In this document: positions 1 through 37,367 of the stretch, piece after piece
How positions within the stretch are numbered: position 1 is the stretch's first letter
Layout of the letters: each line of letters starts with the position of its first letter
Assembly (NCBI GenBank): GCA_902789415.1
Contig: CADAOD010000025.1
Coordinates: 1 to 37,367, forward strand
DNA: 37,367 nt
Reading direction: 5' to 3'
Source: an uncultured Prevotellaceae bacterium
GTDB lineage: Bacteria; Bacteroidota; Bacteroidia; Bacteroidales; Bacteroidaceae
The notes under the pieces: model-generated
Seen by the model: only the letters and a program-made list of their open reading frames with translations
Databases searched by the model: none
Told to the model about the DNA's origin: nothing
Program-made: the position numbers and the translations under genes

Positions 1-1
1 T

Positions 2-1168
2 GGTTCACCCGCTGGGACCAGTGCCTCTGGCAACACCAATGTGACAGCCTACTATAACAACAATAAACACTACGCGACCATCAGTGCTCCCTTCGAAGGT
101 GCGGTTACTGTAACAGGACAGTTTTTCAAAGATTTTATTAATAACCAATACACCCTAGAAATCAACTGCATGGAGAATCTTGTGGCAATTAGCGACGACA
201 AGACCGAGGCCACGATAAAGATGCCGACCAGCGACGTGGACGTCAGCTACGAGCTGGTGCGCGACATCACACAGAAGGTGAATGTAGAGACACGCATCGA
301 CGGCGCAGCCACCGAGCGCATACGCATAGCTAAGGACAACGATGGGCACTATAAGTTTGCGACCAAACAGGGCTGGCAGTTTGCAGCCGTAGATAAGTTG
401 GACAACAACAAGGATCTGACTAACGGCGAGCTGACCTACACTCTGAAGATGAAGGTGGGCGACGAGTATGTGGCCAAGAACTTTGACACCGAACTCTGCC
501 CAGGCACATGGCGCCTGGAGGCTACGGCTAACGAGGGCAAGCCATACGACGGCACAGCCTACGGCCCCGACATTGAGCTGTACGCTGGCTACGAGATTAC
601 CGTACCTGCTGGCGAGTATGCCACCTTCTACAAGGACGAGAACCTTTACACCGAGGACGAGAATGCCGAGCTGTACACCATCAGCGAGGTTAACGCCACA
701 CAGGCTGTGCTGAGCAACGCCGTACAGATTATGCCTAAGAACACCCCAATGCTGGTTTACAACAAGGGTACCGAGGAAAAGACCTTCCTGCTGATACCTA
801 CAGAGGACGAGGCTAACCTGGTAACTGCAGCTAACGAGTTTAAGGGTACACTCAGCACTATGGGCATGCCTGGCAGCACAAGCATTACCGACTACTACGT
901 ATGCACCGGTAAGGCATTCCGCTGGGTAAAGAACGCAGGCACTATAGGCGCTAACAAGTGCTGGCTGCAGATAGGCGAACAGCCTGCCACAACACGTGCT
1001 AACACACGTAGCATTGTAGGCGGCGGCAACACCACTGGCATCGACGGCATTGAGAACGATGAATCGGCTGTAGAGGGCTACTACGACCTGAACGGACGTA
1101 AGCTGCAAGGCAAGCCTACACGTGGTGGTATCTACATCCAGAACGGACGAAAGGTGATTGTTAGATAA
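2..1168 (+). CDS. Secreted Prevotella-type repeat protein, C-terminal part (5' end outside window)
   Basis: The reading frame is open from base 2, so the start and any signal peptide lie upstream of the window; about 388 residues are visible. Early in the visible part a block ends in KMPTSDVDVSYELV, resembling the divergent InlB B-repeat (Flg_new_2-like) pattern of Bacteroidota surface proteins. A second region (about 190 to 320) has the layout seen in the C-terminal half of the next gene: a short strand with ATFY, a run ending in an AxLYTI-type strand, and a PxNTPMLVYN turn. The last 40 residues carry GIDGIE followed by YYDLNGRKLQG and GGIYIQNGRKV, a tail very common on exported Prevotella proteins and thought to be a sorting or surface-retention signal. 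Function is unknown. Codon use matches the neighbours. Confidence 0.8.
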   Translation, partial: GSPAGTSASGNTNVTAYYNNNKHYATISAPFEGAVTVTGQFFKDFINNQYTLEINCMENLVAISDDKTEATIKMPTSDVDVSYELVRDITQKVNVETRIDGAATERIRIAKDNDGHYKFATKQGWQFAAVDKLDNNKDLTNGELTYTLKMKVGDEYVAKNFDTELCPGTWRLEATANEGKPYDGTAYGPDIELYAGYEITVPAGEYATFYKDENLYTEDENAELYTISEVNATQAVLSNAVQIMPKNTPMLVYNKGTEEKTFLLIPTEDEANLVTAANEFKGTLSTMGMPGSTSITDYYVCTGKAFRWVKNAGTIGANKCWLQIGEQPATTRANTRSIVGGGNTTGIDGIENDESAVEGYYDLNGRKLQGKPTRGGIYIQNGRKVIVR

Positions 1169-1188
1169 TTGAAATTTAAAAATTTTAA
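1168..1188 (+). repeat. AT-rich junction spacer with 7-bp period
   Basis: Directly after the upstream stop, units attgaaa, tttaaaa and attttaa run head to tail at 7-bp spacing before the next gene. The same style of spacer recurs at 2484, 3803 and 23317, each just before an ATG. No Shine-Dalgarno sequence is present. Confidence 0.4.
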
Positions 1189-1200
1189 ATGATAACAAAT

Positions 1201-2481
1201 ATGAAAAAGATATTATCAGTATTAGCATTAGGACTGGTGGCGCTAACAGCAAGTGCCGTTATACCTACCAAATATGCCCTTACAAAGGCAGCTAACGCCA
1301 ACGGCACCATGACCCTTAAGGTTGACGATGCCGAGGTTACCGAGGCTGCAGAGGGCACCACAGTAACCGTGATAGTAGCTCCTGCCAACGGCTATCTGAC
1401 AACTGCCGTTTCGGGGCGACTGTACACCGATTGGGGCAGCGCCAAAACACGCGGCACAAACTTGGGCGTTGACGAGATTTTTGTTGCCACCAAGGTAACT
1501 GGCGTTACTAACACCTACACCTTTAAAATGCCAGCTTCGGCCGTTGAGGTGAGTGCTACCTTTACCAGCACCACCATGGACGTGGACACTAAGGAAACCG
1601 AAAACGAGAATAAAAACGTTGACGACGTAACAGCTACCATCAGCCCATCGACCGACGAAGAGCCGACGGTTGAAAACGGTGTGCTGGTAATCCCTGTTAC
1701 AGTAACCGGCGTAAACATCCCCGACCAGGCTGACGCCACCACTACCGACAAGAAGAATGTAACGGTTTACATTTCGGGCGAGATAGTAAGCGCCGACGGT
1801 AAAACCAAGATGGTGGTAACAAGCATTGCTGCCAATGCCTTTAAGGGCAGCGACGACAGCGATACACGCGTAACTACCGTGGTACTGCCCGAGACCGCCA
1901 AGCCTATCGAGATTGCCGATGGTGCCATGAAGGTTGACGACCTACTGCTTAACGTGGTAACACCACTGAGCATGCTGGATGATTACGCCCTGATGACATC
2001 GCTGAAGGAAAACTACGAGGCCACCAAGGTAACGGCTACAGCCACACCAAAGAACAAGTACTGGACATTCTCGAGCGGTGTGGATTGCACCCTGCCCGAA
2101 GGTATCGATGCCTTTATAGCCATCTACACAGGCGGAGTGATACGCATAGTACCACTGAGCGAGGACGATATGAAGCTGGCCGACAACCGTCGCGGTATTA
2201 AGGCTAACAATGGCGTGCTGCTGGCTTGCACCAACAACAAGGGTGGCGACGCCTATACGTTTACTGCCAGTCCGGGTAATCAGCTTTCGGGTGCCACCAT
2301 CGCTACTACCGATGCTAACAGCTTTGCAGGCAACTGTCTGGTACCAGTTATCGAGGGCATGCACTTTGACAGCGAAAGCTATCTCATCTTGAAGAATAAT
2401 GAGTTCTTCCACATCGATCCAAACATCAACACCAAGGTGCCTGCTTGCAAGGCGGTGTTTAGCATGGCGAAAGCGAAGTGA
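1201..2481 (+). CDS. Secreted protein with InlB B-repeat-like domain, function unknown
   Basis: Start chosen at the ATG giving MKKILSVLALGLV, a clear Sec signal peptide (cleavage probably near ALTASA, residue 19); an ATG 12 nt upstream would only add MITN. The mature protein is about 407 residues. Residues 30 to 120 contain a beta-rich block closing with YTFKMPASAVEVSATF, the hallmark ending of the divergent InlB B-repeat. Residues 120 to 230 are Thr/Val-rich and adhesin-like. The C-terminal half (about 270 to 425) resembles the C-terminal domain of the preceding protein (strand WTFSS, a run with AFIAIY, a NNGVLLA turn), but without the NGRK tail. The neighbours upstream and downstream are also exported, suggesting a surface-protein cluster. 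Substrate or partner is not recognisable. Confidence 0.82.
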   Translation: MKKILSVLALGLVALTASAVIPTKYALTKAANANGTMTLKVDDAEVTEAAEGTTVTVIVAPANGYLTTAVSGRLYTDWGSAKTRGTNLGVDEIFVATKVTGVTNTYTFKMPASAVEVSATFTSTTMDVDTKETENENKNVDDVTATISPSTDEEPTVENGVLVIPVTVTGVNIPDQADATTTDKKNVTVYISGEIVSADGKTKMVVTSIAANAFKGSDDSDTRVTTVVLPETAKPIEIADGAMKVDDLLLNVVTPLSMLDDYALMTSLKENYEATKVTATATPKNKYWTFSSGVDCTLPEGIDAFIAIYTGGVIRIVPLSEDDMKLADNRRGIKANNGVLLACTNNKGGDAYTFTASPGNQLSGATIATTDANSFAGNCLVPVIEGMHFDSESYLILKNNEFFHIDPNINTKVPACKAVFSMAKAK

Positions 2482-2483
2482 GA

Positions 2484-2515
2484 ATTAAAGATTAAAAATT
2501 GAAAATTTTGAGATT
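2484..2515 (+). repeat. Junction spacer of 7-bp ATTNAAN units
   Basis: The 34-nt gap contains attaaag, attaaaa and attgaaa in tandem, then attttgagatt directly before the ATG at 2516. The 7-bp period matches the spacers at 3803 and 23317. Confidence 0.45.
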
Positions 2516-2926
2516 ATGAGAAAGAAAATATTTAGCATATTGATGATGGCTGGGGCGCTGGTAGCAGGAACTACGGCGCTGAGCAGCTGCGGCAACGAAG
2601 ATAACTTCTGGACTGAGGCTGTGCATATTTACGGTCAAGCCGTACAGGGCAACGAGGCTTACCTGGAGACAGGCGCAACAATGCAGCTGAGAGCCACCAA
2701 CGGATTTTTGATTCATGGAACAGGCTTTAGGTGGGAGAGCAGCAATCCTGCAGTAGCCACTGTAAGTGACAGCGGACTGATAACAGCCGTGAGCGAAGGC
2801 ACAGCCGTGATAACCGTCTACACCACTGGCGATGCGGTTATTAACAAAGGTTGCATAACGGTTTATGTAAGCAACAAAGCAATTAGTATTGGTAGCGGCA
2901 ACGTAGATCAATCTGCCGCCGAATAA
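2516..2926 (+). CDS. Lipoprotein with a bacterial Ig-like (Big_2) domain
   Basis: The 136-residue product begins MRKKIFSILMMAG with a hydrophobic stretch and lipobox LSSC (Cys25), so it should be lipid-anchored in the envelope. Residues 40 to 125 form one Big_2-type fold: LETGATMQLRA, then the diagnostic SSNPAVATVSDSGLITAV and EGTAVITVYTT. Such domains are structural or adhesive and carry no catalytic residues. The acidic residues after the Cys (GNEDNFWTE) fit a Bacteroidota lipoprotein export signal. It follows the two secreted-protein genes with 34 nt spacing and is closed by a good terminator, so it is probably the last gene of that unit. What it binds cannot be told. Confidence 0.88.
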   Translation: MRKKIFSILMMAGALVAGTTALSSCGNEDNFWTEAVHIYGQAVQGNEAYLETGATMQLRATNGFLIHGTGFRWESSNPAVATVSDSGLITAVSEGTAVITVYTTGDAVINKGCITVYVSNKAISIGSGNVDQSAAE

Positions 2927-2966
2927 AATAGATTTTTCAAACTTTTTTAAGTTAAACCAAACCGCG

Positions 2967-3004
2967 AGTGCCCCACGTTGCGATAACGCTGGGCACTTTT
3001 TTTT
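2967..3004 (+). terminator. Rho-independent terminator after the secreted-protein cluster
   Basis: Arms agtgccc (2967-2973) and gggcact (2991-2997) pair perfectly and are followed by a run of T. It lies 40 nt after the lipoprotein stop and just ahead of the next promoter. Confidence 0.85.
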
Positions 3005-3012
3005 ACTATTTA

Positions 3013-3044
3013 TTTGGTATTTCGCTCAATTTGCACTATCTTTG
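3013..3044 (+). promoter_or_regulatory. Bacteroidota promoter for the glycosyltransferase operon
   Basis: TTTG at 3013-3016 and TATCTTTG at 3037-3044 are separated by 20 bp, matching the Bacteroidota -33/-7 consensus. Transcription should begin near 3050, which rules out a start upstream of the ATG at 3065. Confidence 0.8.
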
Positions 3045-3064
3045 CAGCGTTTAAATGTAAAAGT

Positions 3065-3814
3065 ATGAAGCAAAGCGATAGTATAGTTATCATACCAACC
3101 TATAATGAGAAGGAGAATATCGAGAAAATCATTCGCGCGATATTCGGGTTGGAGAAGAGTTTCCATATACTGGTGATCGACGATGGATCGCCTGATGGCA
3201 CGGCTGCCATTGTGCGTAGCCTGATGTCCAACGAGTTTGGCGGACAGCTGCATCTGGTGGAGCGTAGCGGCAAACTGGGACTGGGCACGGCTTACATTGC
3301 CGGCTTTAAGTGGGCTCTGGAGCGCGACTACGAGTACATATTTGAGATGGACGCCGACTTTAGTCACGACCCCAACGACTTGCCACGCCTGTATGCAGCC
3401 TGCAAAGACGAGGGCTACGATGTGGCTATCGGCAGCCGTTACGTGAGCGGCGTGAACGTGGTTAACTGGCCTATCGGACGTGTACTGATGAGCTACTTTG
3501 CATCAAAATACGTGCGCTTGGTAACGGGCTTTAACGTACACGACACTACTGCCGGATTTAAGTGCTACAAGCGTCGCGTGCTGCAGACCATCGAGTTGGA
3601 TAAGATTCGCTTTAAGGGCTATGCCTTCCAGATAGAAATGAAGTACACCGCCTACAAGATTGGCTTTAAAATTAAGGAGGTGAGTGTTATCTTTGTGAAC
3701 CGACAGGAGGGTGTGAGCAAGATGAGCGGTGGCATATTCGGCGAGGCATTCTTTGGCGTAATGAAACTGCGCTGGGACGGATGGACGAGACGCTATCCGA
3801 AGATTGAACATTGA
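3065..3814 (+). CDS. Polyprenol-phosphate mannosyl/glycosyltransferase, GT2 (DPM1-like)
   Basis: The family transfers a sugar, usually mannose from GDP-mannose, to a polyprenyl phosphate at the inner face of the membrane, for later use in glycoprotein or glycan assembly. The 249-residue product has the GT-A signature: VIIPTYNE (8-15), VIDDGSPDGT (37-46), a GLGTAY loop and the metal-binding DAD (96-98) inside FEMDADFSHDP. The later HDTTAGFKCY and GYAFQIEM motifs are typical of DPM1-like enzymes. There is no C-terminal membrane domain, so it is the short soluble or peripheral type. Start at 3065 follows a strong promoter. It leads an operon with an acyltransferase and a phosphoesterase. The sugar donor cannot be fixed from sequence. 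Confidence 0.9.
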   Translation: MKQSDSIVIIPTYNEKENIEKIIRAIFGLEKSFHILVIDDGSPDGTAAIVRSLMSNEFGGQLHLVERSGKLGLGTAYIAGFKWALERDYEYIFEMDADFSHDPNDLPRLYAACKDEGYDVAIGSRYVSGVNVVNWPIGRVLMSYFASKYVRLVTGFNVHDTTAGFKCYKRRVLQTIELDKIRFKGYAFQIEMKYTAYKIGFKIKEVSVIFVNRQEGVSKMSGGIFGEAFFGVMKLRWDGWTRRYPKIEH

Positions 3815-3833
3815 CCATTGAACATTGAACATT
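3803..3833 (+). repeat. Four tandem ATTGAAC heptamers at a gene junction
   Basis: Units at 3803-3809, 3810-3816 (one change, attgacc), 3817-3823 and 3824-3830 are followed by att and the ATG at 3834. The second unit supplies the TGA stop of the upstream gene. Each unit carries TGA and 7 is not a multiple of 3, so successive copies put a stop in different frames. Confidence 0.8.
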
Positions 3834-4595
3834 ATGCTTAAGATACTATATAGAATCTACCAGTTTATTGTGTGCTTGCCTGGAATAGTGCTGATAACGA
3901 TAATTACAGCACTCGAGGTGGGCATTGGTACTACCATAGGCAACGGCCACTTCTGGGGCTACTGGCCCGGATACATGTGGGGAAAAATCATCCTGAAAAT
4001 GTTCCTGATACCGGTAAAGGTTGAGGGGCGCGAACATCTGGAAAAGAACCAGAGCTACGTGTTTGTGGCCAACCATCAGGGATCGTTCGACATATTCCTG
4101 ATTTACGGACATCTTAACCGCAACTTTAAGTGGATGATGAAACAGGCGCTGCGCAAGATACCATTTTTGGGCTATGCGTGCGAAAAAAGTCACCAGATAT
4201 TTGTGGATAAGCGCGGACCCAGCAAGATACGTAAGACCTACGACAATGCGCGCGAGATATTGAAGAAGGGCTACAGCGTAACGGTATTCCCTGAGGGCGC
4301 ACGCACGTTTACCGGACATATGGGCGTGTTCAGAAAGGGCGCCTTTGCACTGGCCGACGAACTGCAGTTGCCCGTAGTTCCGCTTACTATCAACGGATCG
4401 TTCGACATACTGCCACGCATGAAGGGCTTTAACTTTGTGAACTGGCACCCGATGACACTGACCATACACGAGCCTATCTACCCCGTAGGACAGGGTCCTG
4501 AGAACGTAGAGGCTACGCTGCGACAGGCTTACGACTCGGTGATGTCGGCACTCGACCCTAAATACCAGGGCTTTGTAGAGAATCCCGATCAATGA
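3834..4595 (+). CDS. 1-acyl-glycerol-3-phosphate acyltransferase-like protein (PlsC family)
   Basis: Members transfer an acyl chain to a lysophospholipid or related acceptor at the inner membrane. The 253-residue product has an N-terminal membrane helix (about 10-30), block I NHQGSFD (80-86, the H-x4-D catalytic pair), and block III FPEGARTF (152-159), which binds the phosphate. The conserved VPLTING segment follows. ATG 3834 is preferred over the TTG at 3825, which lies inside the heptamer array. The 3' end overlaps the next start by ATGA, so the two are translationally coupled. It could be the housekeeping PlsC or a paralogue that acylates a glycolipid; the glycosyltransferase upstream makes the second option worth considering. 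Confidence 0.9.
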   Translation: MLKILYRIYQFIVCLPGIVLITIITALEVGIGTTIGNGHFWGYWPGYMWGKIILKMFLIPVKVEGREHLEKNQSYVFVANHQGSFDIFLIYGHLNRNFKWMMKQALRKIPFLGYACEKSHQIFVDKRGPSKIRKTYDNAREILKKGYSVTVFPEGARTFTGHMGVFRKGAFALADELQLPVVPLTINGSFDILPRMKGFNFVNWHPMTLTIHEPIYPVGQGPENVEATLRQAYDSVMSALDPKYQGFVENPDQ

Positions 4596-5521
4596 TTTAC
4601 ATCCGATTTATCATCATCACGGTGCTATTTTTGATAGCACTTACTGCCACTACCATCTGGGCCTATAAGCGCCGACAGAAGCTGGTATTGGCCGGTGCTG
4701 TCGTGGTGTGGTATATAGCGCTGTACGGCACGTTTATCGGATTCCAGAAGCTGGAGGTGAACCATCAGACATACACATCGGCCGAGCTGCCGAAGGCTTT
4801 CGACGGCTATAAGATAGTGCTCTTTTCGGATGCACATGTAGGCAGCTATAGGGGCATGAACGAGTGGCTGCTGCAACGTACGGTTGACTCGATAAACGCA
4901 CAGAAGCCCGACATGATTGTGTTTACTGGCGACCTGCAGAACGTAAACCCGCAGGAGATAGCCGACCACATGAGCACGCTGAGCCAACTGAAGGCAAAGG
5001 ACGGCGTGTACAGCGTGCTGGGCAATCACGACTACGATAAGTATCTGTTGGAGAAGGATGGGCTGAACACGATGCCTTGTGCCGAAACGATAGCGCTTGA
5101 GAAGCGCATGGGCTGGCACCTGCTGCAGAACGAGAACTGCACCATTAAGCGTGGTAACGACAGCTTAACGATAGCAGGCCTGGACAATGATGGCGACGGC
5201 AAACGATTCCCACAGCGAGGCGACGTAAAAAAGGCGCTACAGGGCGCTTCACCGTTTGTGATTATGCTGGAGCACGACCCGAGTGCATGGCGACGCAAGA
5301 TACTGCCCGATGGGCGCGCACAGCTAACGCTGAGCGGACATACACACAACATGCAGTTTGCGCTGTTTGGTTGGGCACCTATGAAGTTGACGGGCAAGGA
5401 GATTAACGGCTGGTACGAGGAAGGCCGTCAATCGTTGTTTGTAACGGCAGGCTTAGGCGGATTGATTCCGTTCCGCTTTGGTGCCACAGGGGAGATTGTG
5501 GTACTTACATTACACATTTAG
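4592..5521 (+). CDS. Membrane-anchored calcineurin-like metallophosphoesterase
   Basis: This 309-residue protein has two N-terminal membrane helices (about 3-23 and 30-50) and a catalytic domain with all metal-site motifs: FSDAH (78-82), GDLQN (113-117), GNHDY (144-148), EHDP (227-230) and GHTH (249-252). This is the YkuE-like class, whose members act on phosphodiester or pyrophosphate bonds of lipid-linked or periplasmic substrates, usually with Mn or Fe. It overlaps the acyltransferase by 4 bp, so the two are co-expressed. The last 12 bp overlap the convergent gene on the minus strand. A lipid substrate is inferred from the operon, not shown. Confidence 0.9.
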   Translation: MIYIRFIIITVLFLIALTATTIWAYKRRQKLVLAGAVVVWYIALYGTFIGFQKLEVNHQTYTSAELPKAFDGYKIVLFSDAHVGSYRGMNEWLLQRTVDSINAQKPDMIVFTGDLQNVNPQEIADHMSTLSQLKAKDGVYSVLGNHDYDKYLLEKDGLNTMPCAETIALEKRMGWHLLQNENCTIKRGNDSLTIAGLDNDGDGKRFPQRGDVKKALQGASPFVIMLEHDPSAWRRKILPDGRAQLTLSGHTHNMQFALFGWAPMKLTGKEINGWYEEGRQSLFVTAGLGGLIPFRFGATGEIVVLTLHI

Positions 5522-6325
5522 CCATTTACGGAGCACTTCGGCGGGGACGGCGCGGCGGCGGGCGTAATCCTGGAGTTGGTCTTCGCCAATTTTACCAATG
5601 GCAAAATAACGGGCTTTGGGATTGGATATCATCATGCCACTCACACTGGCATGAGGCTTCATGGCACCGCTCTCAGTAAGGCGTATGCCAATCTGTTTCA
5701 TATCCAATATCTCATCTAACAGAAAATTCAAACTGGTGTCGGGCAACGAGGGATAGCCCACAGCAGGGCGGATGCCCTGGAACTTCTCAATCAGCATATC
5801 CTCGATGCTCAGCTGCTCATCCTTAGCATAACCCCAATACTCTTTGCGTACCTGTTCGTGCAGGCGTTCGGCAGCGGCTTCGGCCAAACGGTCGGCAAGC
5901 AGCTGGGTGAGCATCTTCTGATACACATCGCCATCAAAATCGGTCTCTAAGCCAATATCAACGGTGGTGGCGAACAAGCCAAGCTTGGACGCCTTGGGCG
6001 AAATAAAATCGGCTAAGCACATAAACGGGGGATTGCCTTGCTGCTGGCGCAGACAGGGGATGGAGGCTACACGCACGGGGTGCTTAACGCCACAATCGGG
6101 GCACAGCTGGGTGCGGTAAATCTCGATATCATCATCCTGACTACGGGCATCGAACAACTCGAACACGGCATGCACCTGGTACTGGCCGTCGAGCTCATGC
6201 AGCTTGGCAAGGGCCTCACGCTGCATGCGCTGCTTCTCGGACTCGTCCTTTACCTGCCAGGCAAAGTAGTAGTACACCCAGTTTATATAGGGCACCAACT
6301 CGGATATGCGGTAGGTAATCTTCAT
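5510..6325 (-). CDS. Stand-alone cobalamin-dependent methionine synthase reactivation domain
   Basis: The 271 residues correspond only to the C-terminal AdoMet-binding reactivation domain of MetH, which re-methylates the oxidised B12 cofactor using S-adenosylmethionine and a flavoprotein electron donor. Evidence: RISELVPYINWVYYYFAW at the N-terminus, the AdoMet loop RPAVGYPSLPD (186-196, with the conserved Arg, Ala, Gly and Tyr), LTESGAMKPHASVSG, and RYFAIGKIGEDQLQDYA. The rest of MetH (homocysteine, folate and B12 domains) is not in this window. A separate reactivation subunit is known in split MetH systems such as Thermotoga. A CPDC pair (75-78) in the insert is unusual. The start overlaps the stop of pyrC by ATGA; the 3' end overlaps a convergent gene by 12 bp. 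Confidence 0.88.
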   Translation of the reverse strand: MKITYRISELVPYINWVYYYFAWQVKDESEKQRMQREALAKLHELDGQYQVHAVFELFDARSQDDDIEIYRTQLCPDCGVKHPVRVASIPCLRQQQGNPPFMCLADFISPKASKLGLFATTVDIGLETDFDGDVYQKMLTQLLADRLAEAAAERLHEQVRKEYWGYAKDEQLSIEDMLIEKFQGIRPAVGYPSLPDTSLNFLLDEILDMKQIGIRLTESGAMKPHASVSGMMISNPKARYFAIGKIGEDQLQDYARRRAVPAEVLRKWLNV

Positions 6326-7638
6326 CGGAACTGAACGGGTTGGCCGATATAGTTAGTATCAACAACGCCATCCTTGTAAACGGTATGACCGTTGCAAAGG
6401 GTTTGCTCAACACGCCACAGGAAGGTATGGTTCTCCATAGGGCTCCAACCACACTTGCTCTGGATAACATCCTTGGTAACGGTCCAAGCGGCATTAGGAC
6501 GCACAATCACGATGTCGGCCTGATAGCCCTCACGCAGATAGCCACGGTTGCGTACCTGGAACAAATCGGCGGGGCGATGGCACATCAGCTCAACTAAACG
6601 CTCGATGGTGAGCACACCCTTATCAACCAACTCTAACATGGTTACTAACGAGAACTGCAGCATGGGCATGCCACTGGCAGCCTTACAGCAGCCTCCCTCC
6701 TTCTGTTCTAACAGGTGGGGAGCATGGTCGGTACCAATAACGGCGATACGTCCATCGGCAGCAGCCTGGCGCAAGGCATCGCGATCGGCAGCCGACTTGA
6801 TGGCAGGGTTGCACTTGATACGGGTGCCTAAGGCTGTGTAATCGCGATCGCAGAAATAGAGGTGCGAGGGCGTAACCTCGGCAGTGATGCCATCGGTTAA
6901 CAGTTCCAACTCCTTAGCCGTAGTAAGATGGGCGATGTGCAGGTGGGCGTGGTGCTTCAGGGCCAGCTCTACAGCCAACTTGGTGCTCTGATAGCAGGCC
7001 TCAGCGCTACGAATCTCGGGGTGATGGGTTACCTTAGGGTCGTCGCCATACAGGCGCTTAGCCTCGGCCATATTGCGGTTAATCATGTCGGTATCCTCGC
7101 AATGCACCATGATAGGCATCTGGGCGGTAGAGAATATCTTTTCTAACGCCTCACGACGATCTACGAGCATGTTACCCGTTGAACTGCCCATGAAGAGCTT
7201 GATGCCAGGAATACGATGCACATCGAGCTGCGAAAACAGATCGACATTATCGTTGGTGGCACCGAAAAAGAAACTGTAGTTGACGTGACTTTTCTGAGCG
7301 GCTAACTGAAACTTCTCGTTGAGGGCCTCGAGCGTGGTAGTCTGCGGCACGCAATTGGGCATATCGAAATAGGTGGTAACGCCACCTGCAGCTGCTGCCC
7401 TACTCTCGCTGTCGATATCGGCCTTGGCGGTTAAGCCGGGCTCACGAAAGTGCACATGATCATCAATCAGACCGGGGAGTACGAAACATCCCGAAGCATC
7501 AATTACTTCGTCGAATGATGCGTTCGGGACGGTGTTTCCTTCTACAATCTTAGTTATCTTAGAATCTTCGACGATGACAGAACCGTCGAATTTGTTAGCT
7601 TCGTTAACGAGCGTTCCGTGTAGAATCAGGCGTTTCAT
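6322..7638 (-). CDS. pyrC: Dihydroorotase
   Basis: This enzyme interconverts carbamoyl aspartate and dihydroorotate, step three of pyrimidine synthesis, in the cytoplasm. The 438-residue length fits the class I type. The zinc ligands are visible: HVH (61-63) in DDHVHFREPGL, the carboxylated Lys147 in IKLFMGSS, His179 in VHCED, the HIAH segment (234-237) and Asp304 in GTDHAPH. It sits between a lipoprotein gene, whose 3' end overlaps the pyrC start by 35 bp, and the MetH reactivation gene, coupled by ATGA. The ATG giving MKRLILHGTL is the natural start, so the 35-bp overlap looks real. Confidence 0.95.
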   Translation of the reverse strand: MKRLILHGTLVNEANKFDGSVIVEDSKITKIVEGNTVPNASFDEVIDASGCFVLPGLIDDHVHFREPGLTAKADIDSESRAAAAGGVTTYFDMPNCVPQTTTLEALNEKFQLAAQKSHVNYSFFFGATNDNVDLFSQLDVHRIPGIKLFMGSSTGNMLVDRREALEKIFSTAQMPIMVHCEDTDMINRNMAEAKRLYGDDPKVTHHPEIRSAEACYQSTKLAVELALKHHAHLHIAHLTTAKELELLTDGITAEVTPSHLYFCDRDYTALGTRIKCNPAIKSAADRDALRQAAADGRIAVIGTDHAPHLLEQKEGGCCKAASGMPMLQFSLVTMLELVDKGVLTIERLVELMCHRPADLFQVRNRGYLREGYQADIVIVRPNAAWTVTKDVIQSKCGWSPMENHTFLWRVEQTLCNGHTVYKDGVVDTNYIGQPVQFR

Positions 7639-8377
7639 TGTTTACTTGTGGTTGAACAGGAGTAGGTGGAACATCTTCAACAAGTCCGTTCTGACGAGCC
7701 TGAATCTCATTGGCCATCTGATAGTACTGCTTAACGTAAGGATCGTTCTTAAACTTCTTGGTGGCCTTGCTCATAATGTCCTCGATCTGTGGGGTGAGGA
7801 TAGGATACTGGTAACTGCTGGTTATCATCATAAACACACCAGGACCAAGCACATTATCAAAGTTATCGACAATAAAGTTGGTTACCAGCGAATCCTCCTG
7901 CATGGCAATACGATTAGCCTCGGCAGTGAGCTGACGGTTGATGACGTTCTCGTCGATACCCTCGAGCAGCATCTGACTCTGCTTGTGCGAGAGCTCGTTG
8001 AGCTCGTTGCCCAGCTGATCGTGACGCTTCATAAACTGGTAAAGCTTCTCGTTGAGTGGCGAACCACTAACTGAACGATTGGTATTGTCGATATGTATCT
8101 CGATTTCGCCCTGCTCAACTACTACTGGCACCATCATAGGCTCATCGTCCATATACAGACTGGCCATCTTAACAGTGTCGAGCAAGCCGGCGAACTTAAA
8201 TTTTCCATGTACAACATCGCACGAGTCGAGGTTCTTCAACTCGTCGTTAACCATTGTTTTGAGGTAAAGCTTACTTCCATCGAGAGCCGACACAGAGGTT
8301 GAGCCCTGAATATTATAGGATTCAGCACACGATGCAAAAGTAACTGCTGTTAGTAATGCGTAGAATATCTTGTTCAT
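7604..8377 (-). CDS. DUF4369-like lipoprotein
   Basis: The 257-residue product begins MNKIFYALLTAVTFASC, with lipobox FASC (Cys17). Residues 20 to 105 follow the beta-rich DUF4369 layout (SALDGSKLYLKT, VVHGKFKFAG, SLYMDDEP, VVVEQGEIEIHID), usually found at the N-terminus of thioredoxin-like lipoproteins in Bacteroidota. Here the thioredoxin part is absent; instead there is a long helical segment (about 110-235) and a Pro/Asn-rich tail. Such proteins are often annotated as thiol:disulfide interchange-related, but no CxxC is present, so redox activity is unlikely. It is first in a minus-strand operon with pyrC and the MetH domain. Confidence 0.8.
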   Translation of the reverse strand: MNKIFYALLTAVTFASCAESYNIQGSTSVSALDGSKLYLKTMVNDELKNLDSCDVVHGKFKFAGLLDTVKMASLYMDDEPMMVPVVVEQGEIEIHIDNTNRSVSGSPLNEKLYQFMKRHDQLGNELNELSHKQSQMLLEGIDENVINRQLTAEANRIAMQEDSLVTNFIVDNFDNVLGPGVFMMITSSYQYPILTPQIEDIMSKATKKFKNDPYVKQYYQMANEIQARQNGLVEDVPPTPVQPQVNNETPDSTRNAR

Positions 8378-8396
8378 AACATATTGTTTTCGGGCG

Positions 8397-8426
8397 CAAA
8401 ATTACAACTATATATTGAGGCACAAA
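8397..8426 (-). promoter_or_regulatory. Promoter for the lipoprotein-pyrC operon
   Basis: On the minus strand TAATTTTG (8397-8404) is a -7 box and TTTG (8423-8426) a -33 box with an 18-bp spacer, slightly short. The leader to the ATG at 8377 would be about 13 nt. Confidence 0.6.
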
Positions 8427-8433
8427 AATAATT

Positions 8434-8459
8434 TTGCGCATTTTAAAACAAATGCGCAA
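8434..8459 (-). terminator. Terminator for the DivIC-membrane protein operon
   Basis: Perfect 10-bp arms ttgcgcattt (8434-8443) and aaatgcgcaa (8450-8459) enclose a 6-nt loop. Read on the minus strand it follows the membrane-protein stop by 8 nt and leads into a T-rich stretch. Confidence 0.75.
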
Positions 8460-8467
8460 TCTTTTAA

Positions 8468-8866
8468 TTATTTTTTTGCCTCTTTTTCGAGTTCGCTACC
8501 AATTCGGTGCATTGAATACAACTGCAACAAGGCAGCTATCAACAGTACGACAACCCACTTGTTATACACATATTCTATATAGGTAATATAGCTTAAGCCA
8601 AAATAATTGCCTTTGCTGGCAAACATCAGCAGGGCGGCTACCAGGAACAGCACATCGCTAATAAGCATCATGCGGCGCAGGCGACGGATGGTAAAATTCT
8701 GACCCTCGTAGCGCTGCAGCATCTGCATGGAACTGAAACACACAGCACCGATGGCAAAAATATAAGGGGCACTGCCCCACCCTAATAATGTAGTACCGGC
8801 ACCGATGGCCATTAAAATACCGCCAAACAGGAAGATGGCGGTTTGCAGTTTATTCAACTCTCTCAT
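8468..8866 (-). CDS. Small four-helix membrane protein, unknown function
   Basis: The 132-residue protein has four hydrophobic segments (about 9-29, 33-48, 68-84 and 103-118), a basic stretch RRLRRMM between the second and third, and a charged C-terminus EKEAKK. I do not recognise a catalytic motif. The start overlaps the end of the DivIC-like gene by 17 bp, so the two are co-translated; the pairing suggests an envelope or division-related role, but this is inference from position only. Confidence 0.75.
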   Translation of the reverse strand: MRELNKLQTAIFLFGGILMAIGAGTTLLGWGSAPYIFAIGAVCFSSMQMLQRYEGQNFTIRRLRRMMLISDVLFLVAALLMFASKGNYFGLSYITYIEYVYNKWVVVLLIAALLQLYSMHRIGSELEKEAKK

Positions 8867-9209
8867 TAGTCTCTAACGGTTTAGCTTCGCGATCATCATC
8901 GCTTAATACAAATATATCTTCATCGTCGGCCTTCATAAAATAGCGTTCGCGCGCTATCTTCTCGATGGCCTTAGGATTACGGTCGAGCTCCTTAATCTGA
9001 GCCTGATCGCGCTCAAAGTCGGCTTCGAACTTCTCCTTCTCGTCAGTGAGCTCGGCTATACGCTGGCGATTCTTGAAATGGCTCCAAAGACTGTTATCAT
9101 CAAGGAAACCCACCAGCAATACACCAATGATACAAACCACGGCATACTTAAAGTAAACCGAGCGCCACACCAGCAGTGCGTAAACCTTAATACTCATCAG
9201 AACTTTCAT
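8850..9209 (-). CDS. DivIC/FtsB-like septum formation initiator protein
   Basis: Bitopic division proteins of this family join FtsL and FtsQ to activate septal peptidoglycan synthesis. The 119-residue product has a short cytoplasmic N-terminus, one membrane helix (about 22-36), a periplasmic coiled coil (about 50-80, RIAELTDEKEKFEADFERD), and the family ending NPKAIEKIARERYFMKADDEDIF, in which the ARERYFM segment is diagnostic. Start set at the ATG 9209; the in-frame TTG at 9233 lies inside the -7 box. The C-terminal tail is acidic. It lies divergent to dnaX. Confidence 0.88.
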   Translation of the reverse strand: MKVLMSIKVYALLVWRSVYFKYAVVCIIGVLLVGFLDDNSLWSHFKNRQRIAELTDEKEKFEADFERDQAQIKELDRNPKAIEKIARERYFMKADDEDIFVLSDDDREAKPLETNERVE

Positions 9210-9230
9210 ACCAATATTATAATTTGCCTG

Positions 9231-9238
9231 CAAAGTTA
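9231..9238 (-). promoter_or_regulatory. -7 box for the DivIC-like operon
   Basis: TAACTTTG on the minus strand fits TAnnTTTG and ends 22 nt before the ATG at 9209. The -33 region falls in a palindromic repeat and has only a weak TTCG match. Confidence 0.6.
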
Positions 9239-9247
9239 CATTTTTTT

Positions 9248-9314
9248 AGGCACGAATTACGCGAATTACACGATTTTTTTTATTATTTCGTGTTAATTCG
9301 TGCAATTCGTGCCT
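9248..9314. repeat. Imperfect inverted repeat between divergent dnaX and divIC promoters
   Basis: Arms of 26 nt (9248-9273, starting aggcacgaattac) and 27 nt (9288-9314, ending gcaattcgtgcct) pair with about two mismatches and one bulge around an AT-only loop. Each arm contains near-repeats of gaattac. It fills the space between the two -7 boxes. Confidence 0.85.
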
Positions 9315-9323
9315 AATTTTCAC

Positions 9324-9331
9324 TATCTTTG
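9324..9331 (+). promoter_or_regulatory. -7 box for dnaX
   Basis: TATCTTTG lies 24 nt before the dnaX ATG at 9356. The -33 box would fall in the right arm of the palindrome, where only TTCG occurs. Confidence 0.65.
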
Positions 9332-9355
9332 CACCACGAAATTAAATTTAGCTTT

Positions 9356-11170
9356 ATGGAATATATCGTTTCGGCCAGAAAATACCGTCCGCTGAGCTTT
9401 GATACAGTGGTAGGTCAAGCGGCCCTCACTACTACACTGAAGAACGCAGTGAAGAGTGGGAAGCTGGCCCATGCCTATCTGTTTTGCGGACCGCGTGGTG
9501 TGGGTAAAACCACCTGCGCACGTATCTTTGCCAAGGCCATTAACTGTCAGCACCCCACGGCTGAGGGCGAGGCTTGTAATGAGTGTGAATCGTGCCAGAG
9601 CTTTAACGAGCAGCGTTCGCTGAACATCTTTGAGCTCGACGCCGCATCGAACAACTCGGTTGAGCACATCAAGACCCTGATGGAGCAAACACGCATTCCA
9701 CCGCAGTTGGGCAGGTATAAGGTGTTTATCATCGACGAGGTGCACATGCTGTCGACAGCTGCCTTCAACGCGTTCCTGAAGACGCTGGAGGAGCCACCTG
9801 CACACGTGATATTCATTCTGGCTACCACCGAAAAGCATAAGATACTGCCTACCATCCTGAGCCGTTGCCAGATATACGACTTTGAGCGTATGACCATACG
9901 CAACACGATCGACCACCTGAAGCATGTGGCCGAGCAGGAGGGCATTACCTACGAGGAGCAGGCACTGGCCGTTATCGCCGAAAAGGCTGATGGCGGTATG
10001 CGCGACGCCCTCTCGATATTCGATCAGGCAGCATCATTCTGTCAGGGTAACATTACCTACGAGAAGGTGATTGAGGACCTGAACGTGCTGGATAGCGAGA
10101 ACTACTTTAAGATTATCGACCTGGCTATAGATAATAAGGTGAGCGACATTATGGTGCTGCTGAACGGCGTGATTAACAAAGGCTTTGACGGCGGACTGCT
10201 GATACAAGGTCTGGCTAAGCACGTACGCAACGTACTGATGGCACGCGACCCACAGACACTGCCCCTGCTGGAGGTGAGCGACCAGATGCGCGCACGCTAC
10301 GAGGAGCAAGCCAAGAAATGCCAGATACCTTTCTTGTACGACGCGCTGAAGCTGATGAACCAGTGCGATATTAACTACCGCCAGTCGAGCAACAAGCGAT
10401 TGCTGGTAGAGCTCACGCTGATTGAGATAGCCCAGATAACACAGCCAGCGGAGGACGGTGCGAGTGCGGGGCGCAAGCCCCGACGACTGAAATCCCTGTT
10501 TAAGAACATAATTCAGCAACAGAAGCCCAAGAACGCAGCCCCACAGGTAGCTGCGGCTAAAGTTGCTGCATCGGCTACTGCAGCTGTTACTGCAGCAGCC
10601 AGCGAGAGCACAACGGCTAACACAGCCAACAAGGCAAGCACTGCTGCTACCACAACCACTACTACCAGCAAGCCCAAGCTATCACTGGGTAACATCGGCT
10701 TCTCATTCAAGAAAATGGGCCAAAAGAATAATGAGACACAGAAGGGCGGCATGCAGATTATACCAGGATCGATAAACATGCCTACCGGACAGGACACCAT
10801 TACCGATGCACAGTTTACACAAACCGACCTGGAATTCCAGTGGATGGCCATGTGTAACCGTATGCCGCAAAAGCTGAGTGGTATTGCTACCCGCATGAAG
10901 AACATGAACCCTGAGATAACAGAGTTCCCCAAGGTTGAGGTGGTGGTGGATAACGACCTGATTAAACAAGATATAGAGGAAATCCAGAAGAGCATTGCCA
11001 AAACCCTACAGATATATCTGCACAACGACCAGATACAGCTATCGGTACGTGTAGCCGAACAAACGGAACACGTAAAGATACTATCGCGGCGCGAACAGTT
11101 TGAGCAGATGGCAGAAAAAAATGCTGCCATAGCAAAGCTACAGCAGGCATTTGATTTGGAATTGGCTTGA
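9356..11170 (+). CDS. dnaX: DNA polymerase III subunits gamma and tau
   Basis: DnaX is the AAA+ motor of the clamp loader and organises the replisome. The 604-residue protein has Walker A GPRGVGKT (45-52), zinc ligands Cys64, Cys74, Cys77 and Cys80 (CNECESC), the DAASNN motif (95-100), Walker B IIDEVHML (125-132) and the SRC arginine-finger motif (169-171). After the lid domain (to about 365) comes a low-complexity Ala/Thr linker (about 395-445) and a C-terminal tau-like domain (about 480-600). Start at 9356; an upstream in-frame ATG lies within the promoter. I saw no clear A-rich frameshift site for making gamma. A terminator overlaps the stop. Confidence 0.96.
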   Translation: MEYIVSARKYRPLSFDTVVGQAALTTTLKNAVKSGKLAHAYLFCGPRGVGKTTCARIFAKAINCQHPTAEGEACNECESCQSFNEQRSLNIFELDAASNNSVEHIKTLMEQTRIPPQLGRYKVFIIDEVHMLSTAAFNAFLKTLEEPPAHVIFILATTEKHKILPTILSRCQIYDFERMTIRNTIDHLKHVAEQEGITYEEQALAVIAEKADGGMRDALSIFDQAASFCQGNITYEKVIEDLNVLDSENYFKIIDLAIDNKVSDIMVLLNGVINKGFDGGLLIQGLAKHVRNVLMARDPQTLPLLEVSDQMRARYEEQAKKCQIPFLYDALKLMNQCDINYRQSSNKRLLVELTLIEIAQITQPAEDGASAGRKPRRLKSLFKNIIQQQKPKNAAPQVAAAKVAASATAAVTAAASESTTANTANKASTAATTTTTTSKPKLSLGNIGFSFKKMGQKNNETQKGGMQIIPGSINMPTGQDTITDAQFTQTDLEFQWMAMCNRMPQKLSGIATRMKNMNPEITEFPKVEVVVDNDLIKQDIEEIQKSIAKTLQIYLHNDQIQLSVRVAEQTEHVKILSRREQFEQMAEKNAAIAKLQQAFDLELA

Positions 11171-11196
11171 GTATTACAACTCAAGCCATTTTTTTT
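11164..11196 (+). terminator. Rho-independent terminator of dnaX
   Basis: Arms ggcttgag (11164-11171) and ctcaagcc (11180-11187) are perfect and followed by a T run. The left arm spans the dnaX stop codon; the T run touches the stop of the convergent receiver gene. Confidence 0.88.
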
Positions 11197-11197
11197 A

Positions 11198-11554
11198 TTA
11201 CTCTCCGAGCAACTTCTTAAGCAACGTCATGCACTCATCGCGGTTAACGGGCTTTGAGAGAAATCCGCAACAACCGGCCTTTTCGGCAGCAGTACGGTCG
11301 CTATCAAAGGCGTTGGCCGTAAGGGCTACAACTGGCAGATCGGGATGCTTCTCCTTAATCTGGCGAGTGGCCTCCAAGCCATCCATGACTGGCATCTTAA
11401 TGTCCATCAGCACCAGATCGTAAGCGTTAGCATCACACATCTCAACGGCAATCTGACCGTTCTTGGCACGCTCGAACTCAAAATCTTTCTTCAGCAGATA
11501 CGTCATCAGTACGTAATTGCTGTCATTGTCTTCAGCTATTAAAATCTTTTTCAT
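11198..11554 (-). CDS. Single-domain response regulator (receiver only)
   Basis: The 118 residues make a complete CheY-like receiver: acidic pocket Glu8-Asp9 (IAEDND), phospho-acceptor Asp51 (LVLMDIKMP), Thr79 (ALTAN) and Lys101 (LSKP). No output domain follows. The sequence resembles receivers normally fused to the C-terminus of hybrid kinases. It lies 11 nt downstream of the XylE-type gene and in the same operon as the sensor kinase at 13044-14885, its likely phosphodonor. It could pass phosphate to an Hpt protein or act by protein binding; no Hpt or DNA-binding partner is in this window. Confidence 0.92.
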   Translation of the reverse strand: MKKILIAEDNDSNYVLMTYLLKKDFEFERAKNGQIAVEMCDANAYDLVLMDIKMPVMDGLEATRQIKEKHPDLPVVALTANAFDSDRTAAEKAGCCGFLSKPVNRDECMTLLKKLLGE

Positions 11555-11565
11555 GTGTCAAAAAG

Positions 11566-13047
11566 TTATTTGTTATTAAGTTTATCTTTCCACATCTTAC
11601 TCATATCCTCGAGTGTCTTACCCTTAGTCTCGGGCACAAGGCGCCATACAAACAGGGCTGCCACTACGCAGATAATGCCATAGAGTCCGTAAGTGAACCA
11701 GTGACCAAAGTCGTCGCCCTCACTGAGGTGCATGTTGAACATGGGCACGAACGATGAGCTGACGATGAAGTTTGAAATCCACTGGAAAGCTACAGCGATA
11801 GCTACAGCTCCACCACGGATGGTGTTGGGGAAAATCTCGGCAATGAGCACCCAGGTGATAGGACCCCACGAGAACATGAACGAAGCCGAGTAAACCAACA
11901 GCGATGCAGCTGTAAGCATCTCGAGTCCGGCATGTCCGAAGGTGAGTGCCACACCGAAGGCACCAAGTGCCATACCCAACGAACCGCTAATCAACAAAGG
12001 CTTACGTCCCCACTTCTCGACGGTGAACACAGCCACCAGGGTGAACGTAATATTAATAATACCCATAAATACGGTAAGAATCATGGGGTTATCCATTCCC
12101 ATATCGCCAAAGATACGTGGTGCATAGTAAAGCACAGCGTTGATACCTACAGCCTGCTGGAATACTGAGAGCATGATACCCACAAAGATGCAGATAGCAC
12201 CGTAGGTGAGCAGTTTCTCGGTCTTAACCACCATGGTATCCTTGATATCCTGCAGAATCTGCTGAGCCTTGGCAGTACCGTTGATCTTAGCCAGAATACC
12301 CTCGGCCTTCTTATCCTCGCCAATAGAAACAAGGTAACGTGGCGTTTCGGGCACAAAGCAGATGAGCAGTGCAAACAAGCCTGCAGGCACAGCCTCGCTA
12401 CCAAACATATAACGCCAACCGGTAGTAACAGTCCACTGGGCGGCAGGAGTAATCTCGGCAATCTGCTTACCGATATCCTCAACCAGTGGCTGCAGGTGAT
12501 CGCCCAGAATAAAGAAGTTAACGAAGTAAACTACCAGCTGACCGAAGATAATGGCAAACTGGTTCCAGCTTACAAGCATACCACGGATATTTGAAGGGGC
12601 TACCTCGCCGATGTACATAGGACAGATGGCCGAAGCCAGACCTACACCGATACCACCGATGACACGGTAGAAGTTGAACATCAGAGCCAGAGTATAAGTG
12701 GGCTGTCCGTACTCGAAGAACAGAAACTCGGGGTCCATCGATCCGAGAGCTGAAATAAAGAACAGCAAGCCAGCAATGATGAGCGACTTTTTACGTCCCA
12801 GGTTAGTGGCCAGGAATCCAGAGATGGCCGAACCGATGATACAACCAATCAAGGCCGAGGCAGAGGTAAAGCCGTGCCAGCCATCGGTGTAATCAAAATC
12901 GCTTGCAGTTTTAAAAAACGCCTGTAATCCCTTTTCTGCTCCAGATATAACAGCTGTGTCGTATCCGAACAGCAGACCGCCAAGTACGGCGACCATCACG
13001 ATTGAAATGAGGTAGGCCTTGCTACCTTGTTCTGTTTGTTGATTCAT
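11566..13047 (-). CDS. xylE: MFS sugar:proton symporter, XylE-like (xylose)
   Basis: The 493-residue product has 12 membrane segments and the sugar porter signatures GRKKS, PETPRYL, GRKP and PETKGKTLE. It aligns through its length with E. coli XylE: GGLLFGYDTAVISGAE, the NQFAIIFGQ segment, the sugar-binding VFQQAVGIN (QQ and Asn), SWGPITWVL and AVAFQW all keep the xylose-contacting residues as I recall them. It should import D-xylose, or a related pentose, with protons. The gene is coupled by ATGA to the upstream sensor kinase and followed by a receiver gene. The divergent GH51 arabinofuranosidase supports a pentose role. Arabinose cannot be excluded as the substrate. Confidence 0.92.
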   Translation of the reverse strand: MNQQTEQGSKAYLISIVMVAVLGGLLFGYDTAVISGAEKGLQAFFKTASDFDYTDGWHGFTSASALIGCIIGSAISGFLATNLGRKKSLIIAGLLFFISALGSMDPEFLFFEYGQPTYTLALMFNFYRVIGGIGVGLASAICPMYIGEVAPSNIRGMLVSWNQFAIIFGQLVVYFVNFFILGDHLQPLVEDIGKQIAEITPAAQWTVTTGWRYMFGSEAVPAGLFALLICFVPETPRYLVSIGEDKKAEGILAKINGTAKAQQILQDIKDTMVVKTEKLLTYGAICIFVGIMLSVFQQAVGINAVLYYAPRIFGDMGMDNPMILTVFMGIINITFTLVAVFTVEKWGRKPLLISGSLGMALGAFGVALTFGHAGLEMLTAASLLVYSASFMFSWGPITWVLIAEIFPNTIRGGAVAIAVAFQWISNFIVSSSFVPMFNMHLSEGDDFGHWFTYGLYGIICVVAALFVWRLVPETKGKTLEDMSKMWKDKLNNK

Positions 13048-14885
13048 AACTCTTTATTTGTTTTAAGTTTAATTGGCAAACTAAGTGTAAAGGTGGTTCC
13101 GGCAGTAGAGGTTTGATTGAGCACGAGCGTGCCACCCAACTTTACCACGGTTTCGTGGCAATAGGCCAGTCCCAATCCTAATCCTTCCTTAAACTCATCA
13201 ACCTTGGTAAAGCGGTTGTAGATGGTACCTATCTTATCCGACGGAATACCACAACCCGTATCCTCGATGGTGAAGTGGAAGTTGTTTTTATCTTTGCTGA
13301 GTGTAAGGCGGATGTAGCCCTCGTCAGTAAACTTGACTGAGTTCTCAAGGATGTTACCCAACATCTGCAACAGGCTGTCGCAATTGGTGGTAATGGTCTT
13401 ATCCTGATCTTTGGTCATATCCATCAGTTCTAAATGCACACGCATGGGATCGACCGGTGGCATGGCACTCATGGCCTTATGACAGATATCAAGGGCATCG
13501 GCCTCTTCGGCATCCTTCAGCAAATCCTTGGTATGCTCGTTGGCCAGGGCTAACATCTTATTAACTAACGATGTAATCTGACGGGTGTTCTTGCCGATGG
13601 TATCGGCCAAACCCTGACGCTCTTCGGGCTCGAACTCGGCACAGGGGTCCATCAGCACCTGCGTAAAGCCATTAATGATGTTAAGCGGGGTACGTATCTC
13701 GTGACTCACACTACGGATAAACTCGGTCTTCATCTCGTCGGCGGCAGCTACCTGCTTGTAGGCACGCTTCAGCTCCTTGTTCTTGGCAAGCAGCATTTCC
13801 TGGTAGCGACGCTTACCGTAGATGGTTAATGCCAGACCTACAATCAGCATCAAAGCCAAAACCATGGCTACCACCAATACGATGTTCATCATGCGGGCAG
13901 CCTTTTGTTTCTGGTTGAGCAGAACCATCTCCTCTTCCTGATTCTCGATATTCTCGGCAATTATCACACCAGTTATCGAGTCGCGTGTATGCATCAGGTC
14001 GCGCTGCATCTGGAAAGCCTTATCGGTCTCGCCTAAATAGGTATAGATATCGCAGCTTACCAGATAGCGCTCTTTCAGGTTGGGAAACTTCTCTACCTCG
14101 GCCAAAGCCTCGTTAACATGCCCATCGAGCAACTTTTTATAAATACGGGCGTAAGGCAGGAAAATGTCGCCAATGGGATTGGCATTCATGGCATCGGCGT
14201 GTTCGGCAATGGCGATATTCTTGTAAAACTCGCCGTACTTGCGCTGCTTAAACATCACAATGGCCTTCATGGCATAAGCATCGGTAATGCCACGCCAATA
14301 TTCCTTCTGGTCTTTATTGCGTGCCAGCTCCTCTAAGTCCTTCTCAAGCCATTTCAGCGTTTCGTTGGTATCGTTATTGAGTTGAATGTGCGCCAGGCCT
14401 AAGTACAGAAAGCTCAAACCGTCCTTCTCGTATTTAGTACCTTTTATCAATTCGATAGCACGCTGATGCTCGCGCAGGGCACCGGGGATGTTACCGCAGG
14501 CATTATACACATAGCCCAACATCTTAGGAGCCAAATACTGCTCATCTTTAGCCTCATCGCGACGGCGCACCAAATCATCCTTCATGGTGTTGGCAATATG
14601 ATAGGCATCGTGGATATTCATGCGGTCGAGATTATACATCACACCACATACCCACGAGTCGTAATAACCCTCGTTGTCCTTACATGATACGCAATGTGCC
14701 TGATAAGCCCAGCAAGCGGCATACACCTTGTGAGCATCCTCCTGAGAGCAGGCGGCCCACATAGCATCGCGCAACTTGTTGTGCTTCGCGGTGTCGTTAC
14801 AGAGGTCTGTCTGAGACGCTGCAGGTGACGTAACCAACAGAGTAGCAGCACAGAAGATATATTTTACCCAATGGTTCAAAGTCAT
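13044..14885 (-). CDS. Membrane sensor histidine kinase with N-terminal TPR-like sensor
   Basis: The 613-residue protein starts with a signal peptide (cleavage near PAAS, 20-24), followed by a periplasmic helical-repeat region (about 30-300) with TPR character. One membrane helix (333-356) leads to a coiled coil and an intact kinase core: H box SVSHEIRTPL (His395), N box NILENSVKF (Asn515), G1 DTGCGIP (542-548) and G2 GLGLG (568-572). No receiver is fused. The next two genes are a XylE-type symporter (ATGA overlap) and a lone receiver, so the kinase probably signals to that receiver. Several Cys residues in the periplasmic part (29, 46, 58, 65, 68, 80) could form disulfides. The ligand is unknown; pentose supply or flux is a guess from context. 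Confidence 0.92.
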   Translation of the reverse strand: MTLNHWVKYIFCAATLLVTSPAASQTDLCNDTAKHNKLRDAMWAACSQEDAHKVYAACWAYQAHCVSCKDNEGYYDSWVCGVMYNLDRMNIHDAYHIANTMKDDLVRRRDEAKDEQYLAPKMLGYVYNACGNIPGALREHQRAIELIKGTKYEKDGLSFLYLGLAHIQLNNDTNETLKWLEKDLEELARNKDQKEYWRGITDAYAMKAIVMFKQRKYGEFYKNIAIAEHADAMNANPIGDIFLPYARIYKKLLDGHVNEALAEVEKFPNLKERYLVSCDIYTYLGETDKAFQMQRDLMHTRDSITGVIIAENIENQEEEMVLLNQKQKAARMMNIVLVVAMVLALMLIVGLALTIYGKRRYQEMLLAKNKELKRAYKQVAAADEMKTEFIRSVSHEIRTPLNIINGFTQVLMDPCAEFEPEERQGLADTIGKNTRQITSLVNKMLALANEHTKDLLKDAEEADALDICHKAMSAMPPVDPMRVHLELMDMTKDQDKTITTNCDSLLQMLGNILENSVKFTDEGYIRLTLSKDKNNFHFTIEDTGCGIPSDKIGTIYNRFTKVDEFKEGLGLGLAYCHETVVKLGGTLVLNQTSTAGTTFTLSLPIKLKTNKEL

Positions 14886-14916
14886 TCTATAATAGGTTTA
14901 TTTGGAAAATCCTGCG

Positions 14917-14948
14917 CAAAAGTAACGTTTTTCTGCGAAATCGCCAAA
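14917..14948 (-). promoter_or_regulatory. Promoter for the kinase-xylE-receiver operon
   Basis: On the minus strand TACTTTTG (14917-14924) and TTTG (14945-14948) are separated by exactly 20 bp. The leader to the ATG at 14885 would be about 25 nt. Confidence 0.75.
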
Positions 14949-15008
14949 CTTTTTTAGGCATAAAATGTTATTTTTCGTATAATCTACACTTTTATCGGTT
15001 TTTTTATG

Positions 15009-15016
15009 TATTTTTG
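15009..15016 (+). promoter_or_regulatory. -7 box for the arabinofuranosidase gene
   Basis: TATTTTTG fits TAnnTTTG and lies 31 nt before the ATG at 15048. No good TTTG is seen about 20 bp upstream, so the promoter may need an activator. Confidence 0.55.
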
Positions 15017-15047
15017 TACCCGCTGACAACTAATAACAAAACGAGAT

Positions 15048-17057
15048 ATGAAACATTTATCAACAATCCTGCTGCTTGCAGCCAGTATGAGTGCTGGAGC
15101 ACAGACTCACGTTCTTGACGTGAACACCAAGAAATTAGGGGCACCCGTACAGCCTACGATGTACGGTATCTTTTTCGAGGATATCAACTATGCTGCTGAT
15201 GGCGGCCTGTATGCCGAACTGGTGATGAACCGCTCGTTTGAGTATCCCAACCACTTTGCCGGATGGGATGTTTCGGGCAATGTGACCATTAAGGACGACG
15301 GTCCCTTTGAGCGCAACCCTCACTACGCACGCATGGCACCTACCGGACATAGCGACAAGCACTCGATGCTTGAGAACCGTGGTTTCTTTGGCATGGGCGT
15401 AAAGGGCGGTCAGGAGTACCGTTTCTCGGTTTGGGCCCGCGTACCCGATGGCGGCAAGGCCAAGCTGTGGATCGACCTGGTTGACAACGCCACCATGGGC
15501 GAAGACCAGAAGCTGTGCAACGCTGGCGTAGAGGTTAGCGGCAGCGAGTGGAAGAAGTACACAGCTATCCTGAAGCCCAAGACCACCTTTGCTAAGGCGC
15601 ACCTGCGCGTATGGGCAGATAGTAAGGTAACTACCGATGTGGAGCACATCAGTCTGTTCCCAACCGACACATGGAAGGGTCGCGAGAACGGCATGCGTAA
15701 GGACTTGGCTCAGGCCCTGTTTGATATGCACCCAGGCGTATTCCGTTTCCCTGGTGGCTGTATTGTTGAGGGTACCGATCTGGCTACACGCTACCAGTGG
15801 AAGAACACCGTTGGTCCCGTTGAGAACCGACCACTGAACGAGAACCGCTGGCACTATACATTTACCAACCGTTACTTCCCTGATTACTATCAGAGCTACG
15901 GACTGGGATTCTTTGAATTCTTCCAGTTGTGCGAGGACTTTGGTTCGGAGGCACTGCCTGTTATCTCATGCGGACTCTCGTGTCAGTTCCAGAACCCTGA
16001 TCCTACTAAGCCTGGTGTACATGTAGCATTGGACGAGCTGGAGCCATATATCCAGGACGCGCTCGACCTGATTGAGTTTGCTAACGGTCCTGCCGACAGC
16101 AAATGGGGTAAGGTGCGCGCTGAGATGGGCCATCCAGAGCCATTCAACCTGAAGTTCTTAGGTGTAGGTAACGAGCAGTGGGACTACGACGAGGCACACG
16201 GCGGCTTTGGTCCTGTATTCACAGCACGCCTGAAGAAGTTCAGCGATGCTATCCGCAAGAAGTATCCTAACATCAAGCTTATCGGTACCACAGGTCCTAA
16301 CTCAGAGGGTTGGGATTTCGACCTGCTGCAGCCTCGTATGAAGGAGCTGAAGGTAGACCTGTACGACGAGCACTACTATCGCAACGAGAAGTGGTTCCTG
16401 AGCCACGGATTGCGTTACGACTCATACGACCGCAAGGGTCCAAAGGTATTTGCTGGTGAGTATGCCTGTCACGGTAGCAACAAGCACAAGTGGAACCACT
16501 ATTATACATCGCTGTTAGAGGCTGCCCACATGACTGGTATTGAGCGCAATGCCGACATTGTACACATGGCTACCTATGCCCCACTCTTTGCACATGTTGA
16601 GGGTTGGCAGTGGCGTCCAGATGCTATCTGGTACGACAACCTGCGTATGTTCAAGTCGGTTAGCTACTATGTTCAGCAGCTTTACGCCATGAACAAGGGT
16701 ACTAACGTACTGAAGCTGACAATGAACAAGAAGCCCGTAGCTGGTCAGGACGGTCAGGACGGACTGTTTGCATCGAGCGTATGGGATGCCACAACAGGCG
16801 AGGTAATCGTAAAGGTGGTTAACACAGGCGATCAGGCTCAGCCAATAAATATCCAGCTGCAGGGCATCAAGGGTGCTCGCACCGCTAACACCATCACCCT
16901 TTGTCACGATGGCATGGACGACGAGAACACACTCGACGAGCCCGAGAAGATTATCCCTCAGCCAGGTACATGCCAGGTAGAGGCCGGCAAGCTGGCTGCA
17001 TACATCAACGACAACCTGCCCGCTAAGAGTTTCCGTATCTACAAGATTAAAAAGTAA
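15048..17057 (+). CDS. Alpha-L-arabinofuranosidase, GH51
   Basis: The enzyme releases L-arabinofuranose from arabinoxylan, arabinan or their oligomers with retention. The 669-residue protein has a signal peptide (MKHLSTILLLAASMSAGA), an early YGIFFEDINYAADGG motif typical of GH51, an inserted beta-sandwich resembling a CBM4_9-like module (about 85-205), and a catalytic barrel with acid/base Glu376 (GVGNEQW) and nucleophile Glu471 (FAGEYA). A C-terminal beta domain (about 560-669) completes the fold. Export to the periplasm is expected. It is divergent from the kinase-symporter-receiver operon across a 162-bp shared control region, and is closed by its own terminator. There is no SusC/SusD pair nearby. 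Confidence 0.94.
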   Translation: MKHLSTILLLAASMSAGAQTHVLDVNTKKLGAPVQPTMYGIFFEDINYAADGGLYAELVMNRSFEYPNHFAGWDVSGNVTIKDDGPFERNPHYARMAPTGHSDKHSMLENRGFFGMGVKGGQEYRFSVWARVPDGGKAKLWIDLVDNATMGEDQKLCNAGVEVSGSEWKKYTAILKPKTTFAKAHLRVWADSKVTTDVEHISLFPTDTWKGRENGMRKDLAQALFDMHPGVFRFPGGCIVEGTDLATRYQWKNTVGPVENRPLNENRWHYTFTNRYFPDYYQSYGLGFFEFFQLCEDFGSEALPVISCGLSCQFQNPDPTKPGVHVALDELEPYIQDALDLIEFANGPADSKWGKVRAEMGHPEPFNLKFLGVGNEQWDYDEAHGGFGPVFTARLKKFSDAIRKKYPNIKLIGTTGPNSEGWDFDLLQPRMKELKVDLYDEHYYRNEKWFLSHGLRYDSYDRKGPKVFAGEYACHGSNKHKWNHYYTSLLEAAHMTGIERNADIVHMATYAPLFAHVEGWQWRPDAIWYDNLRMFKSVSYYVQQLYAMNKGTNVLKLTMNKKPVAGQDGQDGLFASSVWDATTGEVIVKVVNTGDQAQPINIQLQGIKGARTANTITLCHDGMDDENTLDEPEKIIPQPGTCQVEAGKLAAYINDNLPAKSFRIYKIKK

Positions 17058-17081
17058 TCAAGTATTACAAAAAATACGCAA

Positions 17082-17112
17082 AGAGTCCCGCTTCATGGCG
17101 GGATTCTTTTTA
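17082..17112 (+). terminator. Terminator of the arabinofuranosidase gene
   Basis: Core arms tcccgc (17086-17091) and gcggga (17098-17103), partly extended by agag/ttct, are followed by a T-rich stretch. Confidence 0.8.
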
Positions 17113-17186
17113 TATATACAATCACGCGTACAGTTAAATATTCTAAAATAGTAATGCAGCATACAGAAAAATAGTAAGAATATTTG

Positions 17187-17194
17187 TAATTTTG
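17187..17194 (+). promoter_or_regulatory. -7 box for the membrane-protein gene at 17222
   Basis: TAATTTTG fits the -7 consensus. Transcription should start near 17201, which favours the ATG at 17222 over the one at 17207. A -33 TTTG at the right distance is not evident. Confidence 0.5.
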
Positions 17195-17221
17195 CAGACC
17201 GAAAACATGTTTTATCACAAT

Positions 17222-18193
17222 ATGAAAAAAGAAATCATTGACATTTGCACAAAATTTGTGGCTGGTATCTTAGTTACAGTGGGCATTTTTGCCGCAGTAC
17301 CCATGATTATGCTGGCCATGGACATTATTGGGGTAAGAATGGCTCCCGAGGGTATGAACCTGCCATTCGCATTCAAAAGACTTGGACTTGACGCTTTGGA
17401 AGCCAGCGACCCAGGTGTACTAACTACTTACGTTGTTACTTTGGCTACAGCCGTGCTGGCTGCTATCTACGCACTGTTGCACGCTATCGGCAGAGTATCG
17501 TTTAACTTCGCGCCCATGAAACGCATTGAGCAGATTGTTGTAGGTGCCATCTTCGTGGTATCACTCTGCGTATTGCTGCCTACATTGAAGACTATCCTCG
17601 ATGCCACAGCAAAGGCACTGGTTCCACAGGAGGAGAATCGCAACACCTATATGGGTATAGAGATGGACGAGTTCAGCAAGAACTACCTGATTAAGAACGG
17701 TTGGACACTGGTAAAGCACGAGCACTGCGACGACAACTACGTACGTAAGGGCGAATACTTTACAGGCGACCCCGAGCACCCATACCTTGACGCTTGGAAC
17801 CCTGCAGGACAGCAGGTTTACCATGCTGAGAAGAAAATGTCGGTTGAGCCTGGTACATACCGCGTAATTTGTAATGCACGTGCCGAGGGTAACGGTTGTT
17901 ACATTTTTGCTACTACAACCAGCAAGAAGAGCGGACTGAAGCTGGCCGAGGTACCTCACTACGGCAACAGCGGTGGTGAACTGTGGGAGAACGCTCCCGA
18001 GGGTTCGGACATTAAGGAGGCCAACAACGGCGAGGGCTACGGTTGGAGCAAGGTGGTAATTACCATCGAAGTAAAGGAGGATGATACACTGGTATTTGGT
18101 GTAACAACCGACAAGGGCTTCACTGGTAAGGCCTACAACTCAAAGTGGTTCTCGGCAGCCGACTTCGAGGTTGAGCGCCTGAACATGAACTAA
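17222..18193 (+). CDS. Membrane protein with a C-terminal beta-sandwich-like domain, unknown
   Basis: I do not recognise the family. The 323-residue protein (from the ATG at 17222) has three hydrophobic helices (about 12-36, 70-93 and 106-125), with a conserved-looking NLPFAFKRLG loop between the first two. The rest (about 140-323) is soluble and beta-rich, with a pattern like that of galactose-binding or carbohydrate-binding modules: VYHAEKKMSVEPGTYRV, NGCYIFATTT, a VVITIEV strand, DDTLVFGVTTDKG and the closing WFSAADFEVERL. With three helices, the C-terminal domain is probably on the far side of the membrane from the N-terminus. It stands alone, with an upstream promoter and a convergent gene 9 nt downstream. 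Confidence 0.8.
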   Translation: MKKEIIDICTKFVAGILVTVGIFAAVPMIMLAMDIIGVRMAPEGMNLPFAFKRLGLDALEASDPGVLTTYVVTLATAVLAAIYALLHAIGRVSFNFAPMKRIEQIVVGAIFVVSLCVLLPTLKTILDATAKALVPQEENRNTYMGIEMDEFSKNYLIKNGWTLVKHEHCDDNYVRKGEYFTGDPEHPYLDAWNPAGQQVYHAEKKMSVEPGTYRVICNARAEGNGCYIFATTTSKKSGLKLAEVPHYGNSGGELWENAPEGSDIKEANNGEGYGWSKVVITIEVKEDDTLVFGVTTDKGFTGKAYNSKWFSAADFEVERLNMN

Positions 18194-18202
18194 TGAAAGT
18201 GA

Positions 18203-19048
18203 TTAAGAGTCCTGGTGATAGGTTATCAAACCTTCTAAGGGACTCTTTAATATAGTACCTACATGATAGCCTAGTGTTTGCAGCACTAGGCTTAATTGTG
18301 CTTGATAATACCAGGCAATACTGCCCACAAACGATACGGGCAACTCAGGACGACCATAACGCGACAGTTGCAGATTAACAAAATCGCTAAAGGCACTGTA
18401 AACCATCTCACGGATACCATCATCGTCGAGATGGCGGTGGATGAACTCTGAGAACGATGCCAGGAAACGATTAGGCTGCGGCTGACGGTAAACCTTATCA
18501 ATAATATCCGACAATTTAAGCTTTGTTTCCTGTTCGAAAATCATACGCATACGCTGCGACAGAACGCCGGTATACAGATCGTGGATTAAATGCTTACCCA
18601 ACACAGCACCACTACCTTCATCGCCAAGGATATAGCCCAAAGCAGGTGTGTTATGAACAATCTTATAGCCATCGAAAACACACGTGTTTGCACCTGTTCC
18701 AAGAATACATGCCACACCCGAAGTATGACCACACAAAGCACGGGCGGCGCCTAACATATCGCTATGAGCCTCGATAGTATGGGCAGCAGGAAACACCTCG
18801 CGTAGCATATCAGTTACATGCTCCTCGACCTCTGGACGCACACCACTACCATAAAAATATACATCGGTAATCTCAGCATCGCCCAACTGGGGGAGCAGTT
18901 CGTGAACAAGCACATCGCGGAACTCGCTATCTGACATGTGGAACGGATTAAGACCCACGGTATGGGCCTCGATAGGCTGGATAGAGTTGTCGGCATTGAT
19001 ACAAACCCAATCGGTCTTTGTACTGCCACTGTCGGCTATGAGTTTCAT
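18203..19048 (-). CDS. BadF/BadG-family amino-sugar kinase (GlcNAc or MurNAc kinase-like)
   Basis: The 281-residue product has the actin-like ATPase fold of the N-acetylglucosamine kinase/MurK group: phosphate-1 loop IADSGSTKTDW (4-14), the second phosphate loop ILGTGANT, and GDEGSGAVLGK. These kinases phosphorylate free N-acetylglucosamine or N-acetylmuramic acid recovered from the cell wall or host glycans. The length matches Tannerella MurK-type enzymes. No murQ, murT or nagB neighbour is present, so the substrate is open. Start at the ATG 19048 (MKLIADSG) rather than 6 nt upstream. It is divergent from the MscS-family gene. Confidence 0.85.
   Translation of the reverse strand: MKLIADSGSTKTDWVCINADNSIQPIEAHTVGLNPFHMSDSEFRDVLVHELLPQLGDAEITDVYFYGSGVRPEVEEHVTDMLREVFPAAHTIEAHSDMLGAARALCGHTSGVACILGTGANTCVFDGYKIVHNTPALGYILGDEGSGAVLGKHLIHDLYTGVLSQRMRMIFEQETKLKLSDIIDKVYRQPQPNRFLASFSEFIHRHLDDDGIREMVYSAFSDFVNLQLSRYGRPELPVSFVGSIAWYYQAQLSLVLQTLGYHVGTILKSPLEGLITYHQDS
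18205..18247. terminator. Possible bidirectional terminator between convergent genes
   Basis: Outer arms aagagtcc (18205-18212) and ggactctt (18240-18247) and inner arms aggtt and aacct form a branched hairpin at the convergent 3' ends. No strong T run follows on either strand, so the call is tentative. Confidence 0.35.
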
Positions 19049-19080
19049 AAACAAGCTGTGTTAAAGGATTTAATTTGGTG

Positions 19081-19088
19081 CAAAAGTA
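19081..19088 (-). promoter_or_regulatory. -7 box for the amino-sugar kinase
   Basis: TACTTTTG on the minus strand lies 32 nt before the ATG at 19048. No clear -33 box. Confidence 0.5.
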
Positions 19089-19131
19089 ATAAAAAAATTG
19101 GAGAACATGCAGAAAATAAAGAAAAAAAGAG

Positions 19132-19139
19132 TAATTTTG
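19132..19139 (+). promoter_or_regulatory. -7 box for the MscS-family gene
   Basis: TAATTTTG lies 29 nt before the ATG at 19169 and excludes in-frame starts further upstream, which fall in the kinase gene. Confidence 0.55.
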
Positions 19140-19168
19140 CAAGCAGAACAAAAGAACTTGATACAGAA

Positions 19169-21517
19169 ATGAAAAGATTATTGGTATTATGCCTGTTCGC
19201 TTTGGCCATCGTAACAGACGCTGGTGCGGTACTGAAAGAGAAGGATTTGGAACAGACGCTGGGTATTCTGCGTACTGAACTAAAGCAATATAACAACGAG
19301 CTCGATCATAGATCGACGGCACGTAAGGAGCGTACCCGACTGCTGATACAGCAGCTGATGGGCACCACGAAACGAGCAGATCAGAACGCGTTGATGCTGT
19401 ACTCGCAGCAGCAGGACAACGTGTTCGATCTGACTTACGCCTGTCATGAGGCCACACAGCAGTACCACAATTTCCACAAACAGCAGCTGCCATTTACCAA
19501 TTTCCTGGAGAAGACCGAAGGAGAGATTGCCAGATACGACAGCTTGATAAAACATCTGCAAGGCATATCTACACGCATCATGACCAAATACGGCTCACAG
19601 AATCGTGACTCTTGCTTGGTGCTGGCAAAGAGCATCCGCGAAAAGCTGGAGGTGAACGCCAACACACTGCGCCGCAACATCTATCTGTACACAAAAGCCG
19701 AGAACCGACTGAGCGAGTTGAACGAATACGCCAACAAGCGATACAACGAGATACAGAAGAACATCTTTGTGAACGGTGGCGACAGCTACCCCACCCTGCT
19801 GAAGAACTTAAGCAGGCGCTGGCAACAGATGACCGACAACTTACGAAAGAAGTACAGCTTTAATGCCAATGCCAACTCGCAATGGAGTCCGCAGTGGATA
19901 TTCGGTATGTTCCTTGGTATCGTGTTCTACGTCATCGTATCTATCATACTCAACCTACTGTTCTTCAAGTTCGCGCTACCCAACAGATTCAAGACCGAAG
20001 AGTTTAAGAAAAAGCGCGTATGCATTATCATGGCTACCACTACGGTAACCTTTGCCATCATACAGGGACTGGTAATCAACAACTCGAGCCAGAACTTCCT
20101 GATTATGGCCTCAGGACTGCTGGTAGAGTACTCATGGCTGCTGGGTGTGATTCTGTTCTCGCTGCTGATGCGCGTAAAGGGCGACCAGATAAAGAGTGCA
20201 TTCCGCATCTACGCACCATTGATTGCAGTGGGATTCGTGGTTATCGGATGCCGCATTATCCTGATTCCTAACGAACTGGTAAACTTAGTACTGCCTCCCG
20301 TTCTGTTGCTTTGCACACTGTGGCAATGGCTGGTGATTCGCCGACACAATCAGAACATTCCGCGAAGCGACATCTTCTACACCTATATTTCGCTCATGGT
20401 GTTTGTGGCATCGGTAGTTTGCTCGCTGATAGGCTACACACTGTTTGCTGTGCAGCTCATCATCTGGTGGATTATGCAGCTGACGTGTATCCTGACCATC
20501 AACTGTCTGAGCCGCTACCTTGAGATTTACGCTAAGCGTAAGCGACTGATGCAGAAGCCGATATCGAAGACATGGGCTTACTACTTAGTAGAGAAGACGG
20601 TGATACCAATTATGAGCGTACACTCGGTGATGCTGAGTATTTACTGGGCTGCCAAGGTGTTCAACCTCACGGATATGTGTCTCAAGATATTCTTCCACCC
20701 ATTCATCAACATGGTGAACGCACAGAATGAGCCTACACTTACGGTATCAATCATCAAACTTACGATGGTGATAAACATGTGGTTCATCTTCCGCTACATA
20801 TCGAAGACAGTGCTGGCATTCCTCAGAATGCACTATCAGATTACCGACCCATCGACAGCCGCCAGTAAGGAGGTGATGGGACGAAACGTGATACAGGTGC
20901 TGGTGTGGGGCGCATGGCTGATGTTCTCGCTATCACTATTCAACATCAGTCTGGCTTGGCTGCTTGCCATCTCAGGAGGTCTGTCAACCGGTATCGGTTT
21001 TGCGTCGAAAGATATCATCGAGAACATCTACTACGGCGCCTCGCTGATGGCTGGCCGTATTAAGGTGGGCGACTGGATTGACGTAGATGGCACCATGGGA
21101 AAGGTGGTATCTATCAGCTATACATCAACAATCATCGAATCGATTCAGGGCGAGGTGATTACCTTCCAGAATGCGCAGCTGTTCACTAAGAACTACAAGA
21201 ACCTGACTCGCAACCATGGTTACGTGCTGGCTACCATCCCATTCGGTGTGGCCTATGGCTCGAACCTGAAGGAGGTGACCACGATGGTTGAAGAGGCTGT
21301 AAACGCTATGCACAACGAGTATATCGACCCAGAGAAGCGTGCCAAGTGTATTGTATCCGAGATGGCCGACTCGAGTGTTAACTTCAAACTGTTTGTATGG
21401 GCCGATGCTCCTAAGCGCTCGCACGTTATCAGCGAGGTACTGAAGTGCGTTTACGATACGCTGAACGAGCACAACATCAGCATCCCATTCCCACAAAGAG
21501 ATGTACACATGGTATAA
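19169..21517 (+). CDS. Large MscS-family mechanosensitive channel (MscK-like layout)
   Basis: These channels open under membrane tension to release solutes after osmotic downshock. The 782-residue protein has a signal peptide (MKRLLVLCLFALAIVTDAGA), a helical, coiled-coil-rich periplasmic region (about 20-235), then about ten membrane helices from about 242 on. The MscS core is at the C-terminus: pore helix with AISGGLSTGIGFASKDIIENI (near 600), the beta domain GRIKVGDWIDVDGTMGKV, the TIIESIQGEVITFQNAQL segment, and the alpha/beta end ISIPFPQRDVHMV. An in-frame upstream ATG at 18938 is inside the divergent kinase gene and is rejected. The periplasmic domain is much shorter than in E. coli MscK. 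No visible link to neighbours. Confidence 0.92.
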   Translation: MKRLLVLCLFALAIVTDAGAVLKEKDLEQTLGILRTELKQYNNELDHRSTARKERTRLLIQQLMGTTKRADQNALMLYSQQQDNVFDLTYACHEATQQYHNFHKQQLPFTNFLEKTEGEIARYDSLIKHLQGISTRIMTKYGSQNRDSCLVLAKSIREKLEVNANTLRRNIYLYTKAENRLSELNEYANKRYNEIQKNIFVNGGDSYPTLLKNLSRRWQQMTDNLRKKYSFNANANSQWSPQWIFGMFLGIVFYVIVSIILNLLFFKFALPNRFKTEEFKKKRVCIIMATTTVTFAIIQGLVINNSSQNFLIMASGLLVEYSWLLGVILFSLLMRVKGDQIKSAFRIYAPLIAVGFVVIGCRIILIPNELVNLVLPPVLLLCTLWQWLVIRRHNQNIPRSDIFYTYISLMVFVASVVCSLIGYTLFAVQLIIWWIMQLTCILTINCLSRYLEIYAKRKRLMQKPISKTWAYYLVEKTVIPIMSVHSVMLSIYWAAKVFNLTDMCLKIFFHPFINMVNAQNEPTLTVSIIKLTMVINMWFIFRYISKTVLAFLRMHYQITDPSTAASKEVMGRNVIQVLVWGAWLMFSLSLFNISLAWLLAISGGLSTGIGFASKDIIENIYYGASLMAGRIKVGDWIDVDGTMGKVVSISYTSTIIESIQGEVITFQNAQLFTKNYKNLTRNHGYVLATIPFGVAYGSNLKEVTTMVEEAVNAMHNEYIDPEKRAKCIVSEMADSSVNFKLFVWADAPKRSHVISEVLKCVYDTLNEHNISIPFPQRDVHMV

Positions 21518-21551
21518 AAACCGCATGAAACTTAAATTATTTTATAAATAA

Positions 21552-21583
21552 TTTGGAGGTTTTAGATAAAATGCGTATTTTTG
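21552..21583 (+). promoter_or_regulatory. Promoter for the kdsA-led envelope operon
   Basis: TTTG (21552-21555) and TATTTTTG (21576-21583) have a 20-bp spacer. A perfect 9-bp AT-only inverted repeat (21534-21542 with 21546-21554) overlaps the -33 box and could be an operator. The start of transcription would be near 21590. Confidence 0.78.
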
Positions 21584-21594
21584 CAGCATAAAAT

Positions 21595-22362
21595 ATGAGC
21601 AATATGACAACTATCATAGCAGGACCTTGCGTTATCGAGTCGGCAGAATTGCTGGACACGGTAGCGCAGAAATTGTTGAGCATCAACAAAACATATAGAA
21701 CTGATATTATATTTAAAGCCTCGTTCGATAAGGCTAACCGCACATCGATTACATCATTCCGTGGCCCTGGTATCGACCGTGGACTGCAGATGTTGGCAGA
21801 TATCAAATCGAAGTACGGACTGCGCATACTGACGGATATCCACGAGAGCTGGCAGGCTAAGCCCGTTGGCGAGGTGTGCGACGTGATCCAGATACCAGCC
21901 TTTTTGTGTCGACAGACCGATTTGATTGTAGCAGCTGCCAAGACTGGTGCTGTAGTAAACATTAAGAAAGCCCAGTTCCTGAGTGGTAAGGATATGGTTT
22001 ACCCCGTAGGCAAGGCTAAGGATGCCGGTGCCAAGGAGGTATGGCTTACTGAGCGTGGCAACATGATGGGCTACAACAACCTGGTGGTAGATTTCCGTAA
22101 CATACCCGACATGCTGGAGATTGTACCAACGGTTATCATGGACTGTACACATAGTGTTCAGCGCCCAGGTGGCAGCGATGGAAAGACAGGTGGCGATCGC
22201 CGCTTTGTGCCCCAGATGGCATTGGCTGCAAAGGCCTTCGGCGCTACAGGTTACTTCTTCGAGGTACACCCCACTCCCGATCAGGGCCTCAGCGACGCCG
22301 CCAACATGTTAGAGCTTGACAAGCTCGAGCCATTGGTTAAAAAGCTAATCGCTAATGATTAA
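21595..22362 (+). CDS. kdsA: 3-deoxy-8-phosphooctulonate synthase (KDO 8-P synthase), metal-dependent type
   Basis: KdsA condenses arabinose 5-phosphate with phosphoenolpyruvate to Kdo 8-phosphate for the LPS inner core. Motifs: IIAGPCVIES (7-16), FKASFDKANRTS, FRGPG, DIHE, QIPAFLCRQTDL, NIKKAQFLS and TERG. The Cys in AGPC (residue 12) replaces the Asn of the E. coli enzyme and marks the metal-dependent class; the other ligands are visible as His in DCTHSVQ, Glu in FFEVHP and Asp in PDQGLSD. The ATG at 21604 (MTTIIAGPC) is also possible, since the promoter lies so close. The 3' end overlaps kdsD by 8 bp. Confidence 0.96.
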   Translation: MSNMTTIIAGPCVIESAELLDTVAQKLLSINKTYRTDIIFKASFDKANRTSITSFRGPGIDRGLQMLADIKSKYGLRILTDIHESWQAKPVGEVCDVIQIPAFLCRQTDLIVAAAKTGAVVNIKKAQFLSGKDMVYPVGKAKDAGAKEVWLTERGNMMGYNNLVVDFRNIPDMLEIVPTVIMDCTHSVQRPGGSDGKTGGDRRFVPQMALAAKAFGATGYFFEVHPTPDQGLSDAANMLELDKLEPLVKKLIAND

Positions 22363-23314
22363 AATGAAGACAATAAGAGATATCGCAATACAATGTATTA
22401 AGGACGAGGCGGAGGCAGTGCTGAGCCTGATTCCACAGCTGGACGAGAATTTCGACAAAGCTGTAGAACTGATTCTGAACTGCAAAGGCAAAGTGATCGT
22501 CACAGGCGTGGGCAAGAGCGGCCATATCGGTGCCAAGATTGCTGCCACCCTGTCGAGCACGGGCACTCCATCGTTCTTTACAAACCCTCTGGATGTATTC
22601 CACGGCGACTTGGGCGTGATGACGCAGGACGACGTGGTTTTAGCTATATCAAACTCGGGACAGACTGATGAGCTGCTGCGTTTCATCCCCATGGTACTGC
22701 ACATGCAGATACCTATCATAGGCATGAGCGGCAACCCGCAATCGCTGTTGGCCAAATACTCCACCTACCACCTGAACGTGCAGGTTGAGAAAGAGGCTTG
22801 TCCGCTGAACCTGGCTCCTACCAGCAGCACTACAGCACAGCTGACAATGGGCGACGCACTGGCCATAGCATTGATGGAGAAGCGTAACTTCCAGCCACGC
22901 GACTTTGCTCAGTTCCACCCAGGTGGCGAGCTTGGTAAGCGTCTGCTGACTACCGCTCAGGATGTGATGCGTACAGAGGACATGCCAGTATTGCCACCAG
23001 AGATGCATTTGGGCGAGGCCATCATCCTGGTGAGCAAGGGCAAGTTAGGACTTGGTATCGCCATGGTAAACAACGAGATAGTAGGATTAATTACCGACGG
23101 TGACATACGTCGCGCCATGGAGAAATGGCAGGCACAGTTCTTCGACCGTACCGTGAGCGACATCATGACACGCACCCCAAAAGTGGTAAAACCTGATACA
23201 AAGATAACAGAGATTCAAAGAATCATGAACAAATACAAAGTACACTCGGTACTGGTTACTGATGGCGAAAACCACCTGTTAGGTGTGGTTGACCATTACT
23301 CGTGCATGATTTAA
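22355..23314 (+). CDS. kdsD: Arabinose-5-phosphate isomerase (KpsF/GutQ family)
   Basis: It converts ribulose 5-phosphate into arabinose 5-phosphate, the substrate of KdsA. The 319-residue length is standard. The SIS domain (about 35-170) contains GVGKSGHIG (51-59), the FHGDLG loop and SNSGQTDE (99-106), then FHPGGELGKRL. Two CBS domains follow (about 200-315: DVMRTEDMP, ITDGDIRRAM, DIMTRTPKV, VVDHYSC). Start at 22355 overlaps kdsA by 8 bp; an ATG at 22364 just after the kdsA stop would give MKTIRD and is an alternative. Together the two genes supply two consecutive steps of Kdo synthesis. Confidence 0.95.
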   Translation: MIKMKTIRDIAIQCIKDEAEAVLSLIPQLDENFDKAVELILNCKGKVIVTGVGKSGHIGAKIAATLSSTGTPSFFTNPLDVFHGDLGVMTQDDVVLAISNSGQTDELLRFIPMVLHMQIPIIGMSGNPQSLLAKYSTYHLNVQVEKEACPLNLAPTSSTTAQLTMGDALAIALMEKRNFQPRDFAQFHPGGELGKRLLTTAQDVMRTEDMPVLPPEMHLGEAIILVSKGKLGLGIAMVNNEIVGLITDGDIRRAMEKWQAQFFDRTVSDIMTRTPKVVKPDTKITEIQRIMNKYKVHSVLVTDGENHLLGVVDHYSCMI

Positions 23315-23316
23315 TG

Positions 23317-23336
23317 AAGTGTGAACAGTGAACGTT
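23317..23336 (+). repeat. Junction spacer with two 7-bp TGAAC units
   Basis: Two units of the form NGTGAAC run into gtt and the ATG at 23337, echoing the ATTGAAC array and att-ATG ending at 3803-3834. Confidence 0.45.
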
Positions 23337-26300
23337 ATGAAGACTATAAAAAGAATACTAATAGCTTTGATGCTCATCATTCCTTTAGGATTGATGGCGG
23401 CCTATCTGTTTAAGACACTGGAAGCCCGCGACGGACTGACATCCAGTCAGGTAAACTGCATATTAAAGGACTCAAGAGGTTACATGTGGTTTGGAACCCC
23501 TGCAGGCCTATATCGCTTTGACGGATATACCTTCCGTAACTTCCAAAGCGACTCGCAGAACGGTAGCTCGCTGAGCGATAGCTATATCAACTCTATCCAG
23601 GAAACACTCGATGGCAACCTGCTCATCGAAACAGCCTCGGGCTATTGTATCTACCACCCACAAACAGAGAGCTTTGAGCGCGACATGAAGCAAGCCTTTG
23701 CACGCATGGGTATCGAGACTATCCCATCGGTGGTATATGTAGATAAGCACAAGAATCTTTGGGGAGCCATCCCTAACAAGGGCGTGGTATGCTATAACCA
23801 ACAGCAGCAAACACTGCACGAATTTGGTTATACCGACGATGCGAAAGGTGTGCCACAAGGCGTGGTATGCTCAATCAGCGAATGTAAGGAGGGCGCCCTG
23901 ATTGTTTACGACGACGGTAAGATAGCCTGCTGCGATGTGATGCACCAGCAAAATACACTCTGGGTTAAAGAGGGCATCCCTGCCCTGCAGAATCATCGCA
24001 CCAAATCATTACGCGCCTATGCCGACGTAAATGACAATATCTGGCTGTACGGACAGGGCACGCTGGTGATGTACGACAAACAAAAAGGCACTTGGGATTA
24101 CACCATGGGACAGAAATTAGGTGTAACAGGTCTGGGTGTTGACCGTAACATCAACGGCATGGCTGGTAATGCAGGTGGCATCTGGGTTGGTAGCGACCAG
24201 TTAGGACTGATTCATTTCGATCCCAAGACCTTTGAGTATCAGGAGGTTCAGCCTAAGAACATCAACGACCAGCAATGGGTAAAAGACCATACCAGCATTC
24301 AGAGTCTGTATATGGACGATACTGGTTTGCTGTGGGTAGGTACCGAGAAATCGGGCGTGGCCTATACCGGTAAGTACATCTACCGCTTTGGATCGGACCT
24401 GATAGGCGATGTAACCGCAATGGCTCAGCATGCCAATGGTAGCATCTGGTACGGCACAAGCGACAGAGGTGTGATAGGTTACGACGGACCTCTGGCCAGT
24501 CTGAAGGTATCGTGCATGAGCAACACCCCTGATGGAAGTATCTGGATTGGTTCGAAACGTAACGGACTGACACGTATCAAGGATGGCGTATCAACCATCT
24601 ACTCGGTAGCCAAGGATAGCGTTCGTACCATTATCGACGACCATATCAACGCACTGACATGCGATAAGATTGGTAACCTGTGGATTGCCACTAACGGTGG
24701 ACTGCAGGTGTACAACCCACGCATGAACTCGTTCTCGAGCTACACACGCGAGAACGGCAAGTTGAGCACCAACAGCATTACAAGCTTGTTCTACAAGCAG
24801 GATGCCAATGCCAACAACCTGTTGGTAGGTACCAGCGAGGGACTGATTATCCTGAACCTCTCGACAACAGAGAAAAAGGTTCTGACAGGTAACAGCACCA
24901 ACCTGAAAAGCTTTACCAACAACTATATTACACAGATATTCCAGGATTCGCGCGGACTGATTTGGGTAGGTACCCGCGAAGGACTGAACATACTGAACCT
25001 GGAGACTGATGAGTTGGACTATCTGACCGAAAAGCAGGGTTTGTGTAACAACAATATCTGCGGTATTGCCGAGGATAAGAACCACTGCATATGGGTAACC
25101 ACCAGTCGTGGTGTGAGCCGTATTGTGATTCAGCGCAACCACGAGGATGGTGTGAACAACTATGGTATGTACAACTACAGTACTGCCGACGGCTTGCAAA
25201 GTAACGAGTTTAATACTGGCGCCATCCTAACCAAACAGGACGGCGAAGTGCTGTTGGGCGGACTGTACGGTATAAACTGGGTGCTGCACAGAGACGGTGC
25301 CGAAAAGGAGGACCTGCCACGTGTAATGCTTACCCAGCTGTTTATTGGCGAGGAAGAGGTGATTACCGGACATGAGTATCATGGCAAGGTAATACTCTCG
25401 CAGGCACTGAACGAGACCAGTCGTATCGACTTGTCGCACAATCAGAACACCTTCACCATCAAGTTTGCTGCTGGTAACTACAACCAGAGCGAGCGCCTGC
25501 AGTTTATGTACTGGATGGAAGGCCGAGATGAGGACTGGCGCCATGGTGATGCCCTATCGCATGGTGTAACATTCAACAACCTGTCGGCAGGTAAATACTA
25601 TCTGCACGTAAAGGCCATCAACGCCGAGGGTGCTGTAAGTAACCAGGAGCGTGTATTAGAAATTAATGTTGAGCGCCACTTCCTGCTGTCGTGGTGGATG
25701 ATAGCGGCCTATATCATTGTGCTGGCAGTGATTATCTACTTCTGGCGCATAGGTATCGATCAGTTGAAGGCCATCAAGCACCGTAAGGAGGCTGTGATTA
25801 AGGAACTGCAGCTGCAGCGCGAGGAGATTAAGGCCGCAAGCGACGACCTGCGACAGCCTATGGCACGTATGACCTCTATCATTGGCAACCTGTCGGAGAA
25901 GGAAAAGACGCTTGAGGAGAAGGAACAGCTGAACGCCCTGCACTCGCAGATGCTGCAGATTATCACCCGTGTGGCTGATATGCAGATGAATCTGGAGCAC
26001 CCAGAGGAGCGCGCCAAGAACACGGTTCAGGACCGCTTGAACATGAACAGCAAGGGCGAGATAGAGTTGCCTGAGATTGCCAGCGAGGTGCTGACATCAG
26101 AGTCGACCTATTCGCGTGCTGCTATCGACTCGCCTACCTCGAAGTTCACGGTTATCATGATTGATGACAACGAGGAGTTCCTGGAGTTTGCTGCTGCACG
26201 ACTGCGCTTTGTATATAACTTCCACGTTTATAACGACATTGAGAAGGCTGCCGAGGACCTGGAGCAGATTAAGTGCGACCTGGTGGTTTGCAAGCAGGAT

Positions 26301-27119
26301 ATGTTTGGCATGACTGGTAGCGACCTGTGTAACCAGTTAAAGACCAACTACAAGACACAGGATATGAAGTTTATCCTGATGACCGACACTGTACTGACAC
26401 CTCAGGATATGCGCTCAAAGAATATCACCCTGAGTGCCGATGACTATCTGGCCAAACCATTCAACATGCAGGAGGCCACGATGCGATTCAACACGGTATT
26501 GGGCTTGGGTGCCGTACAGATGGACAGCAACCTGATTGAAGGTGCAGAGACACGCCGACTGGAAGGACAGAGCAGCAGTATGACCACTGCTACCGAGACT
26601 ATGGATGCAGGCGAGATTGAGAGCACTGCACTGGCTGAGGTAAGCGCCGACGACCCAATGAACAAGGTGGACACCGTGGTTAAGAACCCACGCAGTCAGC
26701 AGACTGCAACCAACAACCTGCCTGAGGGCATTAAGGGCTACGACGACGAAGAGGAAGGCGGTGGTAACGACTTCTCGATGACCGACGCTATGGACCTTCA
26801 GTTGCTGAAGAACATTGAGCAATACGTATTACAGAATATGAGCCGCGGACAGATTAGCTTGGAGGAGATGGCCAATGCCATGGGCATGGGACGTGTACCT
26901 TTCTTCCACCGTGTACGCAGCTTGACAAGCAAAACACCAGCAGAACTTGTGAGAGACATGCGACTGAAACATGCCTGCATTCTGCTGAAGCGCACTAATA
27001 TTAACATGAGTGAGTTGGCATCGAATATTGGATTTATGACTGCCGAGAACTTTATTAATATCTTCAAGGAAAAGTTCGGCATGACGCCACTTGAATACAG
27101 ATTGAAACATCGTAAATGA
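23337..27119 (+). CDS. Pseudo-hybrid transmembrane regulator: propeller, Y_Y_Y, degenerate DHp and receiver, AraC output
   Basis: The 1260-residue protein (numbering from the ATG at 23337) has a signal or anchor helix, a two-component-regulator propeller with repeated D-x-x-G-x-[IL]-W-[VI]-G-T blades (about 30-645), a Y_Y_Y domain (about 690-780), a membrane helix (783-803), a DHp-like coiled coil (825-890), a receiver-like domain (935-1052), a long acidic Ser/Thr-rich linker (1053-1150) and an AraC DNA-binding domain (1155-1260). The phospho-His position is Asp836 (SDDLRQPM instead of SHELRTPL). No N, G1 or G2 box follows; only about 45 residues separate the DHp from the receiver. In the receiver the acidic pair Asp943-Asp944, Thr1016 and Lys1040 remain, but the phospho-Asp position is Lys986 (VVCKQDMF). 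It cannot run a standard phosphorelay. It lies 22 nt after kdsD and is coupled by ATGA to the phospholipase D gene. Confidence 0.9.
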   Translation: MKTIKRILIALMLIIPLGLMAAYLFKTLEARDGLTSSQVNCILKDSRGYMWFGTPAGLYRFDGYTFRNFQSDSQNGSSLSDSYINSIQETLDGNLLIETASGYCIYHPQTESFERDMKQAFARMGIETIPSVVYVDKHKNLWGAIPNKGVVCYNQQQQTLHEFGYTDDAKGVPQGVVCSISECKEGALIVYDDGKIACCDVMHQQNTLWVKEGIPALQNHRTKSLRAYADVNDNIWLYGQGTLVMYDKQKGTWDYTMGQKLGVTGLGVDRNINGMAGNAGGIWVGSDQLGLIHFDPKTFEYQEVQPKNINDQQWVKDHTSIQSLYMDDTGLLWVGTEKSGVAYTGKYIYRFGSDLIGDVTAMAQHANGSIWYGTSDRGVIGYDGPLASLKVSCMSNTPDGSIWIGSKRNGLTRIKDGVSTIYSVAKDSVRTIIDDHINALTCDKIGNLWIATNGGLQVYNPRMNSFSSYTRENGKLSTNSITSLFYKQDANANNLLVGTSEGLIILNLSTTEKKVLTGNSTNLKSFTNNYITQIFQDSRGLIWVGTREGLNILNLETDELDYLTEKQGLCNNNICGIAEDKNHCIWVTTSRGVSRIVIQRNHEDGVNNYGMYNYSTADGLQSNEFNTGAILTKQDGEVLLGGLYGINWVLHRDGAEKEDLPRVMLTQLFIGEEEVITGHEYHGKVILSQALNETSRIDLSHNQNTFTIKFAAGNYNQSERLQFMYWMEGRDEDWRHGDALSHGVTFNNLSAGKYYLHVKAINAEGAVSNQERVLEINVERHFLLSWWMIAAYIIVLAVIIYFWRIGIDQLKAIKHRKEAVIKELQLQREEIKAASDDLRQPMARMTSIIGNLSEKEKTLEEKEQLNALHSQMLQIITRVADMQMNLEHPEERAKNTVQDRLNMNSKGEIELPEIASEVLTSESTYSRAAIDSPTSKFTVIMIDDNEEFLEFAAARLRFVYNFHVYNDIEKAAEDLEQIKCDLVVCKQDMFGMTGSDLCNQLKTNYKTQDMKFILMTDTVLTPQDMRSKNITLSADDYLAKPFNMQEATMRFNTVLGLGAVQMDSNLIEGAETRRLEGQSSSMTTATETMDAGEIESTALAEVSADDPMNKVDTVVKNPRSQQTATNNLPEGIKGYDDEEEGGGNDFSMTDAMDLQLLKNIEQYVLQNMSRGQISLEEMANAMGMGRVPFFHRVRSLTSKTPAELVRDMRLKHACILLKRTNINMSELASNIGFMTAENFINIFKEKFGMTPLEYRLKHRK

Positions 27120-28351
27120 CATTAAGCAAACACCATCAGACAGGAATAGCCACCATGCTATTCCTACTGATTTCTCTCATCGCACAAGCCAGAACCTCTG
27201 ATTCGCGCATCGTGGATCAGATGAGTAGTGTTGGCGTGAAATTCTACAACGGTAACGAAGTAAAGCTGATTATGTCGGGTAAGGACAAGTTCGACCTCTT
27301 GTTCGAGGATATCCGACAGGCTAAGAGTAGTGTACACCTTGAGTATTTTAACTTTCGCAACGACTCGATAGCCTCGCTGCTGTTCGACATCCTGCGCGAA
27401 AAGCGCAAGCAGGGTGTTGAGGTACGTGCGCTGTTCGACGGTTTTGGTAACGACTCGAACAACCAGCCACTGGAGAAGCATCACCTTAAAAGTCTGCGTA
27501 ACGACAGTATCGACATCCACGAGTTCGACCCAGTACGTTTTCCTTGGGTAAACCACATCTGGCCTCGCGATCATCGTAAGATAGTTGTGATTGACGGACG
27601 CATAGCCTATACAGGCGGTATGAACGTGGCCGATTACTATATTGTGGGCACCAAGCAGGTGGGCGAATGGCGCGATATGCACTGCCGCATTGAGGGTCCT
27701 GTGGTTAACGAGTTGCAGGATATCTTTGCGCGCATATGGCAAAAGGTAACCAAAGAGCAGCTTACTGACAAGAAATACTTCCAAGCACAGGAAAAAGGCG
27801 ATAAGATGGTTGGTATCGCAAATCGCGAGCCAAACAAGACCAACAAGATTATGCGCCAGTTCTATATCAATGCGCTCGACGATGCACAGGATTCTGTACA
27901 GATTATCAACCCCTATTTTACACTCACGCCATCTGTTAAAAAGGCCATTCATCGTGCCATCAAGCGTGGTGTAAAGGTTGACATACTAGTATCGGCCAAG
28001 AGCGATATCCCCTTAACGCCCGATGCCGTGTTCTACAACGTGCACAAGCTGATGAAGAAGGGCGCCAACATCTGGCTGTATCAGCCGGGATTCCACCACT
28101 CAAAGATTATGATGGTAGATGGCCGATTCTGCACCGTGGGTAGCACCAATCTGGATGCACGCAGCTTGCGATACGACTACGAGGTGAACGCGCTGATTAT
28201 TAACAAAGAGGTAACCCAGGAGTTGCAGGATATGTTTATACGCGACACCAAGAAGAGCGTGAAGCTTACCCCCGAGGAGTGGAACAAGTTCCGTACAGGC
28301 TGGCAGAAGTTCCGTGGTTGGTTTGCCCAGTTATTTACCCCATTTATGTAA
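27116..28351 (+). CDS. Phospholipase D-family protein, probable cardiolipin synthase
   Basis: PLD-type cardiolipin synthases join two phosphatidyl groups at the membrane. The 411-residue protein has two intact HKD motifs: H153-K155-D160 in DHRKIVVIDG and H328-K330-D335 in HHSKIMMVDG, each followed by the expected GGMN and GSTN. There is one N-terminal hydrophobic segment (about 10-25), which may be a signal peptide or anchor, where many bacterial Cls proteins have two helices; the enzyme may therefore be at the outer face of the membrane. The start overlaps the regulator stop by ATGA, so its translation depends on the regulator. A different phosphodiester substrate is possible. Confidence 0.9.
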   Translation: MTLSKHHQTGIATMLFLLISLIAQARTSDSRIVDQMSSVGVKFYNGNEVKLIMSGKDKFDLLFEDIRQAKSSVHLEYFNFRNDSIASLLFDILREKRKQGVEVRALFDGFGNDSNNQPLEKHHLKSLRNDSIDIHEFDPVRFPWVNHIWPRDHRKIVVIDGRIAYTGGMNVADYYIVGTKQVGEWRDMHCRIEGPVVNELQDIFARIWQKVTKEQLTDKKYFQAQEKGDKMVGIANREPNKTNKIMRQFYINALDDAQDSVQIINPYFTLTPSVKKAIHRAIKRGVKVDILVSAKSDIPLTPDAVFYNVHKLMKKGANIWLYQPGFHHSKIMMVDGRFCTVGSTNLDARSLRYDYEVNALIINKEVTQELQDMFIRDTKKSVKLTPEEWNKFRTGWQKFRGWFAQLFTPFM

Positions 28352-28357
28352 GCACTC

Positions 28358-29512
28358 ATGAACAGAAACACCGTTATATCGATTGCCAAGGGTTTAGCCA
28401 TCATCCTGATGGTGATTGCCCATGCCGAAGCTCCTGCCTGGTTGTGCAAGTTTATCTTCGAGTTCCACATGCCGCTGTTCTTTATTACAGCAGGCTACTT
28501 CTTCTCGCTGAAATACCTGAACGACGAGGCGACGTTTGTAAAAAAGCGCATTAAGGGACTTTATATTCCCTTTGTAAAGTGGAGCGTATTCTTCCTCATC
28601 ATCCACAACCTGATGTTCAAGATTGGCATACTGAACGAGATGTACGGCAATGAGACGGGCGGTGTTACCCACCCATACAGCTGGCACCAGATGCAGCAGA
28701 ACCTGTGGACCATCGTTAGCTCGATGGCGGGTTATGATGCGTTCTTGTGTGGTGCGTTCTGGTTCTTCCGTGGATTGTTTGTGGCCAGTATCCTATACCT
28801 TATTATATATAAGGTGCTTGATAGCAGCATATCATCAGCACGCTACAAGAAGTATATCCCATACCTTATCTGCATCATATTGCTGATACTATGCGGTTGG
28901 AAGACCTACGAGGGACTGAAGGTGCTGACATTGATACAGGGTGGTTATCGCGACATGCTGGGCTGTTTCTTCTTTGGATGCGGTTTTATTTTCCGTCAGT
29001 TTGTCGAGAGCTATCAGGCCGCCATCAAGCGCTACTACGCTATCTTCTGGACTACCATTGTGTTTGGCATTGTGGTATATCTGTTCTCGAAGTACCTGAC
29101 AGCCAACATGAACTGGCGCTCTACTTACACGCAGTTCCTGTCGTTACCTGTACCAGCACTGTTAGGATTCCTGATGATGCACAACATCAGTATGCTGCTG
29201 GATAAAAAAGACAACTGGCTGAAACGATTCCTGGTATATACAGGCGATCATACACTCAACATCTTTATCTTCCACATTGTGGCCTACAAGGCAGCCAGCT
29301 TGATAAAGATTTGGTATTACGACCTGGATATACGCCAGATAGGTTGTCACATGGTGATACACCACAACTCGCAAAACGACGCGTTCTGGGTGCTCTACAC
29401 CATTGCTGGTGTAGGCTTACCATTACTGGGCACGTGGCTATCAGAGAAGTGGCAGACTAAGCGCTGTACACGTCAACAAGATCTACCATCATCCTCATCT
29501 CACGCTCAGTAA
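28358..29512 (+). CDS. Acyltransferase-3 family integral membrane protein
   Basis: AT3 proteins move acyl groups, often acetyl, onto sugars of LPS, capsule or peptidoglycan across the inner membrane. The 384-residue protein has about ten membrane helices, the conserved His in VIAHAEAP near the first helix, and the family motif HMPLFFITAGYFF. There is no C-terminal SGNH hydrolase domain. It begins 6 nt after the phospholipase D gene, closing the five-gene run that starts with kdsA; acylation of an LPS sugar would fit, but this is inference. The last 56 bp overlap the 3' end of the convergent TPR gene, and the tail (SSSSHAQ) looks like read-through into that region. Confidence 0.88.
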   Translation: MNRNTVISIAKGLAIILMVIAHAEAPAWLCKFIFEFHMPLFFITAGYFFSLKYLNDEATFVKKRIKGLYIPFVKWSVFFLIIHNLMFKIGILNEMYGNETGGVTHPYSWHQMQQNLWTIVSSMAGYDAFLCGAFWFFRGLFVASILYLIIYKVLDSSISSARYKKYIPYLICIILLILCGWKTYEGLKVLTLIQGGYRDMLGCFFFGCGFIFRQFVESYQAAIKRYYAIFWTTIVFGIVVYLFSKYLTANMNWRSTYTQFLSLPVPALLGFLMMHNISMLLDKKDNWLKRFLVYTGDHTLNIFIFHIVAYKAASLIKIWYYDLDIRQIGCHMVIHHNSQNDAFWVLYTIAGVGLPLLGTWLSEKWQTKRCTRQQDLPSSSSHAQ

Positions 29513-31649
29513 TGCCTTTTTCCTCTAACAGGTCGCGCTCTTTGTAAATCGCATCGCAAACAGCTCTCCAACGGTCCTCCTTGGGATAGTTAACTGTAAC
29601 GTAAAGACGGAAAGTAGCGGCAGCAGTATCTATATCGCCAGTAAACCACAGATAGAAAGCGAAGTTAAGTGCATCACTTTCAGCTTTCTCACCGTCAGAA
29701 ATCAGCCGGTCGTACAGCCGACCTGCCTGTTCGTACTTGCCATTGCAGGTAAGCGTCCAAGCCAATACACGAGCCACTTTCAGATTGTCGGCATCCTCAT
29801 AGTTCAGGCGGAACAATATCTGTTCAGCCTCATCGTAACGATGCAGATTGGTAAGACAGATGGCCTTGTTAAGCTGATACGATTTCTTATCGGCATTCAT
29901 CTCCAGCAACTGGTTATAGGCATCAAGTGCCTTGTCGTAATCCTGATGCTTAAACCAGATACGAGCCAAAGCCAACAAGGCACGCTCGCTCTGAGGGTTC
30001 AGTTCGAGAGCCTTGCGATAACTCTTCTCGGCATCATCGCCCAGATAGCCCTTCAGGATATAGTAATCGTAGTCGTGATATTTCTCTTCAAACCAATTTC
30101 CCATCAATCCTTCGGCAAAATCCTTCTGGTTACGCTTAATCAGGAACGTAACTACCTCCTTAAAGTAGGCCTGAATATCGGTATTGTCGAATGCTGGTTT
30201 TACAATAAACGTGCTCGCCATGAACGAATCCTTCTCGAACACATTCACGAACTCAGTGCGAAGCGGATTCAAACGGAAGAAACGGAACATGTCCTGCAGA
30301 TAGATACGACGGATATAGGCAGGTGTGGTTATCTCGGAGTTTTCTAACTTCTGATACATTACAGCCTCGCCACGATCCAGCATCTCACGCATCTGTGGCG
30401 GTATCTGATTGAGCACCGTCTCGAAGGCCAATAAGAACGAGTATTTATCGCTATTGCAGAACGGTCCGTACTGCAGAATGCCTGTCAGAAACTTAACGTT
30501 GCCAAACTTATCCCATGCCTGGGCGATGCCAGGATGATTAATATTGAAGGGTGTAAACCAGTGCGATATCTCGTTAAAGAAGGGGAACCGTTTCATTTGC
30601 GAGAAACCACCAAAGTACACATCGCTACCCTGCTTCTGCATGTCCACCATACGACGGAATGAATTCTCAAGCTTTTCAAAATCCTGCTCTTCGGCATCAG
30701 GATGCAGAATATCGTTTAATACGCTATCCTCGTCGTGCTCCTGATCCTCACGGCGCTGTATCTTCTGCTGGTTCTTGAGCAGCTCAGGCATAATCTCCTT
30801 TTCGATGGTGTGGCGATCCTCGTCGGCACTCGTACAATAGTACACCTGCATTTGCAGTTCTATCAGCTCGCGCATGTTTTTGGGGTCCTTCACAGTCTGC
30901 TCAACCAGTGTTCGTACCTCAGGGAAAAGCAGTTCCTCTAAATCGTTATCGATAGCGTACACCCAACCAAACAAGGCACGCTGGCGCACATATTCGTCGG
31001 CCGACTGCTGGTACACATGTATCAACGTGCGGAACTTTACCATATCAAAACAGTTCATAACTGCCAAGGTGATGGCACTTACAATGAGCTGCTGATCGTT
31101 TGTATCAACGGTAGGCGACAACAACAACTGCTCGATAGCCTCACCCTGTCCGTCATTCCAAAGATCGGCGGTCAGTATATGCGAAAAAAGTTCGGTCATC
31201 AGCTGGGTGTGCTGTTGATACAGGGCTTTGCGGCGCTCCTTTACGGTGTGTTGGGGCTCCAACTCCAACAAGGCCACATCGGATACGAACTGCTCTAACT
31301 GTTCACGAACCACCTGTACTGTCCAGTCGCGTGGACTCAGGTTAGCCTTCATAAAGAGCGATGCCATCAGGGGCGATTGCAACACACGCGCATTGGTATA
31401 TACGTTGGCATAAAGCACGTACATGCGGTGCAGTAGCTTATGGTAAAGCTGTGGCAATTCAGGGTCCTTATATCCCTTTCGCCAATAGTCGATCATCATC
31501 TTATAATCAGTCTTGATGGCAAACAAGCGGTCGGAATTAATCTGGTGCGGATGTGCAGCCAGATAATTCTCCATATCTTTGATAGCGCACATCAGGTCAA
31601 GCCCCGACAGAGCGCCTTCAACGCGTTCTAAAGTATCGTCTCTAAACAT
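29457..31649 (-). CDS. Large cytoplasmic TPR protein, unknown function
   Basis: The 730-residue protein lacks a signal peptide or membrane helix. The N-terminal two-thirds are helical with no family I can name, including an acidic stretch (about 300-325, EDQEHDEDS) and Phe-rich blocks such as KRFPFFNEISHWFTPF. The last third (about 540-700) contains tandem TPR units, for example SYRKALELNPQSERALLAL and DYDKALDAYNQLLEMN. TPR arrays bind peptides or proteins. It starts 3 nt after the stop of the upstream lipoprotein gene, so the two are one operon. Its 3' end overlaps the convergent acyltransferase gene by 56 bp. Confidence 0.88.
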   Translation of the reverse strand: MFRDDTLERVEGALSGLDLMCAIKDMENYLAAHPHQINSDRLFAIKTDYKMMIDYWRKGYKDPELPQLYHKLLHRMYVLYANVYTNARVLQSPLMASLFMKANLSPRDWTVQVVREQLEQFVSDVALLELEPQHTVKERRKALYQQHTQLMTELFSHILTADLWNDGQGEAIEQLLLSPTVDTNDQQLIVSAITLAVMNCFDMVKFRTLIHVYQQSADEYVRQRALFGWVYAIDNDLEELLFPEVRTLVEQTVKDPKNMRELIELQMQVYYCTSADEDRHTIEKEIMPELLKNQQKIQRREDQEHDEDSVLNDILHPDAEEQDFEKLENSFRRMVDMQKQGSDVYFGGFSQMKRFPFFNEISHWFTPFNINHPGIAQAWDKFGNVKFLTGILQYGPFCNSDKYSFLLAFETVLNQIPPQMREMLDRGEAVMYQKLENSEITTPAYIRRIYLQDMFRFFRLNPLRTEFVNVFEKDSFMASTFIVKPAFDNTDIQAYFKEVVTFLIKRNQKDFAEGLMGNWFEEKYHDYDYYILKGYLGDDAEKSYRKALELNPQSERALLALARIWFKHQDYDKALDAYNQLLEMNADKKSYQLNKAICLTNLHRYDEAEQILFRLNYEDADNLKVARVLAWTLTCNGKYEQAGRLYDRLISDGEKAESDALNFAFYLWFTGDIDTAAATFRLYVTVNYPKEDRWRAVCDAIYKERDLLEEKGITEREMRMMVDLVDVYSA

Positions 31650-31652
31650 GTG

Positions 31653-32573
31653 TTACTTCTTCTTTTTTTCTAGCCAGTTCTTGGCACGGTCGATGTCCTT
31701 CTGTCGTGGTGCCTGATAGGTAAACTTCAACGTATCGGGCAGCGCTTCGATAGCCTGAGGTGTTAAGCCGTAATACTTCTTCAGGATTTCCTTGTAGTGG
31801 GTTACACCAAAGTGGTTAATCGAGTCGCAAGCCTGCTTGTAACCCTTCATAAACACCTCCATCTGCTGTTTACGTGTCTTATCGTCCATCTGCTTGGTGC
31901 GGAACACTAAGGCGCCCATCTTAATATCCTCCTTACGCGTGTCCATCAGCACATGGTGCTTTTTCAGCAAGGCCTGACTGGCCTGTGGCTCTGTAAGCAG
32001 CATGGCATCCATCTCGTTGTTCTCAAGCATTTTCAGGCGGATGTTCACATCGTTAATCTGTATGCGGAACACACGCTCTGGGGCCAGCTTGGCGCTATCC
32101 ACAGCTATGTCGCCCAGCATGTCGGTAACCGAGTAGCGGGTCATGGCCAGCATCTTATCGTCTAAGTGCTTAAAGTTGGTGATACGCAACTGGCGCTGGC
32201 TAATCATCAGCCAATAAGCGTTGGTGGCTGCAGCATAGCGCAGAGGTGTACCCTCTTTTATCATCTTCTCGGCACGTACCAAATCGGTAATCGCACCCTC
32301 AACACGACCACGAATCAGGGCTGTATCGATATCCATCTGGGCCTTATAGCGCTTCAGGCGGATATCAACAGCAGTATCAAACATCTGGCGCTCTTTGGCC
32401 ACGAATACTGGCAGACAATCCAATGTAGGCATAACGGCAATCTTAAGTGCAGCCGAATCTTCACGCCACAATCTTAAACGCTGCTCTCTGGAGAGGCGTT
32501 TGGTCTCTTCGTACGATTGCCCACAAGCAGCAAGCATTACGAGAGCTATAAATGCAAAAACTAATTTCTTCAT
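31653..32573 (-). CDS. Orphan substrate-binding lipoprotein (NMT1/SsuA-like fold)
   Basis: The 306-residue protein has a lipoprotein signal (MKKLVFAFIALVMLAAC, lipobox Cys17). After a charged helix, LKIAVMPTLDCLPVFVAKERQMF matches the opening of NMT1/THI5/SsuA-type periplasmic binding proteins, followed by VEGAITDLVRAEKMIKEG and a second lobe with MDAMLLTEPQA. Such proteins feed ABC importers for thiamine precursors, sulfonates, nitrate or similar ligands, but no permease or ATPase gene is nearby. It is followed 3 nt later by the TPR gene. Start fixed at 32573; an ATG-like start at 32585 falls in the -7 box. The ligand is unknown. Confidence 0.85.
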   Translation of the reverse strand: MKKLVFAFIALVMLAACGQSYEETKRLSREQRLRLWREDSAALKIAVMPTLDCLPVFVAKERQMFDTAVDIRLKRYKAQMDIDTALIRGRVEGAITDLVRAEKMIKEGTPLRYAAATNAYWLMISQRQLRITNFKHLDDKMLAMTRYSVTDMLGDIAVDSAKLAPERVFRIQINDVNIRLKMLENNEMDAMLLTEPQASQALLKKHHVLMDTRKEDIKMGALVFRTKQMDDKTRKQQMEVFMKGYKQACDSINHFGVTHYKEILKKYYGLTPQAIEALPDTLKFTYQAPRQKDIDRAKNWLEKKKK

Positions 32574-32582
32574 AATCGACTG

Positions 32583-32590
32583 CAAAGGTA
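32583..32590 (-). promoter_or_regulatory. -7 box for the binding-lipoprotein operon
   Basis: TACCTTTG on the minus strand ends 9 nt before the ATG at 32573, giving a very short leader. No clear -33 box. Confidence 0.5.
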
Positions 32591-32633
32591 GTTATTTTTT
32601 TGAAAAATAACACCTTATTTTAATTATTATTTG

Positions 32634-32641
32634 TAACTTTG
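32634..32641 (+). promoter_or_regulatory. -7 box for radA
   Basis: TAACTTTG lies 8 nt before the radA ATG at 32650, so the transcript is nearly leaderless. No clear -33 box. Confidence 0.55.
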
Positions 32642-32649
32642 CACACATT

Positions 32650-34050
32650 ATGGCAAAAGATAAAACAGCATACGTATGTTCCAACTGCGGACAGGAGTCG
32701 GCCAAGTGGATTGGCAAATGCCCTGCCTGCGGACAATGGAACACGTTTAAGGAGATAAAAGTAGCCCCTGCCTCACCTGCTAAGTTGGCAGGAGCAAGGG
32801 GTGGATTGAATGCGGGCGCCACAGCCCAATCATCAGCTTTGCACGCTGGTAAAGTACTGCGATTGCGTGAGATCAGTTCGAAGGACGACCCACGTATCGA
32901 CATGCACGATGCCGAGTTGAACCGTGTGCTAGGTGGCGGATTGGTGCCTGGCAGTATCGTACTGCTGGGTGGCGAGCCTGGTATTGGTAAATCAACCCTT
33001 TCGCTGCAAACCATGCTGAACATGCCCGAGAAGAAGATTCTGTACGTGAGCGGCGAGGAAAGCGCCCATCAGCTTAAAATGCGCGCTGAACGACTGGGTG
33101 GTGAGAATGATAATTTTCTGCTGCTGACTGAGAACTCGCTCGAAACCATCTTCGACCATATTAAAGAGGTACAGCCTGAACTCATAGTGATCGACTCTAT
33201 TCAGACTATCTCTACTGAGGATGTTGAGTCGAGTGCCGGCTCTATCGCACAGGTGCGCGAGTGCGCCTCGGCCCTACTCCGCTTTGCCAAAACCAGTGGT
33301 GTGCCCGTAATCCTGATTGGTCATATCACCAAAGAGGGCACGTTGGCAGGTCCTAAAATCCTGGAGCACATTGTTGATACGGTTATCCAGTTTGAGGGCG
33401 ACCAGCATTATATGTACCGCATTCTGCGTAGCATCAAGAACCGCTTTGGTTCTACAGCCGAGCTGGGCATCTACGAGATGCTGCAGAACGGCTTGCGACA
33501 GGTATCTAACCCATCAGAACTGCTACTTACACAGGATCGCGACGGTCTGTCGGGCATCGCCATCACATCGGCCATCGAGGGCATTCGTCCGTTCTTGGTC
33601 GAAACTCAGGCCCTTGTTTCGACAGCCGCCTATGGCACCCCACAGCGTTCGGCCACAGGCTTTGATCAGCGCCGACTGAACATGCTGCTGGCTGTGCTCG
33701 AAAAGCGCGTGGGCTTTAAGCTGGCACAGAAGGATGTGTTTGTGAATATTGCAGGCGGACTGCGTGTTACCGACTTGGCAATGGACCTGAGTGTAATCGC
33801 AGCTGTACTCTCATCAAATGTAGATACCCCAATCGAGTCAGGTTGGTGTATGGCAGGCGAGGTTGGACTGAGTGGCGAGGTGCGCCCAGTTAACCGTATA
33901 GAGCAGCGTATCGCCGAAGCCGAGAAGCTCGGATTTACCGATATGATCATCCCAAAATACAACCTCCAAGGCTTTGATAAGAATAAATATTCAATCCGTT
34001 TGCACCCCGTAAGAAAGGTAGAAGAAGCCCTACGTGCAATCTTCGGATAA
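32650..34050 (+). CDS. radA: DNA repair ATPase RadA (Sms)
   Basis: RadA drives branch migration during recombinational repair. The 466-residue product has the N-terminal zinc finger Cys10, Cys13, Cys24, Cys27 (CSNCGQE, CPACGQW), Walker A GEPGIGKST (108-116), the RecA-like core, the RadA-specific KNRFGS (263-268) and a C-terminal Lon-protease-like domain without protease function (GLRVTDLAMDL, GEVGLSGEVRPV). The length is normal. It stands as a single gene with a short-leader promoter; a large inverted repeat lies directly downstream. Confidence 0.97.
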   Translation: MAKDKTAYVCSNCGQESAKWIGKCPACGQWNTFKEIKVAPASPAKLAGARGGLNAGATAQSSALHAGKVLRLREISSKDDPRIDMHDAELNRVLGGGLVPGSIVLLGGEPGIGKSTLSLQTMLNMPEKKILYVSGEESAHQLKMRAERLGGENDNFLLLTENSLETIFDHIKEVQPELIVIDSIQTISTEDVESSAGSIAQVRECASALLRFAKTSGVPVILIGHITKEGTLAGPKILEHIVDTVIQFEGDQHYMYRILRSIKNRFGSTAELGIYEMLQNGLRQVSNPSELLLTQDRDGLSGIAITSAIEGIRPFLVETQALVSTAAYGTPQRSATGFDQRRLNMLLAVLEKRVGFKLAQKDVFVNIAGGLRVTDLAMDLSVIAAVLSSNVDTPIESGWCMAGEVGLSGEVRPVNRIEQRIAEAEKLGFTDMIIPKYNLQGFDKNKYSIRLHPVRKVEEALRAIFG

Positions 34051-34059
34051 CAATTTGTA

Positions 34060-34141
34060 AACACAGAGATACAGAGACGCAGAGAAATATATTAAAAAAG
34101 TAAAAAATCGAAAAATCTCTGTATCTCTGTATCTTTGTGTT
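34060..34141. repeat. Inverted repeat of 'cacagagatacagag' type between radA and pgk
   Basis: Arms of 26 nt (34060-34085, starting aacacagagatacagag; 34116-34141, ending tgtatctttgtgtt) pair with three mismatches around a 30-nt AT-rich loop. Each arm is itself built of near-repeats of acagag. It could also serve as a weak terminator for radA. Confidence 0.85.
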
Positions 34142-34153
34142 GAATTTTATTTG

Positions 34154-34161
34154 TAACTTTG
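34154..34161 (+). promoter_or_regulatory. -7 box for pgk
   Basis: TAACTTTG is followed by a 50-nt leader to the ATG at 34212. A TTTG at 34134-34137, inside the repeat's right arm, is only 16 bp upstream, shorter than usual. Confidence 0.55.
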
Positions 34162-34211
34162 CAGTCGCATCTTAAAATGAAATTTTTCACATTATTAATA
34201 ATATTAAGATT

Positions 34212-35467
34212 ATGACTATCAACGAATTCAACTTTGCCGGTAAGAAGGCAATCGTACGTGTAGATTTCAACGTACCCCTCGATGAGAATGGTAAGATCAC
34301 AGACGACCCCTGCCTACCCTGAAGAAGATTCTGGCCGACGGTGGTGCTACTATCATTATGAGCCACATGGGTAAGCCCAAAGGTAAGGTAGATATGAAGA
34401 AGTCTCTGGGTCAGATCCGCGAGGCTGTAGAGAAGGCTCTGGGTGTTCCCGTTGCTTTCGCTCCCGACTGCGCTAAGGCTGCCGACGCTGCCAAGGCTCT
34501 GAAGATGGGTGAGGCTCTGCTGCTTGAGAACCTGCGCTTCTATCCAGAGGAAGAGGGTAAGCCCGTAGGTGTTGAGAAGGGTACTCCTGAGTACGACGAG
34601 GCTAAGAAGGCTATGAAGGCCAGCCAGAAGGAGTTTGCTAAGACTCTGGCTAGCTATGCTGACTGCTACGTAATGGATGCCTTCGGTACAGCTCACCGCA
34701 AGCACGCTTCTACCGCTGTTATCGCCGACTACTTCGACGCCAACAACAAGATGCTGGGCTTGCTGATGGAGAAGGAGGTTCAGGCTGTTGACAACGTACT
34801 GTCGAACATCAAGCGTCCTTTCGTTGCCATCATGGGTGGTTCTAAGGTATCTTCTAAGATCGGCATCATCGAGAACCTGTTGGGCAAGGTTGATAAGCTC
34901 ATCCTCTGCGGTGGTATGACATACACCTTCGCTAAGGCTCACAATGGTGAGATTGGCGATTCAATCGTTGAGCTCGATAAGCTGGATGTAGCTCTGGGTG
35001 TTGAGGAGCTGGCCAAGAAGAACGGTGTAGAGCTTGTGCTGGGTTCTGACTGCACAGCTACCAACGGTCTCGACTTCGACACCATGACTGTAAAGGAGGG
35101 CGCTGAGATCATCAACTGCCCCGCTAACAAGGTACCTGCCGGTTTCGAGGGTGTTGACGCTGGTCCTGAGAGCCAGAAGGCATTTGCCGAGGCTATCAAG
35201 GGTGCCAAGACCATCCTGTGGAACGGTCCTGCTGGTGTATTCGAGTGCGACGCTTTCACCGCTGGTTCACGTGCCATCGGCGACGCTATCGCCGAGGCTA
35301 CTAAGAACGGTGCCTTCTCTCTGATTGGTGGTGGCGACTCTGTAGCTTGTGTAAACAAGTTCGGACTTGCTGATCAGGTATCTTACATCTCAACTGGTGG
35401 TGGTGCTCTGCTCGAGGCCATCGAGGGTAAGGTTCTCCCAGGCGTAGCTGCTATCAAGGGTGAGTAA
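34212..35467 (+). pseudogene. pgk: Phosphoglycerate kinase, frame broken by an apparent 16-nt deletion
   Basis: PGK transfers phosphate between 1,3-bisphosphoglycerate and ADP in glycolysis. The start [19 protein letters not shown] is intact, but after GKITDD (ending 34307) the frame reads P-C-L-P and stops at 34320-34322. From 34310 a second frame continues as [12 protein letters not shown] and runs correctly to the stop at 35465-35467, with SHMGKPKG, the [15 protein letters not shown] segment and the nucleotide-site GGGDSV. Between DD and LPT the family has six codons (TRIRxA); only two bases remain, so 16 nt are missing, including a substrate-binding Arg. Without the gap the protein would be about 423 residues. 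Both parts use the same codon style, so the break is recent or an assembly error. An internal ATG (34358) would give a product lacking about 50 residues. Confidence 0.88.
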
Positions 35468-35501
35468 AAATCAGATATACATCGATTTTTAAATAACCAT
35501 C

Positions 35502-35540
35502 AATGGCCGTTCTGCTTCACAGCAGACGGCCATTATGCTT
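35502..35540 (+). terminator. Terminator after pgk
   Basis: Arms aatggccgt-tctgc (35502-35515) and gcag-acggccatt (35522-35534) form a long stem with one bulge, followed by atgctttt. Confidence 0.82.
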
Positions 35541-35565
35541 TTAACCCAAACTAAATTTATCAAGT

Positions 35566-35763
35566 ATAAAAAAATTATTTCTGTTCTTTGCAATGGCAGC
35601 ATGCTGCCTGTTAACAACCATAACACTGAATAGCTGTGCTAACGACGACAACGCCATTCAATCGCACGTTCTGGCAAAAAAGCAGGTGCAGCAAGTAACC
35701 CCATCCACCCAACTCACGCTCCATCTGGCACGCAACGGCGGCTGGTGCGGCTCGATAGACTAA
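35566..35763 (+). pseudogene. Small lipoprotein-like frame lacking a normal start codon
   Basis: From 35566 the frame reads ATA-AAA-AAA and then LFLFFAMAACCLL, TTITLNSC and ANDDNAIQSHV, ending GGWCGSID at 35763. This is a textbook lipoprotein signal (two Lys, hydrophobic core, lipobox LNSC) if the first codon were ATG. No ATG, GTG or TTG exists between the upstream in-frame stop (35542-35544) and 35593. Starting at the ATG 35593 would give 56 residues with a stunted, uncharged signal. So either the start has decayed (ATG to ATA), a rare ATA start is used, or it is a base error. The last 4 bp overlap the 3' end of the convergent UXS gene. No homologue is recognised. Confidence 0.55.
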
Positions 35764-36695
35764 CCTATTTTTTGGCGGAAATACGCAATGATATAATCCA
35801 GTCCCTCGTCGAGCGACACCTTGGGCTCCCATCCTAATTCACGCTTGGCAAGTGTGATGTCGGGACGGCGCATCTTAGGATCGTCGCTTGGCAGCGGACG
35901 GAACACGATCTTACTCTTGCCGCCTATCTTCTGGATGACCTTCTCTGCCAGTTCAAGCATGGTGAACTCGCCTGGATTTCCGAGGTTTACCGGTCCCGTG
36001 AAATCATCACTTGTTGCCATCGTGCGAATCATACCCTCTATCAGGTCGCTCACATACTGGAAAGAGCGTGTCTGCTGACCGTCGCCATAGATGGTGAGAT
36101 CTTCGCCACGCAGCGCCTGCACCACGAAATTGCTCACTACACGTCCGTCGCTGATAGCCATACGCGGACCATAGGTATTAAAGATACGGATGACCTTGAC
36201 ACGCACCTTGTGCAGTCGGTGGTAGTCGAAAAACAGCGTCTCGGCACAGCGCTTGCCCTCGTCATAACATGAGCGCAAGCCTATGGGGTTAACATTTCCC
36301 CAATAACTCTCAGGCTGTGGGTGGATATTCGGGTCGCCATACACCTCGCTGGTGCTGCTCTGCAGTATCTTTGCCTTGGTGCGACGGGCCAAGCCCAACA
36401 TGTGGTAGGCACCAAACACGCTGGTCTTGGTGGTCTGTATAGGGTCGTTCTGGTAATAGATAGGTGAGGCCGGACAAGCCAGATTATAAATCTCATCCAC
36501 CTCGGCCCAGTAAGGATTGATCACATCGTGGCGCACCAACTCAAAATTCGGCTTACCAATCAAGTGCCACACATTCTCCTTCGAGCCACTATAGAAATTG
36601 TCAAGACAGATTACGTCATGTCCGTCGTTCACGAGCCTTTCACAGAGGTGAGAGCCTATAAACCCAGCTCCACCCGTCACCAGAATTCTTTTCAT
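35760..36695 (-). CDS. uxs: UDP-glucuronate decarboxylase (UDP-xylose synthase)
   Basis: The enzyme converts UDP-glucuronate to UDP-xylose with bound NAD, for glycan synthesis. The 311-residue protein is a short-chain dehydrogenase-type epimerase fold: [10 protein letters not shown] (8-17), the UXS-typical [11 protein letters not shown] (72-82), [10 protein letters not shown] (113-122) and the catalytic Tyr144 and Lys148 (CYDEGKR), then [10 protein letters not shown] and [10 protein letters not shown]. The length equals that of bacterial UXS without an N-terminal anchor. It is a single gene with its own promoter. Its stop overlaps the small lipoprotein frame. It may supply xylose or UDP-xylose-derived residues for surface glycans. 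Confidence 0.95.
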
Positions 36696-36722
36696 AAAAT
36701 TGTTTTATTATAATAGCGACTG

Positions 36723-36730
36723 CAAAGATA
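36723..36730 (-). promoter_or_regulatory. -7 box for the UXS gene
   Basis: TATCTTTG on the minus strand lies 27 nt before the ATG at 36695. It directly follows a terminator hairpin on the same strand. Confidence 0.6.
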
Positions 36731-36736
36731 CAAAGA

Positions 36737-36769
36737 AATCCCGACATTCTAAATGAATTGCCGGGATTT
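36737..36769 (-). terminator. Terminator hairpin upstream of the UXS promoter
   Basis: Arms aatcccgaca (36737-36746) and tgccgggatt (36759-36768) pair with one mismatch. On the minus strand it leads into a T-rich run and would end transcripts coming from the cupin remnant or WYL gene; T-rich sequence also follows on the plus strand. Confidence 0.6.
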
Positions 36770-36799
36770 TATTCTTTTCCTCAAAAACCTTGGAATAAA

Positions 36800-36917
36800 T
36801 CAATCCAATGGTATCTCAGAATGCTGAACGGCCAGTGGCTGATCTTTCTGCGAGAGGTAGAACATGTAGAGGATGACAGGCTTGTCGCCTCGGTTCTCGC
36901 CGTGATGAATGCCCTGT
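36800..36917 (-). pseudogene. C-terminal remnant of a cupin-domain protein
   Basis: On the minus strand a frame ending at the stop 36800-36802 reads QGIHHGENRGDKPVILYMF and ends QKDQPLAVQHSEIPLD. HHGENRG...PV..YMFYLS is the second half of a small beta-barrel cupin protein. The frame upstream of about 36917 (RRPTK and earlier) no longer resembles a cupin, reaches a stop with no suitable start, and lacks the first metal-binding motif. It is therefore a decayed fragment, roughly 38 residues. I found nothing else between 36770 and 36990. Confidence 0.6.
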
Positions 36918-36991
36918 TTTGTTGGTCTTCTTTTTTCCCCCACCCCGTAGAATAACTGGGATACTGGGATTTGGGAAATATTGCTTAATTG

Positions 36992-37021
36992 ATGGCATCA
37001 GAGATTATAAACTGATGCCAT
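36992..37021. terminator. Perfect hairpin over the stop codon of the WYL gene
   Basis: Arms atggcatcag (36992-37001) and ctgatgccat (37012-37021) match perfectly around a 10-nt loop. The WYL stop (36998-37000) lies inside. The T-rich tail (ttctttt) is on the plus-strand side only, so as a minus-strand terminator it would lack a T run. Confidence 0.5.
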
Positions 37022-37367
37022 TTCTTTTATCCACCGGATTACTTCCTTTCGTACATGTTCTGGCGATATCACTTCAACCTCGCTACTCATCGACAGAATA
37101 TGCTGAATAAAATCGTAGGTGGGCATTACTGTCACTTCAAAGATTGAGTAGTCGCTATGCTTTTCCACCTCACGTTGCGACCAGTGTATCGGCAGTTTTC
37201 GCATATAGTCGCGTCTGTGGTTGATATCAGTAGCCTTTATTCGGATACGTTCAACCTTCTGAGCTTCAGGTTCAACGATGATGCCAAAGGCATCAGCAAA
37301 GTAGGAGTCTACCGATAGCCCACGTGGCATCTTGAATGTGTCCTCTGTAGCAAATATCCGATGTACC
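36998..37367 (-). CDS. WYL-domain transcriptional regulator, C-terminal part (start outside window)
   Basis: The frame is open to the window edge; about 122 residues are visible. The sequence FKMPRGLSVDSYFADAFGI and the later RIRIKATDINHRRDYM, KLPIHWSQREVEK, FEVTVMPTYDFIQHILSMSSEVEVISPEHVR correspond to the end of the WYL domain and the WCX extension of Bacteroidota WYL regulators. The N-terminal helix-turn-helix lies beyond the window. Members sense small ligands or nucleic acids and often regulate defence or stress genes; no defence genes are visible here. Confidence 0.85.
   Translation of the reverse strand, partial: VHRIFATEDTFKMPRGLSVDSYFADAFGIIVEPEAQKVERIRIKATDINHRRDYMRKLPIHWSQREVEKHSDYSIFEVTVMPTYDFIQHILSMSSEVEVISPEHVRKEVIRWIKEMASVYNL

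Follow-up and report, generated by a model that had tools for sequence, protein, structure and literature searches.

In hybrid two-component systems (HTCSs) of Bacteroidota such as BT4663 and BT4124, a propeller, a Y_Y_Y domain, a membrane helix, a receiver and an AraC-type domain follow one another in this order. Contact at the S/CHIP motif suppresses DNA binding in the HTCSs studied, and substitutions at this contact lead to phosphorylation-independent binding (PMC11253607). Also described is BT4236, an HTCS of B. thetaiotaomicron with Gln848 at the His site and the motif CSIP-EK, which, as Gao et al. suggest, may work independently of phosphorylation (PMC11253607). In RitR, HP1043 and 3KTO a positive residue occupies acidic triad-2, and Arg, Lys and His together account for 4% of the substitutions in aspartate-less receivers (PMC4395418). 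SusR-like regulators are described as membrane-bound sensors activating transcription (PMC3878776), and DivL-type pseudo-histidine kinases as having an HK-derived part whose ordinary kinase function is gone, DivL regulating another kinase, CckA (PMC12632262).

The regulator described here lies in a window of 37,367 nucleotides from an uncultured Prevotellaceae bacterium, the whole stretch of DNA that was analysed. It shares the domain order of BT4663 and BT4124, including two features of functional HTCSs, the propeller/Y_Y_Y periplasmic sensor and the AraC-type DNA-binding domain, but lacks HisKA with its His, HATPase_c, the receiver phospho-Asp and the S/CHIP-DK motif between receiver and DNA-binding domain (REC-DBD). 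BT4236 is similar in having the His site replaced and the REC-DBD motif off consensus; its reported changes concern the His and the motif, whereas the regulator family is also devoid of the ATPase and the Asp. RitR and HP1043, both soluble response regulators, share with it, as far as described, a receiver fold without phospho-Asp and a basic pocket residue; in the regulator the lysine sits at the phospho-Asp position itself (206/207 orthologs). SusR-like regulators, in which no phosphorelay is known, resemble the role proposed here, whereas the regulator falls in with the AraC-type HTCSs and has retained a DHp-like part and a receiver part. Unlike DivL as described, it joins sensor and DNA-binding domain in one chain and has no ATPase domain. 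The initial annotation knew of no system of this exact layout; literature searches found no contradiction, but BT4236, aspartate-less or pseudo-receivers and SusR-like regulators are close precedents.

Domain organization

The open reading frame runs on the + strand from a GTG at 23328 to a stop codon ending at 27119, and its translation contains no internal stop. Residues are counted from the GTG, which adds 3 to the ATG-based count of the initial annotation and turns its Asp836 and Lys986 into Asp839 and Lys989. The features are as follows.

21595..22362, +, kdsA (KDO-8-phosphate synthase), same gene run (TIGR01362, 348.8 bits, cut-off 314)
22355..23314, +, kdsD-type arabinose-5-phosphate isomerase (SIS + CBS), directly upstream (TIGR00393, 322.8 bits, cut-off 203.7)
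23328..27119, +, pseudo-hybrid two-component regulator, whole gene, 1263 aa (GTG start; in-frame ATG at 23337)
23406..25442, +, periplasmic beta-propeller sensor, residues ~27-705, limits set by eye (6 Reg_prop stretches, Pfam)
25476..25670, +, Y_Y_Y domain, residues 717-781 (Pfam, E 2.8e-10)
25674..25757, +, transmembrane helix, ~residues 783-810 (hydrophobic run, by eye)
25773..26003, +, DHp-like helical hairpin without phospho-accepting His, residues 816-892 (weak HisKA match, hhalign register, dN/dS)
25842..25844, +, codon of Asp839, H-box His site (ortholog column)
26004..26141, +, short variable link at the place of the ATPase domain, residues 893-938 (ortholog lengths)
26142..26513, +, pseudo-receiver domain, residues 939-1062 (Pfam and hhalign)
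26163..26165, +, codon of Asp946, first pocket acid (D in 207/207 orthologs)
26292..26294, +, codon of Lys989, phospho-Asp site (ortholog column)
26358..26369, +, alpha3-beta4 positions 1011-1014, HTCS inhibitory S/CHIP site, lost here (143 ortholog rows)
26514..26777, +, acidic linker, residues 1063-1150 (net charge in ortholog rows)
26535..26594, +, conserved motif 1070-1089 near the linker start (column entropy)
26778..27116, +, AraC-type HTH DNA-binding domain, residues 1151-1263 (HTH_18 at 1181-1258, E 4.5e-15, Pfam)
27116..28351, +, cardiolipin-synthase-like PLD gene, overlapping the regulator stop (TIGR04265, 291.9 bits, cut-off 290; PLDc_2)

Pfam and sequence reading thus recovered the frame proposed earlier, namely propeller, Y_Y_Y domain, membrane helix, DHp-like part, receiver and AraC domain. 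The solved chain nearest to the sensor is 4a2l (E 2.9e-61, over residues 405-779). Response_reg (PF00072) matches residues 942-1050 above its cut-off (E 9.2e-12, 45.6 bits against 30.2) and the key phosphotransfer residue is gone, which defines a pseudo-receiver or aspartate-less receiver. With sensor and DNA-binding output on one chain and phosphotransfer absent, the protein would class, at the level of sequence, as a one-component regulator.

Loss of the phosphotransfer sites and of the ATPase domain

Orthologs were merged by identical sequence, from 163 to 143 rows and, in a later set, from 273 to 207; the latter took in loci as well as 60 matches, among the matches listed, from new genomes without a locus. 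A further 110-row set holds some genomes twice.

The HisKA trace in the regulator lies below threshold (residues 830-885, E 0.034, 14.6 bits against a cut-off of 26.9), and when the cytoplasmic parts of 81 orthologs were scanned, 67 matched HisKA weakly at E<=1 (best E 0.0011). The DHp register was recovered weakly by hhalign (E 0.0022, probability 13%), placing S-D-D-L-R-Q-P on S-H-E-L-R-T-P. At the H-box His position, site 839, the 207 distinct orthologs carry Asp (174), Glu (31) or Asn (2) and never His; the Asp reported there initially belongs to an acidic state found in 205/207. The neighbouring site 840 is acidic in 207/207, and His872 is invariant in 143/143 rows.

HATPase_c gave no match in the regulator at E up to 1, nor does it appear in the 25 families listed out of 59 for the cytoplasmic part of the 81 orthologs, the unlisted families matching at most one member each. 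The stretch from residue 886 to 942 measures 53-57 residues in the 110 rows, not enough to hold an ATPase domain. An ATPase hidden in 885-935, which had been named beforehand as grounds for abandoning the proposal, was rejected, none being found on the Pfam search, the ortholog scan and the segment length.

Site 989 is Lys in 206 of the 207 orthologs and Met in one, Asp being found in none. An hhalign comparison of the 81 orthologs with nine HTCS relatives (seven with the Asp; two, L132 and L136, without a receiver) aligned Lys989 with the phospho-accepting Asp column (E 4.5e-40), which confirms the lysine noticed at first. Among the other receiver residues, Thr1019 (204/207) and Lys1043 (207/207) are kept. 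The lone Met989 row, L293, is also the only one of the 207 with Lys947, which stands at a metal-site position within this pocket. Kin of L293 were sought in a draw of 119 genomes of relatives, whose 24 matches all fell in already known genomes, and, since this gave no new genome, in a draw of 398. In relatives the receiver site is occupied by Glu, Ser or Asp.

At the S/CHIP positions the 143 rows have P in 0, H in 1, S/C in 16 and I in 54. On the DNA-binding side of S/CHIP-DK, the Asp is kept in 205/207 orthologs and Lys/Arg in 207/207 (K135, R72). Between receiver and HTH, the linker bears a median net charge of -13 (range -20 to -9, 110 rows). It had been pictured as a long acidic flexible tether; the acidity holds, but the picture is incomplete, as the linker contains some 20 residues that form a conserved motif, with entropy below 0.6 bits at 14/20 positions of 1070-1089 and hypervariable linker around it.

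Descent and genomic neighbourhood

A sensor tree of 62 rows places the regulator in a kinase-less clade (support 94/94) nested among HTCSs, and two further lineages of the tree lost the kinase separately. Length and motif served to label thirty-one rows as HTCS; sequence patterns matched the His box, the ATPase box and the receiver Asp in 21, and Pfam confirmed kinase and receiver in 8 of the remaining 10. The last two, L132 and L136, have HisKA and HATPase_c without a receiver, and the argument for descent from HTCSs stands without them.

Eight pairs were chosen for dN/dS, one of which fell outside the set, and some of the remaining seven were saturated. The ratios were 0.00-0.06 for the DHp-like part (6 computable of 7 pairs), 0.01-0.12 for the receiver (6/7) and 0.03-0.06 for the sensor (4 computable of 7). 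Judged by these ratios, purifying selection on the DHp-like segment is strong.

The order kdsD-regulator-PLD holds in 80/80 named loci, the best 80 of 202 and thus biased to close relatives. Against the KdsD equivalog model itself, the kdsD-type gene scores 305.1, short of the required 505. In 16 hand-picked genus genomes without the regulator, no remnant of it was detected beside kdsD, and a PLD match stands there in 15/16, L189 (a 9-kb stretch) having none. Where the gene lies hints at a connection with envelope genes (KDO, cardiolipin). Relatives in one other genus lie beside or near xylE.

Nine-letter words upstream of kdsA were counted in 77 loci that contain the regulator and 16 that lack it, kinship being ignored. 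The commonest, TATTTTTGC, occurs in 36/77 and 0/16, respectively, and resembles a promoter box; the other top words either vary this one or belong to the coding region of the gene preceding kdsA. A regulator-specific site there was rejected, TATTTTTGC being promoter-like and relatedness uncontrolled.

Proposed mechanism and alternatives

The regulator is, in our judgement, quite likely a former HTCS, now maintained as a one-component regulator that sits in the membrane, carries a pseudo-receiver and works independently of phosphorylation. We favour this reading because ATPase, His and phospho-Asp are absent while purifying selection, a fixed gene position and a place in the tree among HTCSs are found together. 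The initial proposal, that a sensor acting on DNA independently of phosphorylation has been selected for, is well supported at the sequence level by the conserved states at 839 and 989, dN/dS and synteny. The periplasmic propeller would bind a ligand, and movement would run through the membrane helix into the DHp-like hairpin, presumably still able to dimerise, and would reposition the two AraC domains, themselves presumably free of the S/CHIP contact that held them off DNA. The pseudo-receiver would be fixed or mechanically switched, its pocket lysine facing the invariant Asp946.

It is possible, if doubtful, that the phosphotransfer pair was rewritten as a charge pair, acidic at the His site in 205/207 orthologs and Lys at the Asp site in 206/207, giving either a receiver-DHp salt bridge or a Lys that replaces Mg2+/phosphate beside Asp946 in a mechanical relay. 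In HK-RR complexes the H-box His and receiver Asp positions face each other when the receiver docks on DHp, so a salt bridge could staple receiver to DHp. Columns of the DHp-like part and of the receiver, compared at selected interface positions, showed no covariation signal. The relocation of Lys to 947 in one row would favour the in-pocket version over the staple. It also lends some support to the earlier idea that the lysine may lock a state through the acidic pair, since the residue moved within the pocket.

That all three catalytic features are gone could be the mark of a decayed allele or pseudogene, but site states common to 207 distinct orthologs bar 3 rows, low dN/dS and fixed synteny refute this, and His or Asp, whose retention with the ATPase in relatives would have pointed to decay, is kept in 0/207. 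The lost S/CHIP contact, the fixed pocket lysine and the tight gene spacing would also suit a constitutive DNA binder with its receiver locked on, sensing gone and output set by expression of the kdsA-kdsD run; it seems unlikely, as purifying selection extends to the sensor and would be needless without input. We regard as improbable a proteolytic release in which the membrane part controls linker cleavage at or near 1070-1089, freeing the AraC domain: a largely invariant motif within hypervariable acidic sequence suggests a recognition site, but packing of the motif against the receiver, or binding of another protein by it, would explain its conservation just as well. Very improbable is phosphorylation in trans at another residue by a partner kinase or ATPase. 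The invariant His872 might serve it, a separate histidine kinase at 13044-14885 carries HisKA and HATPase_c, and proteins of the type of L002, a HATPase-only propeller paralogue, occur in 44/77 target-bearing against 4/122 target-free genus genomes. This co-occurrence is confounded by descent, as a single section of the genus may simply hold most copies of both genes. HisKA gives no match in L002 at E 1, and the regulator has no phospho-accepting Asp.

The protein probably represents a membrane sensor that switches genes in rumen Prevotella, having kept the shape of a phosphate relay and lost the phosphate-handling parts. If the charge pair is true, it would be a purely mechanical relay built on the old phosphorelay geometry. 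HTCSs have shed the kinase in at least three lineages of the 62-row tree. The family counts over 200 orthologs, can be set against HTCS outgroups and against relatives whose receiver site is Glu, Ser or Asp, and includes one case in which the lysine was relocated in nature. It offers a natural test of how phosphorelay domains can function without phosphorylation, and permits testing how the sensor can drive the receiver and DNA-binding domain without phosphate and how often HTCSs lose the kinase.

Domain content and conservation of the regulator

The target gene derives from a hybrid two-component system (HTCS) regulator, and its residues are counted here from the GTG.

23328 (GTG; ATG at 23337) to 27119: target regulator gene, 1263 residues, no internal stops
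26535-26594: motif about 20 residues long and for the most part invariant, lying early in the hypervariable acidic linker

Against Pfam, the target scores above cut-off for Reg_prop, Y_Y_Y, Response_reg and HTH_18, and HisKA shows up only as a trace. The absence of an ATPase domain, proposed in the initial annotation, was borne out by profile searches: no HATPase domain was matched in the target at E values up to 1, nor among the 25 listed of 59 families in a scan of 81 orthologs, the unlisted families each matching at most one of these orthologs. That annotation had also singled out Asp836 and Lys986 (839 and 989 in GTG numbering), and both states recur in the orthologs: among 207 distinct sequences, site 839 is Asp in 174, Glu in 31 and Asn in 2, and site 989 is Lys in 206 and Met in 1. 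All 207 carry an acidic residue at site 840, and Gln occupies site 843 in 200, where HTCS relatives have the Thr of the H-box. Asp946 and Lys1043 are invariant (207/207), Thr1019 is kept in 204 and Tyr1040 in 198. Pairwise identity falls as low as 50% (143 of the 207 orthologs), and dN/dS, in 6 computable of 7 pairs, was 0.00-0.06 for the DHp-like part and 0.01-0.12 for the receiver. The target was present in 78 of 200 genomes drawn from its genus at E 1e-150, and in 157 of 398 in a larger draw at E 1e-200.

One ortholog alone lacks Lys989: L293, which has Met there. No other ortholog shares its Lys at 947, where the pocket that holds 989 normally has its second metal-binding acid. According to PMC4395418, this second position is a lysine in RitR and positively charged in HP1043 and 3KTO, and one hypothesis holds that such a residue substitutes for the metal ion; Lys947 of L293 occupies the same pocket place as the lysine of RitR. 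As evidence on the pocket lysine, the shift is suggestive but not proof, because it is a single event in a single draft genome (86% complete).

Descent and loss of the kinase

A maximum-likelihood tree was built from 62 sensor domains. Target orthologs group at 100/100 and form, with relatives from genera g2 and g8, one kinase-less clade among the HTCS rows (94/94, just below the level starred by the program). In an ungapped alignment read by eye, the phospho-Asp site varies within this clade: the target family carries Lys, the two g2 proteins carry Glu, and seven g8 proteins that have no visible DHp carry Ser. One further g8 protein (L125, 1495-4938) retains the receiver Asp, yet lacks HisKA and HATPase matches; kinase loss therefore need not come after Asp loss.

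Outside the target clade nest two proteins of lineage g13 (L127, L128) and two of f24 (L198, L199), in which HisKA, HATPase and receiver matches are all absent. These are propeller-AraC regulators, kinase-less and receiver-less, of separate origin. In this sample the kinase has thus disappeared from HTCSs on three occasions or more, the target clade, g13 and f24 being separate in the tree. The receiver may have been lost before the kinase in the g13 lineage, since the sisters of L127 and L128 (L132, L136) are propeller-HisKA-HATPase-AraC proteins without a receiver match.

Several related proteins were also observed. Two paralogues in the target's own genome (L003, L004) combine propeller, Y_Y_Y and AraC domains and match neither kinase nor receiver models, their placement in the tree being unsure. 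Another own-genome paralogue (L002:919-4014; G000:C4:10083-13178) has propeller, Y_Y_Y and HATPase_c, with no HisKA, receiver or DNA-binding matches. Proteins of this type occur in 48 of 199 genus genomes, 44 of them with the target and 4 without (target only, 33; neither, 118), a co-occurrence confounded by descent. At locus L247, two propeller-type proteins adjoin (5087-8140, 8144-11263), one with an AraC-like and the other with an ATPase-like end, and at L245 and L246 a truncated protein adjoins an ATPase-ended one. With ends judged by eye, these arrangements look like HTCSs broken into pieces.

Gene neighbourhood

Among the 80 named loci (the best 80 of 202, biased to close relatives), the order kdsD-regulator-PLD is found in all 80 and kdsA in 78; the other two (L057, L084) lie at contig ends and start with kdsD or close to it. 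The PLD gene scores just above the cut-off of the cardiolipin synthase model. Sixteen genomes of the genus that lack the regulator, picked by hand, gave no target match at the locus, and PLD lies beside kdsD in 15 of them. A TATTTTTGC-type sequence shortly 5' of kdsA (L038 and other loci) was seen in 36 of 77 regulator-bearing loci versus 0 of 16 without; it resembles the -7 box of Bacteroidota promoters.

Regulator relatives occur in 2 of 6 g2 genomes. One is followed by xylE and then PLD (L148). After the other come an aquaporin-type gene and xylE, in that order (L147), and the sole PLD match there, a partial one, lies about 9 kb away at the edge of the fetched stretch. In g8, PLD adjoins the regulator in one of eight loci fetched (L149). 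The window itself carries a XylE-type sugar transporter (11566-13047, minus strand) 68% identical to that beside the regulator of L148.

Precedent and proposed mechanism

Pseudo-receivers, pseudo-histidine kinases, SusR-like regulators and BT4236 are already known. No description of the present layout was found in a search of titles and abstract openings, and the combination of features, how deeply it is conserved and the shift of the lysine appear to us to be new.

In HTCSs, as described in PMC11253607, the receiver keeps the AraC domain off DNA through the S/CHIP-DK motif until phosphorylation, and changes in this motif relieve the inhibition. In the target family, the S/CHIP part has Pro in 0 and His in 1 of 143 proteins, and the part in the DNA-binding domain is kept (Asp 205/207, Lys/Arg 207/207). 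Both members of the allosteric pair of the receiver, Thr and Tyr, are retained in 137 of 143 orthologs, versus 47% among pseudo-receivers generally, a figure from PMC12632262. The target probably works as a mechanical relay, in which the propeller would act through a dimeric hairpin on the AraC domains, with the pseudo-receiver resting in a lysine-held state.
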